The notes under the pieces are model-generated. The model did no database searches and was not told the origin of the DNA. It saw only the letters and a list, made by a program, of their open reading frames with translations. From contig JAFYOX010000001.1 in NCBI GenBank assembly GCA_017547755.1, positions 1-62,969 of the forward strand: DNA of 62,969 bases, given 5' to 3'. How positions within the stretch are numbered: position 1 is the first letter of the stretch; each line of letters opens with the position of its first letter. The translations under genes and the position numbers were made by a program. Below are positions 1 through 62,969 of this stretch, in pieces. This DNA is from Clostridia bacterium. Lineage in GTDB: Bacteria > Bacillota > Clostridia > Oscillospirales > CAG-272.

Positions 1-137
1 CTGTCGCAAATTAGGGTAAAGTTTCCAATTGTTCAGTAACATATACAAAAAATCAAGTGTTAATCTTTCGAAATCAAATGATTTCTTGTGTATGTTGCCG
101 ATGAATTGGTTACGATTTCCTAATTTGCGACAGCCCC
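1..137. mobile_element. Small terminal-inverted-repeat element (MITE-like or IS remnant)
   Basis: Bases 1-15 (CTGTCGCAAATTAGG) are a perfect inverted repeat of bases 119-133, and the second copy is followed by CCCC. The roughly 100 bp between them are strikingly A+T-rich compared with the surrounding DNA and hold no credible gene. This is the form of a miniature inverted-repeat element or a collapsed insertion sequence. It ends about 20 bp past the stop codon of the adjacent isomerase gene. The element begins at the first base of the window, so its outer flank and any target duplication cannot be seen. Confidence 0.6.
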
Positions 138-152
138 TTTTGCGTTTTGCGT

Positions 153-1100
153 TTACAGAGCAAGGACTGCCGCTTCACGTTCGCGGAAATAGCGGTAGCT
201 GTCGAAGACCATGCGGTCGAGGATCGCCGGATCGACCTTGGAGTTTGCCATCGGATAGGGATCGGCACCCGCACCGAGCGGTTCGGGCGTGACCCAGGTG
301 GATTCCCAGGTGTTGTATCCCATCAGATACAGCGCCATGATGACGGTATCGAGATCCAGCGAACCGGTACCGAGCGTGCCGCGCGTGGTGTCGGCAAGAT
401 GGAGATTGGTCAGACGCTTGCCGCACTGGAGGATCGCTTCGCCGATGTGCGCTTCTTCCGTGAGCATATGGAACACGTCGCCGTTGATATGCTGTACGCC
501 GGGATGATTCAGTGCATCGATGTAGGCGTTTGCCTGCGCCACCCGGTTGACCACGGTGGTTTCCGCGGAACGGATCGGTTCGATCGCACAGCGTACGCCG
601 TACTTCACGAATTCGTCCGCGACGCGGGAGAGGGAATCCAGACTGCGTTCCCATTCGCTGTCGTCATATCTTACGGTGCGTCCGACCGCGCCGGGACAGA
701 CGAGAACGTATTTTCCGCCGACCGCTGCCGTGAATTCGGCTTCGCGGCGGATATAGTCGATCGCCGCCTGCCGCTGGATGGGACGGTTGGAGGACAGGTC
801 GTTGTCGGGAGAGTAGATGCCGCAGATGCCGCTGACCGCGAGACCGTATTCACCGAGAATGCGGTTGACGTCCGCCGCACGGTAACCGAGATCGGGACCG
901 TGATGGTTGCCGTGGAGTTCGATGTAAGGGATTCCGGCGTCACAGAGACGCTTTGCGGAAGTTTCCAGCGTTTCCAGACCGAAGCCCCAGTTGCTCCAGC
1001 TGAATCGGAGCGGCGCTGTGAAGCGTTCGGGATCCGCCGCTTTTGCGGCGAGAAAATCCGCACGGATGCGTTCGTTTTTCAGTTCGTAATTCTGTTTCAT
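153..1100 (-). CDS. Sugar phosphate isomerase/epimerase family protein (TIM barrel)
   Basis: A 315-residue AP-endonuclease-2-like TIM barrel, the family that includes xylose isomerase-like, tagatose/psicose 3-epimerase and inosose-handling enzymes. Typical metal-site segments are visible in order: IELHGNHHG, CAIEPIRS, HINGDVFHM, NLHLADTTRG and the terminal TWESTWV. These supply the Glu/His/Asp ligands expected for a divalent metal. There is no signal peptide, so it is cytoplasmic. It lies 30 bp downstream of a second isomerase-like gene on the same strand and is probably cotranscribed with it. The ribosome binding site is weak, and the start is fixed by the conserved N-terminal length. The substrate cannot be told from sequence. 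Confidence 0.85.
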   Translation of the reverse strand: MKQNYELKNERIRADFLAAKAADPERFTAPLRFSWSNWGFGLETLETSAKRLCDAGIPYIELHGNHHGPDLGYRAADVNRILGEYGLAVSGICGIYSPDNDLSSNRPIQRQAAIDYIRREAEFTAAVGGKYVLVCPGAVGRTVRYDDSEWERSLDSLSRVADEFVKYGVRCAIEPIRSAETTVVNRVAQANAYIDALNHPGVQHINGDVFHMLTEEAHIGEAILQCGKRLTNLHLADTTRGTLGTGSLDLDTVIMALYLMGYNTWESTWVTPEPLGAGADPYPMANSKVDPAILDRMVFDSYRYFREREAAVLAL

Positions 1101-1130
1101 GTAAAATACCCGCTTTCTTTCCGGAAAAGA

Positions 1131-1946
1131 TCAGCCGATCAGCTTCGACAGCAGTTCCTTGGCGTGACGGATGTCCGCGATCTGCTGTTCGCCGCTGATC
1201 TCGCGTTCGATGGTGATCGCACCGTCATAGCCGCGCTGCTTCAGATACTGGATGAGAACACCGAAATCCACCAGACCTTCGCCGAGCTTGGTTTCATGAC
1301 CGAGCGAGCGTCCGTCCGTGGGATAGAGACCGTCTTTCGCATGGACGTCACGGATGTACGGACCGAGGATGGACAGCGCGTCCATCGGGTTCGCTTTGCC
1401 GTAGAGAAGGAGGTTTGCGGGGTCGTAGTTGACGCCGAGGTTGTCCGTGCCGATGTCATCCATCACGCGCTTGAGCGTTACGGGCGTTTCCTGACCGGTT
1501 TCGAACAGGAACGCAACGCCCAGATTCTTTGCGTGGACGGCGATTTCGCGCAGAGCGTTCACGACCGCCTCATACTGCGGCAGATTGGGGTCTTCCGGCA
1601 GGAAGCCCGCGTGGGTCGCCATCTGGACAGCGCCCATCTTTGCGGCAAATTCCGCACCGCGCTTCAGATCTTCCACACGCTGTACACGGTATTCTTCGGG
1701 AACAAGTCCGAGCGTTTTCGGACCTTCATAGAAATTCCAGACACGCGGTCCCGACCATCCGCACCAGAACGTCGACAGGGTGATCCCCTTTTCCTGCAGC
1801 AGACGGCGGATGAGAGCTGCGTTTTCATCCGTGAACAGGTCGGTGTGCCAGCTCTGGATCTGACAGCAGTCGAATCCGAAATTCTGAACCTTGGTCAGTT
1901 CGTTTTCAATGTCTCCCGCGTGGCGCACGATCAATCCGATCTTCAT
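1131..1946 (-). CDS. Sugar phosphate isomerase/epimerase family protein (TIM barrel)
   Basis: A 271-residue TIM-barrel isomerase/epimerase. Recognisable metal-site strands include FETGQETP, GVNYDPANLL, RDVHAKDG, and the C-terminal AITIEREI with its catalytic-type Glu. The ATG at 1946 is preferred over a start 40 codons upstream because a GGGAGGT ribosome binding site sits just before it and the upstream residues look non-coding. It is first in a two-gene unit with the gene ending at 153. The promoter lies at 1996-2024, divergent from the rhamnosidase gene. It probably interconverts a free or phosphorylated sugar released by the neighbouring glycosidases, and the exact substrate is unknown. 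Confidence 0.85.
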   Translation of the reverse strand: MKIGLIVRHAGDIENELTKVQNFGFDCCQIQSWHTDLFTDENAALIRRLLQEKGITLSTFWCGWSGPRVWNFYEGPKTLGLVPEEYRVQRVEDLKRGAEFAAKMGAVQMATHAGFLPEDPNLPQYEAVVNALREIAVHAKNLGVAFLFETGQETPVTLKRVMDDIGTDNLGVNYDPANLLLYGKANPMDALSILGPYIRDVHAKDGLYPTDGRSLGHETKLGEGLVDFGVLIQYLKQRGYDGAITIEREISGEQQIADIRHAKELLSKLIG

Positions 1947-1995
1947 AAAAAATACCTCCCGGAACGATGATTTTTCCGTTATTCTTTCTGTTGCT

Positions 1996-2024
1996 ATTGT
2001 ACCATAAACCCTCCGCGTGTGCAA
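1996..2024 (-). promoter_or_regulatory. Sigma-A promoter for the isomerase pair
   Basis: On the minus strand TTGCAC, a 17-bp spacer and TACAAT. It reads into the start at 1946 and is divergent from the promoter at 2072-2100. Confidence 0.7.
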
Positions 2025-2071
2025 TATGTATTTTTCGTTTCCGCAAACGAAAGAAAAACATCGCACGGATA

Positions 2072-2100
2072 TTTCATTCTTCCGGAAAATGTGCTATAAT
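2072..2100 (+). promoter_or_regulatory. Promoter for the GH78-type rhamnosidase
   Basis: A perfect TATAAT at 2095-2100 with a poor -35 (TTTCAT) at 17 bp spacing. The spacer contains CTTCCGGA, and the same TTTCAT/CTTCCGGA arrangement recurs before the GH29-like gene at 22562. A poor -35 could mean that an activator is needed. Confidence 0.6.
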
Positions 2101-2136
2101 GGAAACAGCATTCAGAAATATAAAGGAGAATCAGCG

Positions 2137-4272
2137 ATGCAGTTTGAACCTTTGGAACAATGGATCTGGCTGCCGGAGGATCGTTATCCGGATCGTCAGA
2201 CTACGACGATCTCCAGTATGCACGGGGATCAGGGAAAGGACGGGCATTATACCGTCGTCCGCTGTGAAAAGACTTACGCACTCGGAAAGGCGATTCAGTC
2301 CGTCCATGTCCGCACGAGCGGTGACACCTTCTTCCGTCTGTATGTCAACGATGAAGACTGGGTCACCGGTCCGGCTTCCGTCGGCGGCGACTTTCTGCGG
2401 AACGAACGTGTCCGTCCGCAGCATTACGCGACGGAATTCGATATGGAGGAAGACTGTCCGGGATTTGCACAGGGACATATTCGTTTCAGCGCGACCGTGC
2501 GGATGCGTCCCACGCAGATGTTTGAATATTCGCAGGGACACGGCGGCTTCTTCCTGACCGCGCACGTCCGCTTTGCCGACGGTACGAAGACCGTTCTGCG
2601 CACGGATGAAGACTGGACGATCACCTGCCTGCCCGCCTATACGGGCGTCGGTACGTATGACGGAACGCTTCCGCCGGACGAGCCGGTTGCCGCAAAGCGC
2701 GTGACGAATCACTGGCACTGTCTGACCTCGCCGATCCCGTCCTGCACCGAATCCCGCATCCTGCCGGAAAACCGGAAAATCATCGTTCCCGCAGGGGAAA
2801 CCGTTGAAGCCGTCCTGCCGCTCGGAATGATCTATACGGGCTATCCGTGGGTGCGCGCGAAAACACAGGGAATCCTCCGCGTGGAACTGTACTGCGCGGA
2901 AACCGACGAAGCCGGTTCCAGAGAAAAGTATACCTTCGCTCATGACGATGTTTACATGAGCACATATATGCACAGTGCCGGCAAGCTCCGCGTGAAGGCG
3001 GTCAACGAAGGCGATACGGACGCCGAACTGACCGTTGCGTTCGATCCGTCGTGTTATCCCGTGAAAGTGCAGGCGAAGACCACCACCTCCGACGATGACC
3101 TCAACCTCGTCCTTGATGTCTGCGCGCACACGCTGAAATACTGCCGTCAGACCCTCCATCTCGACAGCGGACGCCACTGCGAACCGATGGCGTGTACCGG
3201 CGACTACTATATCGAATCCCTGATGACCGCGTTCACCTTCGGCGATCTGCGCCTTGCCGCATTCGACGTGCGCCGTACCGCGCAGCTCCTGCGCTACAAC
3301 GACGGACGGATGTTCCACACGACCTATTCGCTCATCTGGGTGCAGATGCTGTGGGATGTCTTCATGCTGACCGGCGAACGTGAACTGCTTGCCGACTGCG
3401 AAGAAGCGCTCATCATGCTTCTCGAACGGTTTGAAACCTACCTCGGTGACAACGGCATTATTGAAAATCCGCCGGACTATATGTTCATCGACTGGCTGTT
3501 CCCGGACGAAATCTCCACGCACCATCCGCCGAAGGCGCTCGGTCAGACCTGTCTGAACCTCTACTATTACGGCGCGCTCCGCACGGCGGCGAAAATTTAC
3601 GATATGCTCGGCGAATCCGCGATGTCTGCGAAAATGACCGCCTGCGCGGACGAAATCCAGCCGAAGATCATCGATCTTCTGTACGATCCGGAACGCGGAC
3701 TGTTCTTCGAAGGTCTGAATACGCCCACGCCGGAACATCTGCTGTACCAGTATATGCCGCAGAACGTGGACAAGCGGTATTACCGGAAGCACGCGAATAT
3801 CCTCGCGGCGTACTTTGGCATCATGGACAAGCCGACCTGTCAGTCGATCCTCGAACAGGTCATGACCGACAGCTCCCTCGGCGAAGTCCAGCCGTATTTC
3901 GCGCACTTCCTGCTCGAAGCGATCTGCCGGAACGGACTGCGTGACAAGTATACCCTGCAGATCCTCGAAAACTGGAAAGAACCCGTCAGAGAATGCCCGT
4001 ACGGTCTGGCGGAAGGCTTCATCAAGCCGGAACCGACGTACAGCTTCGACCACAGCCATGCATGGGGCGGCACACCAGCGTACGCGCTTCCGCTCGCGCT
4101 GACCGGCATCGAACTTCTCGAACCCGGTTATAAGAAGATCCGCTTTGCTCCGTCGCTTCTCGGTCTGACACAGGCGGACGTACAGATCCCCACGCCGTAC
4201 GGCATGATCACGGTACGTCAGGAAGCGGGAAAAGACCCGGTGATCGACGTTCCGGACGGAATCGAATATTGA
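2137..4272 (+). CDS. GH78-type alpha-L-rhamnosidase (six-hairpin glycosidase)
   Basis: A 711-residue protein with an N-terminal beta-sandwich region (about 1-290) and a catalytic (alpha/alpha)6 barrel. The GH78 signature region appears as LDSGRHCEPMACTGD; the Glu at about 349 aligns with the family's catalytic Glu in the RDERLGWTGD-type motif, though several neighbours differ. SHAWGGTPAY and the closing PGYKKIRFAPSL block are also GH78-like. Expected activity is release of alpha-L-rhamnose from plant glycosides or pectic oligosaccharides. There is no signal peptide, so it is likely cytoplasmic. The ATG at 2137 follows AAAGGAG by a normal spacing, and in-frame upstream starts lack a binding site. 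The divergent motif leaves some doubt about the exact sugar. Confidence 0.82.
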   Translation: MQFEPLEQWIWLPEDRYPDRQTTTISSMHGDQGKDGHYTVVRCEKTYALGKAIQSVHVRTSGDTFFRLYVNDEDWVTGPASVGGDFLRNERVRPQHYATEFDMEEDCPGFAQGHIRFSATVRMRPTQMFEYSQGHGGFFLTAHVRFADGTKTVLRTDEDWTITCLPAYTGVGTYDGTLPPDEPVAAKRVTNHWHCLTSPIPSCTESRILPENRKIIVPAGETVEAVLPLGMIYTGYPWVRAKTQGILRVELYCAETDEAGSREKYTFAHDDVYMSTYMHSAGKLRVKAVNEGDTDAELTVAFDPSCYPVKVQAKTTTSDDDLNLVLDVCAHTLKYCRQTLHLDSGRHCEPMACTGDYYIESLMTAFTFGDLRLAAFDVRRTAQLLRYNDGRMFHTTYSLIWVQMLWDVFMLTGERELLADCEEALIMLLERFETYLGDNGIIENPPDYMFIDWLFPDEISTHHPPKALGQTCLNLYYYGALRTAAKIYDMLGESAMSAKMTACADEIQPKIIDLLYDPERGLFFEGLNTPTPEHLLYQYMPQNVDKRYYRKHANILAAYFGIMDKPTCQSILEQVMTDSSLGEVQPYFAHFLLEAICRNGLRDKYTLQILENWKEPVRECPYGLAEGFIKPEPTYSFDHSHAWGGTPAYALPLALTGIELLEPGYKKIRFAPSLLGLTQADVQIPTPYGMITVRQEAGKDPVIDVPDGIEY

Positions 4273-4280
4273 ATCCAATG

Positions 4281-4312
4281 AAAAAAACGCTGTGCATGCC
4301 ACAGCGTTTTTT
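4281..4312. terminator. Bidirectional terminator between convergent genes
   Basis: The stem AACGCTGTG/CACAGCGTT is flanked by A and T runs on both sides. It serves the rhamnosidase on plus and the GH20 gene on minus. Confidence 0.85.
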
Positions 4313-4345
4313 CTGCAAGTTGTGATTTTTTCTGTACCCGGCAGG

Positions 4346-6232
4346 TCAGTGCTTTTTGACCTTGATAAAACTGCGGGATATGCCCGACTTGTTTTGCACA
4401 GCTTCCGTTTCCGGAACTTGTACAGGAACCTCCGGCGTTTCCGGCTGGATTTCCTGTACGGCAGGAGCCGGCGGCATCTTTTCCGAAGCATCCAGGGCAC
4501 TGCCGCACTTCTGAACAAGCAGTTCGAATTCGGTATAGGAATGACGGAGACTGTAATCCGTATCCCACGCCTTGACGGCGTGCGCACGAAGCATCGGCAG
4601 AACTTCCGCCATCACTTCCGCTTCCGTCTTCAGATCCGGATGATCGCACCAGATCGCAAACGAACTGCCGAGAACGGCGGGATTTCCGGCGGTCGTGTTG
4701 GTCACGGCGGCAGGATCGGTGTTGTCCGGATCAAAAATATACGGGTTCCATTCCGTGTAGATCACTTCCGGCGAAGCCTTCACGAAGAGTTCGCGGTTTC
4801 CGGAGAAGTAATTGAACGTCAGCGCGTAATAGTTGTAATCGCAGAGGATGTTGTAGACTTCGTAGCCGGCATCGATGTAGTCCTTCACCGTGTTCGCACC
4901 GGTGGTCCAGAACCAGATGTCAATGTTTTTGTTCAGTTCGACCACCTGCTTCCAGCCGGTATCCGCCGAGCGGAGCGCATCGTCGTTCCACATCCGGACG
5001 GAGGTGTATCCCAGACCGGTGACGAGATCGTACAGATCGTTCATGTAGTACATGAAGGCGTCATACGCCACGGCATCGGCATAATTCGCACGTCCTTCCG
5101 CCTTTGCACGGTTCTGAGCGTAGGTTTTCCAGTGGTCGAGCTGCTGCCATTTCGGGACTCTCCAGTCGATCGAATTGCCCCAGCCGAGGAGTTCATCCCC
5201 GCCGATGTCGAATTTCGTACAGCCGAGGGACCGGAAGAGGATCGCGTATTCCTCGATCAGACTCTGCACGAATGCGGCGGCGGTTTCATTGGAAATGTCG
5301 ACCCCGAGGGAATATGCACGGTTGCGTGTCCCCTGAACGATGGCGGTCTGTCCGTTGTAGTGGAAGTAATTCCCGATGACGGTGCCTGCCTTCGCGGTAT
5401 AGACTTTGCCGCGGAAGGTGAACGAATAATCGTTCGCCGCGCACTGTTCGTTGAATTTCTTGACGAGATAGTTGACGTGTCCGGGCGAATCGAGGGAAGG
5501 AATGATTTCCACATGATAAAGTTCCGCGTATTTCACGATTTCCGCGATGTCTTCGTACGTCAGGACACGGGAATCGGTGACGGCTTCCGCCTGTGTGCCG
5601 AGCATGCCGTCACGTCCGGCGAGCCAGGGATAGAGCTTGCTTTCGATACCGAAGCCCATTTCCTCGGAAAAATGCAGTACCAGCGTGTTCATGTTTGCCC
5701 ATGATAATTCACGGATCATCTGTTTGATCCAGTCGACGGTATAGTATTTCCGTCCGCAGTCGAGGGAAAGACCGCGTTCGGCAACGTCGGGAGAGGATTG
5801 TACTGCGGTGACGGTACCGCTTGCGAGAAGCTGACGGATGAGAGCGCGGCATCCGTAGAAAAGCCCGTCCGCGTCCGACGCGGCGATCGTGACGCATCCG
5901 CCCGAGAGGGAAATGCGGTATCCTTCCGCCGGGAGTGCATGAGCGGTGTCCAGGGAGAGAAGAATATCTCCGTATCCGGCAGTATCTGCGGCACCGTACC
6001 GGATGGACGGAGCGCTGCCGGTCACTTTTTCTGCGAGTTCCGCGGCAAACAGCCGGATCTGGGTCACGAGAGCTTCCTCCGGTGTTCCGGAAACGAAGAC
6101 GATCTCCGTTTCCGGTCCGGGACTCCAGACATTGTCCGCGGTGACGGGAAGTATGGAAGAGAACAAGAGCGCGATGGTCAGCAGGACGGCGGAAAAGTTC
6201 CGGCGCCGTCTGCGGTCGAATGAAATCAGCAT
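4346..6232 (-). CDS. Secreted GH20 beta-N-acetylhexosaminidase-like protein
   Basis: A 628-residue protein with an N-terminal signal peptide (basic run, then AVLLTIALLFSSILPV), a GH20b-type domain up to about 165 and a GH20 TIM barrel. FDIGGDELLG carries the family Asp-Glu pair at about 346-347, which in GH20 orients the substrate N-acetyl group and protonates the leaving group. IIPSLDSPGH is another typical block. A Pro/Glu-rich tail of about 50 residues ends in a basic stretch, with no cell-wall sorting signal seen. It should act outside the membrane on beta-linked GlcNAc or GalNAc termini. The start at 6232 places the signal peptide correctly; earlier ATGs lack a binding site. It is one of very few exported enzymes in this window. 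Confidence 0.82.
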   Translation of the reverse strand: MLISFDRRRRRNFSAVLLTIALLFSSILPVTADNVWSPGPETEIVFVSGTPEEALVTQIRLFAAELAEKVTGSAPSIRYGAADTAGYGDILLSLDTAHALPAEGYRISLSGGCVTIAASDADGLFYGCRALIRQLLASGTVTAVQSSPDVAERGLSLDCGRKYYTVDWIKQMIRELSWANMNTLVLHFSEEMGFGIESKLYPWLAGRDGMLGTQAEAVTDSRVLTYEDIAEIVKYAELYHVEIIPSLDSPGHVNYLVKKFNEQCAANDYSFTFRGKVYTAKAGTVIGNYFHYNGQTAIVQGTRNRAYSLGVDISNETAAAFVQSLIEEYAILFRSLGCTKFDIGGDELLGWGNSIDWRVPKWQQLDHWKTYAQNRAKAEGRANYADAVAYDAFMYYMNDLYDLVTGLGYTSVRMWNDDALRSADTGWKQVVELNKNIDIWFWTTGANTVKDYIDAGYEVYNILCDYNYYALTFNYFSGNRELFVKASPEVIYTEWNPYIFDPDNTDPAAVTNTTAGNPAVLGSSFAIWCDHPDLKTEAEVMAEVLPMLRAHAVKAWDTDYSLRHSYTEFELLVQKCGSALDASEKMPPAPAVQEIQPETPEVPVQVPETEAVQNKSGISRSFIKVKKH

Positions 6233-6269
6233 GTTTTTTCGCCTTTCAAATGAGGATTGCATATAGTTA

Positions 6270-6298
6270 ACTTTAACAGAAAACACCGAAAAAGTCAA
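6270..6298 (-). promoter_or_regulatory. Probable promoter for the GH20 gene with overlapping inverted repeat
   Basis: On minus, TTGACT, 17 bp and a poor -10 TAAAGT. An imperfect palindrome GTTAACTTTAAC (6266-6277) overlaps the -10 and could be an operator. The weak -10 lowers confidence. Confidence 0.45.
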
Positions 6299-6328
6299 GA
6301 GGAACTCCTCCGATCTCACGGAAATGAA

Positions 6329-6357
6329 TTGACAGAAAAATAATTTGGTGGTATACT
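6329..6357 (+). promoter_or_regulatory. Strong sigma-A promoter for glutamine synthetase
   Basis: A consensus TTGACA, exactly 17 bp, then TATACT, followed by a leader of about 55 bases to the start codon. Confidence 0.85.
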
Positions 6358-6414
6358 ATTATCAGAAAAAATCGGCGGCAGAACTGCCGTAATATCAAGA
6401 ACGGAGAAATTCAA

Positions 6415-7839
6415 ATGGCAAAGAGCGTACAGGACATCCTGAATCTGATTCAGGAAAACGACATCAAAATGATCGACTTTAAGATGGTGGACATCAACGG
6501 TCAGTTCCGTCATGTAACCATCCCCGCAGAACATTTTTCCGAAGAAACCCTCAAGGACGGCATCGGCTTTGACGCTTCCAACTACGGTTATGCCGTTGTT
6601 GAAAAGAGCGACATGGTCTTCATTCCCGACCCGGATACCGCAGTAATGGACCCCTTCTGCGATATTCCCACGCTTTCCATGACCGGGAACGCAATGATCA
6701 TCGATAATCCGGAAAACCGCCCGCTCGCTCAGTACCCCCGCAACATCGTTCTCGCAGCAGAACAGTTCATGAAGGATACCGGCATCGCGGACACCATGCT
6801 GATCCTCCCCGAATTCGAATTCCACCTCTTCGACCAGGTCGGCTGGTCCGTACAGGCAAACGATATCAGCATGCAGATCGACGTCAACCAGTCCTACTGG
6901 AACAGCGACTGCGAAGGCCGCGGCGTTGTCGTTCCGAAGCAGAAGAACTACCACATCGCAAAGCCGTTCGACACCACGTTCGAATGCCGCAGCGAAATGT
7001 GCATGCTCATGGAACAGGCAGGTATCCCGATCAAGTATCATCATCCCGAAGTCGGCGCGTCCGGTCAGTTCGAAATCGAACCCCAGCTCGGCCAGATGTC
7101 CAAGATGGCAGACGCCAGCATGATGATCAAGTATATCATCCGCAATACCGCGCTCAAGCACGGCAAGACCGCTACCCTGATGCCGAAGCCCGTATACGGC
7201 GAAGCCGGCAACGGTATGCACGTTCACATGCTCCTTCTCAAGGACGGCGAACCGGTATTCTCCGATGACAACGGCTACTCCCACCTCAGCGAAACCGCGC
7301 ACTACTTCATGGGCGGTCTGCTGAAGCACATCGCGTCCCTCTGCGCGATCACCAACCCCAGCACCAACTCCTTCAAGCGTCTCGTTCCCGGCTTCGAAGC
7401 TCCGGTTACCGTCGGCTACGCAACATCCAACCGCAGTGCCGTTATCCGTATTCCCGCATACGCGAAGACCCCGAACCTCCGCCGCTTCGAACTCCGTAAT
7501 CCCGACGCAACCTGCAATCCGTACTTCTGCTACGCGGCTCTCCTGATGGCAGGTCTCGACGGTGTCATCAACAAGATCGACCCGCACGCAAACGGATGGG
7601 GTCCGTACGACGTGAACCTCTACAACCTCCCCGAAGAAGAAAAGAAGAAGCTCAAGGGTCTGCCCACCTCTCTCGACGCTGCGCTTGACGCTCTCGAAGC
7701 GGACAACGACTACCTCACCGCAGGCGGCGTATTCCCGAAGGAACTCATCGCAAACTTCATCAAGACCAAGAGAGAAGAATGCCGTCAGATCGCAGCGATC
7801 CCGCATCCGGCAGAATTCGAACGCTACTACAACCTGTAA
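6415..7839 (+). CDS. glnA: Glutamine synthetase, type I (beta-like)
   Basis: Makes glutamine from glutamate, ammonia and ATP in the cytoplasm and is the core step of ammonia assimilation. Its 474 residues are full length for a dodecameric GSI subunit. Signature blocks include LPEFEFHLF, QFEIEPQ, GNGMHVHM, NSFKRLVPGFEAP and the C-terminal RIPAYAKTPNLRRFELR. Near the C-terminus NLYNLPEEE resembles the NLYDLPPEE loop whose Tyr is adenylylated in the GSI-beta of enteric bacteria, and the rest of the tail also looks beta-type rather than like the Bacillus GSI-alpha. Lysine codons are almost all AAG, consistent with high expression. It is monocistronic between its own promoter and a terminator. Confidence 0.95.
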   Translation: MAKSVQDILNLIQENDIKMIDFKMVDINGQFRHVTIPAEHFSEETLKDGIGFDASNYGYAVVEKSDMVFIPDPDTAVMDPFCDIPTLSMTGNAMIIDNPENRPLAQYPRNIVLAAEQFMKDTGIADTMLILPEFEFHLFDQVGWSVQANDISMQIDVNQSYWNSDCEGRGVVVPKQKNYHIAKPFDTTFECRSEMCMLMEQAGIPIKYHHPEVGASGQFEIEPQLGQMSKMADASMMIKYIIRNTALKHGKTATLMPKPVYGEAGNGMHVHMLLLKDGEPVFSDDNGYSHLSETAHYFMGGLLKHIASLCAITNPSTNSFKRLVPGFEAPVTVGYATSNRSAVIRIPAYAKTPNLRRFELRNPDATCNPYFCYAALLMAGLDGVINKIDPHANGWGPYDVNLYNLPEEEKKKLKGLPTSLDAALDALEADNDYLTAGGVFPKELIANFIKTKREECRQIAAIPHPAEFERYYNL

Positions 7840-7856
7840 TTTCCTGTCAGAAACAG

Positions 7857-7892
7857 AGAATCCTCCGTACAGAAATGTACGGAGGATTTTTG
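7857..7892. terminator. Bidirectional terminator, glnA / CE15-like gene
   Basis: A perfect 12-bp stem (AATCCTCCGTAC and its complement) with a six-base loop and T runs on both strands. Confidence 0.88.
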
Positions 7893-7904
7893 CGTTCTGC
7901 GGGA

Positions 7905-9011
7905 TCAGCGTCCGAGCTTCCGGTCGAGGAAACGGAGGTAGGCATTCCAGTCCTCGCGGGACAGAAAATGTTCCCCGGCACGCAGATGATAGCCGATATT
8001 GCCGTCCTGCCATGCGTCTCCGGGCTCCGGCAGCCGGTCAGGAGTGACAAGCCCCGGATAACCGAGCAGTTCCCATGCCTGCGACGCCCAGAGAGACGTC
8101 AGAAATTCCGATTTCGGATCGGCTCCGGTGTCTTCCGCCGCCGAACCGACGCACAGATACCGCGGCGCGATCAATGCGAGCAGATATGCCTGATCGTACG
8201 GCTTTTCGTCTTCTTTTTCGTCGGTGTATTTCTTGAAGTTTTCGCAGTACCAGTCCCAGCTTCCGCAGCGCAGGAAATCGCGGACCCGTTCGCCTTCGCC
8301 GTGCTTTGACGTTGCCGCACCGCCGTAGCCGGAATTGTTCGAGATCGCTGCAAAGAAGCGTTCGTCCTGTGCCGCCGCCCAGAGTGCGGTCTTGCCGAGT
8401 CGGGAATGCCCGATCACGGCGGTATGCGCTGCGTCGATGTCCTCGCGGGTCAGGAGATAATCGAGAATACGGCTGGCACCGTATGCCCACATCCCGATTT
8501 TTCCCCATTCTTCGGGTTCCCGGTCGATGGTCGTTCCGAAATGTGCGGCAATGCCGTCGGAATAGTCGCCGGAGAGATTGTCGTTGACCATATCTTTGTA
8601 GCAGACGACCGCCAGAGCGTATCCGGCATCGGTGATCTCTTCCACGGGAACGTACCGGTCGGGCAGATCGGGACGGAACGCCAGATGCAGAAGGACGGGC
8701 GGTTTTTCGACCGGTTTCGGGATCGCCAGGACAAACGGGAAGGAACAGACGCCGTGCTCCGTTTCAAACGACAGCATGAGCCGTTCCTGCCGGACTTTTC
8801 CGGCGTAAGAGTTGGTGAATTCCCGCGATTCCGGCAGAGGTTGTGCCCATACTTTGAACGGAGACGGCGGAGTATGACCGTAGGAATCTTTTTCGAGGGC
8901 TTCCCGCATTTCCAGGCGGCGTTTTTCCCAGGTTTCGGGCGTGACGGCGGAACCGTCGCTGTGTGTCAGGATCGGCAGAAGATCCCGTTCTTTCAGAAGT
9001 TCGCGCAGCAT
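7905..9011 (-). CDS. CE15-like alpha/beta hydrolase (glucuronoyl esterase-type)
   Basis: A 368-residue alpha/beta hydrolase. IGHSRLGK matches the CE15 nucleophile elbow (usually GCSRxGK), placing the Ser at about 203, and the late RAGEHFLSREDW segment supplies the His at about 348. Family members cleave the ester between 4-O-methyl-glucuronic acid and lignin or other alcohols. The oxyanion-hole Cys of the classical motif is His here, so specificity may differ. No signal peptide is seen, which is unusual for an enzyme of lignocellulose. A consensus promoter lies on the minus strand at 9046-9075, and the ribosome binding site AGGAGG is strong. Confidence 0.75.
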   Translation of the reverse strand: MLRELLKERDLLPILTHSDGSAVTPETWEKRRLEMREALEKDSYGHTPPSPFKVWAQPLPESREFTNSYAGKVRQERLMLSFETEHGVCSFPFVLAIPKPVEKPPVLLHLAFRPDLPDRYVPVEEITDAGYALAVVCYKDMVNDNLSGDYSDGIAAHFGTTIDREPEEWGKIGMWAYGASRILDYLLTREDIDAAHTAVIGHSRLGKTALWAAAQDERFFAAISNNSGYGGAATSKHGEGERVRDFLRCGSWDWYCENFKKYTDEKEDEKPYDQAYLLALIAPRYLCVGSAAEDTGADPKSEFLTSLWASQAWELLGYPGLVTPDRLPEPGDAWQDGNIGYHLRAGEHFLSREDWNAYLRFLDRKLGR

Positions 9012-9045
9012 ACAGACCTCCTGTGAGAGAGTGATTGTTATGAAA

Positions 9046-9075
9046 ATTATAGCATCCGCCGCCGGACGCTGTCAA
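9046..9075 (-). promoter_or_regulatory. Sigma-A promoter for the CE15-like gene
   Basis: TTGACA, 18 bp, TATAAT on the minus strand. It is divergent from the promoter at 9105-9133. Confidence 0.82.
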
Positions 9076-9104
9076 GCATTCCGCGTCTTTTTCTCCGGAA
9101 CCGA

Positions 9105-9133
9105 TTGTACGGACGGCGGAAATATGGTATAAT
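9105..9133 (+). promoter_or_regulatory. Promoter for the sialidase-fold gene at 9214
   Basis: TTGTAC, 17 bp, TATAAT. The spacer and -10 (GGCGGAAATATGG then TATAAT) are almost identical to those at 29237-29266. Confidence 0.72.
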
Positions 9134-9213
9134 CAGAACATCAATTCCGACGGAACGAAAAAAGTTCGGAACATTCCGGAAAGGAGCCGGGAAATTTCCC
9201 GGAAAAACACAGT

Positions 9214-10356
9214 ATGAAAAAAATCGGACATGAAGTATTGTTCCTCGATACTTCGGAAACCAATCCGCGCAACGGCGAAAGCACCTTTGTCCGCCTGTAC
9301 GACGGAAGGATCCTGTATGCCTATACCGAGTATTACAGCACCTGCGGCGAAGACCACGGCGTCGCACGTATCTGTGCCTGCACATCCGCCGATGAAGGCG
9401 AAACGTGGAGTAAGCCGCGCATCATGATCGAGAAGGACGACGCGGCGCAGAACATTATGTCTCCGGCACTGGTATGCGTGCCGGACGGAACGATCGGCAT
9501 TTTCTATCTGCGCAAGCAGTTCATGCCGGACGGCGGTCTGACCTGTATGCCATGCTTCCGCAAATCGGCGGACAACGGGGAAACATGGGGCGACGAATGC
9601 CGCTGTGCGATCCCGGACGGCTATTACTGCGGCATCAACGACGGCGCGCTCACTACTTCCGCAGGACGTCTGCTCTGGCCGCTGTCCTATCACGGCGCAC
9701 GTTACGATGCGACCGGGAAATGCACGCTGAAATTCGAGCCGGAAAACGACATCTGCGTTCTGTATTCCGACGACAGCGGTGCATCGTGGGGACTTCTTGA
9801 CGGAAGAGTGCAGTCACCGTTTGCCTCCACCACCGGCAATTTCGCGGAGCCGGGTGTATATGAACACGACGACGGTACCCTCTGGATGTGGATGCGTACC
9901 GGTCTCGGCCACCAGTACGATACGCTGTCCGATAACGGCGGGGAAACCTGGCTGTCTCCCGAACCGAATCTCCGCTTCACGTCTCCGGACTGCCCGATGC
10001 GTGTGAAGAAATTCGAAGGCTATTCCGTTGCTGTATTCAATCCGATCCCGTTTTACTGCATCAGCACGGAAACCGAAGCGTGGAGCAGTCCGAAACGTAC
10101 GCCGATCGTCTGCGCGGTTTCCCGTGACGACGCACGGTCGTTCAGCCGCCGCGGTGTTTCGTTCGTCAACGGAGGACTGCGCGAATTTTCGAAGAATGTC
10201 TGCCTCCTCGAAGACGATTACAGCAACAGCTACTGTTATCCGTCCCTCATGGAAACCAAAGACGGCTTCCTCGTTTCCTATTACCACAGCAACGGAACAC
10301 CGTTCTGTCTGAAAGCGTCAAAGATCGTCAAGGTCCTTCGTGAAGAAATCGAATAA
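9214..10356 (+). CDS. Sialidase-fold (BNR/Asp-box) exo-glycosidase-like protein
   Basis: A 380-residue beta-propeller with repeated Asp-box motifs: SADEGETWSKP (about 59-69), SADNGETWGDE, SDDSGASWGLL and SDNGGETWLSP. Such proteins include exo-alpha-sialidases and many related enzymes of other specificity. The RIP motif of true GH33 sialidases is not obvious at the N-terminus, so the substrate is uncertain. No signal peptide is present, so cytoplasmic action is likely. It is a single-gene unit between its promoter and the terminator at 10362. A lectin or lyase role on the same fold is possible. Confidence 0.75.
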   Translation: MKKIGHEVLFLDTSETNPRNGESTFVRLYDGRILYAYTEYYSTCGEDHGVARICACTSADEGETWSKPRIMIEKDDAAQNIMSPALVCVPDGTIGIFYLRKQFMPDGGLTCMPCFRKSADNGETWGDECRCAIPDGYYCGINDGALTTSAGRLLWPLSYHGARYDATGKCTLKFEPENDICVLYSDDSGASWGLLDGRVQSPFASTTGNFAEPGVYEHDDGTLWMWMRTGLGHQYDTLSDNGGETWLSPEPNLRFTSPDCPMRVKKFEGYSVAVFNPIPFYCISTETEAWSSPKRTPIVCAVSRDDARSFSRRGVSFVNGGLREFSKNVCLLEDDYSNSYCYPSLMETKDGFLVSYYHSNGTPFCLKASKIVKVLREEIE

Positions 10357-10361
10357 ACAGG

Positions 10362-10389
10362 AAAAAAGGTACCGGAAGGTACCTTTTTG
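10362..10389. terminator. Bidirectional terminator
   Basis: An 11-bp stem AAAAAGGTACC/GGTACCTTTTT with a GGAA loop, between the convergent sialidase-fold and oxidoreductase genes. Confidence 0.88.
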
Positions 10390-10406
10390 AATATTCTGAG
10401 AACGGA

Positions 10407-11495
10407 TCAGACCAGTGCGACTTCGCGGCCGGTCTTCGCAGACTCGTAGATCGCGTCGAGGATCTTGATCATGTTGACGCCCTGTTCGGGGATGTAGTCC
10501 TTTTCGGCGCCATCGAGAACGATGCGGCAGAAGTGATCGAGCGCACGTGCATGACCGTTGCCCATTTCGCCGCAGTCGGGCGCGAGGTCAACGAGCTTGC
10601 CCTTTTCGTCTTCCGTCCAGATGCCGCAGGTACCGTCGTCGTTCCAGGTGAAGCCTGCCTTGGTGCCGCGGAGTTCAACAAAGCGCTTTTCTTCTTCGAT
10701 GTTGGATGCCCAGCTGAATTCGATCTGGAGGCACGCGCCGTTGTCAAAACGGATGAAGCCCATTGCAAGGTCTTCCACGTCGAAGGTACCGGCAGCGTTC
10801 TTTTCGCCGAATGCGGAGTGTTCGGAGTCGGATTCCGCGTCGTTGTCCGCGAACTTGGAGAAGGTGCATCCGGAAACTGCAACGGGAGTCGGGTTGCCCA
10901 TGAGCCAGATGGAAAGGTCGATCATATGTACGCCGAGGTCGATCAGAGGACCGCCGCCGGACTTTGCCTTGGTGGTGAACCAGCCGCCCTTGCCCGGGAT
11001 ACCGCGTCTGCGGATCCAGCCGCAGCGGCCGCAGTAGATGTCACCCGCGCCGCCGTCTTCGATGTACTTCTTGAGGTACTGGGAGTTGCTGTAGTAGCGG
11101 TTGTTGCGCATGACCATGAGCACCTTGCCCGCCTTTTCGGAAGCGTCCTTCATCTTCTGCGCTTCGGAAGCGTTGATCGCGTCCGGCTTTTCGCAGAATA
11201 CGTGGAGCCCGTGTTCGAGCGCGTAAACGGCGATGATGGAGTGGAAATCGTTCGGGGTCGCAATGTCGACCGCGTCCAGTTCTTCCTTTTCGATCATTTC
11301 ACGGAAGTCGGTGTAGATCGGGGTCTTCGGATCGAGCTTGAGGCGAGCGATCGCCTTTTCGCACTTTTCGGGGACGAGGTCACAGAGAGCAACCAGTTCC
11401 ACACGGTCGTTCGCCGCGTGCGCGTTCAGATGTCCGTTGCCCATGCCGCCGATGCCGATGGAGCCGATACGGAGTTTTTTTGCAGTGTTTGCCAT
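10407..11495 (-). CDS. Gfo/Idh/MocA family NAD(P)-dependent oxidoreductase
   Basis: A 362-residue oxidoreductase of sugars, sugar acids or inositols. The N-terminal Rossmann fold shows GIGGMGNGH as the dinucleotide-binding loop, and the family's CEKP signature is present as FCEKPDA at about 98. The C-terminal alpha/beta domain binds substrate (GPLIDLGVHMIDL, family typical). Together with the isomerase/epimerases it probably oxidises or epimerises imported monosaccharides. It is transcribed alone from a consensus promoter at 11534-11562. The exact substrate is unknown. Confidence 0.9.
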   Translation of the reverse strand: MANTAKKLRIGSIGIGGMGNGHLNAHAANDRVELVALCDLVPEKCEKAIARLKLDPKTPIYTDFREMIEKEELDAVDIATPNDFHSIIAVYALEHGLHVFCEKPDAINASEAQKMKDASEKAGKVLMVMRNNRYYSNSQYLKKYIEDGGAGDIYCGRCGWIRRRGIPGKGGWFTTKAKSGGGPLIDLGVHMIDLSIWLMGNPTPVAVSGCTFSKFADNDAESDSEHSAFGEKNAAGTFDVEDLAMGFIRFDNGACLQIEFSWASNIEEEKRFVELRGTKAGFTWNDDGTCGIWTEDEKGKLVDLAPDCGEMGNGHARALDHFCRIVLDGAEKDYIPEQGVNMIKILDAIYESAKTGREVALV

Positions 11496-11533
11496 AATTC
11501 TTTCCTTTCGTTCAGGGAAATATTGTTGAACGT

Positions 11534-11562
11534 ATTATAGCAACATTTCCGGTGCCTGTCAA
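11534..11562 (-). promoter_or_regulatory. Sigma-A promoter for the Gfo/Idh/MocA gene
   Basis: TTGACA, 17 bp, TATAAT on the minus strand, which is full consensus. Confidence 0.88.
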
Positions 11563-11609
11563 GAAAAACGGTGAAAATTCTGTATTATCCGGATGTTATG
11601 CCGAACGGA

Positions 11610-12989
11610 TCAGTCAAAGAAAATTTCAAAGAATTTTCCTGCCATTTTGTTTGCGCTCTTTTCCAGGGAGGTCAGCTTGGAAACGACCGCTCCGGCATCC
11701 GTGATGGTGCTGAGCAGATTTGCCGGCGTGATCGCACCGTTCGCAAAGTCGTAATAACGGGTGACGTCCACACAGATATTTTGCATCATCATTTCCGCGA
11801 TCTGCACGGATTCTTCGTCGCGCAGGAGCTTGTTTTCCACATAGACTTCTAAGAAAGCGGGCTTCATTTCCTGTTCGGAAACGATGGCAAGCGCTTCCGT
11901 TACCGCGCCGATTTTTTCCGTGTTCTTTACCGTCGAAGGAATGCAGAACGGGTCAAGCACCAGATAATTGGAATAATTCTGCTGGCTTTCGTTCATCTTC
12001 GGATACGGAGCGATCCCGAAATCGAACGATTCGATGCTGCGGAGATCGAGTACCGACGTACCGGTTGTGCTGAACAGCGTATTGCCGCGCATGAAAACGT
12101 GCAGATTGTCGGGATTGATCGCTGCATTGTGGTAGCAGTTTTTGTTTGCGGTCACGAATTCCACGATCGTCTGGATCGAAGTTACCAGATGTTCGTCCTG
12201 AAGCGCGGGAACATAGCTTCCGTCTTCCGCACGGTCGACAACGGTAATATCAAATCCGAAAACCATATAGTTGGTCAGCGCGGGATTGTTGGCGTAGCCG
12301 TACCGGTCGTCCTTGCCGAGCACACCGTCGCCGTCCAGATCGGTAGCCGCACCATCCACATAGGAAAGGAAAACGTCATACGTCCAGTCTCCCGACAGAA
12401 TCGCATCGTAGGGCAGTTCCATGCCGAGATCGTTCATGAGATTTTTGTTGAACACCATCTGCAGAGGCAGAGAACCTGCATTGTTGTAGCTGGAGAACGC
12501 AAAATACAGCTGATCGTTGATAACAAACATATCGTTGGTATCTTCATAGAAGTAGTACGCATCCAGATTCAGGTACGGCAGTTCCAGAATATTGTACAGC
12601 GCGCCTTGTTTGATCGCGTTGTTCAGCTTTTCCCACGCACTGCCGATCTGGATCATGTCGTAGGCGTCATCTCCGGCGACAATCGTCTGCTGGGCTTCCT
12701 GCATGGCGGTCGTATCGCTCTGCGGATAGAATTCGAATCCGACGTTCAGCATTTCTTCGATGGTGAAATACCGGTGGAGCGAGGTGTCGTTCATGATCTC
12801 GCCGATTTCTTCCTCGGGATGGAGATATTTGTCATACATATTTCCCTTGAAATTCGCGGGGTAGGTGATGCGGAACGATTCGCCGTTGAAATTCAGCCCG
12901 TTCAGCGCGTCCAGCGGGGACGGTTCGGGTTCGGGATCGGCAGCCGCATTGATAATATACGTTAAGATATGCAGGAGATAATTGCACAA
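11610..12989 (-). pseudogene. 5'-truncated extracellular solute-binding protein
   Basis: The encoded 459 residues match the body of a clostridial sugar-binding lipoprotein of an ABC importer (acidic Pro/Glu linker, then SFRITYPANF, LDGDGVLGKDDRYGY and FDFGIAPYPK). The family normally begins with a lipoprotein signal peptide and a lipobox Cys. Here the linker (from about 12944) is preceded instead by an A+T-rich stretch with only a TTG as possible start, no ribosome binding site and no export signal. The break is near 12945-12960. No permease genes are nearby. It is likely a decayed gene. A non-exported product started at TTG is the alternative. Confidence 0.62.
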
Positions 12990-13028
12990 AAATCATATAT
13001 AAATATTTTGGAAAATATCTGATATGCA
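12966..13028. repeat. Short direct repeats in the A+T-rich junction upstream of the truncated gene
   Basis: GATATGCA occurs at 12966-12973 and again at 13021-13028 within a very A+T-rich segment, with a related GATAATTGCA between them. The segment replaces the expected 5' end of the solute-binding protein gene and may be a scar of insertion or deletion. Confidence 0.4.
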
Positions 13029-13036
13029 CAATATTA

Positions 13037-13078
13037 AAACGGGAAGGAAAACTTTATAAAAAGTTCCCCTTCCCGTGA
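13037..13078 (-). terminator. Terminator after the hydantoinase-type gene
   Basis: The stem ACGGGAAGG/CCTTCCCGT is extended inwards by AACTTTTT-type pairing and followed on minus by TTTTAATATT. The U tract is moderate. Confidence 0.65.
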
Positions 13079-13095
13079 AATATGATTACAGATCG

Positions 13096-15099
13096 TCAGA
13101 ATCCCATGGAGCCGGAAGCGCAGGCGGTGACGACGGTACCGAGATATACGGCTCCGTCGCGCATTTCCGCGTCATCCGTACGGGAAGAGGAGGTCACGGA
13201 AATCTCACCGGCTGCACCGCGATTTCCGGCCTCTTCGATCGCACGTTCTTCGGCTTCTTTCCGTGCAAACGCGATGGCGTCCGGCAGATCCTTGAAGAAG
13301 GTTCTGCCGTCTTTTCCGTAGACGATATGTCCGACGGTCCCTTCTGCGGAATTGTCCGGAAGGATTTCGATCGAAACGGTCACGCTGACGTTGCCCATGA
13401 CCGCGCCGAGCGCATTGGCGACTTCGTGATTTTCCGGAAGCACCGCGTGGGTCCCGAGGAGTTTTGCGACATCGTCCAGAAATACGCGGATCGGTCCGCC
13501 CATTCCCACAAGGGTATATTCCGTGCGGAACATGGCGGAAAGCATATCGTCCTTTACGCCGGATTTTCCGGCTTCGTAATTGCTCAGGATGAACCGTTCC
13601 ACATCGGGATTGAAGCCGTTCTTCATGTAATCCGGATAGCGGTTTTCCATGAGCGCCTTTACGATATTGACATACATCTTCTTCTTTACTTCGTCGTAGA
13701 CGCGCGTGCAGACATCGACCGTACTGCATTCGAGATTGTGCGCAATGAATTCCGCACCCAGACGGGACGCTTCCGCATCGTACTGCGTGAAGTCTCCCAG
13801 AAGGTGCATGACGTCCGTCGGCGTGAAGCCGCAGATCTGGATCACGCTGTCGTGAATCAGACGTTCCGGACGGAGCGAGTAGATATCCTTTCCGGCAGCC
13901 GCAGCCGCTTCCGCGATCGGCAGAGGACGTTCCCGAAGAACGCGGCAGAGCGTTTTTTCTTCTTCCGTGTAGCGGGTGCTGTCTTCAATTTCGCGGATGA
14001 GCATATAGTGCTCGTACAGGAAGCGCGTGTGCTTTTTCGGTTCCATACGGCGGAGGTTTTCCGTCACAGACGGATATTTTGCAGCAGCCACGCACAGCGG
14101 CGTGACCCGGTATTCCTCCAGATACAGTTTCCGTCCTTCGTAATGAACCGCGGTGTCGCCGCCGAGCCCGAAGGTGCGGACATACAGACCGTTGACGAAG
14201 GTCTTCCAGCGGCCGATGGATACGCCGCCGCGGACCGGGACCGGTTTTCCGTCACGGATCAGGGCGATGTCCGTCGTTGTGCCGCCCATGTCCACCACAA
14301 TGCAGTTTTTGTCGCCGGTCAGATGTGTACAGCCGATGGCACTTGCCGCCGGACCGCAGAGAAGGGTCTCCACCGGACGCAGTGCGGCAAATTCCTCGGA
14401 CATCAGACTGCCGTCGCTCCGCACGATGACCAGCGCGGACGGATGGATCCCGCGGATCGCGAGAGCTTTTTTGACCGATTCCAGAAATTCACGGATGACG
14501 GGGAACAGTCCGGCGTTGAGAAGTGTGCTTGCACCGCGGCGCAGGGAGTTCAGCTCCGAGAACAGCTCGTAGCCGCAGACGACGGGAATGTCGTGGGTCT
14601 TCCCGAATATTTCCTTCGCTTTCTTTTCGATGGCGCCGCCGTCCTTCATGGAGTTCATTTCGAGGATCCCGACCCCGTCGAGGTCCTCGAAGCCGTGGGA
14701 AATGTCCTCTTCAAACTTTGCCCAGTCCGGTTCTTCCCGGATCTCACCGGAAAAGGCGGTACAGCTGTCTTCCAGAAGGATCTCGTCCGCCGGCGGCAGA
14801 CCGTACTGTTTGCCGTTCCGCTCGATGACGGCACGGTTTCCGCCGAAGAAGATCAGCTTTGCATGACCGCCTTTGTCTTCGACGCAGGCGTTGGTCGCAA
14901 GGGTGGTCGACAGGGAGATCACTTCCGCCTGCCGGACAAATTCCGCGGGCAGACCGTCGACTGCACCGAGGATCCCGAGCGAGAGATCGTTTTTCGTCGT
15001 CAGGGATTTCGCGCATCCGAGAATGGTGCGGGACTCAAAATCATATAAAACGGCGTCCGTGTAGGTACCGCCGGTGTCAATGCCGATGCCGATTTTCAT
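13096..15099 (-). CDS. Hydantoinase/oxoprolinase family protein (HyuA-like)
   Basis: A 667-residue ASKHA-fold protein. The N-terminal GIGIDTGGTYTDAV and the internal IVVDMGGTTTDIAL are the two phosphate-binding motifs of the hydantoinase_A/oxoprolinase family, which couples ATP hydrolysis to ring opening of cyclic amides or acts in corrinoid-related and acetone carboxylase-like complexes. LCGPAASAIG is also typical. The B subunit (HyuB) is not adjacent, so this is a stand-alone A-type protein. The C-terminal 50 residues are low-complexity and Ser/Glu-rich. The substrate cannot be inferred. It has its own promoter and terminator. Confidence 0.85.
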   Translation of the reverse strand: MKIGIGIDTGGTYTDAVLYDFESRTILGCAKSLTTKNDLSLGILGAVDGLPAEFVRQAEVISLSTTLATNACVEDKGGHAKLIFFGGNRAVIERNGKQYGLPPADEILLEDSCTAFSGEIREEPDWAKFEEDISHGFEDLDGVGILEMNSMKDGGAIEKKAKEIFGKTHDIPVVCGYELFSELNSLRRGASTLLNAGLFPVIREFLESVKKALAIRGIHPSALVIVRSDGSLMSEEFAALRPVETLLCGPAASAIGCTHLTGDKNCIVVDMGGTTTDIALIRDGKPVPVRGGVSIGRWKTFVNGLYVRTFGLGGDTAVHYEGRKLYLEEYRVTPLCVAAAKYPSVTENLRRMEPKKHTRFLYEHYMLIREIEDSTRYTEEEKTLCRVLRERPLPIAEAAAAAGKDIYSLRPERLIHDSVIQICGFTPTDVMHLLGDFTQYDAEASRLGAEFIAHNLECSTVDVCTRVYDEVKKKMYVNIVKALMENRYPDYMKNGFNPDVERFILSNYEAGKSGVKDDMLSAMFRTEYTLVGMGGPIRVFLDDVAKLLGTHAVLPENHEVANALGAVMGNVSVTVSIEILPDNSAEGTVGHIVYGKDGRTFFKDLPDAIAFARKEAEERAIEEAGNRGAAGEISVTSSSRTDDAEMRDGAVYLGTVVTACASGSMGF

Positions 15100-15129
15100 G
15101 CTGTTACCTCAGAGGATGGATTTTTCTTT

Positions 15130-15158
15130 ATCATAACAAATCCGGCGCCGATATGCAA
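15130..15158 (-). promoter_or_regulatory. Sigma-A promoter for the hydantoinase-type gene
   Basis: TTGCAT, 17 bp, TATGAT on minus. It is divergent from the promoter at 15182-15210. Confidence 0.68.
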
Positions 15159-15181
15159 GACTTCCCGCAGATTTCTTTCTC

Positions 15182-15210
15182 TTGACAAGGCAAAAACGGA
15201 CTGCTATAAT
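15182..15210 (+). promoter_or_regulatory. Strong sigma-A promoter for the isomerase at 15265
   Basis: Perfect consensus TTGACA, 17 bp, TATAAT. Confidence 0.9.
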
Positions 15211-15264
15211 AGAATCAATCTCGGAACGACCGGAATTTATACGGAAAGGCATGGTTCATACAAT

Positions 15265-16020
15265 ATGAAAAAAGCATTACAGATGTACACGCTCCGCAGT
15301 CATCTGAACAGCAAAGCTGACATCGCGGATACCCTTGCGAAGGTCCGCGCGATGGGCTACGACGGTGCGGAATGGTACGGACTCCTCGGCATGACGCCCG
15401 AGGAACTGGCGAAGCTCACAACGGACGCGGGACTTGCGATGTTCTCGCTCCACATTTCCATCAGCGATCTTCTGGAACCCGATACGGATTTTCTGAAGCG
15501 CACCGCCGCGGTCGGCGTACGTTATCTTCCGATCGGCTGGCTTCCCGAAGAACGTCTTGCAGGCGGTCCGCTGTTTGAAGAGACCTGCGGACTGATCCGC
15601 CGGTACGCGGAAATCGCGGCGGAATACGGACTTTATGTCCTGTATCACAACCACGATTTCGACCTCGCGGTAACCAGCGGTACCACAAAGCTCGACGCAC
15701 TTTACGACGCGCTCCCCGGCAATGTTCTCGGTGCGGAACCGGACACCTGCTGGCTCTACAGCGGCGGCGTGGATCCGGTGGAATACCTCGGAAAGTACGC
15801 GGACCGCGCACCGGTCATTCACCTCAAGGACTGCGTGAAGGAAGGCGGACGCAGCGGATTCTGCCCGGTCGGCATGGGTGTTCTCGATTTTGCGGCGATC
15901 CTTCCTGCCTGTGAAAAAGCGGACTGGGTCTGTGTGGAACAGGACGAACCCTCGATGGGTCTGGACGATTTCGGCTGCGCGGAAGCCAGCGTGAAATACC
16001 TTCTTGCTTCCGAAAAATAA
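15265..16020 (+). CDS. Sugar phosphate isomerase/epimerase family protein
   Basis: A 251-residue TIM barrel of the inosose-isomerase-like branch. Blocks in order are DGAEWYGLLG, VLYHNHDFD, GAEPDTCWLYSGGVDPVEYL, VIHLKDC and the C-terminal CVEQDEPSMG. Together they give the Glu/Asp/His metal site seen in IolE- and IolI-like enzymes. It is cytoplasmic. It is transcribed from a perfect promoter, and the aldose epimerase gene that follows has its own promoter. It probably acts on an imported sugar or cyclitol. Confidence 0.88.
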   Translation: MKKALQMYTLRSHLNSKADIADTLAKVRAMGYDGAEWYGLLGMTPEELAKLTTDAGLAMFSLHISISDLLEPDTDFLKRTAAVGVRYLPIGWLPEERLAGGPLFEETCGLIRRYAEIAAEYGLYVLYHNHDFDLAVTSGTTKLDALYDALPGNVLGAEPDTCWLYSGGVDPVEYLGKYADRAPVIHLKDCVKEGGRSGFCPVGMGVLDFAAILPACEKADWVCVEQDEPSMGLDDFGCAEASVKYLLASEK

Positions 16021-16039
16021 AGAAAATTGCGGCATCCCC

Positions 16040-16068
16040 TTGCCAATTCGCCGCGTGTGCGATATACT
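16040..16068 (+). promoter_or_regulatory. Promoter for the aldose epimerase
   Basis: TTGCCA, 17 bp, TATACT, followed by AAAGGAG before the start at 16109. Confidence 0.75.
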
Positions 16069-16108
16069 ATAACAAAAACAAATTCCAATCAACAAAGGAG
16101 CCAAATCC

Positions 16109-16987
16109 ATGCTGTATACCATTGAAAACGAAAAAATCAGCGTAACCGTGACCGATATGGGCGCGGAAATGACCTCCCTCATCCTCAAGGAAACCGGTAA
16201 GGAATACCTGTGGCAGGCAGATCCGGAATACTGGACCGGTCATGCGTACAACCTCTTCCCGATCTGCGGACGTCTCTGGGAAGGCAAGTATACCTATCAG
16301 GGCAAGACCTACGAAATGAACCTCCACGGCTTCGCACGCAAGACCGCATACGAACTCGCGGAACAGACCGCTACCACCCTGACCTTCCGTCTGACCGATT
16401 CCGACGTGACCTACGCGCAGTATCCCTTCCGCTTTGAGCTTCTCCTGACCTACACTCTCGACGGTGCGTCCGTGATCACCACGTTCCACATCGAAAACAA
16501 GGACGAAAAGGAACTCATCTACGCGATCGGCGGTCACCCCGGCTTCAACGTACCCCTTGCGGACGGCGAATCCTTTACCGATTACACCCTCACCTTCTCC
16601 GAACCCTGCGCACCGAAGGCTCTCTGCATGAGCGAAACCTGCTTCTACCTCGGCGAAAACAAGCCGTTTGAAACCTGCGTGGATGGCAAGTTCGGTCTCG
16701 CACACAGTCTGTTTGACAACGACGCGATCTTCCTCACCGAAATGGCATCCGAAGTGACTCTGACTTCGAACATCTCCGGACGTTTCGTCAAGGTGACCTA
16801 TCCCGGCATGAAGTACGTCGGTTTCTGGCACAAGCCGCAGACCGAAGCACCGTACGTCTGCATCGAACCGTGGTCGAGCGTACCCGCAGACGACGGCAAG
16901 GTGGACGATCTCGAAACCAAGCGCGATATGTACCGCCTCGCTTCCGGTGCAGTGAACGAACAGTCCTTTACCATCACGATCGGTTAA
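16109..16987 (+). CDS. Aldose 1-epimerase family protein (LacX-like mutarotase)
   Basis: A 292-residue galactose-mutarotase-fold protein. NLHGFARK and IGGHPGFNVPL provide the His residues, and YVCIEPW the Glu, of the family's anomeric catalytic site. It should interconvert alpha and beta anomers of hexoses released by the local glycosidases, in the cytoplasm. Lysine codons are mostly AAG, as in glnA, suggesting good expression. A strong terminator follows. The branch resembles LacX rather than the classical GalM, so the sugar is uncertain. Confidence 0.87.
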   Translation: MLYTIENEKISVTVTDMGAEMTSLILKETGKEYLWQADPEYWTGHAYNLFPICGRLWEGKYTYQGKTYEMNLHGFARKTAYELAEQTATTLTFRLTDSDVTYAQYPFRFELLLTYTLDGASVITTFHIENKDEKELIYAIGGHPGFNVPLADGESFTDYTLTFSEPCAPKALCMSETCFYLGENKPFETCVDGKFGLAHSLFDNDAIFLTEMASEVTLTSNISGRFVKVTYPGMKYVGFWHKPQTEAPYVCIEPWSSVPADDGKVDDLETKRDMYRLASGAVNEQSFTITIG

Positions 16988-16992
16988 TGTTT

Positions 16993-17028
16993 TGTGGGGG
17001 AAACCAGAGTTTCCCCCACACTTTTTTC
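16993..17028 (+). terminator. Terminator after the aldose epimerase
   Basis: The stem TGTGGGGGAAA/TTTCCCCCACA is followed by CTTTTTTC. Confidence 0.9.
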
Positions 17029-17059
17029 AAAAACTTTATACGGAAAAGGGTATATTGAG

Positions 17060-17590
17060 ATGATAATTCTGATTGCCGGTGCGTCTCACACCGGAAAAAC
17101 GGCGCTCGCGCAGAAACTGCTTGAAACGTACAGATATCCGTATCTGTCAATCGACCACCTGAAAATGGGGCTGATCCGGAGCGGAAATACCGACCTTACT
17201 CCGTGCAGCGATGACCGCGAGCTGACGGCGTATCTGTGGCCGATCGTGCGTGAGATGATCAAAACCGCAGTGGAAAACCGGCAGAATCTGATTGTCGAGG
17301 GGTGCTACATCCCCTTTGACTGGGCGAAGGATTTTAACGGGGAATATCTGGAGCACATCCGGTACATCTGCCTTGTCCTGAGCGAGAATTACATCTGTAA
17401 TCATTTTGCGGATGTGAAAAAGTACGCCAGCGTGATCGAAGATCGCATGGACGACGAATACTGCACGATGGAAAGCGTGCTGGCAGACAACGCGGAGGTT
17501 CTGCGGCAGGCGAAGCTGCATAACGTCAGCTATGTGCTGATCGACGACGACTACGAACAGACGATCGATGCCGCGATATTTGGGGAATAA
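17060..17590 (+). CDS. P-loop kinase-like ATPase (zeta-toxin/2-phosphoglycerate kinase-like)
   Basis: A 176-residue P-loop protein. The Walker A motif is GASHTGKT at residues 6-13. It is followed by LSIDHLKMGLIRSG, which resembles the substrate region of small kinases, and IVEGCYIPFDW as a beta-strand with acidic residue. The size suits a small-molecule kinase, and there is no partner antitoxin. The start at 17060 is chosen because the P-loop strand begins there; the upstream in-frame Met at 16994 lies inside the terminator hairpin. No clear promoter is seen after that terminator, so the gene may depend on read-through or a weak start. Confidence 0.7.
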   Translation: MIILIAGASHTGKTALAQKLLETYRYPYLSIDHLKMGLIRSGNTDLTPCSDDRELTAYLWPIVREMIKTAVENRQNLIVEGCYIPFDWAKDFNGEYLEHIRYICLVLSENYICNHFADVKKYASVIEDRMDDEYCTMESVLADNAEVLRQAKLHNVSYVLIDDDYEQTIDAAIFGE

Positions 17591-17593
17591 CAG

Positions 17594-17618
17594 AAAAGGC
17601 TGTCGCGGCAGCCTTTTT
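17594..17618. terminator. Bidirectional terminator
   Basis: The stem AAAAGGCTG/CAGCCTTTT between the convergent kinase and phosphodiesterase genes. Confidence 0.85.
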
Positions 17619-17634
17619 GATTGCAGAAGAGTAC

Positions 17635-18417
17635 TTATTTTCCGGCCAGAGACTTTCCTTCCCATTCACGCGGTGCGGGAACGCCCATGATGTCCGCGAT
17701 CGTCGGCGCGATGTCGAGAATGCTGACGTCATGCAGTTCACGGCCAGCTTCGAATGCCGGACCGTGGAAGATCATCGGGATCGTCATGTCTTCGGGAAGG
17801 TCGGAACCGTGTCCGCGGCCGTGTCCGCCGTGGTCGGCGGTGACGATGACGGTGTATTCGCCGTTCGTTTCTTCGATCACGCGCTTGACGTTATCGATCG
17901 CGTGACGGATGTAATCGAGATAGGTGTCCGTCATCCAGCCGCTGTCGTGACCGCCCTTTTCGTCGGTCTCAACCATGTAGAGGAAGACGAAATCGGGCTT
18001 CGCCAGCTTGATATAGTCGAGCGCACGGTCGGTCAGGATGCCGTCCGTATGTTCGAACGAGTACGCCTGAATGAATTCCGCCGCAACGAGCGAGCCGACG
18101 CGCTGGATATCGCGGAGCGGTTCCCAGCCGTAGTACATCGTGCAGCGCTTGCCCATCCGGCTCAGCAGTTCAAACAGCCCCGTGACCGGATGCACCGGCT
18201 TCACGTAATCGTTCGACATGGTGCTGTGACGTTCCGGCGGAACGCTGTGGAACATCGACAGGTGGCAGGGAAGAGTGATGGACGGGAAGACGGTTCTTGC
18301 GTCAAAGGTATAGGAAGATGTTTTTTTCAGTTCTTCGAGAAAGGGATTGCCGCAGGACTGCAGTCCGTCGGGACGCATCCCGTCGATCGAAATAAGAACG
18401 ACCTTGTTGTTTTCCAT
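17635..18417 (-). CDS. Alkaline phosphatase superfamily phosphodiesterase/pyrophosphatase
   Basis: A 260-residue member of the NPP/phosphodiesterase branch. ISIDGMRPD supplies the first metal Asp, VFPSITLPCHLSM the nucleophilic Thr region, ETDEKGGHDSG an Asp/His pair and TADHGGHGRGHG the second Asp-His set. The family hydrolyses nucleotide pyrophosphates or phosphodiesters, while some members act on phosphonates. No signal peptide is seen. The start at 18417 has GGAGG at proper spacing; the longer open frame overlaps the upstream gene. It lies 14 bp after the methyltransferase gene and is probably cotranscribed. Confidence 0.82.
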   Translation of the reverse strand: MENNKVVLISIDGMRPDGLQSCGNPFLEELKKTSSYTFDARTVFPSITLPCHLSMFHSVPPERHSTMSNDYVKPVHPVTGLFELLSRMGKRCTMYYGWEPLRDIQRVGSLVAAEFIQAYSFEHTDGILTDRALDYIKLAKPDFVFLYMVETDEKGGHDSGWMTDTYLDYIRHAIDNVKRVIEETNGEYTVIVTADHGGHGRGHGSDLPEDMTIPMIFHGPAFEAGRELHDVSILDIAPTIADIMGVPAPREWEGKSLAGK

Positions 18418-18431
18418 AAAAACCTCCAGAA

Positions 18432-19619
18432 TTACCGGATCTTCCGGCAGAGATTGTTTTCCGCTTTTGCGATTTCCGCTTCGTCGCCGCAGACCGCAAT
18501 GGGATTCGACAGGAACGCATCCATGCGGATCAGTACGTCCGCCGCACCTTCGCCGAGTTCCAGATACAGGACATCGTCCGGGTCGACTTCGTCCATGAGA
18601 TCGTACAGATCGTCTTCGCTGTCCGCGTCGATCGCCGTGTATTCCGCGTCGGGATCGGCAATTCCCCATGCGCGGGAAGTGGAAACATAGAGCCCGTCTT
18701 CCGCTTCGTCCGCGTTGTCTGCGCGTCCGGTGACGGCAGAGCGTGCTGCCGCCGCGATGGCTTCAATGTGCGCGGGCGTCGTGCCGCAGCATCCGCCGAA
18801 CACACCGACGCCGAGTCCGGTCAGCATATCCACAGCCGCCGCCATATCGGCGGGAGACAGCGGGAAGTGCGTACCGTTTTCGTCAGTCACCGGCATGCCT
18901 GCGTTCGGCTTTGCGATCAGCGGGATGCCGAATTTTTTGGCGATCGGAGCCGCCGGAGCCAGAGCATTGGCAATGACGTCCGGACCGATGCTGCAGTTGC
19001 AGCCGAATGCCTGGATATTGTAGGGCTGAAGGGTCACCAGAACCGCGTCAAGGGAGTCGCCGCTCATGGTGCGTCCGCTTTCGGTAACGGTCATCGAAAC
19101 AAACACGGGAATATCCGCCGACAGACTGCGGACCGCGCGTACCGCCTGCATTGCTTCCGCCGCCGAGATCATCGTTTCGATAAAGAAAAAGTCCACGCCG
19201 CAGTCGAGAAGGACCGCCGCCTGTTCGCGGTAGATTTCAAATACGGTTTCGGGATCGGTGTCACCGTACGGCTTGAGCAGAAGTCCGGTCGGGGACATAT
19301 CACCGCCGATCTTCCGGTCACCGGCATTGTCCTTTGCGACCCTGAACAGCGCACGGCAGACGTTTTCCGCTTCTTCCGCCGCGTATCCGTGACGGGTGAG
19401 CGTCGGACGGTTGGCGCCGAACGTCGGCGCAAGGACTGCGTCGGAACCTGCGGCGATGTATTCGCTCTGCAGGGACGTCAGCGCCGTCGGATTGTCGAGA
19501 ATGAAGCGCTCGGTGCAGTCGCTGGGCTGCATACCGCGCTTGGAAAGTTCCGTTCCGGTCGCGCCGTCAAGGATGAACGGCAGGGCGAACGGGAAATTAT
19601 TATATAATTTTTCAGACAT
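18432..19619 (-). CDS. Homocysteine S-methyltransferase domain protein with C-terminal extension
   Basis: A 395-residue protein. Residues 1 to about 295 form the homocysteine methyltransferase barrel, with FILDGATGTEL at the start and the Zn-binding Cys residues in FGCNCSIGP and GGCCGTTP. This module transfers a methyl group to homocysteine to make methionine, usually from folate (via cobalamin), betaine or S-methylmethionine. The last roughly 95 residues are an acidic extension ending in a small mixed domain of unknown function. The folate and cobalamin modules of MetH are absent. The promoter is at 19652-19680. The methyl donor cannot be determined. Confidence 0.85.
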   Translation of the reverse strand: MSEKLYNNFPFALPFILDGATGTELSKRGMQPSDCTERFILDNPTALTSLQSEYIAAGSDAVLAPTFGANRPTLTRHGYAAEEAENVCRALFRVAKDNAGDRKIGGDMSPTGLLLKPYGDTDPETVFEIYREQAAVLLDCGVDFFFIETMISAAEAMQAVRAVRSLSADIPVFVSMTVTESGRTMSGDSLDAVLVTLQPYNIQAFGCNCSIGPDVIANALAPAAPIAKKFGIPLIAKPNAGMPVTDENGTHFPLSPADMAAAVDMLTGLGVGVFGGCCGTTPAHIEAIAAAARSAVTGRADNADEAEDGLYVSTSRAWGIADPDAEYTAIDADSEDDLYDLMDEVDPDDVLYLELGEGAADVLIRMDAFLSNPIAVCGDEAEIAKAENNLCRKIR

Positions 19620-19651
19620 CTTAAAAATCTCCTTGAGAATTTGTGTCTTCT

Positions 19652-19680
19652 ATCGTACCACATTTTTAGCCGTTTTGCAA
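19652..19680 (-). promoter_or_regulatory. Promoter for the methyltransferase/phosphodiesterase pair
   Basis: TTGCAA, 17 bp, TACGAT on minus, with AAGGAG before the start at 19619. No SAM or T-box leader is seen. Confidence 0.6.
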
Positions 19681-19709
19681 GAGTATCCGCAGGAATTTCC
19701 CGGATTCTA

Positions 19710-19738
19710 TTGACAGTTCCGTCAATTTATGCAATAAT
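19710..19738 (+). promoter_or_regulatory. Promoter for the GH43 gene at 19772
   Basis: TTGACA, 17 bp, AATAAT. GGAGAG precedes the start codon. Confidence 0.75.
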
Positions 19739-19771
19739 GAATTGAAAATAAATAAATTAAGGAGAGATTTT

Positions 19772-21310
19772 ATGTCTGTAAACGGAAGCAATCCTCTGAC
19801 ACGACTCGATTATCCGGACGTTGATGTGATCCGCGTGGACGACACTTACTATATGGTCAGCACGACCATGTACTTCATGCCGGGATGCGAGATCCTCCGT
19901 TCGTACGACCTTGCAAACTGGGAGCACGCCGCGTATGTGTACGATACCCTCGATGGGACGGATCGTCAGCGGCTGGAAGGGGACAAAAATATCTACGGAT
20001 GCGGGATGTGGGCGGCATGCCTGCGGTATCACAAGGGGACGTTCTACGTCGTTTTTGTGGCGAACGATACGCATAAAACCTACCTGTACACCGCGCAGAA
20101 TATCGAAGGACCGTGGGAAAAGCATACGATCGAAGGATTCTATCACGACTGTTCGCTTCTGTTCGACGACGATGACCGCGTATACCTCGCTTACGGCAAC
20201 CGGACGATCCGCATCACGGAGCTGAGACCCGACCTCAGCGGACCGCTGGAAGGCGGTCTGAACCGCATCGCGGTGGTCGACCCGTGGAAGCACAACCTCG
20301 GCTACGAAGGCGCACATTTCTATAAGATCAATGGGAAATACTACCTCTTCTTTATCCATTCCCTCGAAACGCGCTGGATGCGTACGGAAGCCTGCTACGT
20401 CGCGGACTCCATTGACGGCGAATTCACCGGGGGTGAGGTGCTGGAAGACGACATGGGCTACTGCGGACAGGGCGTGGCACAGGGCGGCATCGTCGATACA
20501 CCGGACGGTAAGTGGTACGCGATCCTGTTCCAGGATTCCGGAGCGGTCGGACGGATCCCCGTGCTTGTACCGGTGACATGGGAGAACGATTTCCCGGTCT
20601 TCGGCATTGACGGCAAAGTGCCGCGTACCTTTACGACGGAATCCACCTGTCCGGAGCATGTATACGATCCGCTGGTCGGCAGCGACGACTTCCGCACGGT
20701 TTCCGATGACCATCGCCGGTACGGAAGTTTCGGCTTCCGGAGCGCATGGCAGTTCAATCACGAGCCCGACCTTTCTCTCGTGACGCATGACGCGGAAAAC
20801 GGCATCGTCCGCATCACGACCGACAAGCTCAGCACGGACGTGACGCAGGCGAGAAATACCCTCACCCAGCGGATGATCTACCCCGGCTGTACCGGCGAGG
20901 TGACCGTGGATGTGCGCGGACTGAATGACGGCGACTGCGCGGGATTTTGTGCGCTCCAGAGCAGTTACGGCTGGATCGGGATCAAAAAGCGCGGCGGCGA
21001 AGCCTTTCTTGTGATGGAACGCGCTGTGTTCGACCGTACGAATACCCGTACGGTGACGGAAGAAGCGGCGGTTCCCGTGAACGGAGACACCTTCCGTCTG
21101 CGGATCACGGCGGAATTCACCGAAATGAAGGACGAAGTTTCGTTTGCGTATCTTGAAAACGGGGAATGGAAACCGCTCGGTCCGGTGCATAAAATGGCGT
21201 ACCGCCTCGATCATTTCACCGGCTACCGCTTTGCGCTGTTTGCGTATTCGACCGAAACCGCCGGAGGATACGCGGAATTCTCGGATTTTGTGTATACCGT
21301 ACAGGAATAA
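19772..21310 (+). CDS. GH43 beta-xylosidase/arabinofuranosidase-like enzyme
   Basis: A 512-residue protein with a GH43 five-bladed propeller (about 1-300) and a C-terminal concanavalin-like domain (about 310-512), the layout of GH43 xylosidases. The general base is Asp 16 in LDYPDVDVIRV, the supporting Asp lies in FYHDCSLLFDDD, and the acid Glu in LGYEGAHFYKING. Likely activity is release of terminal xylose or arabinose from hemicellulose-derived oligosaccharides. It lacks a signal peptide, so it is intracellular. The ATG at 19772 follows AAGGAGAG; the earlier in-frame Met lies close to the -10 and lacks a binding site. Confidence 0.88.
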   Translation: MSVNGSNPLTRLDYPDVDVIRVDDTYYMVSTTMYFMPGCEILRSYDLANWEHAAYVYDTLDGTDRQRLEGDKNIYGCGMWAACLRYHKGTFYVVFVANDTHKTYLYTAQNIEGPWEKHTIEGFYHDCSLLFDDDDRVYLAYGNRTIRITELRPDLSGPLEGGLNRIAVVDPWKHNLGYEGAHFYKINGKYYLFFIHSLETRWMRTEACYVADSIDGEFTGGEVLEDDMGYCGQGVAQGGIVDTPDGKWYAILFQDSGAVGRIPVLVPVTWENDFPVFGIDGKVPRTFTTESTCPEHVYDPLVGSDDFRTVSDDHRRYGSFGFRSAWQFNHEPDLSLVTHDAENGIVRITTDKLSTDVTQARNTLTQRMIYPGCTGEVTVDVRGLNDGDCAGFCALQSSYGWIGIKKRGGEAFLVMERAVFDRTNTRTVTEEAAVPVNGDTFRLRITAEFTEMKDEVSFAYLENGEWKPLGPVHKMAYRLDHFTGYRFALFAYSTETAGGYAEFSDFVYTVQE

Positions 21311-21325
21311 AAACTGCATAAAAAT

Positions 21326-21369
21326 GCCCGGCGGATGGTTTTCGTGACCACCTGCCGGGATGTTTTTTT
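21326..21369. terminator. Terminator between GH43 and lipoprotein genes
   Basis: A long imperfect hairpin (CCCGGCGG...CCTGCCGGG) followed by seven T. The T run overlaps the stop codon of the minus-strand lipoprotein gene. Confidence 0.8.
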
Positions 21370-21886
21370 ACATATAGCCGCCTTCGCTGTCCGGAAGGCT
21401 TTGGTATTCTTCGGTTAAGATCATGATGTCCTTCATGAACATACAGAATTTCTGTATGATTTCTCCCTCTTCCGCTGTGATATTTTTGTTCAGCCATGTA
21501 CTCCGGGAGATGGTGCTGTCCGCCAGAATTTCATAGGTATTTCCGTCCATGGTAAAGCGTATTTCAATATACGTTGTCGGCTGGAGAATCTGCTCTTCCG
21601 GACGCACATCTGCCGGCATCTTCCACAGCTCCAGTTCCACGATTTTGTTATAGATTGTTGTGATTATTTCATCGGACGGGGTATAATCCACCCTTGCTGT
21701 TCCATTTCGGATGAGATCTTTCTGGATATACCCCTCGTAGGTATCGAAAATATCCGGCTGATTTTCGTCGATCCAGTCCGCATAGTGAATTGCGAAATCG
21801 TCCGGTATGCCGTCGGGCATTTGCCGTCCTCCGCAGGCGGTGAACAGAAACAGTGCCGCAAAGCAGAAAAACAGGAATTTTCTCAT
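21368..21886 (-). CDS. Hypothetical lipoprotein
   Basis: A 172-residue protein with a lipoprotein signal: a basic start, a hydrophobic run (FLFFCFAALFLFTA) and Cys at about 19 followed by GGR. The remainder is a small mixed alpha/beta domain with no family I recognise. The start at 21886 has GGAG upstream and gives a normal signal length. It sits 17 bp after a membrane-protein gene on the same strand, so the two are probably one unit and may function together at the cell surface. Confidence 0.72.
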   Translation of the reverse strand: MRKFLFFCFAALFLFTACGGRQMPDGIPDDFAIHYADWIDENQPDIFDTYEGYIQKDLIRNGTARVDYTPSDEIITTIYNKIVELELWKMPADVRPEEQILQPTTYIEIRFTMDGNTYEILADSTISRSTWLNKNITAEEGEIIQKFCMFMKDIMILTEEYQSLPDSEGGYM

Positions 21887-21903
21887 AACAGCAGACTCCT
21901 TTC

Positions 21904-22404
21904 TCACATCGCCGGAAGATAGAACAGATACGGCGCCGTAAAAACCGCCATACAAAGCGAGATCCGCCTGATCTGTGCTTTATCCGAAACGAATTTCGGA
22001 ACGCAGATCCATCGGTTGAAGACGTAGATCAGCACACCCGTCACGGCGATGCAGAACGTCGTGTAAACAAACGCCGCAGGATTGTGGAATGGATTGTAGA
22101 TCGCCCGTGTAATGCCGTAAAATACGGATTCCCGGTCAATTTTGAGGAAGATTTCGGGGATCATCATCAGAAACATTCCGACGATGTCCGCGATGAATCC
22201 GAACATCCACGTCCGCCATACGGTACGTTCCGCCGTTTTTGCCGGATGTTCCATGCGCAGAACCTTCATCGTCAGCCAGAGAACAAGAAAATCGATCAGC
22301 CAGTTGGCAGGCAGGATAATCAGCAGAAGCTGCGGCATGAAAATCACGAACATCCATACCGGCATAATGATGTTGTACAGCCGCATGTCTTTGTTGTTCT
22401 TCAC
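21904..22404 (-). CDS. Hypothetical integral membrane protein
   Basis: 166 residues with about four hydrophobic segments (around 13-33, 35-48, 70-85 and 110-130, with a further run near the C-terminus). No family is recognised, though the size resembles small DUF2798-type proteins. It starts with GTG, preceded by GGAGGTG. A consensus promoter lies at 22439-22468, and the lipoprotein gene follows. Confidence 0.7.
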   Translation of the reverse strand: MKNNKDMRLYNIIMPVWMFVIFMPQLLLIILPANWLIDFLVLWLTMKVLRMEHPAKTAERTVWRTWMFGFIADIVGMFLMMIPEIFLKIDRESVFYGITRAIYNPFHNPAAFVYTTFCIAVTGVLIYVFNRWICVPKFVSDKAQIRRISLCMAVFTAPYLFYLPAM

Positions 22405-22438
22405 AGGACACCTCCGTTTATTCGATTTATGTAAATTT

Positions 22439-22468
22439 ATTATAGCATATTCTCATCGATTCTGTCAA
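22439..22468 (-). promoter_or_regulatory. Sigma-A promoter for the membrane protein/lipoprotein pair
   Basis: TTGACA, 18 bp, TATAAT on minus. Confidence 0.82.
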
Positions 22469-22498
22469 CGGACGGCGCAAAAATTCACAAAATCTCTG

Positions 22499-22527
22499 TT
22501 TCATCTTCCGGATATTTGTGATAGTAT
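22499..22527 (+). promoter_or_regulatory. Weak promoter for the GH29-like/GH43 operon
   Basis: TTTCAT as a poor -35 and TAGTAT as -10, with CTTCCGGA in the spacer. It resembles the region at 2072-2100. Confidence 0.45.
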
Positions 22528-22561
22528 GAACACATCAAATTCCTTTTAAGGAGCGGACATC

Positions 22562-23785
22562 ATGACAAAACTCATCAATAAGGACTATTTCGCTCACGCG
22601 AGAGTGGGGCTGTTCACCCACTACACCTATCCGACCTACGCGGACGGAAAGGGAACCAACTACGGCGGCACGGTGTATTCCGGGGACGACCTCCGTACGG
22701 CATCCTCGGCGGAAGAAGTCGCCGCGCTCTTTGACGGCGAAAAATTCGCGGAAGCGGCGCACGATCTCGGTGCGGAATACGTTGTATTCACGGCGGCGCA
22801 CGCCGGATTCAATCTTCTGTTCCCGTCGGAAACCATGAAAGCCACCGGATGTACGCACAAATGCGCGGAAACCTCCGACGTGATCCGGAAGCTGATCGAC
22901 GGTCTCGGAAAATACGGCATCCCGCTGGTGCTCTATCTCCCGCCGAACGACGAACACGACATCAACGACGACGACCTCAAGAAAATGGGCTGGTATCAGA
23001 ACACTCCCGCCCGCATGGAATTCCTCAAGCGGCTGATCCGTGAGATCTACGACCGCTACGGAAAAGGCGTTGCAGGTTTCTGGTTCGACCAGTGCGGCCC
23101 CGAACGCAGCGTCTGCGATTACGTCCGCGAATGCAATCCCGACGCGGTGGTCTTCATCAATACCGGCATCACGGCGAACACGAATCTCCATCCCAATTCC
23201 GACTTCATCGTTTCCGAATACTACGGTTCCATCGAAGGCTGTGACTCCGATACGCTTCCCGTTCACTATTCGCAGGTCAACCGTCAGATCGGCAACTGGT
23301 ACGCCGTCGGCGGTAAGGCTCCGACCGATGCGCGCAATCTCTACCGCTATACCGTCCGCACCATCGCTGTGGAAGGACAGTACAACTGCGGCATCGCATG
23401 GTCGTGCGGCCCTTACCTCAACCAGACGTGGGAAGACGGCGTGCGTGATCTTCTGACCGCGCTCGGCGATCAGATCCGCGCACATGAAGGCATTTACGGT
23501 ACCGTTCCCGGACGTTCGTATGTCGAAGCACCGAACGCGCTTCTCGAAAAGGATATGTGGGGCGTATCGACGGAAACTCCCGACGGAAGCGTGGTCTATC
23601 TGCACGTTCTCAACCGTCCGGCAGACGGTGTGCTGATTCTTCCCGAAGCGGCGGACGGCAAGCAGTTCCGCGAAGCGTGGTACAAAGAAGAAAAACTCAG
23701 CCTCACGAAGACGGAATCCGGCTGGACGGTCGTTCTTCCCGCGGAAGATGACGGCATCGACACGGTCATCCGTCTGACGGTATAA
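22562..23785 (+). CDS. GH29-like alpha-L-fucosidase family protein
   Basis: A 407-residue protein with the GH29 layout: ARVGLFTHYTYP near the start, EYVVFTAAHAGF (the family's KHHDGF position) and GFWFDQCGP with the probable nucleophile Asp at about 176 (usually WFDG). A beta-sandwich C-terminal domain follows. Expected role is removal of alpha-L-fucose or a similar deoxysugar. The replacement of HHDG by HAG and of DG by DQ indicates a divergent subgroup, and the substrate may not be fucose. There is no signal peptide. It is the first gene of a three-gene operon with two GH43 enzymes (18- and 11-bp gaps). Confidence 0.72.
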   Translation: MTKLINKDYFAHARVGLFTHYTYPTYADGKGTNYGGTVYSGDDLRTASSAEEVAALFDGEKFAEAAHDLGAEYVVFTAAHAGFNLLFPSETMKATGCTHKCAETSDVIRKLIDGLGKYGIPLVLYLPPNDEHDINDDDLKKMGWYQNTPARMEFLKRLIREIYDRYGKGVAGFWFDQCGPERSVCDYVRECNPDAVVFINTGITANTNLHPNSDFIVSEYYGSIEGCDSDTLPVHYSQVNRQIGNWYAVGGKAPTDARNLYRYTVRTIAVEGQYNCGIAWSCGPYLNQTWEDGVRDLLTALGDQIRAHEGIYGTVPGRSYVEAPNALLEKDMWGVSTETPDGSVVYLHVLNRPADGVLILPEAADGKQFREAWYKEEKLSLTKTESGWTVVLPAEDDGIDTVIRLTV

Positions 23786-23803
23786 GGAGGTACGAAACGA
23801 AAC

Positions 23804-24706
23804 ATGAGCAATCCTGTTCTCAAAGGACTTTATGCCGATCCGTCCATGATTAAATACGGCGGACGGTACTATCTCTACCCCACGACCGACGGTTTTACCG
23901 GCTGGTCGGGCACGGTATTCCACGCCTTTTCTTCGGATGATCTGGACAACGGCAGTTGGACGGACGAAGGCATCATTGTAGATGTTGCGTCCGAACAGGT
24001 TCCGTGGGCGATCGGCTCCGCATGGGCACCGGCAATGTTTGAAAAAAACGGACGCTTCTACTTCTATTTCTGCGCCAAGCGTGCGGACGGTGTGTCCTGC
24101 ATCGGTGTGGCGGTCAGCGATTCTCCGGCGGAAGGCTTCATCGCGCAGGACGAACCCCTTCTCACCATGGAAATCTGCCGGGAAAACGGGATCCGCATGG
24201 GACAGACCATCGACCCGTCCGTGTATGAAGAAAAAGAAACGGGCGACGTCTATCTCCTGTTCGGCAACGGTCACGCGGCGATCGTGAAGCTGACGGACGA
24301 CCTCTGTCACCTCTGCCCCGGAACGATGAAAAACATCGACGGTGCGCACGAATTCTGCGAAGCCATCGACGTGCAGAAGCGGAACGGCGTTTATCACTTC
24401 ACGTGGTCGTGCGGCGATACCCGAAGTCCGGATTATCGCGTCAACTATGGGGTATCCGACCATCTGTACGGTCCGATCGATTTTCACTCCACGATCCTTT
24501 CCAAGGATGCAAAGCGCGATATCCTCGGTACCGGGCATCACTGTATGTTCCGGGAACCGGACGAAGATACCTGGTACATCGTTCATCACCGGTTCGGCAC
24601 GCCGTCCGTAAAATACGACGGACATAACGGATACAACCGTGAAGTCTGCATCGAACCCCTGGAATTTGACGAAAACAACCGCATGAAGCCGGTTGCAGTC
24701 CGCTGA
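23804..24706 (+). CDS. GH43 family glycosidase
   Basis: A single-domain GH43 propeller of 300 residues. YADPSMIKYGGRYYLY holds the base Asp, GQTIDPSVYEE the second Asp and DGAHEFCEAIDV the acid Glu. Activity on arabinose- or xylose-capped oligosaccharides is likely, and some relatives are galactosidases. It is cytoplasmic by lack of a signal peptide. AGGAGG precedes the ATG. It is the middle gene of the operon 22562-25620. Confidence 0.85.
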   Translation: MSNPVLKGLYADPSMIKYGGRYYLYPTTDGFTGWSGTVFHAFSSDDLDNGSWTDEGIIVDVASEQVPWAIGSAWAPAMFEKNGRFYFYFCAKRADGVSCIGVAVSDSPAEGFIAQDEPLLTMEICRENGIRMGQTIDPSVYEEKETGDVYLLFGNGHAAIVKLTDDLCHLCPGTMKNIDGAHEFCEAIDVQKRNGVYHFTWSCGDTRSPDYRVNYGVSDHLYGPIDFHSTILSKDAKRDILGTGHHCMFREPDEDTWYIVHHRFGTPSVKYDGHNGYNREVCIEPLEFDENNRMKPVAVR

Positions 24707-24717
24707 GGAGGTACATT

Positions 24718-25620
24718 ATGGCAGCGTATTTATTCACGCATTTCATCGGCGAACAGAAGGACGGCGAACAGGTGTACTTCTCTCTGAGCCGTGACGGTCT
24801 GCATTGGCAGGACGTCAGCGAAACGCCGGTTCTGAAGTCGGGCATCGGCATGTGCGGCGTACGTGATACTTTCCCGATCCGTGATCCGGAAACGGGACGC
24901 GTCTACATCATTGCGACCGACCTGCGCATTGAGGCCGGACTCGGCTGGGGTGCCGCGCAGTTTGAAGGAAGCCGCGACCTGATCGTCTGGGAATCGGACG
25001 ACCTCATCCACTGGAGCAAAGAACGTGCCTGCACGGTCGGGATCCCGGAAGCCGGATGTGTCTGGGCACCGGAAGCCGTATACGACCGCGAAAAGAAGGC
25101 ATTCCTCGTCTTCTTCGCCTCAATGGTGAAAACGGAAACGGACGAACATCCGAAACAGCGCATCTATGCCGCCTATACGAAGGATTTCCGCGAATTTTCG
25201 GAAACCTTCCTCTTCATCGAACGCGGCAACCATGTCATCGATACGACGATCCTGGAGTCCGACGGACGATATTACCGCGTTTCCAAGGACGAAACGACCA
25301 AGCGGCTCATCATGGAATCCGCGGACAGCCTGCTCGGTCCCTATACCGATGTTCCGTCCGGAACGCTCGCATCCCTCGAATGGGTCGAAGGCCCGGAAGG
25401 GTATCTCCTTCCCGACGGAAAGACTTGGTGCCTGCTGGCGGATCAGTTCGGACTCGGCAAGGGATATCTCCCGATGGTGACGGAAAACCTCGGAACCGAA
25501 GATTTCCGGATCCTCGAACCCGGTCAGTACGATTTTGACCGGATGAAGAAACGCCACGGCGGCGTTCTTCCGATCACGGACGAAGAATACGAACGGATGC
25601 TTACGCATTACGTGAAATAA
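24718..25620 (+). CDS. GH43 family glycosidase (divergent)
   Basis: A 300-residue GH43-type propeller. GVRDTFPIRDPETGRVYIIATD carries the candidate base, CVWAPEAVYDREK is the typical blade-2 motif, and VEGPEGYLLPDGKTW holds the acid Glu. It differs from its neighbour at 23804 and so probably removes a different substituent from the same oligosaccharide. No signal peptide is present. AGGAGG precedes the ATG. It is the last gene of the operon before the terminator. Confidence 0.83.
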   Translation: MAAYLFTHFIGEQKDGEQVYFSLSRDGLHWQDVSETPVLKSGIGMCGVRDTFPIRDPETGRVYIIATDLRIEAGLGWGAAQFEGSRDLIVWESDDLIHWSKERACTVGIPEAGCVWAPEAVYDREKKAFLVFFASMVKTETDEHPKQRIYAAYTKDFREFSETFLFIERGNHVIDTTILESDGRYYRVSKDETTKRLIMESADSLLGPYTDVPSGTLASLEWVEGPEGYLLPDGKTWCLLADQFGLGKGYLPMVTENLGTEDFRILEPGQYDFDRMKKRHGGVLPITDEEYERMLTHYVK

Positions 25621-25624
25621 TAAG

Positions 25625-25664
25625 AAAAAGCAGCAGAAATCAAACGTTTCTGCTGCTTTTTCAT
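25625..25664. terminator. Bidirectional terminator
   Basis: A 14-bp stem AAAAGCAGCAGAAA and its complement with T runs on both strands. It separates the GH43 operon from the sulfatase gene. Confidence 0.9.
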
Positions 25665-25666
25665 GC

Positions 25667-27139
25667 TTATATCGGATTTTCGTTCGTATAGTACATCCGG
25701 TTCCAGTTGGCAAACGCATCGTCTTTATAACAGAGATCGCGCTGTCCCGAGCCGGTCAGAGTCAGCGATTTTTTACCGTCGTTCACGGGATCGGAATACC
25801 GGTCGAACCAGTCTTCGAGCGCGGCGGTCAGTTCGCTGACCACACCGGCAAGGGACGGATCGTCGATGAGGTTCGTCGTTTCGTACGGATCGGCGATCAT
25901 GTCGTAGAGTTCGTTGTCGTTGTTCCGGTACCGGCGGACGAGCTTCCAACGGTCACTGCGGAGCATCCGGACAAATCCGTATTCGTCGTGGATCTCGATG
26001 ATGCGGTCGTCGCCGGTGTCCGCACAGCCGTTTTTCAGATACGGCAGAAGGCTTGTACCCGGCTGCCGGTCGTTGAGCGTGCAGTCCGCGGAAGCGATAT
26101 CGAGAATGGTGGGGAAGAGGTCGCAGTGGGAAGCACTCTTCTGTGCGACCGTTCCGCCGTCCCGGATAAACGGCGCACGGATGAGGAACGGCACTTTGAC
26201 GGACGAATCGTACATATTCGGCGGATAGGTTCCGTTGCCCTTGCCCCAGATGCCGTGATGTCCCATGTTCATGCCGTTGTCCGCCGTGAAAATAACGACG
26301 GTATTGTCCGCGAGGCCGTCCTGTTCCAGCTTGTCGAGCAGACGTCCGATGTTTGCGTCCATCGCGGTGATCGCCGCATAGTAGCCGGTGAGATTTTCAC
26401 GCCGGCGTTCCGGCGTATCGCCGAGCGGCGCACTGGTCGCCTGATTTTTGTGGATCGGTTCGTCCGGCGTTGCGGTGAACGCGCAGTCCTTGTAGAGATC
26501 GAGGTATTTCTTCGGATGATTTTCCGGTGTCCACGGAGAATGCGGCGCGGTATAGTGTACCTGCAGACAGAACGGCGCGTCCCCTTTTTCCAGTTCATCG
26601 AGATAATCGAGCGCCCGGTCGGTGATCACGTCGGTGACGTATTCATGGCAGTATGTAAAGGTTCCGTTTTCGTAAATATCCGGCGCGTAGTACGCACAGC
26701 CGCCGCCGGAGATCGTGAACCATTTTTCAAACCCTTCCTTCGCCTGTTCCTGATTCCCGAGGTGCCACTTGCCGCTCAGCGCACAGCGGTAGCCGTTTTT
26801 CGCCAGTTCCGCGATGTAGGACGGATGTCCGGCGAGGTATTCGATCCCGATGTCATGGGACTGAAAATGCGGATGATCCTTCATGTAAGGATGCGCGTCG
26901 GCGTTGACGTTTCCGCGGCAGAGCCAGTCCTGTACACCGTGGCAGGACGGCATTTCGCCGGTCAGGATCGACGCTCTTGCCGGCGAACAGACCGGGGAGG
27001 CGCAGTAGAAATTTTCAAACCGTACGCCATCCGCCGCCAGACGGTCGAGATTCGGGGTGTAAATATCGGTATTTCCGGCACAGCGCATCGCCCATGCGCC
27101 CTGGTCATCGCTCAGAATAAACAGAATATTGGGTTTCAT
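25667..27139 (-). CDS. Type I (Cys-type) sulfatase
   Basis: A 490-residue sulfatase. FILSDDQGAW gives the N-terminal metal Asp pair, and CSPAR at 51-55 holds the Cys converted to formylglycine. SGKWHLGNQ and FTADNGMNMGHHG are the usual metal-site blocks. It removes sulfate esters from glycans such as mucin, glycosaminoglycan or algal oligosaccharides. No signal peptide is seen. A Cys-type enzyme needs a radical-SAM maturase (anSME), which is not in this window. It lies 30 bp after the DUF134 gene, under its promoter. Confidence 0.9.
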   Translation of the reverse strand: MKPNILFILSDDQGAWAMRCAGNTDIYTPNLDRLAADGVRFENFYCASPVCSPARASILTGEMPSCHGVQDWLCRGNVNADAHPYMKDHPHFQSHDIGIEYLAGHPSYIAELAKNGYRCALSGKWHLGNQEQAKEGFEKWFTISGGGCAYYAPDIYENGTFTYCHEYVTDVITDRALDYLDELEKGDAPFCLQVHYTAPHSPWTPENHPKKYLDLYKDCAFTATPDEPIHKNQATSAPLGDTPERRRENLTGYYAAITAMDANIGRLLDKLEQDGLADNTVVIFTADNGMNMGHHGIWGKGNGTYPPNMYDSSVKVPFLIRAPFIRDGGTVAQKSASHCDLFPTILDIASADCTLNDRQPGTSLLPYLKNGCADTGDDRIIEIHDEYGFVRMLRSDRWKLVRRYRNNDNELYDMIADPYETTNLIDDPSLAGVVSELTAALEDWFDRYSDPVNDGKKSLTLTGSGQRDLCYKDDAFANWNRMYYTNENPI

Positions 27140-27169
27140 CGCGTTTCCTCCCGTGTGAGAATTCGTGCT

Positions 27170-27520
27170 TTATTTGATGTCTTCGCCGCGGTGCTTGGCA
27201 CAGCCGCCGCAGCCGCAGGTTTCTTCCTTTCCGTCACAGAGACGGTATTCGCCGCCGCAGATCCGCAGACCGGCACCGTGAACAAGCACCGTTGCAAGTT
27301 TTTTCCGTGCACGGACATACAGATGCTGTACCGTGGTGCGTGCGACCTGCATGAACGCGGCACATTCTTCCTGCGAGAAGCCTTCCAGATCGATGAGACG
27401 GACGGTTTCGTATTCCTCAATGCTCATGACAACGATCTCTTCCGTCCATTCTCCGGAAGGGAAGAATTCATGCTTCGGCGGAAGCTGACAGACTTTTTTA
27501 TGTTTGACCGGTCTCGGCAT
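27170..27520 (-). CDS. DUF134 family helix-turn-helix regulator
   Basis: A 116-residue DUF134 protein. MPRPVKHK and the sigma-region-4-like helix-turn-helix (EYETVRLIDLEGFSQEECA, then VARTTVQHLYVRARKKL) are typical. The C-terminus has a Cys-rich tail (CGCGGC) that may bind metal. DUF134 proteins are presumed DNA-binding regulators. It is cotranscribed with the sulfatase, and two ACATATGT palindromes flank its promoter, so it may autoregulate. It is the only clear transcription factor in the window. Confidence 0.88.
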   Translation of the reverse strand: MPRPVKHKKVCQLPPKHEFFPSGEWTEEIVVMSIEEYETVRLIDLEGFSQEECAAFMQVARTTVQHLYVRARKKLATVLVHGAGLRICGGEYRLCDGKEETCGCGGCAKHRGEDIK

Positions 27521-27555
27521 AATGACAAGCCTCTCCTTTTTTCCACAATTTAATC

Positions 27556-27605
27556 ACATATGTTTTTAACGCCGACATTACACAACGGAAAACAACATAT
27601 GTCAA
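27556..27605 (-). promoter_or_regulatory. Promoter of the DUF134-sulfatase operon with two palindromic operator candidates
   Basis: On minus, TTGACA (27600-27605), 17 bp, TGTAAT (27577-27582). The palindrome ACATATGT occurs at 27595-27602, overlapping the -35, and at 27556-27563, downstream of the -10. The two sites are 39 bp apart, which suits looping or paired repressor binding. Confidence 0.68.
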
Positions 27606-27628
27606 TAACCTGTGGGGAATCTGTAGGT

Positions 27629-28405
27629 TTATTCTCCGTCCACCATCGTCCGCAGACGGACGGCGGCATTCCATGCGTTTTTCAGGAATTCCTGCGGGGA
27701 AAGTTCGCCGTACCGTGACGGATTTCCGACTTCCAGCATCAGCGAACCGGTATATCCGGAATCGCGCAGGGTCTCTGCGACGTAATCGAAATCGCAGGCA
27801 CCGTCGAACGGCAGAAAATGCGAGTCGTCGTTGAAGACGGCGGTGTTGTCGTGGATGTGTGTGCAGATCAGACGGTCGCCGAACAGAGGCATATAATGCC
27901 GTCCGGGCGTGAAGCAGAATTCGTGTCCGCAGTCCCAGCAGAATTTTACCGTATCGGTCGGGAAGGCTTCAAATGCCCACGCGATATTTGCAAGCTTCCG
28001 CTGATTTTCAAATGCGATCACGATATTTTTCTCCGCCGCATAATCGACAAGCCGTGTAAAGCGTTCGCGGCCGATATCCGTGATGGACGGCGGCTTCTGT
28101 CCGGCGGAAAGATGAACGACGGCGATCGGCGCACCGGCAAGCACGCAGTGATCGACACAGGCGCACAGTTCATCAAGCATTCCGTTGTCGTTTTCCAGCC
28201 AGATGTCGTTGATATGTCCGAACGGCGCGTGCAGAGTCTCGTATTCCAGACCGTACTTTGCACACAGTTCCGCGATCGACGCCTGATGTTCCGCAGGACG
28301 GACACCGCTGAAGATCGATGAAAATCCCAGTCCCGCGATCTCCCGCAGGTAGTCTTCGTCGGTCAGACCTTTGATGGCGTGAAGGTTGATGCCGAGTTTT
28401 CTCAT
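27629..28405 (-). CDS. Sugar phosphate isomerase/epimerase family protein
   Basis: A 258-residue TIM barrel with ETLHAPFGHIND, IVIAFENQRK, FCWDCGHEF, ICTHIHDN and SLMLEVGNP as the metal-ligand strands. It is cytoplasmic. It follows a glycerophosphodiesterase gene by 42 bp, so the two are probably one transcript. AAGGAAGG precedes the start. It is one of four members of this superfamily in the window; sequences differ enough to suggest different substrates. Confidence 0.85.
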   Translation of the reverse strand: MRKLGINLHAIKGLTDEDYLREIAGLGFSSIFSGVRPAEHQASIAELCAKYGLEYETLHAPFGHINDIWLENDNGMLDELCACVDHCVLAGAPIAVVHLSAGQKPPSITDIGRERFTRLVDYAAEKNIVIAFENQRKLANIAWAFEAFPTDTVKFCWDCGHEFCFTPGRHYMPLFGDRLICTHIHDNTAVFNDDSHFLPFDGACDFDYVAETLRDSGYTGSLMLEVGNPSRYGELSPQEFLKNAWNAAVRLRTMVDGE

Positions 28406-28447
28406 CGTCCGAAGCCTTCCTTTCTTTAATATGAGGAATATTAAGTT

Positions 28448-29146
28448 TTAGATGCCGAAGATTTCCTTCCGGATGCGGAGTGCCGCCAGAGGGATCCGTG
28501 TGGTGATATTCGCGGTCACACCGGTCTGCATCAGGCGGTAGAGATCTTCTTCCTTGTTGACCGTCCAGATCGAGAGGGTATGTCCGGTTTCCTGCATGGT
28601 GCGGATCACCTGATCATTGACCATCTTCTGGTCGAGGTTGACGATCTGATACAGACCGTTCAGGTTCCGATAGGTCTCGCAGGCACCTGCGAGGTCTTCC
28701 GGTTCGTGATCGGAGCACCAGAGACTCAGCCACCAGTCGCTTGCCGAAGTGTTCAGACCCGGAAGCTCTTCCGGTGCGACCGATCCGGTGAAGAGGATGC
28801 GCGATTCCATGCCGTATTTTTTGGCGAGTTCTACGACGGATTCCGTCAGTCCGAACGATTTGACATCGCAGTTGATGCAGATCGACGGATGCGCGGACGC
28901 CAGTTCAAAACACTGTGCCAGCGTCGGCGTGTTCGAATAATCCGCACGGGGATCGTGCGTGAGATAGAGCGTGCCGTCACATTCGTTGATGTCGATCTCA
29001 AACATTTCGGCACCTGATGCGAGAGCAGTCTTAATATGTTCAATGCTGTTGTCCGGTGTTTTTTCACAGCCGGAATGCGCAGTGATGACGGGATAGAAGG
29101 GAACATCTGCGCGGCGTGCGTAGATCTGTTCTGTAATGGATTTCAT
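28448..29146 (-). CDS. Glycerophosphodiester phosphodiesterase family protein
   Basis: A 232-residue GDPD TIM barrel. VITAHSGCEKTPDN aligns with the usual HRGxxxxxPEN motif but has Ser in place of the substrate-binding Arg. MFEIDINECDG keeps the metal Glu/Asp, and LTHDP the second catalytic His. SIWTVNKEEDL is the usual C-terminal strand. The Arg change casts doubt on a simple glycerophosphodiester substrate. There is no signal peptide. The ATG at 29146 is preceded by AAAGGA and the promoter at 29181-29209. Confidence 0.82.
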   Translation of the reverse strand: MKSITEQIYARRADVPFYPVITAHSGCEKTPDNSIEHIKTALASGAEMFEIDINECDGTLYLTHDPRADYSNTPTLAQCFELASAHPSICINCDVKSFGLTESVVELAKKYGMESRILFTGSVAPEELPGLNTSASDWWLSLWCSDHEPEDLAGACETYRNLNGLYQIVNLDQKMVNDQVIRTMQETGHTLSIWTVNKEEDLYRLMQTGVTANITTRIPLAALRIRKEIFGI

Positions 29147-29180
29147 GAAAATGGTGTCCTTTCCGGGAGATAGTACCGTC

Positions 29181-29209
29181 AGTATAGCAGTTTTTCGTAA
29201 AAAATGCAA
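29181..29209 (-). promoter_or_regulatory. Promoter for the GDPD/isomerase pair
   Basis: TTGCAT, 17 bp, TATACT on minus. Confidence 0.75.
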
Positions 29210-29236
29210 GCAAAATGAAGAATATTTTCGCCGGAC

Positions 29237-29266
29237 TTGTACATTCCGGCAGAAATATGGTATAAT
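29237..29266 (+). promoter_or_regulatory. Promoter of the six-gene sialidase/CE15 operon
   Basis: TTGTAC, 18 bp, TATAAT. The stretch GGCAGAAATATGG before the -10 nearly repeats that at 9114-9127. Confidence 0.75.
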
Positions 29267-29311
29267 ATGCCCGAATGAATCACGCAGATTGACGGAAATG
29301 GAGGAAATGCC

Positions 29312-30562
29312 ATGGAACGGATCCATATTCAGCAGACACATACGGTACTCTTTCCGGAAGGAAGCTACGCGGAAGCGTTCAACCGCTTTACGATGACCTA
29401 TACCTCCGACGGACCTCTCCGCGGAAGTATCCGCTATACGGAAGAAGGGGTGCTGCGTTCGGATGAATTTTTTCTCGAAGCGGGCGGGAACCGCACGTTT
29501 TCCTGTCTGACCGGAAATTATCTGGCAGGAAAAACGGGGAAAGACCTTTGTTCCCTGACGCTTACCGTCTGCAGGGGAACCGAAACGGAATTCACGCTGC
29601 ACGAACTGACGGCGGAAGACTATCCCGTCTACAGCAGCGATACGTATTATCTCGAAAACGAACGTTTTAAAGTCGGTATCCGCCTGATGTGGGGCGGCGG
29701 CATCTGCTATATTTCGGACGTGCGGAATCCCGTTGCCGGACTGAGCAACCTTATCAATCAGGCGGACACCGGACGGCTCATCCAGCAGTCCTATTACGGC
29801 ACCGGACCGAACGGGCAGTATACTCCCGGGAATTTCAACAATTCGGACTGGCGGTACAATCCCGTACAGGGCGGCGACAAATACCAGAATCACAGCCGCA
29901 TCATTGACGTGGTTGTGAAGGAATCGTCCGTGTACATCAAATCCCAGCCGCAGGACTGGTCGCTCGACGGACAGATCACGCCGAGCTATATGGAAAACAC
30001 CTACACGGTCATGGAGGACTGCATCCGCGTCGACAACCGTTTTGTCGATTTCTCCGGATGGACGCATCCGTCCGTGCATCAGGAACTGCCCGCGTTCTAT
30101 ACGGTATCCTATCTTGACCGCTTCACGTGGTACGACGGCAGCCAGCCGTGGACGGACGATACGCTGTCCTTCCGGGATGATCTGGAATTCTGGGGAGATC
30201 CGAAATACGCAGCGGACTGCCGTTTCCCGATCCGGAAAAGCAATACGGAAACATGGTGCGCGTGGACAAATCCGGCGGACGATTACGGCATCGGTCTGTA
30301 CGTGCCGAACATCGATATGCTCTATGCGGGAAAGCACGCATACAACGGCTCCAGGAATCCCGACAGCGGTGCCTGCAATTACGTTGCGCCGCTGAATCAG
30401 CTGAAGATGGTCTCATATTATCCGATCGAATACAGCTATCTGATCGCGGTCGGTTCCGTAGAGGAGATCCGTGCGGTGTTCACGGAAAAACGTGATTTTG
30501 CGGACAACCTTGCGCTTCGTACCAACTATACATCCATGCGGATCGCGGACAAAGCTCCGTGA
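29312..30562 (+). CDS. Hypothetical protein, probably a beta-rich carbohydrate-active protein
   Basis: A 416-residue protein of no family I can name. An N-terminal beta-sandwich-like part (about 1-115) is followed by a large region rich in Trp, Tyr and Asn, with RLIQQSYYGTGPNG, NNSDWRYNPVQGGD and LPAFYTVSYLDR. These aromatic clusters look like a sugar-binding cleft, and the overall feel is of a galactose-mutarotase-like super-sandwich as found in lyases and some glycosidases. There is no signal peptide. It is the first gene of the operon to 36012, with GGAGG before the start. Confidence 0.65.
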   Translation: MERIHIQQTHTVLFPEGSYAEAFNRFTMTYTSDGPLRGSIRYTEEGVLRSDEFFLEAGGNRTFSCLTGNYLAGKTGKDLCSLTLTVCRGTETEFTLHELTAEDYPVYSSDTYYLENERFKVGIRLMWGGGICYISDVRNPVAGLSNLINQADTGRLIQQSYYGTGPNGQYTPGNFNNSDWRYNPVQGGDKYQNHSRIIDVVVKESSVYIKSQPQDWSLDGQITPSYMENTYTVMEDCIRVDNRFVDFSGWTHPSVHQELPAFYTVSYLDRFTWYDGSQPWTDDTLSFRDDLEFWGDPKYAADCRFPIRKSNTETWCAWTNPADDYGIGLYVPNIDMLYAGKHAYNGSRNPDSGACNYVAPLNQLKMVSYYPIEYSYLIAVGSVEEIRAVFTEKRDFADNLALRTNYTSMRIADKAP

Positions 30563-30601
30563 GCCGTACGAAATCTGTAATTACAGAGGAAGGGACAGAT
30601 C

Positions 30602-32305
30602 ATGACTCTGAATTTCCCGAACAATACCCGACGGGAACTGCACAGCGGCGCGGAACACAGCATTTACGACATGAAGTTCCGCCGGAAGTTTTCCGTCAAC
30701 CCCTATAAAACCCTGCAGATGAAGCTCGGCGAAATGAGTTTCAGCAAGGACTGGCTCAACACATCGCGCGGCGATCCGTATCCGGTTGTCGGACAGGACG
30801 GAGAGGGAACGCTTACCGAGACCACCGGAAACGGACGTTTTGCGGTACGCAATTTCTCAAGAAGGTCCGCGGACGAAGCGCGCCTTCTCGGACAGCATTT
30901 CCCCTATGCCACGTACGAACTCGTTCTGCATACCCTCGATCATGCGTCCGCCGGATTTCTGATTTCCGCGATGCCCGGCGACCGTTCGGCATATACGGAA
31001 GAAAACACGCCGGTTCTGCGGGTGTCTCTCGTCCGCGTGCCGGGCAGAAATACCGTCCGCATCGCATACGAGCTGACCGTCGGCGGCGTTTCGCGCGGCG
31101 AAGTGACCGAAGAGAGGGAATATCCGTACGTACCCGGCATGAGCCTCATTCTCACCTGCCGCGGACGTTTCTTTGACGTATACCTGCGTGACGACAAACG
31201 TCCGGTTTCCAGACTGACGCTCGATCTGCCGGAATTTTCGGAAATTATCCGGCACGGAACCTTCGTGAACGCGATTGCAGCACACTGGTACCGCTGTGCG
31301 CCGAACGGTTCCTTTACGGCGGATGAGGTAAAGTTTTATCTGGATGCCGGCGTCAGCCATGCCGACATGAAAACGATCCGTTACGAAGATGGTACGCCCA
31401 TCATGAGTGACGGCAAGCTCTTTCTGACGCTGTCGTCCCGTCTCGAAGCCGGCGGCTTCCAGTCCGTGATCTCATGGAATCCCTCGACGGCGGAATTCCG
31501 GATGGAAGGCGCGATCTTCTTCGACTGCGGGGACGACCGCTGGTGCTCCGACGTTGCGTCGTCGGTCATATTCAACCGTTATACGAACGAATGGTATATC
31601 TGGGCATGCTCGTTCTCGCACGGACACATCCTCTGTCACGGAACGTCCATTGCCGACCTCCGCTACGGCATCAATGTCATCGACGCGGAGCTGATGCCGA
31701 CCGAAACGCTCGAATCTGCCGACGCTTCCACCGATTCTCTCGCGGCACAGGCAGGTGCTTCTGCCGGTTCGACGGCAGCACTTTCCGACGATACGCTCTG
31801 GCTGGCGAAATCCGGGGATGAAGACCCCGATTTTGTCTACGACCGCGAAACGGGCAAATGGTACATGATGATCTGCCGCGGCGTCCGCGAAAACGGCGGC
31901 ACGCACTACCGTTATTTCCTCTACGAATCCGACGAACCGTTCTCCGGCTACAGATATGTTGACAAAACCCTGACCGGATCGAATACCGGCGGTTCCATCG
32001 TCCGTGTCGGCGGAAAACTGCAGTTCGTCTGCGGCTCCAACTTCGACAAGCGTGCCTGCTACCATGTATACGACCTGCACGACCTCTCCAAGGTCGACTA
32101 TATCCGCTGTGATTTCGACGACGGCGGCTTCCGCGGATGGGGTACCGTGATCCCCGTGCCGTGCGGAAACCGGACGAAATATATGTGGATGACCTTCGAC
32201 CGGCACGGCGGCAGCAGCTACAACTGGAGCTACGGCAATATTTATGTTTACGAATCCGACCTCATGAATTCGGGATATGAGGGCGGCATCCAATACAATC
32301 TGTGA
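30602..32305 (+). CDS. Hypothetical protein with GH43/GH32-like propeller features
   Basis: A 567-residue two-part protein. The N-terminal half (about 1-245) looks like a jelly-roll binding domain. The C-terminal half has propeller-like repeats such as EWYIWACSFSHG, DPDFVYDRETGKWYMM and GGSIVRVGGKLQF, seen in GH43- or GH32-type proteins. A Ser/Ala-rich linker near 375-395 interrupts it. Catalytic acids cannot be assigned with confidence. No signal peptide is present. It lies 39 bp after the previous gene and 10 bp before the deacetylase gene. Confidence 0.65.
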   Translation: MTLNFPNNTRRELHSGAEHSIYDMKFRRKFSVNPYKTLQMKLGEMSFSKDWLNTSRGDPYPVVGQDGEGTLTETTGNGRFAVRNFSRRSADEARLLGQHFPYATYELVLHTLDHASAGFLISAMPGDRSAYTEENTPVLRVSLVRVPGRNTVRIAYELTVGGVSRGEVTEEREYPYVPGMSLILTCRGRFFDVYLRDDKRPVSRLTLDLPEFSEIIRHGTFVNAIAAHWYRCAPNGSFTADEVKFYLDAGVSHADMKTIRYEDGTPIMSDGKLFLTLSSRLEAGGFQSVISWNPSTAEFRMEGAIFFDCGDDRWCSDVASSVIFNRYTNEWYIWACSFSHGHILCHGTSIADLRYGINVIDAELMPTETLESADASTDSLAAQAGASAGSTAALSDDTLWLAKSGDEDPDFVYDRETGKWYMMICRGVRENGGTHYRYFLYESDEPFSGYRYVDKTLTGSNTGGSIVRVGGKLQFVCGSNFDKRACYHVYDLHDLSKVDYIRCDFDDGGFRGWGTVIPVPCGNRTKYMWMTFDRHGGSSYNWSYGNIYVYESDLMNSGYEGGIQYNL

Positions 32306-32315
32306 GGTGCAAGTT

Positions 32316-33017
32316 ATGTTCAACGGAAAAATGAAAGCCGTCACGTTCAGCTACGACGACGGCGTGACGCAGGACCAGCGTCTGATCAGAATTTTCGAAA
32401 AGTACGATCTGAAATGTACGTTCAATCTCAACTCCGGACTGCTCGGCAAACCCGGCTCCCTTGTCAGAGAAGATGTGACCGTCGCGCACGTCAAACCGCG
32501 TCCCTGTGAAGTCCGCGGCATCTACGACGGTCATGAGATCGCCGTACATACCCTGACCCATCCGGCACTGTCGCATCTTTCCGACGAAGACGTTGTCCGC
32601 GAAGTCGAGGAAGACCGCATCGCGCTGTCCGAACTGGCGGGTTACGAAGTGGTCGGTATGGCATACCCGGGCGGCACGCACGTGATGAACGAACACGTTG
32701 CCGACCTGATCCGCACCCGTACCGGCGTGAAATACGCACGTACCACGACTTCCACGCACAATTTCGACCTCCAGCAGAATCTCCACATCTTCAATCCGAC
32801 CGTATATCACCATGTCGAATGGGACAAGCTGTTCGAACTCGGCGAAAAGTTCATTTCCCTTCAGACGGACGTTCCGCAGATCTACTATATCTGGGGACAC
32901 GCCTACGAATTTGACATCCACGGCGACTGGGATCGCTTCGAAGAATTCTGCAGGATGATTTCCGGCCACAGAGACATCTTCTACGGAACCAACCGTGAAG
33001 TCCTTCTGGGAGAATAA
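32316..33017 (+). CDS. Polysaccharide deacetylase family protein (CE4/NodB-like)
   Basis: A 233-residue NodB-fold protein. AVTFSYDDGVT holds the catalytic-base/metal Asp pair (classically TFDDG), and IAVHTLTHPALSHL the two metal His (classically HxxxH). GMAYPGGTH fits the next motif. Substrates may be N- or O-acetyl groups on sugars. There is no export signal, unlike peptidoglycan deacetylases, so a small imported substrate is likely. The start at 32316 is selected by GAGGTG upstream. The next gene starts 3 bp after its stop, showing tight coupling. Confidence 0.82.
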   Translation: MFNGKMKAVTFSYDDGVTQDQRLIRIFEKYDLKCTFNLNSGLLGKPGSLVREDVTVAHVKPRPCEVRGIYDGHEIAVHTLTHPALSHLSDEDVVREVEEDRIALSELAGYEVVGMAYPGGTHVMNEHVADLIRTRTGVKYARTTTSTHNFDLQQNLHIFNPTVYHHVEWDKLFELGEKFISLQTDVPQIYYIWGHAYEFDIHGDWDRFEEFCRMISGHRDIFYGTNREVLLGE

Positions 33018-33020
33018 GAC

Positions 33021-34367
33021 ATGATTCCGTACAACATTCCTTCAAACGAACGCGGCACCAAGCCGGCGGACGGCATCTGTACCGGAGATCCGTTTGTCCC
33101 CGCATCCGGCAGCGATCAGTTCCGGATCCCCGCGCTTGTCACGATGAACGACGGTACCGTCGTTGCGGCGGCAGACGCACGCTGGAACACCCACGCCGAC
33201 GGCTGCGGACTTGACACGATCGTGTCTTTCTCCGAAGACAACGGAAAAACCTGGCGGTATACGTTCGCAAACTACCTCGGTGACAACGGCAACCGTATGA
33301 ACCGGTTGTCTACAACATTCATCGATCCTCTGCTTGCCGCGCACGGCGATACGATCTATCTTCTGGTCGACCTGTTTCCCGGCGGCGTTGCTCTGAACTC
33401 GACGAAGTACCGTCCGGAACCCTCGACCGGCTATAATGAAGACGGAAAGCTTCTGCTCCGGTATTACGACTCCCCTGCGTACGATTATTATCTCGGCGAT
33501 TTTGACGAATCCGGCACCGCGAATCTCTTCCGGAAGGACGGAACCGTGATTGAAGGCTACACCGCCGACCGCTGGTTCAATCTGTACTGGAAGGGACGTG
33601 AGATCAGCAATCTCTTCTATTACACTTCGCCGTACCGCGTCGTGTCCACGAGCTTTCTCTATCTGACGACGAGCCGCGACAAGGGCAGAACATGGTCGGC
33701 TCCGCAGATCCTCAATCCGCAGGTCAAGCGTCCGAACGAACCGTTCTACGGCACCGCACCCGGACGCGGCACCGTGACGAAATCCGGCAGGATCCTGTTC
33801 CCGTGCTATTACTACATTTACGGCGTACAGGGTGCAAGCTTCATTTTCTCCGATGACGGCATTCACTGGAAGCGTACCCCCACCATCAGCAATACCTCCA
33901 GCGAACATCAACTGACCGAACTGTCCGACGGGACGATCCGGTCGATCTTCCGCAATCCGCTCGGCAGGATCTGCTATGCGGACGCCAAGCCGGACGGAGA
34001 CAATTATGTATGGGGTGACGTGGTCGAAACGGATATCCTGCTGAACGGACGGAGCTCCAACTGCATGATCTCCTCGCTTCTGTATTCGAAACAGGCGGAC
34101 GGCTGCGACGTGATCCTCGTTGCCTGTCCCGCAAACGGCGGCAGCCGTACCGATCTCGGCGGACGCTACAACGGCGTTCTCCGTGCGGCTCTGTACGATC
34201 CGCAGACCGGGGAAACAAGATGGAAGACCCTCTGCGAGATCAACGGAAACGACGATTTCTACGGGTATTCCTGCCTGACCGAACTGTCCGACGGCACCAT
34301 TGCGCTCCTGTACGAAAATCCCTGCGACATCAATTTCCGGTATCAGATTTTCCGGATCGATCTTTAA
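33021..34367 (+). CDS. GH33-type exo-alpha-sialidase-like protein
   Basis: A 448-residue six-bladed propeller. The RIP motif is present as FRIPAL (about 34-39), with Asp boxes SEDNGKTWRY, SRDKGRTWSAP and SDDGIHWKRT. This is the best sialidase candidate in the window, cleaving terminal nonulosonic acids. The three catalytic Arg and the Tyr/Glu pair were not individually confirmed. No signal peptide is present. It is immediately followed by a YhcH/NanQ-like gene, which supports a role in sialic acid release and use. Confidence 0.8.
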   Translation: MIPYNIPSNERGTKPADGICTGDPFVPASGSDQFRIPALVTMNDGTVVAAADARWNTHADGCGLDTIVSFSEDNGKTWRYTFANYLGDNGNRMNRLSTTFIDPLLAAHGDTIYLLVDLFPGGVALNSTKYRPEPSTGYNEDGKLLLRYYDSPAYDYYLGDFDESGTANLFRKDGTVIEGYTADRWFNLYWKGREISNLFYYTSPYRVVSTSFLYLTTSRDKGRTWSAPQILNPQVKRPNEPFYGTAPGRGTVTKSGRILFPCYYYIYGVQGASFIFSDDGIHWKRTPTISNTSSEHQLTELSDGTIRSIFRNPLGRICYADAKPDGDNYVWGDVVETDILLNGRSSNCMISSLLYSKQADGCDVILVACPANGGSRTDLGGRYNGVLRAALYDPQTGETRWKTLCEINGNDDFYGYSCLTELSDGTIALLYENPCDINFRYQIFRIDL

Positions 34368-34394
34368 AATTTCAGCAAAGAGAGGTATATTCAA

Positions 34395-34844
34395 ATGATC
34401 ACAGACCACATCCGAAACCGTCATCTCTATGCCGGTCTCGCGCCGGAGATCCGTCTGGCGCTCGACTACTGCGCGAAAATGTACGAAGAAGGCTTCCGCG
34501 AAACCGACGACGCGATCGCGGACAATGTTACCATGAAATGTCATCCGCTGACGACCCGTCCGATATCTGCTATCACATGGGAAGCGCACCACCGTGCGAC
34601 CGACATCCATTTCATCGTGGACGGACGCGAAATCATCGGCTATGCCGACCGGACGAATCTGAAGATCACGCAGGATCAGCCGGAAGACGATTTCATGCTC
34701 CTCGAAGGCGACAAGATCGGCGGTTTTATCACGCTGGAACCCGGTTATTTCATGCTGACATTCCCGGACGACGCACATGCGCCGTGCCTGTCTCCGGAAG
34801 AACCGGTGAACTGCAATAAAGTCGTCGCGAAAATTTTCCTGTAA
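34395..34844 (+). CDS. YhcH/YjgK/YiaL family protein (NanQ-like anomerase)
   Basis: A 149-residue cupin-like protein. EAHHRATDIHFIVDG and PGYFMLTFPDDAHAPC contain the His and Glu residues characteristic of the YhcH (DUF386) family. E. coli NanQ of this family speeds the anomer conversion of N-acetylneuraminate after sialidase action; others act with beta-galactosidase-type enzymes. Its place right after a GH33-type gene fits the former. It is cytoplasmic, with AGAGG before the start. Confidence 0.86.
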   Translation: MITDHIRNRHLYAGLAPEIRLALDYCAKMYEEGFRETDDAIADNVTMKCHPLTTRPISAITWEAHHRATDIHFIVDGREIIGYADRTNLKITQDQPEDDFMLLEGDKIGGFITLEPGYFMLTFPDDAHAPCLSPEEPVNCNKVVAKIFL

Positions 34845-34878
34845 ATCTCCATCCATACCATCTGAAAGGGGAACCCGC

Positions 34879-36012
34879 ATGAAAATCACATCCTATGAAG
34901 TTCTCGGGAAACTGCCCGATCTCTTTGCCTTTGACGACGGACGTCCGGTGAAGACGTTCGATGACTGGCGGGAACGCCGGAAGGAGCTGTACAGAACCGC
35001 TGTGGAACTGCAGTATGGTGAGATCCCGCCGGAACCCGAGTTTCTGGAGATCGATCCGCTGACGACGCCGAACACGCCCGGACGTATGAACATCTGGCGT
35101 CTGACGACCGGTACCCGTGCGCATCCCGTTTCCTTCACCATGTACGCCCACATTCCGCAGGGAACTGCGCCGTATCCGACCGTGATTGACGGCGACCTCT
35201 GCTACGAATGCATGCAGGATCCGGTAATTTACAAGAAATTTTCGGATCAGGGGATCATGCTCGTGAAGTTCAACCGGGACGAGATCGTACCGGATACCCG
35301 TAATCCGAAGCGCACCGGCAATCTGTACGAAACCTACGCCGACCGGAAGTTCGGTGCGCTGGCGGCATGGGCATGGGGCTACAGCCGCGTGCTGGACGCG
35401 CTCGAAATCCTCGGCATCGTCGATAAGACCAGCGTGACTTTCACCGGACTTTCGCGCGGTGCCAAGGCGGCGATGCTTGCCGGCGTTCTCGACGAACGCG
35501 CGACCATCGTCAATCCCGAAGCAACGTGTGCGGGAAGCTGCAGCTGCTACCGCATCCACATGAAAGCCCTGACCGAAGACGGCAGGGAACTGCGCAGCGA
35601 AACGCTGAAGGACATCATCAACGCATTCCCGGACTGGTTCGGACCCGGCATGAAGGCATACGAAGACGATGAAAACTCCCTTCCGTTCGATTCGCACTTT
35701 CTGAAAGCTCTCGTCGCACCGCGTGTTTTCTTTGATTCCCAGGCGGAAAGCGACATCTGGTCGGGACCCGTGAATACCTGGCAGACGAGCATTGCCGCAC
35801 TTGAGGTCTGGAAAATGTACGGCAAACCGGAAAATGTCCTCTGGTACTGGCGCAGCGGCGGTCACGCCCACACGCCGGAAGATTTCGATATGCTCATCGA
35901 AGTCATCAACCGCGAACGCCTCGGCACGCCTCTGAAATCCGAAAAATTCATGCGCCTCCCCTTTGATCCGCCGGAACCGATCTTCGACTGGAAAGCACCC
36001 TTTGAACTATAA
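34879..36012 (+). CDS. CE15-like alpha/beta hydrolase (glucuronoyl esterase-type)
   Basis: A 377-residue alpha/beta hydrolase. FTGLSRGAKAAM is the nucleophile elbow with Ser at about 192, and WRSGGHAHTPEDF supplies the catalytic His near 330. LVAPRVFFDSQAESDIWSGP is a family-typical strand before the active site. It differs greatly from the other CE15-like gene at 7905. Family enzymes hydrolyse uronoyl esters. No signal peptide is present. It is the last gene of the operon before a strong terminator. Confidence 0.76.
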   Translation: MKITSYEVLGKLPDLFAFDDGRPVKTFDDWRERRKELYRTAVELQYGEIPPEPEFLEIDPLTTPNTPGRMNIWRLTTGTRAHPVSFTMYAHIPQGTAPYPTVIDGDLCYECMQDPVIYKKFSDQGIMLVKFNRDEIVPDTRNPKRTGNLYETYADRKFGALAAWAWGYSRVLDALEILGIVDKTSVTFTGLSRGAKAAMLAGVLDERATIVNPEATCAGSCSCYRIHMKALTEDGRELRSETLKDIINAFPDWFGPGMKAYEDDENSLPFDSHFLKALVAPRVFFDSQAESDIWSGPVNTWQTSIAALEVWKMYGKPENVLWYWRSGGHAHTPEDFDMLIEVINRERLGTPLKSEKFMRLPFDPPEPIFDWKAPFEL

Positions 36013-36013
36013 T

Positions 36014-36062
36014 AAAAAATCAGGCAGGAACTTTCCCAAAGAAGTTCCTGCCTGAAACTGTT
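36014..36062. terminator. Bidirectional terminator
   Basis: The 13-bp stem CAGGCAGGAACTT and its complement with an A run on one side, between the convergent esterase and sialidase-fold genes. Confidence 0.85.
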
Positions 36063-37142
36063 TTACAGCTTCCACTTGGTATAAAGAATGGACGGGAAGC
36101 CGTCTTTTTCGTACTGCTGGTAGTAGACGGTGAGGATGGAGCCGTCGGAGAGTTCAACGGAGCAGGGGTAACCGAGGTCGCACGGGCTGGTTTCGCAGAG
36201 GATGTAGTCGTCCGCCCAGGTTTCGCCGTTGTCACGGCTGACGAGCGCGCGTTCGCCGAAGGGTTCGGCACGGCGTCCGTAGACGAGGACGAGTGCGCCG
36301 GAGGAGTGCTTGATGAGGTGCGGAGGAGATCCGCAGACGCCCATCGGCACCATATCCGTCCATGTTCTGCCGCCGTCGTCAGAGATGCTCTGGTACATCG
36401 TGAACCCGTAGGCAACTTCCGGACCTTCCGCGCGGATGATGCCGACCAGTCGTCCGTTGTCCAGTTCAACGACGTGCGGTTCGTGGAAGTTCTTCCAGGA
36501 GGTGCCTTCCGGTGCGGTCAGTTCGCCGAGCTTCGACCAGGTGGTGCCTTCATCCGTGCTGACCCATGTGGAGATCACGTCCGGATTTTCTCTTCCTTCG
36601 GAGAAATGTTCCTTGCCGAGGTAGAGGATCGTTCCGTTTTTCAGAAGGATCGGGCCGTGCGGGGTCGAGATCGGGATCTGTACCGTATCGCCCCAGGTCA
36701 TACCGCCGTCATGGGAGACGCGTACGAACGAACCGCCGTGGCTGAACTTTTCCGGAATGGTGGAGTACATATCGAGCACGCCGCCGGAGCCGCCCCATGC
36801 ACCGCGGATGGCGTCGTTGTAGCGTCCGGTGTAATTTGTGACCGGATGGCAGAACCAGGTCACGAGGATAGTCTTGCCGCCGAGACAGACCACGCCCGCA
36901 TCACGGTCGTCGAGGTAAGTGTCGTTGATGATCATCGGGATCGACCACGTCTTGCCTTCGTCCCAGCTCTTGAAGAGAACGGTCTTGCCGAACGGGCAGA
37001 TGTGGGATACACGGAAGCCGGAACAGACGGCGTACAGCGTGCCTTCGTCATCCTTGCAGACGGACGGCCAGCCGTTGTAGCGGAAGAACGAGTCCGGATT
37101 GTGCCAGATGATCCCATGTTCGTTTTGGTTGCGGATTTCCAT
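36063..37142 (-). CDS. Sialidase-fold (BNR/Asp-box) protein
   Basis: A 359-residue propeller with Asp boxes SWDEGKTWSIP, SHDGGMTWGDT, STDEGTTWSKL, SDDGGRTWTDM and SRDNGETWADD. PHVVELDNGRLVGIIR is the usual interblade strand. It is likely an exo-glycosidase or sialidase relative, but no RIP motif is seen. There is no signal peptide. It has its own promoter and ends at a shared terminator. Confidence 0.78.
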   Translation of the reverse strand: MEIRNQNEHGIIWHNPDSFFRYNGWPSVCKDDEGTLYAVCSGFRVSHICPFGKTVLFKSWDEGKTWSIPMIINDTYLDDRDAGVVCLGGKTILVTWFCHPVTNYTGRYNDAIRGAWGGSGGVLDMYSTIPEKFSHGGSFVRVSHDGGMTWGDTVQIPISTPHGPILLKNGTILYLGKEHFSEGRENPDVISTWVSTDEGTTWSKLGELTAPEGTSWKNFHEPHVVELDNGRLVGIIRAEGPEVAYGFTMYQSISDDGGRTWTDMVPMGVCGSPPHLIKHSSGALVLVYGRRAEPFGERALVSRDNGETWADDYILCETSPCDLGYPCSVELSDGSILTVYYQQYEKDGFPSILYTKWKL

Positions 37143-37177
37143 AGAATAACCTCCCTGCGGAAATTGATGTTATCCCT

Positions 37178-37206
37178 ATTATAGCGTATCGGTTCCGCTT
37201 TGTAAA
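37178..37206 (-). promoter_or_regulatory. Sigma-A promoter for the sialidase-fold gene at 37142
   Basis: TTTACA, 17 bp, TATAAT on minus, immediately below the GH2 terminator. Confidence 0.8.
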
Positions 37207-37215
37207 TGCGGTGAA

Positions 37216-37250
37216 AGAAAAAACTTCCGGAGAAAACTCCGGAAGTTCTG
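37216..37250 (-). terminator. Terminator of the GH2 gene
   Basis: The stem AACTTCCGGAG/CTCCGGAAGTT is followed on minus by TTTTTTC. Confidence 0.88.
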
Positions 37251-37269
37251 TGTTTTATGGGATAAGAAC

Positions 37270-38973
37270 TCAGTCTTCGATTGCAGCCTTGCGGGCGAAG
37301 ATTTCGTGAACGATCGCGGGATCGAACTTCGGCTTGCGTTCGTAGGTGTAAAGACCGTTCTGTTCCTGTTCAACGTCGGTGAGCTGCGTGTAGCAGAACG
37401 CGAAGATGCGGTCGTCGTCGAGCATAACGTCGGTCAGACCCTTCAGACGGGTAAGGAATTCTTCTTCGGTCTTCGGTGCGTTGCCGTAGCCCCAGCCGTC
37501 CTGCTTGTCGGTCCAGCGGATTCCGCCGTATTCGCTTACAAAGAACGGGGTCTTTCCGTCATAGTGCTGACGGTCGCCGATACCGTTGGACATGGTACCG
37601 AAATCGTTGAAATCGGAGAAGTGTTCCGCGAACTTAACGGGATCCTGTTCGTAGTCGTGTACGTCGTAAACGTCGGTCTTGTCTACATGGTAGTTACCGC
37701 TCGTGTCGATGCAGGGACGGGTCGGGTCAGCTGCCTTGGTAGCGTTGTAAACGAGGTTGAGAACGTCGTTGTACTGCTGTCTGCCGCCCATATCCCAGGT
37801 TTCGTTGAAGGGACACCAGCCGACGATGGACGGGTGGTTGAAGTCACGGTCAACTTCTTCGAGCCATTCGGGAAGGATACCATAGATCGCATCCGCATAG
37901 GTGTGGTCGAGACCCCAGTTCGGGAATTCGCCCCATACGATGTAACCCTTCTTGTCTGCGTGGTAGAGGAAGCGTTCTTCGAATACCTTTTCATGGAGAC
38001 GTGCGCCGTTGAAGCCCATTGCCATGGAGAGGTCGATGTCCGCTGCGAGGAATTCATCCGTGGGAGCCGTGTAAACGCCTTCCGGATTGAAGCCCTGGTC
38101 GAGAACGAGTCTCTGGAATACGGACTTGCCGTTGAGGTAGAACTTGTTGTTGCAGTAAGCGATGGAACGGAGACCGAAATAGCTCTTTACAACGTCGTCG
38201 CCGTAGGTGAGAGTGAGGTCATAGAGACCGCCCTTGCCGAGTTCCCAGAGGTGCTTTTCGGTGAGAGCGAGGGTGAGAACTGCCTGACCGCCGCAGGAAG
38301 CAACGGATGCGGTGCCGCAGTCCTTGCCTTCGAAGGTTGCGGAAACGGTAAGAGTGTCTGCACCGCAGAGGTCAGCCATTACGGTGAGAGTGCCTGCTTC
38401 TGCATCGGTGAGATACTTAACCTTTTCGATGTGGGTCTTCGGAACGAATTCCATCCATACGGTCTGCCAGATACCGGTGGTTCTGGTGTAGTCACAGCCG
38501 TGGGAGTAGTACCATTCGGACTGCTTGCCGCGCGGGATGAGACGGTCGCGTTCATCGTCTTCCGCATGGAGGCAGATGGTGTTGGTGCCGGCGTGTACGA
38601 ATTCGGTAACGTCAACCTTGAAGGAAACGTAGCCGCCCTTGTGCTTGCCTGCGCGCTTGCCGTTGATGAACACGGTGGAGAGATAGTCAACCGCGCCGAA
38701 GTGGAGGTAAACGATACCGGAAACCTGTTCTTCGGTCAGTTCAACGGTCTTCTTGTACCATACGGAGGTCATGAAGTCCTTGTCTTCCACACCGGAGAGC
38801 TTGCACTGCGGGCAGAAGGGAACGTTGATCTTCATGCCGAGGGTCTTGTCGTCTTCGTAGAGCTTGCGGGCATAACCGCTGTTGCCGCGGTCGATTTCAA
38901 AGTCCCATTCGCCGTTGAGGTTGATCCATGCCGCACGTTCGAACTGCGGCTTCGGATGTTCGCATCTGTACAT
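37270..38973 (-). CDS. GH2 family glycosidase (beta-galactosidase/beta-glucuronidase-like)
   Basis: A 567-residue GH2 enzyme with sugar-binding jelly roll (about 1-170), immunoglobulin-like domain (about 170-270) and TIM barrel. GWCPFNETWD has the acid/base Glu at about 390, and FFVSEYGGIRW the nucleophile Glu at about 481. It is short for GH2, with no C-terminal extra domains. It splits beta-linked galactosides, glucuronides or mannosides; specificity is not decided by sequence. There is no signal peptide. The start at 38973 follows GAAAGGA, and a promoter with perfect -10 lies at 39025-39053. AAG-rich lysine codons suggest high expression. Confidence 0.9.
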   Translation of the reverse strand: MYRCEHPKPQFERAAWINLNGEWDFEIDRGNSGYARKLYEDDKTLGMKINVPFCPQCKLSGVEDKDFMTSVWYKKTVELTEEQVSGIVYLHFGAVDYLSTVFINGKRAGKHKGGYVSFKVDVTEFVHAGTNTICLHAEDDERDRLIPRGKQSEWYYSHGCDYTRTTGIWQTVWMEFVPKTHIEKVKYLTDAEAGTLTVMADLCGADTLTVSATFEGKDCGTASVASCGGQAVLTLALTEKHLWELGKGGLYDLTLTYGDDVVKSYFGLRSIAYCNNKFYLNGKSVFQRLVLDQGFNPEGVYTAPTDEFLAADIDLSMAMGFNGARLHEKVFEERFLYHADKKGYIVWGEFPNWGLDHTYADAIYGILPEWLEEVDRDFNHPSIVGWCPFNETWDMGGRQQYNDVLNLVYNATKAADPTRPCIDTSGNYHVDKTDVYDVHDYEQDPVKFAEHFSDFNDFGTMSNGIGDRQHYDGKTPFFVSEYGGIRWTDKQDGWGYGNAPKTEEEFLTRLKGLTDVMLDDDRIFAFCYTQLTDVEQEQNGLYTYERKPKFDPAIVHEIFARKAAIED

Positions 38974-39024
38974 AATTTGATGTTTTCCTTTCGGATTCAG
39001 TATTTGCGTAACGCATACCTGTAC

Positions 39025-39053
39025 ATTATACCTTGTTTGCTGGGGATTTTCAA
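39025..39053 (-). promoter_or_regulatory. Sigma-A promoter for the GH2 gene
   Basis: TTGAAA, 17 bp, TATAAT on minus, with a leader of about 45 bases. Confidence 0.8.
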
Positions 39054-39109
39054 TATGATTGTGCATTTTTGTGCAAAAAAAGATATCGGAAGGAAATAAT
39101 TCTACTCTC

Positions 39110-39139
39110 TTGACCAATCCCGAACCCGTATGGTATAAT
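39110..39139 (+). promoter_or_regulatory. Promoter of the nine-gene operon
   Basis: TTGACC, 18 bp, TATAAT. The ATGGTATAAT extension matches those at 9105 and 29237. It is the only clear promoter before the genes from 39176 to 50768. Confidence 0.8.
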
Positions 39140-39175
39140 AAAGCATAATTTTGAGGTGCATGAGGAGATGATTCT

Positions 39176-39934
39176 ATGCAATTTGCCAACAAGACTGCTA
39201 TTTCCACCGGTGCGGCATCCGGAATGGGTCTGCTGTTTGCCCAGTGCTGGGCGTCGGAAGGCGGAAATGTTCTTATGTGCGACGTCAACGAGCCGGTTCT
39301 CATGGAAAAAGTCGCGGAGATCAACGCGAAAGACGGCGGCAGAGCCTGCGGTATCGTCTGCGATGTCCGCGATTACGGACAGGTCTGCGCGGCACGTGAC
39401 CGCGCGGTCGCGGAGTTCGGCAGTATCGACCTGATGGCGAATTTCGCCGGAGGCACGGCGCGCCGTATGCTCGGCGTGGACGGATCTCTCGAATTCCCGG
39501 ACGTTCCGATCGATGTGTATGACTGGGGGATCGATGTGAATCTCAAGGGACCGTTTTATTTTGCCCATGCGGTCATGAAGCAGATGCGCGAGCAGGAAAG
39601 CGGTCTCATCATCAATATCGGCTCCATCACCGGCGCGGAAGGCGACGGTAATGGAACGGATTATCCCACCGCGAAAAGCGCGCTGATGTACGGTCTGACG
39701 AAATCCCTTGCGCAGTACGGCGCGAAATACAACGTCCGCTGTGTCTGCGTTTCTCCCGGACCGGTGCTGACCCGTCCGGCAATGGCAAACATGAAGACCC
39801 TTCTCGGACGTGCCGCCGAGCCGCAGGAGATCATCGATCTGATCCTGTTCATCGCATCGGAAAAGGGGCAGTTCATCAACGGAACGAACATCATGATCGA
39901 CGGCGGCCGCGACGCCATGGGCCGCTGGCACTGA
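39176..39934 (+). CDS. Short-chain dehydrogenase/reductase
   Basis: A 252-residue classical SDR. STGAASGMG is the NAD(P)-binding glycine motif, DVNEPVLME follows with Asp favouring NAD, NIGSITG has the catalytic Ser region and YPTAKSAL the Tyr-Lys pair. It oxidises or reduces a hydroxyl on an imported sugar, cyclitol or related compound. It is the first gene of the nine-gene operon. The ribosome binding site GAGGAG precedes the start. Confidence 0.9.
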   Translation: MQFANKTAISTGAASGMGLLFAQCWASEGGNVLMCDVNEPVLMEKVAEINAKDGGRACGIVCDVRDYGQVCAARDRAVAEFGSIDLMANFAGGTARRMLGVDGSLEFPDVPIDVYDWGIDVNLKGPFYFAHAVMKQMREQESGLIINIGSITGAEGDGNGTDYPTAKSALMYGLTKSLAQYGAKYNVRCVCVSPGPVLTRPAMANMKTLLGRAAEPQEIIDLILFIASEKGQFINGTNIMIDGGRDAMGRWH

Positions 39935-39946
39935 GGGAGGGATATC

Positions 39947-40723
39947 ATGCAGAACCGTCCCACATTTCTCGGGTATTCCGAACCGCTGTACTGCTGTATG
40001 ATCCAGGCACGGACCGCAGAACGTGCGCTCTCTCTGATCCGCCGCGGGCTGGACGGCGGATGTACCGCGTTCGGCTTCCAGCAATGTCAGCTTGAGATGC
40101 AGTACCGCTATGAAACGACGATCCGTTCGCTTTTTGAAGCGATGGAAGGACGTCCCGTGTACGTCACCAACTACCGCGGCGGACGCAATGCCGGGCAGAC
40201 GGACGAAGAAGTTTCCGAAGGACTTGTCACCCTTGCAAAATACGGCGCGACACTCTGCGATGTCATGGGTGATATGTTCTGCCGCCATCCGCAGGAGATG
40301 ACCGACGATCCCGCCGCGATCGAAAAACAGCTCCGGCTGATCGACCGCATCCACGAAGCGGGCGGGGAAGTCCTGATGTCATCGCACATCCTGAAATATA
40401 CCCCGGCGGAAGAAGTTCTCCGCATCGCACTGGAACAGCAGAAACGCGGCGCGGATGTCGTCAAGATCGTGACAGCCGCAGACAGCGAGGCACAGCAGCT
40501 GGAAAATCTGCGGATCACATCCCTGCTGAAGGAAGCACTGGACGTCCCGTATCTCTTCCTGTCGGGCGGATCGCATTACGCGCTCCACCGGATGATCGGT
40601 CCGATGCTCGGCTGCATTATGTATCTCTGCGTCACGGAATACGACGAACTCGCGACAAAGAGTCAGCCGCTTCTGGAAAATGTGCGTGCCGTGCGGCAGC
40701 ATTTTCCCTATCTCTCGAAGTGA
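39947..40723 (+). CDS. Type I 3-dehydroquinate dehydratase-like TIM-barrel protein
   Basis: A 258-residue protein that resembles type I dehydroquinase (AroD). VLMSSHILKYTPAEEVL carries a His at 147 and ADVVKIVT a Lys at 173, the spacing of the His143/Lys170 Schiff-base dyad of the Salmonella enzyme. The later HRMIG and SQP segments are placed like the substrate-binding Arg and Gln. The operon has no other shikimate-pathway gene, so it may dehydrate a quinate-like or sugar-derived ketone rather than make aromatic amino acids. It starts 12 bp after the SDR gene. Confidence 0.72.
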   Translation: MQNRPTFLGYSEPLYCCMIQARTAERALSLIRRGLDGGCTAFGFQQCQLEMQYRYETTIRSLFEAMEGRPVYVTNYRGGRNAGQTDEEVSEGLVTLAKYGATLCDVMGDMFCRHPQEMTDDPAAIEKQLRLIDRIHEAGGEVLMSSHILKYTPAEEVLRIALEQQKRGADVVKIVTAADSEAQQLENLRITSLLKEALDVPYLFLSGGSHYALHRMIGPMLGCIMYLCVTEYDELATKSQPLLENVRAVRQHFPYLSK

Positions 40724-40736
40724 GGTCAATCCGAAC

Positions 40737-41726
40737 ATGAAAGCAATCCTCATACAGAACGATGAAAAACGCTCTCTCGTCTGGTCGGACGTACCCGATC
40801 CGGTCATGGCGGAGGACGAATGTCTGATAAAAATCGAAGCCGCGGGGATCAACCGTGCCGATCTGATGCAGCGCGAAGGAAACTATCCGCCGCCGCCCGG
40901 ATGTCCGGAGTGGATGGGGCTGGAGATTTCCGGAACTGTCGTGCAGGTCGGGACGACTGCGGCACAGGAAGCCGGATGGAAACCGGGCGACAAAGTCTGC
41001 GCGCTTCTCGGAGGCGGCGGATATGCCCGGTATGTCAGCGTACGCTATGATATGCTCATGCCGGTTCCCGCAAACTGCACGATGACCGAAGCCGCCGCTC
41101 TTCCGGAGGCGTTTGCGACCTCGTATCTGAATCTGTTCACGGAAGGAAACATCCGTGCGGGAGATACGCTTCTCGTCACGGCCGGTGCCAGCGGCCTGGC
41201 AAGCGTGATGATCCCGCTTGCGAAATCTTTCGGGATCCGTGTGATCACCACCGTCCGCAAGGACGAACAGGTCGAAAAGATCCGTCCGCTCGGTGCGGAT
41301 GTGATCGTCAATACCCGGACACAGGATCTCGCGGAAGTTCTGAAGGCGGAACTTGACGCCGGACACGGCGTGGATGTCGCCATCGACTGCCTCGGCGGCG
41401 AAACGATGGGACGCTGTCTGCCGTATCTGAACCGCGGTGCCCGCTGGATCATGATCGCATCCCTCGCCGGATCGCTTACGGAAGTGGATCTGAAGAACAT
41501 CTTCGTCCGGAACATCCGGATCATCGGAAGCACCCTCCGTTCCCGCACACCGGAAGTCAAAGCCGCGCTTCTCGCCGATCTGGTGAAGAACGTCTGGCCG
41601 AAGGTGGAAAGCGGTGAAGTCCGTCCGACCATCTGCCGTGTGCTTCCCATTACGGAAGCGGAAGCGGCACAGAATCTGCTCTATCAGGGTCAGAACATCG
41701 GAAAAGTGGTTCTGACCGTCGAATAA
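40737..41726 (+). CDS. Quinone oxidoreductase-like medium-chain dehydrogenase
   Basis: A 329-residue MDR protein of the PIG3/QOR type. AAGINRADLMQREGNYPPP is the family signature, followed by LLVTAGASGLAS as the nucleotide-binding turn. The zinc ligands of alcohol dehydrogenases are absent, so it is a zinc-free NAD(P)H-dependent reductase of quinones or enones. It could reduce the enone made by the dehydratase-like protein just upstream. The ATG at 40737 is preferred; the longer open frame overlaps the previous gene. Confidence 0.88.
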   Translation: MKAILIQNDEKRSLVWSDVPDPVMAEDECLIKIEAAGINRADLMQREGNYPPPPGCPEWMGLEISGTVVQVGTTAAQEAGWKPGDKVCALLGGGGYARYVSVRYDMLMPVPANCTMTEAAALPEAFATSYLNLFTEGNIRAGDTLLVTAGASGLASVMIPLAKSFGIRVITTVRKDEQVEKIRPLGADVIVNTRTQDLAEVLKAELDAGHGVDVAIDCLGGETMGRCLPYLNRGARWIMIASLAGSLTEVDLKNIFVRNIRIIGSTLRSRTPEVKAALLADLVKNVWPKVESGEVRPTICRVLPITEAEAAQNLLYQGQNIGKVVLTVE

Positions 41727-41756
41727 ATATCAAATACATACAAGGAGAACGACATC

Positions 41757-42713
41757 ATGTCCAGCTTGCTTGCACAGGCGATCCGCTACGAACATCCTGC
41801 GACCATTCCGGTCGGAGTCAGCGCACTTCCGGCGGTCTGGCTGAAATACGGCGATGAATTCCAGCGCATTGCGAACGAATATCCGCAGTTTTTCGGAAAT
41901 TTCCAGTACGACCCGCACACCTACCGCTATGCGGATTCCTACCATACCGGCACATTCACCGATGAATGGGGCTGTGTCTGGGAAAATATTCAGGAAGGGA
42001 ACGAATCCATCGTCAAGGGACATCCGGTAAAGTCCGAAGAAGACGTTATGAAGCTTGCGATCCCGGAAGACCGCAGCGGTCGTTTCCCGCACGGCTTCAT
42101 GTACCTCCGTCTGCTCGACCTCTGCGGCTTCGAACTGGCGATGACCATGTTTGCGGAAGAAGATGAAGAGATCCAGACCCTTGTTGACAAGGTTCTCACT
42201 TACAACTGCGCACAGATGGAAGTGATCCTGCCGGGACTCGGCGAAATCGCGTATTTCGGCGATGACCTCGGGATGCAGAAGGGACTTGCCATCGGTCCGC
42301 GCCGCTGGAGAAAATATCTGAAGCCCTGCTACAGCAGACTCTACGGCATGATCAAGGCAAAGAAGCCCGATACGCTCGTCTATATGCACACCGACGGCTG
42401 TATCTGGGAGATCATGCCCGACCTCGCCGAATGCGGCGTGGATATGATCAATCCGCAGATCCGTGCCAACGGTCTCGACAATCTCGTGCGCGTCTGCAGG
42501 GGCAAAATCCCGATCAATCTCGACATGGACCGTCAGCTGTTCCCGTTTGCGACCCCGTCGCAGATTCACGATCACTTCGCGGAATGTGTGGAAGCGCTCT
42601 ATCTGCCGGAAGGCGGTCTCGGTCTGAACGTCGAACTGAACTACGAAATCCCGCTGGAAAATATTGTGGCGATCCTCGATGCGGCAGAAAAATTCCGCCA
42701 TTACAAAGGTTAA
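41757..42713 (+). CDS. Uroporphyrinogen decarboxylase (URO-D) family protein
   Basis: A 318-residue URO-D superfamily TIM barrel. FGDDLGMQKGLAIGP and HTDGCIWEIMPDL are the typical blocks, while true haem-pathway Arg motifs are missing. Members of this group include corrinoid methyltransferases and many unassigned enzymes in sugar-rich operons. No corrinoid protein is next to it. Its role may be lyase- or methyltransferase-like. It lies 30 bp after the reductase gene, with AAGGAG upstream of the start. Confidence 0.8.
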   Translation: MSSLLAQAIRYEHPATIPVGVSALPAVWLKYGDEFQRIANEYPQFFGNFQYDPHTYRYADSYHTGTFTDEWGCVWENIQEGNESIVKGHPVKSEEDVMKLAIPEDRSGRFPHGFMYLRLLDLCGFELAMTMFAEEDEEIQTLVDKVLTYNCAQMEVILPGLGEIAYFGDDLGMQKGLAIGPRRWRKYLKPCYSRLYGMIKAKKPDTLVYMHTDGCIWEIMPDLAECGVDMINPQIRANGLDNLVRVCRGKIPINLDMDRQLFPFATPSQIHDHFAECVEALYLPEGGLGLNVELNYEIPLENIVAILDAAEKFRHYKG

Positions 42714-42746
42714 ATAAGCGGTTCAATTCACAGAAAGGACGCAGAT

Positions 42747-45362
42747 ATGGAACTGAAATTACGTTATGACAAACCGGCTCCGAACACGGAAGAAGGCTGG
42801 GAGCGGTATTCCATGCCGATCGGCAATTCCCATATGGGCGGCAATGTCTTCGGTATCGTAAAGCGCGAACGGATCCAGATCACGGAAAATTCCACGGAAA
42901 ATCCGGGGCATCTCGGCGGTCTGAACAGCTTTGCCGACCTGTATTTCCATTTTCCGCACGAGGACGAGTCCGTCCGGAATTATGAACGCGGTCTTGATAT
43001 CGGACGTGCGCTGGCGTATGTCCGCTACGACGCCGGCGATGTTTCCGTGGAGAGGGAATATTTTGCCTCCTATCCCGACCGTACTGTCGCCGGAAAGATC
43101 CGCACATCCGCACCGGTCACGCTGACCGCGGAAGTGAAGATCCCGTTCCTTACCGAAGAAGAAGGACGTGAAAAGCGCGGCGAAGTCACGGCGGAAGGGA
43201 ATACGATCACCATGACCGGCATCATGTGCGCGTACCGCGTGCGTTTTGCCGCACAGCTTACCGTCCGTACCAACGGTACGGTCACGGCGGAAAACGGCTG
43301 TCTGACCATTGCCGACGCTACGGAAACCGATTTTACATTCTGCGGTGCGACCAACTACGAACTCCGTCCGGAAGTTTTCACCGAACCGGACAACCATAAA
43401 AAACTCCGCGATTTCGATCCTCTGCCGCTGGCGGAATCGATCACAGCCGCGGCGCAGGCGTATTCCTATGACGATCTGCGTGTCCGTCATATCGAAGACC
43501 ACAGTGCACTTTTCGGACGTGTCTCTCTTGAATTCGGGGAAACCGAAGTGCCGGACCTCATGACGGACAAGCTTCTCGAAAACTATTCCGCAGGGGAACA
43601 GAGCCGCTATCTCGAAGTGCTGTACTTCCAGTTCGGACGGTATCTCCTGATCGCTTCGTCCCGTCCGGGATGCCTTCCCGCCAATCTGCAGGGCGTCTGG
43701 AACTGCCACGACCGCTCCCCGTGGGGCAGCGGCTACTGGCACAACATCAACGTCCAGATGAACTACTGGCCGGCATTCGTCACTGGACTCGGCGAAACCT
43801 TTGACGCATATCTCAAATTCTATCTCGCGTTCCTGCCGCAGGCGGAAAAATTCGCGTCCGAATACATCCGGAACACCGTTCCCGAAAACGCGTCCGATGT
43901 TCCCGGAGAATGCGGCTGGACGATCGGTACGGGCAGCTATGCCTATATGATCAGCGGACCCGGCGGACATTCCGGTCCCGGTACCGGCGGTCTGACCTCC
44001 AAGCTGTTCTGGGAATACTACGCATTCACCGGCGATAAGAACGTTTTACGCAATATCACCTATCCCGCGCTTCTTGCGATGGCGAAATTCCTCTGCAAAG
44101 TGGTGCGCGACTACGACGGAAAATACCTCTCCGTCTTCTCCGCGTCTCCGGAACAGATTCTGTCGAATCAGTGGGGACAGTATGTCCAGTATTACCACAC
44201 GGTCGGCTGTGCGTTTGACCAGCAGATGATCTGGGAAAATGCTGCGGATCTTCTGAAATGCGTGGAACTTCTCGGCGAAGATACCCTTCCGGAGGAAGAC
44301 CTTCCCGTGATCCGCAAGGTGCGCGAACAGATCGGACGTTACGATCCCGTACAGGTCGGCTGGAGCGGTCAGATCAAGGAATACCGCGAGGAACATTTCT
44401 ACGGTGAGATCGGCGAATTCCGTCACCGTCACATCTCCCAGCTCGTCGGTCTGTATCCCGGCACGTCCATTTCCGGCGAAACACCCGCATGGCTCGACGC
44501 CGCAAAGCGTTCCCTCGACCTCCGTTCGGACGAATCCACCGGATGGGCTCTGGCACACCGTCTGAATACCTGGGCACGTACCGGCGACGGCAACCGTGCG
44601 CATAAACTGTACGCCAACCTCCTCGGACAGCGTACGCTGCCGAATCTCTGGGATACACATCCGCCGTTCCAGATCGACGGCAATTTCGGCGGTGCGTCCG
44701 GGGTTGCGGAAATGCTGATTCAGAGCCATGAAACCTATATCCGTCCTCTGCCGTCCCTTCCGGATGCGTGGGCAGACGGTTCCTATACCGGTCTCGCGGC
44801 ACGCGGCGGCTTCACGATCGATGCCGCATGGAAAAACGGATGTGCGGAAACGATCACCGTGCATTCCGTATCCGGCGGTGAATGCCGGATCGAATATCCC
44901 GGCATTGCGGACGGTGTCCTTCCGATGGAAGCCGCAGTCATTGACCGCGATCATATCGTGATCCCGACGGAATCCGGCAGATCCTATACGATCAGCGCCA
45001 TTCCCGCACAGCCGAAGAAGCCCGTCCCGACCGAACTTCACGCCAACCGTTCCGGCGTGCTGACATGGACGTTCGGAGAAGCGGTCGATATCTGGCGTGC
45101 CGCAGACAGTTCGCCGGTCTACGAAAAGATCGCGCAGAACGTCGCCGACAACATCTATACCGACGTTACCCGCACCTTCGACCGTGCGGAAACCGTTACC
45201 TACAAGATCACCCGCGCGGATGCCGGCAGTTCTTCCGCACCCGGTGCCTGCGTCACGCTCAACCATTCCACGGAAATCGAACGTATGCGTTACCGCTACT
45301 GGGTACGTCAGGTGAATATGCCCTGCGGCGGTGCCAAGATTCCGGATTATCTGGGGGAATAA
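42747..45362 (+). CDS. GH95 alpha-L-fucosidase/galactosidase
   Basis: An 871-residue enzyme with an N-terminal super-sandwich and an (alpha/alpha)6 catalytic barrel. HNINVQMNYW holds the two Asn (about 333 and 335) that activate water in the family, KEYREEHF the acid Glu near 544, and FQIDGNFGG the Asp near 643. It inverts at alpha-1,2-linked L-fucose or L-galactose. The C-terminal 120 residues form an extra Ig-like domain. No signal peptide is present, whereas many GH95 enzymes are exported. It is the fifth gene of the operon. Confidence 0.9.
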   Translation: MELKLRYDKPAPNTEEGWERYSMPIGNSHMGGNVFGIVKRERIQITENSTENPGHLGGLNSFADLYFHFPHEDESVRNYERGLDIGRALAYVRYDAGDVSVEREYFASYPDRTVAGKIRTSAPVTLTAEVKIPFLTEEEGREKRGEVTAEGNTITMTGIMCAYRVRFAAQLTVRTNGTVTAENGCLTIADATETDFTFCGATNYELRPEVFTEPDNHKKLRDFDPLPLAESITAAAQAYSYDDLRVRHIEDHSALFGRVSLEFGETEVPDLMTDKLLENYSAGEQSRYLEVLYFQFGRYLLIASSRPGCLPANLQGVWNCHDRSPWGSGYWHNINVQMNYWPAFVTGLGETFDAYLKFYLAFLPQAEKFASEYIRNTVPENASDVPGECGWTIGTGSYAYMISGPGGHSGPGTGGLTSKLFWEYYAFTGDKNVLRNITYPALLAMAKFLCKVVRDYDGKYLSVFSASPEQILSNQWGQYVQYYHTVGCAFDQQMIWENAADLLKCVELLGEDTLPEEDLPVIRKVREQIGRYDPVQVGWSGQIKEYREEHFYGEIGEFRHRHISQLVGLYPGTSISGETPAWLDAAKRSLDLRSDESTGWALAHRLNTWARTGDGNRAHKLYANLLGQRTLPNLWDTHPPFQIDGNFGGASGVAEMLIQSHETYIRPLPSLPDAWADGSYTGLAARGGFTIDAAWKNGCAETITVHSVSGGECRIEYPGIADGVLPMEAAVIDRDHIVIPTESGRSYTISAIPAQPKKPVPTELHANRSGVLTWTFGEAVDIWRAADSSPVYEKIAQNVADNIYTDVTRTFDRAETVTYKITRADAGSSSAPGACVTLNHSTEIERMRYRYWVRQVNMPCGGAKIPDYLGE

Positions 45363-45365
45363 GCC

Positions 45366-46082
45366 ATGGATTATAATTATACCGGAAAAGTCGTCGTCAT
45401 CACCGGCGCATCCCACGGGATCGGCCTGTGTACCGCGGAGGAATTCGCACGCCGCGGTGCGCAGGTCTGTACGATCGATGTAAACGGCGATCCGTATTTC
45501 AAAGGCGACATCGCCGACAAAGCGGTTCTGGAAGCCTTTGCGGACAAAGTGATCGCGGATCACGGGCACGTGGATATCCTCATCAACAACGCTCCGCCGC
45601 TGTCCCGCGGCATTTCATCCGCATCGTACGAGGATTTTCTGTACGCCATGCAGGTCGGCGTGACCGCGCCGTTCTATCTGGCGAAGCTGTTCCAGCCGCA
45701 TTTCGCGGAAAAAGCGTCCATTATCAACATTTCGTCCTCCCGTGACCGGATGAGTCAGCCGGAAACCGAAACCTATACCGCAGCCAAAGGCGGTATTGCC
45801 GCACTGACCCACGCGCTGGCTGTCAGCCTTTCCGGAAAAGTCCGTGTCAATTCGATCTCGCCCGGATGGATCGACACCGGCGGAAACACCTACGATGGTC
45901 CCGACGCCGTACAGCAGCCTGCCGGACGGGTCGGCAATCCGATGGACATCGCGTCCATGATCCTGTTCCTCTGCTCGGAACAGGCGGGCTTCATCACCGG
46001 GGAAAACATCTGCATCGACGGCGGAATGACCCGTCTGATGATCTCTCACGGCGACCACGGCTGGACGCTGAACGAAAACTGA
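45366..46082 (+). CDS. Short-chain dehydrogenase/reductase
   Basis: A 238-residue SDR. ITGASHGIGLC is the cofactor loop, LINNAPPLS replaces the usual NNAG, INISSSRDR has the catalytic Ser and YTAAKGG the Tyr-Lys. It starts 3 bp after the GH95 stop, so translation is coupled. It could oxidise fucose or another released sugar (L-fucose dehydrogenases are often SDRs). Confidence 0.88.
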   Translation: MDYNYTGKVVVITGASHGIGLCTAEEFARRGAQVCTIDVNGDPYFKGDIADKAVLEAFADKVIADHGHVDILINNAPPLSRGISSASYEDFLYAMQVGVTAPFYLAKLFQPHFAEKASIINISSSRDRMSQPETETYTAAKGGIAALTHALAVSLSGKVRVNSISPGWIDTGGNTYDGPDAVQQPAGRVGNPMDIASMILFLCSEQAGFITGENICIDGGMTRLMISHGDHGWTLNEN

Positions 46083-46127
46083 CGAACGATACTTCAGAAT
46101 TCAGAACAACAGAATGGAGGAAGTTTC

Positions 46128-48035
46128 ATGTATACGATCCATAAAATCCGCGCCGATCACGTGATCGATTTTGCGGCGGAGGAACTCAAAAAATATCTGC
46201 GCATGATGATGCCCGCCTGCGGTGACATCGCGATCTCCTATCAGCCGGATGCCGCGGACGGATTCCGTCTCGGTCTGCTGGAAGATTTCGGTCTGGATAC
46301 GTCGGACGTGGAAGAACCCGTCCTCGATGACGTTGTGCAGATCATCGCCGATGAAAACGGCGGCATTCTTGCCGGAAGCAATCCGCGCAGCGTTCTGTTT
46401 GCCGTCTACCGCTATCTGAAGGAAAACGGCTGCCGCTGGCTCTTTCCCGGCGTAGACGGGGAATATATCCCGATCCGTAAGGTTCAGCCGGTGAACTACC
46501 GCCACAAGGCATCGCACCGCTTCCGCGGACACTGCAACGAAGGTGCGGAATTCCAGCAGAGCATGCTCGAAACCATCGACTATTTTGCAAAGCTCGAGAT
46601 GAACGTCTATATGCTCGAGTTTGACATTCCGTTTACCTACTACAACACCTACTATATGCACAGCTACAACGAGGACAACCGTCCGCCGGAACCGATCACG
46701 CCCGAAACGGTCCTGCAGTGGAAGCGCCAGTGCGAAGCGGAAATTGCCAAGCGCGGTCTGCAGTTCCATGATATGGGTCACGGCTGGACGGCGGAACCGT
46801 TCGGTATCTCCTCGACCGCCGGATGGGCGGCATCCACGCAGGAGATTCCCGCAGAAGTCAAGGAATTCCTTGCGGTGACCGACGGGGAACGCAAACTCTG
46901 GGGCGGCGTTCCGCTGAACACGAACCTCTGCATGTCGAAGCCGGAAGTCCGTACGACGATGGCGCAGGCGATCGCGGATTATGCGGAAAATCACCAGAAT
47001 GTTTCCTATATTCACGTATGGCTGGCGGACGGCGCCCGCAACCACTGTGAATGCGAAGAATGCCGGAAACTCCGTCCGTCCGACTACTACATCATGATCA
47101 TGAACGAACTGGACGAAGAACTGACCCGCCGGAATCTTGCTTCCAAGATCGTTTTCATCGCTTACGTTGACACCCTGTTCGCACCGCGGCAGGAAAAGAT
47201 CAGAAATCCCGGACGGTTCGCACTTCTGTATGCACCGATCCAGCGTTCCTATACCAGCAGCATCGACATGGACAAGATCACCGAGCCGCCGGAATACGAA
47301 CGCAACCGCTGGGAAACCCCGGTTTCTTCCGAAGCCAACGCGGCGTTCCTGCTCGACTGGCAGAAAGACTGGCACGGTCCTTGCTTCACGTACGAATATC
47401 ATTTCTGGCGTCATATGTGCTACGATCCCGGTCTGATGACCATCAGCCGCCGGATCTACGAAGACATCCTCGCTTACCGCAAGGTCGGTCTGGACGGCAT
47501 CGTCGAGGACGGCACCCAGCGCTGCTTCTTCCCGAACGGCATTGCACTTTACGTCTATGCGGCGGCTCTTCTCGACTGTGACTGCGATTATGACGCCGTT
47601 GTGGACGATTACTTCCGCCACTGCTACGGTGAAAACTGGCAGGCGGTGAAGGATTACTTCAGCCGCATCAGTGAAGCGTTCGATTTTGCTTATCTGGAAG
47701 GCGAACGTTCCGTCGATTACAGCAGAAACAGCTTCTACAACCCCGATCATGCGGAAGTTCTGAAGACCGTTCCGGCGATTGCCGCCGAAGGACGAGCGAT
47801 CGCCGAAGAAAACAGTCGTCTTCCGGTGCGCGTGCAGTCCGTAGCGATGCGGCTTCTCCTGCGTCACGCGGAATACAGCGAACGCCTTGCGGAAGTGATG
47901 GCAGTCAAGGCGGCAGGCGGTGACGAACAGGCACACGAACTCTGGGATTCTTTCCGTCACGATTTCGGCAAATACGAATTCGAACTCGAACGCTACTTTG
48001 ACCATGCGCAGACCCTGCGCTCTCTGCGGATGTAA
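46128..48035 (+). CDS. DUF4838 domain-containing protein
   Basis: A 635-residue protein. An N-terminal alpha-glucuronidase-like domain (about 1-120) is followed by a TIM-barrel DUF4838 with the conserved CECEECRKL motif, probably metal-binding, at about 306-314. DUF4838 proteins are found in glycan-degradation clusters and are suspected glycosidases, but I know of no firm substrate. No signal peptide is present. It lies 45 bp after the SDR gene. Confidence 0.82.
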   Translation: MYTIHKIRADHVIDFAAEELKKYLRMMMPACGDIAISYQPDAADGFRLGLLEDFGLDTSDVEEPVLDDVVQIIADENGGILAGSNPRSVLFAVYRYLKENGCRWLFPGVDGEYIPIRKVQPVNYRHKASHRFRGHCNEGAEFQQSMLETIDYFAKLEMNVYMLEFDIPFTYYNTYYMHSYNEDNRPPEPITPETVLQWKRQCEAEIAKRGLQFHDMGHGWTAEPFGISSTAGWAASTQEIPAEVKEFLAVTDGERKLWGGVPLNTNLCMSKPEVRTTMAQAIADYAENHQNVSYIHVWLADGARNHCECEECRKLRPSDYYIMIMNELDEELTRRNLASKIVFIAYVDTLFAPRQEKIRNPGRFALLYAPIQRSYTSSIDMDKITEPPEYERNRWETPVSSEANAAFLLDWQKDWHGPCFTYEYHFWRHMCYDPGLMTISRRIYEDILAYRKVGLDGIVEDGTQRCFFPNGIALYVYAAALLDCDCDYDAVVDDYFRHCYGENWQAVKDYFSRISEAFDFAYLEGERSVDYSRNSFYNPDHAEVLKTVPAIAAEGRAIAEENSRLPVRVQSVAMRLLLRHAEYSERLAEVMAVKAAGGDEQAHELWDSFRHDFGKYEFELERYFDHAQTLRSLRM

Positions 48036-48048
48036 CGGAGGAACGAGC

Positions 48049-49347
48049 ATGAAAGCTGCGTTTTACGAACGGGAAATCACCCCGCCGCTCGGTGAATCCA
48101 TGCCCGGCTATTATGCCGTACGGATCGCGGACGATGTGGCGGACAAACTGTATGCCAAGGTCTTCGCCGCCGAAAACGACGGCGTGAAAATCGCGCTTCT
48201 CGTTCTCGACTGCGTGGAACTGCCGACCAAATACGCGGACGCCATCGTAGCCCGCGTGCGGCAGTATAATGAAGATATTCCCGCGGACAATATCGCTGTC
48301 TGTGCGACGCATTCCCATACGGGGATCCCGTGCGGCGAACCGCTCGTCGGGATGGATGACGAAATATTCATGAACGTTCTCGTCCGTCAGGCGGCGGACT
48401 GCGTGACACTGGCTCTGCGGCGTCTGCAGGAAGTTACGCTGACCTTCGGATGCGGAGAAGTGAACGGCATTTCCTTCAACCGGAATTTCCGTCTCGCGGA
48501 CGGACGCGTCATCACGCATCTCGGCGGTGCCGACCGTGACGGTGCTGTCCCGTATTCGGACATTGATCCGCTTCTTCCCATTCTCACCGTGCGCGATGAA
48601 AACAGACAGCCGGTCGGAGCGGTCATCAGTTACGCCTGCCATCAGGACTGCGTCGGCGGAAAGGCGTACAGCGGCGACTATTCGTCCGAACTTTCGAAAA
48701 AACTCAAGGAACGCTACGGACAGGATTTTGTGTCCGTCTACATTCCCGGCGCATCCGGTGACATCAACCATGTGAACTATATGAATGTTGATACCGGGAT
48801 CGCCGAAGAAGAAGGTGTACCGCATTACCGGACGATGGGGCGCGTGATCGCCGCAGAAGCCGTCCGTGTGATCGATGCGGACAGCCATCCGGTGGAAGGG
48901 AACCGGATCTTCGCGGAAAAGAAAATGCTCGATATACCCGTGCGCCGTGCGACGGCGGAACAGATCGAACAGGCGAAAGCAAAAGTTGCTGTATCCGGTG
49001 AAAAAGCATGGAACGCGAGACTTCTGCTCCACTATGAGGAAGTGCAGACCGAAGTGACTCATCCGACGCCGGTGCAGGTGTTCGGCATCGGCAATACCGC
49101 GATCGCCGCGCTTCCCGGAGAGCCGTATCACCGGTTCGCGGCAAAGATCCGCGAAGGATGTCCGGCGGTGAACTGCCTGTTTTCGGCTCTGTCGAACGGG
49201 ATGCACGGGTATGTACCCGTGCCCGAACTGATGGAAACGGACATTTACGAAGCAAAACTCTGTGAAGGCAGTTTCCTCGACCCTTCTGCCGGCGATGCCA
49301 TCGCGGAAGCTGTTATCCGGATGCTTGATGGAAGGAGACTGCAATGA
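48049..49347 (+). CDS. Neutral/alkaline ceramidase-like protein
   Basis: A 432-residue protein with the N-terminal neutral-ceramidase fold. The metal-ligand motif THSHTG (about 88-93), SYACHQDC and IPGASGDINH resemble the family motifs. The C-terminal immunoglobulin-like domain of true ceramidases is short or absent, and the protein is cytoplasmic, so the substrate is more likely an amide- or ester-linked sugar compound than ceramide. The start at 48049 follows CGGAGG, and its stop overlaps the next start by four bases (ATGA). Confidence 0.8.
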   Translation: MKAAFYEREITPPLGESMPGYYAVRIADDVADKLYAKVFAAENDGVKIALLVLDCVELPTKYADAIVARVRQYNEDIPADNIAVCATHSHTGIPCGEPLVGMDDEIFMNVLVRQAADCVTLALRRLQEVTLTFGCGEVNGISFNRNFRLADGRVITHLGGADRDGAVPYSDIDPLLPILTVRDENRQPVGAVISYACHQDCVGGKAYSGDYSSELSKKLKERYGQDFVSVYIPGASGDINHVNYMNVDTGIAEEEGVPHYRTMGRVIAAEAVRVIDADSHPVEGNRIFAEKKMLDIPVRRATAEQIEQAKAKVAVSGEKAWNARLLLHYEEVQTEVTHPTPVQVFGIGNTAIAALPGEPYHRFAAKIREGCPAVNCLFSALSNGMHGYVPVPELMETDIYEAKLCEGSFLDPSAGDAIAEAVIRMLDGRRLQ

Positions 49348-50768
49348 ACGACATTCTAAACATTGGTTCCCGGCGCGAAGTATTCTGGGATGACACCATG
49401 CTGGATACCGCAAAAACCACGACCGTATTCCGTCTGCACGAACCCGTACAGCGCGAATGCGTCATCACCCTCGATCAGGACTGGAACGACGGCGACAATG
49501 CCGGCGCGACGTACAACACGGTCCTGCAGGACGGAGATCTGTACCGGATGTATACCCGTACCGGCGGCAGCAATGTCGTGTATTCCGAAAGTACCGACGG
49601 GATCCACTGGGATCACCCGAATCTCGGCATTATGGAACACAACGGTTCGCGCGACAATCCGCTTCTGTTCGACATGAACGATCCTGCACAGCGGTTCGGA
49701 TTTGACGGATTCCGTCCGTTCATCGATGAGAATCCCGACTGTCTGCCGGAAGAACGCTACAAAGCGATGGCGGATGACGGCAATCAGGTCTTCGTATTCG
49801 TCAGCCCGGACGGGATCCGCTGGAAAAACCGCGGACCGCTCAAGATCACCGGACATTTCGACAGTATGAATACCCTGCTGTACAATAAGCAGACCGGCAC
49901 CTATCAGGCGTTCATCCGCGATTTCCATCCGAACGGCGACCCGTCCAACCCGATCTGGACGCGCGACATCCGTTTCACGGAAAGCAACGATATCTATCCG
50001 AAGGGAAAAACGCCGTGGCCGACACCGAAACCGCTCCGCTACGACAGCGGAAGTGACTGGCAGATGTACATCAACGCGATCATGAAATACCCACGTGCCG
50101 ACCATGTTTACGTCGGATTCCCGTCCCGCTATGTCCAGCGCGGCAGGTGGACGCCGAACTACGACGAACTCTGCGGCGCGGAAAGCCGGAGAAAGCGCGT
50201 GGAAACCATGAACGATACCCGCTACGGTCTGGCGATCAGCGATACGCTGTTCATGACCTCGCGCGACGGTCTGAACTGGAAGCGTTATCCCGAAGCGTTC
50301 ATCCGTCCCGGACCGGAGCATCCGACCAACTGGATGTACGGCAGTGTATATTTCGCGAACGGTCTTGTGGTAACGAAATCCGCGCATCCGGGCTGTGACG
50401 ACGAACTGTCCTTTTACTGTGCGGAAAACCGCTGGTCGGACAAGCCGGCGCAGATCTACCGCTACACCATCCGTATGGACGGCTTTGTCTCCCAGTTCGC
50501 GCCGTATCCCGAAGCCAACCTCGTGACCAAACCGTTCATTTTTGAGGGAAGCGACCTGTACGCGAACTTCTCTTCGTCCGCTTACGGTCATCTGAAATTC
50601 AAGCTGACCGACATGGACGGCAATAAAATCGAATCCTGCGAAACCTTCGGTGACAGCATCGACCGGCGTATCCGCTTTGACGGCGATGTTTCTGCATTCG
50701 CCGGAAAACCGGTTGTCCTGTCCGTCAATATGTGCGATGCCGATCTGTATTCGATCATCTTCCGATAA
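49344..50768 (+). CDS. Hypothetical GH43/GH32-like five-bladed propeller protein
   Basis: A 474-residue protein. Repeats such as VLQDGDLYRMYTRTGG, STDGIHWDHP, SPDGIRWKNRG and SRDGLNWKRYP show a propeller built from GH43/GH32-like blades. The C-terminal 90 residues form a beta domain. Similar proteins occur in planctomycete and clostridial glycan clusters without an assigned activity, to my knowledge. It is translationally coupled to the ceramidase-like gene and is the last gene of the operon. Confidence 0.7.
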   Translation: MNDILNIGSRREVFWDDTMLDTAKTTTVFRLHEPVQRECVITLDQDWNDGDNAGATYNTVLQDGDLYRMYTRTGGSNVVYSESTDGIHWDHPNLGIMEHNGSRDNPLLFDMNDPAQRFGFDGFRPFIDENPDCLPEERYKAMADDGNQVFVFVSPDGIRWKNRGPLKITGHFDSMNTLLYNKQTGTYQAFIRDFHPNGDPSNPIWTRDIRFTESNDIYPKGKTPWPTPKPLRYDSGSDWQMYINAIMKYPRADHVYVGFPSRYVQRGRWTPNYDELCGAESRRKRVETMNDTRYGLAISDTLFMTSRDGLNWKRYPEAFIRPGPEHPTNWMYGSVYFANGLVVTKSAHPGCDDELSFYCAENRWSDKPAQIYRYTIRMDGFVSQFAPYPEANLVTKPFIFEGSDLYANFSSSAYGHLKFKLTDMDGNKIESCETFGDSIDRRIRFDGDVSAFAGKPVVLSVNMCDADLYSIIFR

Positions 50769-50774
50769 AACAAG

Positions 50775-50806
50775 AAACCACACCGGATTTCCGGTGTGGT
50801 TTTTCA
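50775..50806. terminator. Bidirectional terminator
   Basis: A 12-bp stem AACCACACCGGA and its complement with T5. It ends the nine-gene operon and the convergent peptidase gene. Confidence 0.9.
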
Positions 50807-50819
50807 AATATAGAAGGTC

Positions 50820-53243
50820 TTATTGTACGGGATCACTCCAGTACTGCTGCTGATAGATGTCCGTGAAGAGATAGGTCAGGCTGACCGCGTTTTCATCCAC
50901 ATAGACGTCGCTTACGTACAATTCGCCGTCCACGGTGAGCTGTTCACCGAGCATATAGCTGTCGAGGTATTCGCCTTCATAGCTGTAATAGTCGCAGACA
51001 AAGTCGATCACGTCGCCCGTGACGACGGTATCCATTGTCTTTGCGACGGTATCCGTTTCGCCGTCCTTGTAGACCCGGCGGACACCGGCGATGGAGCCGT
51101 ACGGATCGTCATCCGTGAAGACAACGATCAGTTCCGCACGTTCACCGTTGTACAGAACCGGGATCCGTCCGGTGATGCTGTAATCGTCACCGGACGTAAC
51201 AGTCGATTCGTGATAGTATGCGACCGGCTGTTCGTTGACCGCGATCCATGTGAATTCTTCGGGTGCGAGCAGATTGCCGTCGTCATCAAAATCGTATACG
51301 GTGTCGAGACCGAGATCGATGTAGCCCTCGCCGTCGTCATAGAACATATTTGCGTGGAGCGACTGCACCAGTTCCCACTGTTCTTCACGAAGTACGATGG
51401 CATCACCTGAGGAAGTTTCCGACCAGTAGAGCTGGCTTCCGTCGAAGGAATTAGCCGTCAGATATTCCGTCATGGCGGACTGATCAAGTTCGCGTGCACC
51501 GGAAGTCAGGAAGCCGATGTTGTCTGCCGCCAGACCGACAATGCTGCTGACATCGCCGCCGAGGAAACTTCCGAGGAGCTGTCCGATCATATCCGAACTG
51601 CCGGAAGCAGAACTGCCTGCGGAACCGAGCATGCCCATCAGCGAAGGAAGCGGAGAGGACGTACCGCCGCTGACCGCCTGACCGCTGACTTCCATGCTGG
51701 CAAACGTTTCGATGCAGCGGAGGTATTCTTCGTCCATACCGATCTGTTCGTAGGTGTCGACCGCGTCATCCACCATGGATGCCTTCCGGAAGGGGAAGTA
51801 GATCGAGAGACCGTAGGAGTTGGTCATATTGGACGAGGTACGGTTGTATTTGACCGTTCCGAGAAGCGCCTTTGCAAGGGCGTCACCTTCGGAGGTCTTC
51901 ATGTTTTTCGCAAGGTGTACAAGGTCGACCTGGTCGATCTTGCTGGAAGCGCCGAATTCTCTGGAACCGCTGCGCGCATTGGAGACCTGTGCGTATTCTT
52001 CGTTTTTGATCAGTTCACAGGTATCCTTTGAGAAAGCGCTCAGTGCAGCGGGAACAGTTGCTTCGACTTCCGCCAGATCGACGATGGAAAGAGTCGCGGA
52101 CTGTCCGCGGCATTTTACCGCACAGGTGTCCACAAAATCGTCAATGATCTTTTTGCCGATTTCCACGGTGGGCATGGAGGGATTGCGGGAAAGTTCGGTC
52201 AGCCAGTCGGTGTAGTACCAGCCGATGCCCGGTTCGGTTTCTTCGCTGGCGATCATGTAGTCTGCGTATTTGGTGAGCATGAGCGCGTTTTCCGTGGTCG
52301 CCATCAGACAGGCGTCAAATCCGACAAAATCAAACTTCACGCCGCCGTCATCGAGGGCCTTATCGATTTCCGCGAGACTCATGGAACCGCTGGAGGCTTT
52401 CTTTTCGTCATAGCCGAAGCCGCTGACGGATCCTCCGCCGTGGTCCCAGAAGATCAGCGCATTCCGGTTGGCGGGATAGTTGTCAGAGCACCACTGGATG
52501 AACGAGGAGAGTGTATCGGGATCGGTCATGGAAGGACTGCCGAGGTTTTCTTCGAGACATACGAGACCTTCGTCCGTTACCTGCCAGATCTGATTGTTCT
52601 TGCTGCTGACGACATTGTTCTTCCACTGCTTGCATCCGCCGGTGTAAACGATCAGATTGACCTTGTCCGACAGTTTCGCGTCGATCATTTCCTGCAGGTC
52701 GAGGGTCGCCATGCTGCTGCGGGATTCCAGGTCGGTACCGCAGAGATAGAGCATGAGGGTGACTTCATCTTCGCCGTTTCCGAGAATGTCCGTGTATTTT
52801 TCACGTGCACTGCCGGCAACGGACGTGTTCAGTGTGCCGGTATTGCTTCCGTTGTCCCAGCCGCCGGAGATACTGCCGCCGCCGAGGTTTCCGGCAAGCG
52901 AAGTGAGTGACTGCATGGAAATCGGAGAACCGCCGGATCCGCCCGTACTTCCGGAAGAATCCGATCCGCCGAACAGAAAACTGCCGATACCACCGCCGCC
53001 GCCGAGCAGAAGCGCGAGAAGGATCAGAATGAGTTTGCCGCCGCCGCCCGAGGAACGGGTGGTCCCTGAGCCGGAGCCAGAGGGACGGAATCCGCCGCCG
53101 GAAGGTGCGGAAGGTGTGGTCGGACGGCGTCCGGATACCGGCGTGCCGACGGGACCTGTGCCGAGTCCGCTGCCGCGCCGTTTGATGTCTTTTCCCTGAC
53201 CGGTGATATTTGTCTTCCGGCCGGTGGGACGGTTCTGTGCCAT
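50820..53243 (-). CDS. Membrane-anchored clostripain-related (C11) cysteine peptidase
   Basis: An 807-residue protein. NRPTGRK and a Gly/Ser/Pro-rich cytosolic stretch (1-68) precede one membrane helix (about 70-92), a Gly/Ser linker and a C11 domain. ALIFWDHGGGS holds the catalytic His at about 268 and FVGFDACLMAT the Cys at about 312. The C-terminal 250 residues have no recognised function. It is probably anchored with the peptidase domain outside. This architecture is one I associate with clostridia. GGAGGAAATCT before the ATG at 53243 fixes the start. Confidence 0.87.
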   Translation of the reverse strand: MAQNRPTGRKTNITGQGKDIKRRGSGLGTGPVGTPVSGRRPTTPSAPSGGGFRPSGSGSGTTRSSGGGGKLILILLALLLGGGGGIGSFLFGGSDSSGSTGGSGGSPISMQSLTSLAGNLGGGSISGGWDNGSNTGTLNTSVAGSAREKYTDILGNGEDEVTLMLYLCGTDLESRSSMATLDLQEMIDAKLSDKVNLIVYTGGCKQWKNNVVSSKNNQIWQVTDEGLVCLEENLGSPSMTDPDTLSSFIQWCSDNYPANRNALIFWDHGGGSVSGFGYDEKKASSGSMSLAEIDKALDDGGVKFDFVGFDACLMATTENALMLTKYADYMIASEETEPGIGWYYTDWLTELSRNPSMPTVEIGKKIIDDFVDTCAVKCRGQSATLSIVDLAEVEATVPAALSAFSKDTCELIKNEEYAQVSNARSGSREFGASSKIDQVDLVHLAKNMKTSEGDALAKALLGTVKYNRTSSNMTNSYGLSIYFPFRKASMVDDAVDTYEQIGMDEEYLRCIETFASMEVSGQAVSGGTSSPLPSLMGMLGSAGSSASGSSDMIGQLLGSFLGGDVSSIVGLAADNIGFLTSGARELDQSAMTEYLTANSFDGSQLYWSETSSGDAIVLREEQWELVQSLHANMFYDDGEGYIDLGLDTVYDFDDDGNLLAPEEFTWIAVNEQPVAYYHESTVTSGDDYSITGRIPVLYNGERAELIVVFTDDDPYGSIAGVRRVYKDGETDTVAKTMDTVVTGDVIDFVCDYYSYEGEYLDSYMLGEQLTVDGELYVSDVYVDENAVSLTYLFTDIYQQQYWSDPVQ

Positions 53244-53260
53244 AGATTTCCTCCTGAAAC

Positions 53261-53289
53261 CGCCTGTCCGCATAAACATGGGACAGGCG
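53261..53289. repeat. Perfect hairpin in the leader of the C11 peptidase gene
   Basis: A 9-bp perfect inverted repeat CGCCTGTCC/GGACAGGCG with an 11-base loop, ending about six bases before the ribosome binding site. Neither strand has a U tract, so it is not a simple terminator. It could be an operator, an mRNA stability element or a translation switch. Confidence 0.6.
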
Positions 53290-53326
53290 ATTATGATGTT
53301 ATTGAATTAAGTGATTCCGGACCGGA

Positions 53327-54112
53327 TCATGCCAGACGGAATTTGTCGGTTTCCTTGAGATCGAGCAGGTCGATGATGTTTTCAAAGTTCTTCTTCGCAT
53401 TTGCCAGACCTGCAGGATTGTGCGCGTCACTGCCGAAATAGAATTTGCATCCTTCTTCCTTGGCGATGCGGTAGGGACGGAGCGTGATTTCCGCGGTTTC
53501 GTCGTCCATGTTCAGGGACGGGAAGTTCAGCTCGATGCCGACGCCTTTTTCCGCCGCTTTCGCAAACAGACGGCGGTATTCGCTTTCCGGAATGGTCTTC
53601 AGAACTTCCAGATAGTGCTCGCGGTACAGCAGGCTGCAGGTCAGATGCGCGATCCCGACCTTATGGAAGGGAAGATCCATATCGAGAACACCGTCGAAGC
53701 GGTCGATCCACAGCTTTGCTCGTTCTTCCACGCCTTCGCTTCCGTCGAGGGTAAAGCCGTGCATATGCAGATGGGTGGTCGGGATGATGATGAAATCGAG
53801 TTTTTCCATGATTTCGGGAGAAACGCCGACGGTCATGAAGCGGTCAAGGTCGGTTTCACAGCCGAAGAGGTAGCGGATGTTTCCGGATTCCGGCAGGGGA
53901 AGTGCCTGCGTAATGTATTCGTAACTCTGCTTCTGGTACCAGCCGGACGCGCCGGGAACGCGGCTGTCCCACATATGGTCGGTCAGACAGAGGGTCGTGA
54001 GACCGTTGTCCTGACCGTATTTCAGGATGTTTTCCTTGGTCTGTTCCGGATGTCCGGAGCAGAGGGAGAGCTGAGTATGGATGTGCAGGTCATGATCGGC
54101 AATATAACGCAT
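53327..54112 (-). CDS. PHP domain phosphoesterase
   Basis: A 261-residue PHP-fold protein. DLHIHTQLS, CLTDHMWD, HLHMHG and FYFGSDAHNP provide the His and Asp metal ligands. The family includes histidinol phosphatases and other phosphoesterases. It is probably a sugar-phosphate or nucleotide phosphatase. It lies between the GH29 gene (37 bp) and the C11 gene, all on the same strand. AAAGGAGC precedes the start. Confidence 0.85.
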   Translation of the reverse strand: MRYIADHDLHIHTQLSLCSGHPEQTKENILKYGQDNGLTTLCLTDHMWDSRVPGASGWYQKQSYEYITQALPLPESGNIRYLFGCETDLDRFMTVGVSPEIMEKLDFIIIPTTHLHMHGFTLDGSEGVEERAKLWIDRFDGVLDMDLPFHKVGIAHLTCSLLYREHYLEVLKTIPESEYRRLFAKAAEKGVGIELNFPSLNMDDETAEITLRPYRIAKEEGCKFYFGSDAHNPAGLANAKKNFENIIDLLDLKETDKFRLA

Positions 54113-54149
54113 GATGTGCTCCTTTCGTATACAGAAAATTTCGTGAATG

Positions 54150-55442
54150 TCAGATTCCTTCCGTCAGTTCGACGGCATAGAGCCACTGACAGCGTACTTC
54201 TTCGGGATCAAGCGGCGGGAAGACCAATTCGGTTTTTCCGTCTTTTTCGCGGACGGTGATTTCTGACGGATGGGACAGCAGACGTGCCTTGCGGTACGGG
54301 GAATACGGTACCTTGTCGAGAGTTACCGCGCCGAACGGGAAGCGTGTCAGGATCGCGTAGATTTTGTCGCCCTTTTTGGTGTAATAGATGCCTTCCTGCG
54401 GTTCCTTCGTGTAGATTTCGGTACCGTAGATCGCGTCGCCGTTGACGTCAAGCCACGAACCCATCTGAAGAAGACGTTCCTCCATGATGACGGGGATCGT
54501 ACCGTCCGCCGCCGGACCGATGTTGAGCAGGAAATTGCCGCCTTTCGCAACGAGAGAGCAGAGAGTGTCGAGCAGTTCCTTGGCGGTCATGTAGTCGTCC
54601 GTTGTTTCGATACGGTTCAGACCGAAGGATTTGCCGATGCCGCGGCATTCTTCGAACGGACGGTCGAGGATGATGTCCTCGATCTTCTGATGACCGCTGA
54701 TATAGCCGTATTCCGTCGTGAAATTGCCGCCGAGGTGTCCGCGGGTCTCGCGTCCCCAGCGGTCGTTCGGAACGATGAAATCACGGACGGAGGATTCGTT
54801 GTACAGCCAGGTCAGGAATTCCGTCGAATGCCAGGTTTCACTCGGGTGATCCCATTCGCCGTCGGTGAAGAGCGTCCACGGCTGATAGCGTTCGATCAGT
54901 TCCTTCAGCATCGGATGCAGGTGCTGAAGCGCGTATTCTTCGGGATTTTTCAGATACAGCGGATGGAACCATTCGTAAACGGAGTGGTAAACGCCGAACT
55001 TTACGCCGGTGCCTTCCATCGCTTCGCGCAGTTCCATGCAGAAGTCGCGGTGCGATCCGACGTCCCAGGAGTTCCAGTTCCATGCGTACGCGGACGGATA
55101 CAGACAGAAGCCGTCGTGGTGCTTGGAGACCAGATTGATGTATTTCGCGCCGGCTTTTTGGAACAGTTTCGCCCATGCGTCCGCGTCAAACAGTTCCGCT
55201 TTGAAGCCGTTCACGAAATCTTCGTATTTTGTGAACGATCCGTAGGTCCTGTCGTGGAATTTCCGGGACGGATGCTCGGGATTCCGGATCTGCTGCATAT
55301 ACCATTCGGCATATTCGCCGCGACCGGTGTATGCCGGGACGGAATACAGGCCCCAGTGGATGAAGATCCCGAATTTTGCGTCTCCGAACCACTTCGGAAC
55401 CGGACGGCTGTTCAGCGACTGCCAGTTGTTTTCGTAAACCAT
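54150..55442 (-). CDS. GH29 alpha-L-fucosidase
   Basis: A 430-residue GH29 enzyme. GIFIHWGLYSVPAY, LVSKHHDGFCLY and LFTDGEWDH (nucleophile Asp at about 194) are the family motifs. A C-terminal beta-sandwich is present. It releases alpha-L-fucose with retention. No signal peptide is present. The ATG at 55442 follows AGAGG; an upstream in-frame Met has none. It is the first gene of a possible operon with PHP and C11. Confidence 0.9.
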   Translation of the reverse strand: MVYENNWQSLNSRPVPKWFGDAKFGIFIHWGLYSVPAYTGRGEYAEWYMQQIRNPEHPSRKFHDRTYGSFTKYEDFVNGFKAELFDADAWAKLFQKAGAKYINLVSKHHDGFCLYPSAYAWNWNSWDVGSHRDFCMELREAMEGTGVKFGVYHSVYEWFHPLYLKNPEEYALQHLHPMLKELIERYQPWTLFTDGEWDHPSETWHSTEFLTWLYNESSVRDFIVPNDRWGRETRGHLGGNFTTEYGYISGHQKIEDIILDRPFEECRGIGKSFGLNRIETTDDYMTAKELLDTLCSLVAKGGNFLLNIGPAADGTIPVIMEERLLQMGSWLDVNGDAIYGTEIYTKEPQEGIYYTKKGDKIYAILTRFPFGAVTLDKVPYSPYRKARLLSHPSEITVREKDGKTELVFPPLDPEEVRCQWLYAVELTEGI

Positions 55443-55518
55443 AGCCAACCTCTTTCTTGAAAATTTTCGTGCATTTCTTCCCCGCATTTCCGACGTTCTG
55501 TGCGGGATTCTTATGAAA

Positions 55519-55547
55519 AGTATAGCAGATTTTCAGGAAAATTGCAA
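55519..55547 (-). promoter_or_regulatory. Promoter for the GH29-PHP-C11 unit
   Basis: TTGCAA, 17 bp, TATACT on minus. Confidence 0.78.
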
Positions 55548-55604
55548 GAAGTTTACGAAAAGCCAACCGTTTTTTCACGCAGTTTTCAGCGGACATTCAC
55601 TGAC

Positions 55605-55633
55605 GGAAAAGGGACGCTCAGCGGCGTCCCTTC
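55605..55633 (-). terminator. Terminator of the GH106 operon
   Basis: The stem AAGGGACGC/GCGTCCCTT is followed by TTTT on minus. Confidence 0.8.
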
Positions 55634-55637
55634 GGTA

Positions 55638-56480
55638 TTATAATTCAATTTCCGCAGTTCCTTCGAACGCTTTGTAAACGGTATGTGCATGATCTTCCGC
55701 ATATCGGTTGGCGGCAGGTGCATCGCCGTACATATCGGAGTGCATCGTCCGGTCACCTGCACGGGAGATCGGGATCAGCACCGTGTCCGCGTCGGCATGA
55801 CGATAGAATTCCAGATCCCCCGTATCGCACAGACCATGATGCGGCAGCTGAAGAATATCGCACTTCATGTCGTCCGGACAGTTCCGGAGAACGATCTCCA
55901 GATTTTGGAAATATGCGTCTCCGGTGAAGAGGATTTTCTTCCCGGAACCCTGCGCTGTGAAGATCAGCGAAAGCTGATTCGGATTGTTCAGGATCGAGCA
56001 GTCGGTCGGGGTATACAGGAAATGCAGGCGCATTCCGTCCGTTTCAAAGATTTCGTCCGGTTTGGGAACGACCGGATCAGCTTCGGTGACCGCAAGGATC
56101 TTTTCAAAATGCGGGAAAGCATATCCGATGCCGTTTCCGCGTGCATCGCGGAATTCTTCCGGAAAATGATAGATCAGCGTCCGGATATCCACCCGTGCGG
56201 CAAGTTCCGGACGGCGGCAGAGTTCGAGCAGCGCACCGTAGTGATCGCCGTGCGGATGGGTGATGATCCAGAAGTCCACGGTCGGTTTTCCGTCCGAATT
56301 CGCTTCGAGAAGTTCCAGAAATGCTTCCGCGTCTTCCTGATGTCCGCCGTCGACGGCGATCAGACGTCCGTTTTCCGTGCGGAGGATATAGCCCATTCCG
56401 GCAGCCGCCCATCCGGCTTTGCTGTCAAACGCGCCGTCGTACGCCGACGCTTTCGTTGCATACTGTATCAGTTTTTCCAT
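55638..56480 (-). CDS. Metallo-beta-lactamase-fold hydrolase (ComEC-like MBL)
   Basis: A 280-residue MBL protein. IITHPHGDH is the zinc-binding HxHxDH motif, ILFTGDAYFQ supplies the bridging Asp and LQLPHHG the last His. The fold resembles the ComEC beta-lactamase-like domain without the membrane part. The substrate is unknown; phosphodiesters or lactones are possible. It is the last gene of the operon, 16 bp after the fusion gene, and GGGAGGA precedes the start. Confidence 0.86.
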   Translation of the reverse strand: MEKLIQYATKASAYDGAFDSKAGWAAAGMGYILRTENGRLIAVDGGHQEDAEAFLELLEANSDGKPTVDFWIITHPHGDHYGALLELCRRPELAARVDIRTLIYHFPEEFRDARGNGIGYAFPHFEKILAVTEADPVVPKPDEIFETDGMRLHFLYTPTDCSILNNPNQLSLIFTAQGSGKKILFTGDAYFQNLEIVLRNCPDDMKCDILQLPHHGLCDTGDLEFYRHADADTVLIPISRAGDRTMHSDMYGDAPAANRYAEDHAHTVYKAFEGTAEIEL

Positions 56481-56496
56481 CCCGAATCCTCCCGGT

Positions 56497-58863
56497 TCAG
56501 CCGAGGTTTCCGTATTCTACGATGAACTGCGCCGATGCGATCCACTTTCCGGCTGCGAAATCGCGTCCTCTTGCGATGACCTTGTCCTTGTAACCGTAGA
56601 AATAATAGCCTTCCGAGCCGGGAATACCCTTGCCGGTGATTTCCGCGTCGTCATCCCAGAGATAGCCGCCGGAGGAGGTGTTGAAGATCGTCGGGAGATC
56701 ATTATCACGGAGTTTCATCGTGTGCGGGGAATTCAGCACCCAGTGGCTGTGTCCGGCAAACATGATGACTTCCGGATACTTCTTCAGTACCGCCGCGAGT
56801 TCCGCGGTCTGGGTGACACCATGCCAGTGCTGGTATGCGAAGGTTCCCGCGACCGTGTCGATCATCCCCTGATGCAGGAAGACGTAAACCGGACGGTTCG
56901 GGTCGCGGTTTTCCGCGAGTTTTTCATCAAGCCATGCAAGCTGAGTTTCGGAGAGCCAAGCGTGACCGCTGACTTTTTCGCCGCCGAGGAAGACAAAATG
57001 GATGCCCGCGATCCAGCGGTCGAAATAAGCCTTGTCACCGTCGTTCCGGGTACCCTTGAGGAAGTTTGCAAGACGGATCTCGTACGGGGTATTGTCAAAT
57101 CCGAGGTCATGGTTGCCGATGGCGAAGTAAACGTCCGGTGCGCCTTCACCGGAGTTCCGGATGATCTCCTGCGCATTTTCGTACTGTCCGGGATCGGCAT
57201 TGTCGCCGGTATCGCCGTTGATGAAAAGCCCTATGCTGTCCGGAGAGAGCTTTTTGATCTCTTCCAGAACGTTTCTGAAGTGCTGATTGTGGACGTGATT
57301 CTGATCAAGCGTGATGTGGATATCGCTCTGTACCTGCAGCTCGTAGTCCGGCTTGCCGAAATCGTAGTCCGATACTCCTTCGGGAAGCATCGCGCAGGCA
57401 GAGATTTCCGGAACTTCGCCGTTCATCACGGGATACACGAGGATCCGGTCCGCACCGCAGGGGATCAGCGTGTCCGTAACGAGCGTATAAACGGTCGTCT
57501 CGCCGGTACAGGAGATCGGCGCAAACGCGGTGTAATCCGCCAGCGCACCGTCCGCATCCGCCCAGTATGCACGGAAGCCGTCCGGAATGCCGCCGGAAAT
57601 GCGGACAGTCAGCGTGCCGTCGGCATAGCCGGTTTTGTCCGTTGTGCGTTTATAGTCAGCGGTAATGCCGGTAACTTCCGCGCGGCGGAGCGTAAGAACG
57701 GTGGTTTCCGCCGTGATTTCCACTGCGGGAATGGTGACAAGTCCGTTTTCATCCGCTGTGACAGTGCCGGACTGCGCACCGGAAGTCCAGTTGACGATCG
57801 TTCCGGGAGCAAAACGGCAGGTCTGCAGACGGCGCATGGTAACATCCGCTTTCGCACAGGACAGGAAGGGAACACGGGATTCCCATTCGTCCGCGGTCAG
57901 CAGACGGAGACCGATCGAAACGCTGTTCGGCGTTTCTGCAGGCTTGTCCCAGCGGAAGAAAGAGTTGCGCTGTCCGGCATTTTCATGAACGACGGAGCCG
58001 TCGTCCGCCCAGGGAAGCGCATCGTCGCAGTCGGCGTTTGTGAAGACCGGATAGGCTTCATCGAGACGGACGGAGAAGAGATCAAACGAATGCACCAGAT
58101 CGTTGACCGCGTGAATCTTCGTATTGTTGTTTTCGTGACCGAACATCCCCCAGTAACCGAGAACGGCGTACTTCTTTTCCGCCATACCGCGGTAGAGGAT
58201 CTCATGCCCCTTCGACCAGCCGTCGTTCTGCGCGGAATAATCCACCAGAACCGGCGGATCGGGCAGACGGAATCCGTCGGGGGCTTCTGTATCGAGGCAG
58301 CAGCGATCCGCCATGTGACGGACACCGGCGGGAACATTCGCCTTGACCGCCGCGAAAACGTCGCCTCTTGCCATCGCGATCCCGAGCGCGCCGCTGCCGC
58401 CCATCGAATTGCCGACGGCATAGACGCGGTTTCGGTCGATCGGGTAGTTCTTCATGACCCATTCCACCGTCGCCATTGCGCGGTTTTCCACGGGCTGGGG
58501 CTTTATGCCTTCGCGTCCTTCGCCGATTTTGTCATGTGCGGAATTGCCGCCCCACCACCAGTCGTTCGCGTGCTGACGGCAGTCGAGATAGAGCGCGAAC
58601 ATATTCTTCGGAGCATGATAAATGTCGTGATTTCCGGGCTGCCATGTGCAGGCGACCGTGGAATAGACGTCATGTCCGGCGGAATGGAAGACAACGTACA
58701 GCGGATAACGTTCCGCCGCACAGTCTTCCGCCGGATGCAGAACGGCAAAAGTATCCGTCTGTTCTTCGGCATAACCCCATTCTGCAAGGGATTTGTGATG
58801 GAACCATTCCAGCTTTCTGCCGGTCAGGATCCCGTCTTTTTCGGGATGAATCGAATTGCTCAT
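56497..58863 (-). CDS. Fusion of an esterase-like alpha/beta hydrolase and a metallophosphoesterase
   Basis: A 788-residue three-part protein. Residues 1-300 are an alpha/beta hydrolase with VGNSMGGSG (Ser at about 153), as in feruloyl or PHB-depolymerase-like esterases. Residues 310-510 are beta-sandwich-like. Residues 512-788 are a calcineurin-type phosphoesterase with SDIH, NGDTGDN, GNHDLG (about 582) and GHSHW (about 706). The two catalytic units have intact core motifs. I know of no named system with this pairing. No signal peptide is seen. It lies 15 bp after the GH106 gene. Confidence 0.84.
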   Translation of the reverse strand: MSNSIHPEKDGILTGRKLEWFHHKSLAEWGYAEEQTDTFAVLHPAEDCAAERYPLYVVFHSAGHDVYSTVACTWQPGNHDIYHAPKNMFALYLDCRQHANDWWWGGNSAHDKIGEGREGIKPQPVENRAMATVEWVMKNYPIDRNRVYAVGNSMGGSGALGIAMARGDVFAAVKANVPAGVRHMADRCCLDTEAPDGFRLPDPPVLVDYSAQNDGWSKGHEILYRGMAEKKYAVLGYWGMFGHENNNTKIHAVNDLVHSFDLFSVRLDEAYPVFTNADCDDALPWADDGSVVHENAGQRNSFFRWDKPAETPNSVSIGLRLLTADEWESRVPFLSCAKADVTMRRLQTCRFAPGTIVNWTSGAQSGTVTADENGLVTIPAVEITAETTVLTLRRAEVTGITADYKRTTDKTGYADGTLTVRISGGIPDGFRAYWADADGALADYTAFAPISCTGETTVYTLVTDTLIPCGADRILVYPVMNGEVPEISACAMLPEGVSDYDFGKPDYELQVQSDIHITLDQNHVHNQHFRNVLEEIKKLSPDSIGLFINGDTGDNADPGQYENAQEIIRNSGEGAPDVYFAIGNHDLGFDNTPYEIRLANFLKGTRNDGDKAYFDRWIAGIHFVFLGGEKVSGHAWLSETQLAWLDEKLAENRDPNRPVYVFLHQGMIDTVAGTFAYQHWHGVTQTAELAAVLKKYPEVIMFAGHSHWVLNSPHTMKLRDNDLPTIFNTSSGGYLWDDDAEITGKGIPGSEGYYFYGYKDKVIARGRDFAAGKWIASAQFIVEYGNLG

Positions 58864-58878
58864 AAAAACCTCCGTATA

Positions 58879-61530
58879 TCACTCTCTCCGGAGACTGACG
58901 CGTCCCCAGAGACCGCTTTTCAGAACTTCTTTCTGTTCGGTGAATTCCCGCATACAGTTCAGCCGCGCTTTCCGCTGGATGTTGATGACCGTGCCGTAAT
59001 ACGGCCATTCCGGCAGAACATCCGGAAGGACTTCGTAACTGCCGTTCGTCATCATTTCGTTGACGAGCGTGGAATATACCTCGATCCGGACAGTATTGAC
59101 GCCTTCGCGGAGCATTCCCTTCAGCGGAATTTCAAGCGGATGCGTCCAGATATCGCCCGCATATTCGCCATTGACATACACACGTGCCACCGCGGACAGT
59201 CCGTTCAGGCAGAGAACGGAATTTGTTTCGCCCGCACCGACGTCAAAGGTGCATCCATAGACGCCCATGCCGCTGAAATGCTTCAGACCGTCCAGTGTTT
59301 CCCACGATTCCGGTTCTTCCATGGAGAACGTTCTTCCGTCGGCGGTGAGCGTCCAGCCGAGCAGCGGAAGTTCATTCAGACATGCCGGATTCACGGTGAC
59401 AGTGGGGGCGTTTTCCAGTTCCGGAGAGAATACCACCGCCACGGTTCCGTGGGGTTCCATGAAGAAAACGCGTTCTTCGCCTTCGCCGTCGAGCGGCACC
59501 GCTTCCGCTCGGATGACCGACCATGCACGTGCCGCGCCGGATCTGCCTTTGAATTTTGCAGAGACCACACGGGGCTCGTCCGACAGATTCGAGAGGAAAT
59601 ACAGGTGTGTGTCCCCTTCGGCACGGTGGACATAACCGACCGTATCGGGCTCGGACAGGATCACGTCCGGCGTGAACCGTTCGCGGAGTGCGGAAATCAG
59701 CGCTTCTCCGCGGTTTTCCGTCACCACGGGAGCCGCTTCTGCCATCAGAGAACGGACGATTTCCGCGTTTTCCTTATAATTGATCAGACCGCAGCTTTCC
59801 GTGGGAACATTGTCGCAGAGCAGAATGCCGCCGGATGCCGCGAAATCGCGCAGTTTTTCGGCGGTTTCCACGGGCAGACGGGTACATCCGGCGAGGATGA
59901 TCACCCGGTAGCGGTTTTCGCGGATGTTCAGAGAACCGTCCGCGATCGTTCCGAGACGGCAGAGCGCCTCGTCGTTGATGTAATCGAACCAGTACCCGGC
60001 TTTCTGGATGCCGTCCATCGCCGCACGTCCGAGATGTTCTTCCAGACGCATCGCAAGGTGGAGTTCGGACAGCATATTGTCCGCATAAACATCCGCCTGC
60101 GGCAGATAGACCGCGACTTCCGCCACCGGATGTCCGAAACGCAGAAGTGCAGACGCACGGTGGATGTAGTCACCGAGATTATTGTACAGCGGCCACCACG
60201 GGACGGTGTGATTGATGTGCGTAGACGCATAGAACGGCCAGCCGCGTTTTCCGGCTTTTTCCGGAGAGTACGCATAGCCGTGATTGACGATCATATTCAT
60301 TCCGTCGAGGAACACCGCATCCACGGCGGCTTTCATTTCCTCCAGTGTTTCCGTGAAGCGCGGACGCTTCAGCCAGGTGAAGGTCTCGTTCGAGATGATG
60401 TTTTTACCGTAAATATGTCCGGTAGATGCCGCGAGACGGCGGTGGATGGTATTGACTTCCAGCGTCCGGTGATCGCCGAAGGTCTCGCCTTCCGGAATGT
60501 CCGCCGCCGCGTAAACGCGCAGGATATCGCCCCATGTCCCGTGTGCCTGGATCCGGGAGAACATTCCGTGATCGTGGGCAAAATCCGTCAGCGGATCGAA
60601 GAAATTTTCGATCGTCAGTTCGGACATCGTGCGGAAATAATCGTAACGCACATGGGGCGTGATCTCGCCCATATCGCCCCAGAGCGCATATATGTACGGC
60701 GTCAGGTCGTATCCGCGTCGTTTTTTGAATTCTTCAAGCAGAATGCCCGACCAGTTGTGTCCTTCGACTTCGATGGAGTCGCAGAACAGCGCGCGGATGC
60801 CCGGTGCCGCCTCCAGAACCGGCTTCACCATCTGGCGGAAGAACCGGTCGCCGGCACGGCGGCTGCAGTGGTCCATGACCAGACCCTGCGCATTGCGGGA
60901 CGGCTTGCCGACGTGATTCCGGTGCTGGGAGATGACGAAAAAGACGATTTTCCAGTCACCTTCCGGGATTTCGATCTCTGCAAGCTCGGTTCCCCACGGC
61001 CAGCCGAAGAGTTCCTTGATCTGGAATTTATCTGTGATATCCACAACGGTTTCCGGCAGCATCACGCAGTTTTCCATCTTTCCCATGACCGCCGCACAGA
61101 CGGTTCCGGCAAAGCGGGTCGTGAAGTCGCAGGAGAACGTCTTCGGGCCGTGGACGTCAAGCTGATAGGGAAGGGCTTCCTGCTGTGCATCCTCTTCCTC
61201 GACGGTCGGACCGCCGTACGGCCAGCTGGAACCGGCGGTGAAATCGCAGAACATCCCTCGTTCGGTACAGGCATCTGCGGTGAAGCGGAGGATATCGTAG
61301 AATTCCGGCGAACCGTAGGGAATGTTGCGCAGTCCCTTTTCCGTGTCGTCCGGTGTGACCGGGTACAGGATCTGCAGTTCGACTCCGCCGAGTCCCGCTT
61401 CCTTCATGAAATCGAGTTCCCTGAGGATCTCCTCTTTTTCCACACAGCAGCCGTACCACCACCAGCGGGTCATGCCGCGCGCGTCTTCCGGCGGATGCTT
61501 CAGAAATTCATGGATTTGTTCGTAGGTCAT
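58879..61530 (-). CDS. GH106 alpha-L-rhamnosidase-like protein
   Basis: An 883-residue protein with the GH106 start: GMTRWWWYGCCVEKEE and GLGGVELQILYP. A TIM barrel is followed by beta-sandwich domains, including a C-terminal galactose-binding-like fold. GH106 enzymes remove alpha-L-rhamnose from pectins and flavonoid glycosides. Catalytic acids were not individually confirmed. No signal peptide is present. It is expressed from the promoter at 62258 through the broken gene at 61554-62212. GGAGG precedes the ATG. Confidence 0.85.
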   Translation of the reverse strand: MTYEQIHEFLKHPPEDARGMTRWWWYGCCVEKEEILRELDFMKEAGLGGVELQILYPVTPDDTEKGLRNIPYGSPEFYDILRFTADACTERGMFCDFTAGSSWPYGGPTVEEEDAQQEALPYQLDVHGPKTFSCDFTTRFAGTVCAAVMGKMENCVMLPETVVDITDKFQIKELFGWPWGTELAEIEIPEGDWKIVFFVISQHRNHVGKPSRNAQGLVMDHCSRRAGDRFFRQMVKPVLEAAPGIRALFCDSIEVEGHNWSGILLEEFKKRRGYDLTPYIYALWGDMGEITPHVRYDYFRTMSELTIENFFDPLTDFAHDHGMFSRIQAHGTWGDILRVYAAADIPEGETFGDHRTLEVNTIHRRLAASTGHIYGKNIISNETFTWLKRPRFTETLEEMKAAVDAVFLDGMNMIVNHGYAYSPEKAGKRGWPFYASTHINHTVPWWPLYNNLGDYIHRASALLRFGHPVAEVAVYLPQADVYADNMLSELHLAMRLEEHLGRAAMDGIQKAGYWFDYINDEALCRLGTIADGSLNIRENRYRVIILAGCTRLPVETAEKLRDFAASGGILLCDNVPTESCGLINYKENAEIVRSLMAEAAPVVTENRGEALISALRERFTPDVILSEPDTVGYVHRAEGDTHLYFLSNLSDEPRVVSAKFKGRSGAARAWSVIRAEAVPLDGEGEERVFFMEPHGTVAVVFSPELENAPTVTVNPACLNELPLLGWTLTADGRTFSMEEPESWETLDGLKHFSGMGVYGCTFDVGAGETNSVLCLNGLSAVARVYVNGEYAGDIWTHPLEIPLKGMLREGVNTVRIEVYSTLVNEMMTNGSYEVLPDVLPEWPYYGTVINIQRKARLNCMREFTEQKEVLKSGLWGRVSLRRE

Positions 61531-61553
61531 TGGATGTTTTCCTCCGGAGACAA

Positions 61554-62212
61554 TCAGTTAATGTAAGATTCGTAAACTTCCGCAAGACGGTGCGGATAGT
61601 CGGTCATGATGCCGTCCGCGCCGATGGAAATCAGAAGATTCATATCGTCGATATCGTTGATCGTCCAGTAATGTACGGCAAGGTTGTGACGGTGTGCGGC
61701 ATTGCCAAAGCCTTCGGTCGCCAGTTCAAAACCGCGCTTTTCCATGGGCAGCTGGAATACGCACATCTTGTCGCCGAAGAAAACGTTCAGTTTCAGCATC
61801 TGAAGGATATAGAACGTGGTCGCCGCACTGTAGGACGGGGAATACATGAATTCCGAAGGGACTTCGCCGGCAGCCTGCATCCGCTGGAATTCGTCGTAGA
61901 TTTCTTCATGGAAACTTGCGAGAACCACGCGGTCAAACACCTGATGAACTTCGAGGAGACGGACGATTTCCTTCAGCGCACGGAGTCCGAGTTCACCGGA
62001 CTGCTTGATTTCCAGAATGCTTCGAGCGTATTGTCGGGGAATTCGCGGTTGCCGCCGCCGTGCGCGATCAGAATCGGCAGATCGCTGTCGGTACGCATGG
62101 TATTTACGGATTTGTAGTTATCGGGACGCGGACAGACCGCCAGTGCGCCGTAGAGAACAGCAAGGGAAGCCAGTGCGATGCCGGTGCCTTTGAGAATTTT
62201 TTTCGCGTTCAT
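61554..62212 (-). pseudogene. Glycerophosphodiester phosphodiesterase, internally deleted and frameshifted
   Basis: The first 66 codons from 62212 encode a membrane anchor and LIAHGGGNREFPDNTLEAF, the start of a GDPD domain. The frame then leads to a stop at 61973. In another frame from about 62015 the sequence continues as LEIKQSGELGLRALKEIV and runs to a normal GDPD C-terminus (AVHYWTINDIDD) at 61554. The segment between, about 90-110 residues with the second catalytic His and metal ligands, is missing. So an internal deletion with frame loss has occurred. An assembly error is an alternative. The gene keeps its promoter and AAAGGA site. Confidence 0.82.
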
Positions 62213-62257
62213 GGGAAATCCTTTCCGTGATATGAATCGTTTTCCGGTTACAGAATC

Positions 62258-62286
62258 ATTATACAACAGCTTTTCTGCAAAGTCAA
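62258..62286 (-). promoter_or_regulatory. Promoter of the GDPD-remnant/GH106/fusion/MBL operon
   Basis: TTGACT, 17 bp, TATAAT on minus. It is divergent from the ridA promoter. Confidence 0.82.
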
Positions 62287-62312
62287 GAATCTGTGAAAAT
62301 CGCAGAATTCTC

Positions 62313-62341
62313 TTGACATCCGCCGCCCGGCGTATTATAAT
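62313..62341 (+). promoter_or_regulatory. Strong sigma-A promoter for the RidA gene
   Basis: Perfect consensus TTGACA, 17 bp, TATAAT. Confidence 0.92.
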
Positions 62342-62379
62342 CAGCACGTAACCAAATTAATAACAGGGAGATTATCACA

Positions 62380-62757
62380 ATGCTCAAGAAGATTTCCACC
62401 TCCAACGCACCCGCTGCTATCGGCCCGTATTCCCAGGCGATCGTCTGCGGCAACATGCTTTTCACTTCCGGTCAGATTCCGCTGAATCCCGAAAACGGTC
62501 AGATGGAAGGCACCAATGTGACCGAACAGGCAGAACGCGTTATGAAGAACCTCGACGCAGTCCTCACCGAAGCCGGCACTTCTTTTGACAACATCGTCAA
62601 GACCACCTGCTTCCTCGCGGATATGGCGGATTTTGCCGCATTCAACGAAGTATACGCAAAGTACATTACCTCCGCTCCCGCACGCAGCTGTGTGGCTGTC
62701 AAGGCTCTTCCGAAGGGCGCGCTGGTTGAAGTTGAAGTGATCGCAGTCATTGACTGA
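62380..62757 (+). CDS. ridA: RidA family reactive intermediate (enamine/imine) deaminase
   Basis: A 125-residue RidA/YjgF trimer subunit. APAAIGPYSQAI, FTSGQIPLNPE, TTCFLADMADFAAFNEVYAKY and APARSCVAVKALPKGALVEVEVIAV are the full family signature, including the Arg in PARS that binds the substrate carboxylate. It hydrolyses 2-aminoacrylate and similar enamines made by PLP enzymes, protecting the cell. It has a strong promoter and terminator, with AGGGAG before the start. Confidence 0.94.
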   Translation: MLKKISTSNAPAAIGPYSQAIVCGNMLFTSGQIPLNPENGQMEGTNVTEQAERVMKNLDAVLTEAGTSFDNIVKTTCFLADMADFAAFNEVYAKYITSAPARSCVAVKALPKGALVEVEVIAVID

Positions 62758-62770
62758 TTCAAAAAATAAG

Positions 62771-62803
62771 GAAAAACTCTCCGTCTGACGGAGAGTTTTT
62801 TTG
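62771..62803 (+). terminator. Terminator of the RidA gene
   Basis: The stem ACTCTCCGTC/GACGGAGAGT with A run before and T7 after. Confidence 0.88.
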
Positions 62804-62831
62804 CTTTTTCGGGAACCGCAGACAGAAAAAC

Positions 62832-62969
62832 GGGACTGTCGCAAGTCCGAATGAAGTACAGAAAAAAAGCAAAAAGCGCACAAAGCCAAGGGTGGAGTAA
62901 AATCCATCCTTTTTGTGTGCTCCAAGGAATATTCAGATCAAATCAAGCAACCTCAATCTCAAATAAAGC
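62832..62969. mobile_element. Edge of a repeat-bounded element running past the window
   Basis: GGGACTGTCGCAAG starts here and shares CTGTCGCAA with the inverted repeat of the element at 1-137. The composition turns A+T-rich immediately. A hairpin at 62875-62921 followed on minus by T runs looks like the 3' terminator of a minus-strand gene lying to the right, as expected for a transposase. No transposase sequence is visible in the 130 bases present. Confidence 0.5.
62870..62921 (-). terminator. Terminator-like hairpin inside the right-edge element
   Basis: AGCGCACAAAG pairs with CTTTTTGTGTGCT and GGTGGA with TCCATCC. TTTTTGCTTTTTTT follows on minus. Confidence 0.7.

What the first reader, a model, noticed from the sequence alone, without database searches (positions are those of the whole stretch)
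39110..50806. Nine-gene, 11.6-kb operon pairing a dehydroquinase-like dehydratase with GH95, DUF4838 and ceramidase-like enzymes
Sequence shows nine same-strand genes with gaps of 3-45 bp and one 4-bp overlap, one clear promoter and one final terminator. Established families: SDR, type I dehydroquinase-like, zinc-free MDR reductase, URO-D-like, GH95, SDR, DUF4838, neutral-ceramidase-like, propeller. I know of no described pathway with this set. Inference: removal of L-fucose or L-galactose exposes an aglycone or cyclic polyol, which is oxidised (SDR), dehydrated (Schiff-base dehydratase) and reduced (MDR); DUF4838 and the ceramidase-like hydrolase open further linkages. This is my leading candidate for an undescribed system.
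Basis: partly seen in the sequence, partly recalled or inferred. Interest (0 to 1): 0.85.

Follow-up and report, generated by a model that had tools for sequence, protein, structure and literature searches.

The report
Gut oxidise-eliminate-reduce gene module
A two- to three-gene enzyme set shared by many gut Clostridia, predicted to strip an oxygen group from an acidic ring-shaped compound, here sits at the head of a longer local operon; the nine-gene combination looks like an arrangement of one lineage and not a conserved pathway.

Summary
The nine same-strand genes, short gaps, promoter-like site and terminal hairpin are real. The nine-gene set is not a conserved system. Around 80 fetched relatives of the dehydroquinase-like gene (gene 2), gene 1 (SDR) lies within 300 nt in 59 and a PIG3-type MDR like gene 3 lies in 43 of 71 loci long enough. 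Homologues of genes 4, 5, 6, 7, 8, 9 occur in 1 of 69, 1 of 54, 1 of 50, 1 of 46, 0 of 43 and 0 of 37 long enough loci, only in two sister genomes. Starting instead from gene 1 in 391 genomes of the class, 19 of its 21 close homologues lie within 1.1 kb of a DHQ-like gene. The unit is SDR + DHQ-like, with the MDR as frequent partner. The DHQ-like protein has the type I dehydroquinase fold and keeps its Schiff-base lysine, catalytic histidine and carboxylate arginine, but not the residues for the other hydroxyls. Best reading: oxidation of a carboxylated cyclic polyol, imine-assisted beta-elimination, enone reduction. Substrate unproven; quinate-type acids are my first guess. Eight searches of an open-access library listed no description of this gene set.

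The parts
39110..39139 (+). sigma-70-like promoter site with extended -10
   Evidence: 11 of 12 consensus matches; consensus only
39176..39934 (+). Gene 1, SDR1 dehydrogenase; catalytic S150, Y163, K167 and D36 (NAD-type); core gene
   Evidence: 19 of 21 close homologues within 1.1 kb of a DHQ-like gene
39947..40723 (+). Gene 2, divergent type I dehydroquinase-like Schiff-base dehydratase/lyase; K173, H147, R215, Q240; core gene
40737..41726 (+). Gene 3, PIG3-family medium-chain reductase, proposed enone reductase; frequent partner, as neighbour or elsewhere in the genome
41757..42713 (+). Gene 4, URO-D-like protein; accessory, member of an expanded paralogue family
   Evidence: homologue in 1 of 69 long enough loci
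42747..45362 (+). Gene 5, GH95 glycoside hydrolase; accessory
   Evidence: 1 of 54 long enough loci
45366..46082 (+). Gene 6, second SDR; accessory
   Evidence: 1 of 50 long enough loci at 50% identity or more
46128..48035 (+). Gene 7, DUF4838 protein; accessory
   Evidence: 1 of 46 long enough loci
48049..49347 (+). Gene 8, neutral-ceramidase-like hydrolase (weak family match); accessory
   Evidence: 0 of 43 long enough loci
49344..50768 (+). Gene 9, protein of unknown family, fold unknown; accessory
   Evidence: 0 of 37 long enough loci
50773..50804 (.). strong hairpin, likely terminator between convergent genes

Best explanation
Genes 1-3 are a dedicated, portable catabolic module of Clostridia, many of them from herbivore guts. 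Proposed steps: SDR1 oxidises a ring hydroxyl of a small cyclic polyol acid with NAD+ (inferred); the dehydroquinase-like enzyme forms an imine through K173 with that ketone, H147 takes the alpha proton, and the beta C-O bond on the carboxylate-bearing carbon breaks (inferred from conserved residues and fold); the PIG3-type MDR reduces the resulting enone (inferred). Net effect: removal of one oxygen substituent, as in a reductive dehydroxylation of quinate-like acids. In this genome the module stands in front of a lineage-specific set of genes (4-9), several of them glycan-active, presumably for co-expression. Shown: gene arrangement, co-conservation, fold, residues. Not shown: any activity, substrate, or single transcript.
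For: Gene 1 homologue (50% identity or more) within 300 nt of gene 2 in 59 of 80 loci, gene 3 in 29 of 80; genes 4-9 anywhere in the locus in 1 of 69, 1 of 54, 1 of 50, 1 of 46, 0 of 43, 0 of 37 loci long enough to show them. Independent of the gene 2 bait: 21 close SDR1 homologues in 19 of 391 genomes, 17 within 40 nt and 19 within 1.1 kb of a DHQ-like gene, one 61 nt from a contig end, one unlinked. Close MDR homologue in 23 of 26 genomes with a strong DHQ-like match against 11 of 365 others (relatedness not corrected). AlphaFold model pLDDT 96.6; the 50 PDB matches listed (of 448 at E <= 0.001) are type I dehydroquinases or plant and fungal proteins that contain one, TM 0.67-0.81. K173, H147 and R215 invariant in 62 aligned proteins, Q240 in 57; they align with E. 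coli AroD K170, H143, R213, Q236 (roles of those residues recalled). Type II dehydroquinase in the same genome and in 53 of 59 genomes searched, own included, so biosynthesis is covered there. MDR passes the PIG3 family cut-off.
Against: No substrate or activity evidence. AroD residues that touch the other ring hydroxyls (E46, R48, R82, E86; roles recalled) are not kept at the aligned positions, so 3-dehydroquinate itself may not be the substrate. Only 7 of 45 close MDR homologues lie within 300 nt of a DHQ-like gene, 20 of 45 within 7 kb. Eleven of the 30 DHQ-like places tested lack SDR1 nearby, two of them pieces of a broken gene. Genome G074 (98% complete) has DHQ-like genes but no type II match. 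No transporter belongs to the core. Q240 shifts register in a second alignment. Distance correlation: SDR1-DHQ rho 0.50 (2 of 999 permutations reach it), but SDR1-MDR 0.26 (79) and DHQ-MDR 0.14 (180).
Confidence: 0.5

Rival explanations
1. Oxidation-assisted cleavage of glycosides: SDR1 (or the Gfo/Idh enzyme of variant cassettes) makes a keto-glycoside, the DHQ-like lyase eliminates the aglycone, for example from ulosonic acids whose glycosidic carbon carries the carboxylate (4-keto-sialoside type), and reductases restore the sugar.
For: Oxidation-elimination routes are established: levoglucosan (PMC7676230, abstract), 3-keto O- and C-glucosides (PMC10628242, abstract), 2,7-anhydro-Neu5Ac through a 4-keto intermediate (PMC7535918, passages). 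Gfo/Idh genes sit in variant cassettes. Glycosidase-family proteins were seen near several modules: GH29 in L064, a different DUF4838 protein in L035, GH20-like in L040, GH92 in L055, and a GH2 and a GH29 protein near the window module.
Against: No Gfo/Idh among the nine genes or the ten other window genes scanned. The eliminases of PMC10628242 have an Mn2+ site and RgNanOx is an NAD oxidoreductase; neither is a Schiff-base barrel. The glycosidase neighbours differ from locus to locus, and some cassettes lie between what look by eye like housekeeping genes. A C=C reductase is not needed for a hydrolysis-like outcome. How often glycosidases would lie near by chance in these genomes was not measured.
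Confidence: 0.22
2. The DHQ-like protein is a Schiff-base aldolase that splits a C-C bond of an oxidised sugar acid; SDR1 and MDR handle the fragments.
For: Barrel fold with an active-site lysine, as in class I aldolases (recalled); the specificity side of the pocket is rewritten.
Against: The His-Lys pair and the carboxylate arginine of dehydroquinases are invariant, and the 50 structural matches listed are dehydroquinases.
Confidence: 0.1
3. One reading: a nine-gene pathway in which GH95, DUF4838 and the ceramidase-like enzyme release the substrate of genes 1-3.
For: Tight spacing of all nine genes. Two sister genomes keep parts: G004 has SDR1, a solute-binding-protein-like gene, DHQ, GH95, SDR6, DUF4838; G013 has genes 1-4 at the end of one contig and genes 5-9 in order, with extra sequence between 5, 6 and 7, on another. 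L035 has another DUF4838 protein upstream of SDR1.
Against: Homologues of genes 4-9 in 0 or 1 of the loci long enough to show them; close homologues of genes 4, 7 and 9 outside the sisters lie apart from the module in the other stretches fetched.
Confidence: 0.12

Closest known systems
Type I 3-dehydroquinate dehydratase (AroD, PF01487)
   Same: Fold, Schiff-base lysine, catalytic histidine, carboxylate-binding arginine and, in most members, glutamine
   Different: 15-20% identity to the solved structures listed; aroD equivalog cut-off missed; E46, R48, R82, E86 not kept; neighbours are redox genes; a type II enzyme is present in the genome
Quinate/shikimate gene neighbourhood of E. coli (ydiB-aroD)
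   Same: A dehydrogenase gene next to a type I dehydroquinase gene
   Different: SDR in place of the YdiB-type dehydrogenase; an enone-reductase family gene is added
Levoglucosan pathway LgdA-B1-B2-C (PMC7676230, abstract)
   Same: Oxidise, beta-eliminate, then redox step, by neighbouring genes
   Different: The published route ends with hydration and reduction to glucose; here a Schiff-base barrel and a C=C reductase are proposed
3-keto-glycoside beta-eliminases OGE/CGE (PMC10628242, abstract)
   Same: Elimination next to an enzymatically made ketone, also in a human intestinal bacterium
   Different: Mn2+ active site
RgNanOx (PMC7535918, passages)
   Same: A ketone beta to a carboxylate-bearing carbon triggers elimination
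   Different: One NAD oxidoreductase carries out all steps

Membership tests
Type I 3-dehydroquinate dehydratase (AroD) | Type I dehydroquinase barrel fold | tested here: met
   pLDDT 96.6 model; 50 listed PDB matches, TM 0.67-0.81
Type I 3-dehydroquinate dehydratase (AroD) | Schiff-base Lys170 and catalytic His143 | tested here: met
   K173 and H147 in 62 of 62
Type I 3-dehydroquinate dehydratase (AroD) | Arg213 and Gln236 at the carboxylate | tested here: met
   R215 62 of 62, Q240 57 of 62; Q240 register differs
Type I 3-dehydroquinate dehydratase (AroD) | Glu46, Arg48, Arg82, Glu86 | tested here: not met
   aligned residues T40, F42, Y76, R80 in the window protein; the neighbouring R77 is invariant, so the register is uncertain by one
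Type I 3-dehydroquinate dehydratase (AroD) | NCBIfam aroD equivalog cut-off | tested here: not met
   43.2 against 139.3 bits
Type I 3-dehydroquinate dehydratase (AroD) | Converts 3-dehydroquinate | not testable with these tools
   needs an assay
PIG3 quinone oxidoreductase family | TIGR02824 cut-off | tested here: met
   363.9 against 296.8 bits
Classical SDR | Ser-Tyr-Lys triad and GxxxGxG | tested here: met
   GAASGMG at 12-18; S150, Y163, K167 at least 95% conserved among 56 rows
Keto-glycoside beta-elimination pathway | Gfo/Idh 3-dehydrogenase beside the eliminase | tested here: not met
   no such family among the nine genes; Gfo/Idh only in variant cassettes of other genomes
Conserved nine-gene operon | All nine families kept together in other genomes | tested here: not met
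   in none of the 80 loci; 37 of these reach far enough downstream to show gene 9

The most novel reading that the evidence does not exclude
The module and its variants (DHQ-like subfamilies A-D with their own reductases, three adjacent cassettes in L134) are the unknown enzymes by which gut Clostridia of herbivores remove ring hydroxyls one after another from quinate and shikimate, giving hydroxylated cyclohexanecarboxylates that feed host benzoate and hippurate formation.
Probability: 0.17. Interest if true: 0.85.

Novelty: new variant of a known kind. Interest (0 to 1): 0.6.

Why it matters
It separates a widespread, uncharacterised redox-lyase module from a local operon, gives a divergent dehydroquinase family with a testable mechanism, and names a carrier whose record title gives a strain (Neglectibacter timonensis SN17, L092). 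If the substrate is a quinate-type acid, it would supply genes for a conversion known from its products (hippurate from quinic and shikimic acid, listed as microbial metabolism in PMC9960799, passages); the searches named in this report listed no genes for it.

Tried and rejected
Nine-gene conserved system: rejected by co-occurrence. A first count used only genes within 300 nt of gene 2; that is unfair to genes 4-9, which lie further off even in the window, so recounts them anywhere in each locus against the loci long enough to show them. Biosynthetic dehydroquinase: rejected for this genome, type II present. Gene 9 fold: model failed, no fold search made. VIA-align library absent. Literature: eight answered searches, of which I saw the listings of titles and starts of abstracts; none of those listed describes this gene set. 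Subscription journals and preprints are not in that library. PMC10628242 and PMC7676230 were seen as outline and abstract; PMC7535918, PMC7230068 and PMC9960799 as passages; PMC7230068 added nothing used here. Glycosidase neighbours as a substrate clue: variable; only about 25 neighbour proteins of relatives were scanned and no background rate was computed. The 80 loci are the best 80 of 136 found. The operon-run listing covers 75 of 80 loci, because the gene caller lost gene 2 in five; the tblastn counts cover all 80. Of the 80 loci, 59 went into alignment A3 with the window and two loci; L086 was dropped for an in-frame stop and L078 with it, the other 19 only to save space.
Full report
Observation. 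All nine ORFs are present on the + strand, closely packed (gaps 12, 13, 30, 33, 3, 45, 13, -4 nt with the starts argued), after a promoter-like site and before a strong hairpin. Gene 9 matches no Pfam or NCBIfam model and its fold is unknown.

Which genes belong together. I used gene 2 as bait. It has a match in 13 of 98 genomes of the relatives set, own genome included, two of them weak. A scan of one genome per GTDB species with an 11-sequence alignment found 136 relatives; the best 80 were fetched. Their record titles name Clostridia, Clostridiales, Oscillospiraceae, Lachnospiraceae, Ruminococcus, Firmicutes and the like, and many name goat, roe deer, sheep, cattle, water buffalo, yak, water deer or horse gut samples. 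tblastn of the nine window proteins against these 80 loci: gene 1 at 50% identity or more lies within 300 nt of gene 2 in 59 of 80, and in 57 of the 76 with at least 900 nt upstream; gene 3 at 50% or more within 300 nt in 29 of 80 and anywhere in 43 of 71 loci long enough. Genes 4-9, at 40% or more (gene 6 at 50%), counted anywhere in the locus against the loci long enough to show them: 1 of 69, 1 of 54, 1 of 50, 1 of 46, 0 of 43, 0 of 37. The hits are L028 (gene 4) and L029 (genes 5, 6, 7), the contigs of two sister genomes. Weaker matches exist: GH95 at 31% in L065, ceramidase-like at 27% in L029 and 24% in L107. Same-strand runs: 54 of 75 contain an SDR-cluster gene directly before gene 2, 18 of 75 also the MDR directly after it; exactly SDR-DHQ in 15 and exactly SDR-DHQ-MDR in 10 (the SDR cluster also holds other SDRs). 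A divergent AraC-type gene starts less than 450 nt upstream in 36 of 75 loci with enough sequence (family); in the window the divergent gene is a GH2 protein instead.

Check from the other side. To avoid the bias of a gene 2 bait, I searched 391 genomes of the class with genes 1 and 3. Gene 1: 21 places in 19 genomes at E <= 1e-70; 17 lie within 40 nt and 19 within 1.1 kb of a DHQ-like gene, one is 61 nt from a contig end, one is unlinked. Conversely 19 of 30 DHQ-like places tested have it. Gene 3 at E <= 1e-100: in 23 of the 26 genomes with a strong DHQ-like match and in 11 of the 365 others, but only 7 of 45 places lie within 300 nt and 20 within 7 kb, so it is a genome-level partner often placed elsewhere. 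Relatedness of the genomes is not corrected for.

Variants. Other cassettes add an ADH_zinc_N-type MDR, a Gfo/Idh oxidoreductase, an epimerase-like protein, a second SDR, a metallo-beta-lactamase-fold protein or an amidohydrolase. L134 carries three adjacent units with two DHQ-like paralogues and duplicate partners. I call four DHQ-like groups A-D; in the alignment the five B, one C and one D sequences keep the lysine, histidine and arginine.

Genes 4-9. G004 has SDR1, a gene of the solute-binding-protein cluster, DHQ, GH95, SDR6 and DUF4838, without MDR and URO-D in between. G013 has genes 1-4 at one contig end and genes 5-9, with extra sequence between 5, 6 and 7, on another contig. In the eleven other stretches fetched around homologues of genes 4, 7 or 9, no match to genes 1-3 was found (several of these contigs are short). 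So these six look like a lineage-specific addition. Against a clean split: unrelated or distant glycan-active proteins also lie near modules elsewhere (a different DUF4838 protein in L035, GH29 in L064, GH20-like in L040, GH92 in L055), and I did not measure how often that would happen by chance.

The DHQ-like enzyme. The model (pLDDT 96.6) matches type I dehydroquinases in the 50 PDB hits listed, at 15-20% identity. Lysine 173, histidine 147 and arginine 215 are invariant in 62 sequences and glutamine 240 is kept in 57; they align with E. coli K170, H143, R213, Q236. E46, R48, R82 and E86 are not kept at the aligned positions. From recalled literature, R213 and Q236 hold the substrate carboxylate and the others serve the remaining hydroxyls or the histidine; hence my inference of a carboxylate-bearing but otherwise different substrate. 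A type II dehydroquinase in the same genome (G000:C62) and in 53 of 59 genomes searched covers biosynthesis; the exception that matters is G074, which has DHQ-like genes and no type II match.

Mechanism. Oxidation by SDR1 (S150, Y163, K167; D36 suggests NAD), imine-assisted elimination, enone reduction by a PIG3-type MDR. This is a chain of inference. Quinate-type acids are the simplest substrates: quinate has the carboxylate and the leaving hydroxyl on one ring carbon and an oxidisable hydroxyl two carbons on. The herbivore-gut sources and the known origin of hippurate from quinic and shikimic acid (PMC9960799, passages) agree with it but do not prove it. Ulosonic glycosides fit the same geometry, with precedent in RgNanOx (PMC7535918, passages).

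Verdict. Real arrangement; boundaries of the conserved unit narrower than reported; general chemistry for genes 1-3 plausible. Not filed as AroD because two tested defining features are not met. New variant of a known kind of oxidise-eliminate module.

Noticed in passing
L134 (G176:C15:13000-32990): Three adjacent cassettes with two DHQ-like paralogues and duplicate MDR, Gfo/Idh, epimerase-like and PIG3 genes, with three AraC-cluster genes between them.
   Followed up: partly
window 41757-42713 and genus genomes: URO-D-like proteins are strongly expanded: 11 matches in the window's genome, and 3-16 in each of the 18 of 25 genus genomes (own included) that have any.
   Followed up: no
window 34879-36012: Glucuronoyl-esterase-like protein (GCE_fung, 146 bits); cluster members also in L028, L029 and L103.
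   Followed up: no
window 32277-39132 and 54150-55487: Surroundings rich in glycan genes: GH2, two BNR-repeat proteins, polysaccharide deacetylase, alpha-L-fucosidase.
   Followed up: no
window plus 19 loci with all three core genes adjacent: The DHQ-like protein diverges faster (mean pairwise identity 0.52) than its SDR (0.67) and MDR (0.70) partners.
   Followed up: partly
L089:11002-17865: A 2287-aa same-strand ORF downstream of a module with no Pfam match; L040 and L090 also have very large ORFs downstream.
   Followed up: no
G149:C53, G109:C190, L086: DHQ-like copies in pieces or with an in-frame stop, perhaps decayed genes or assembly errors.
   Followed up: no
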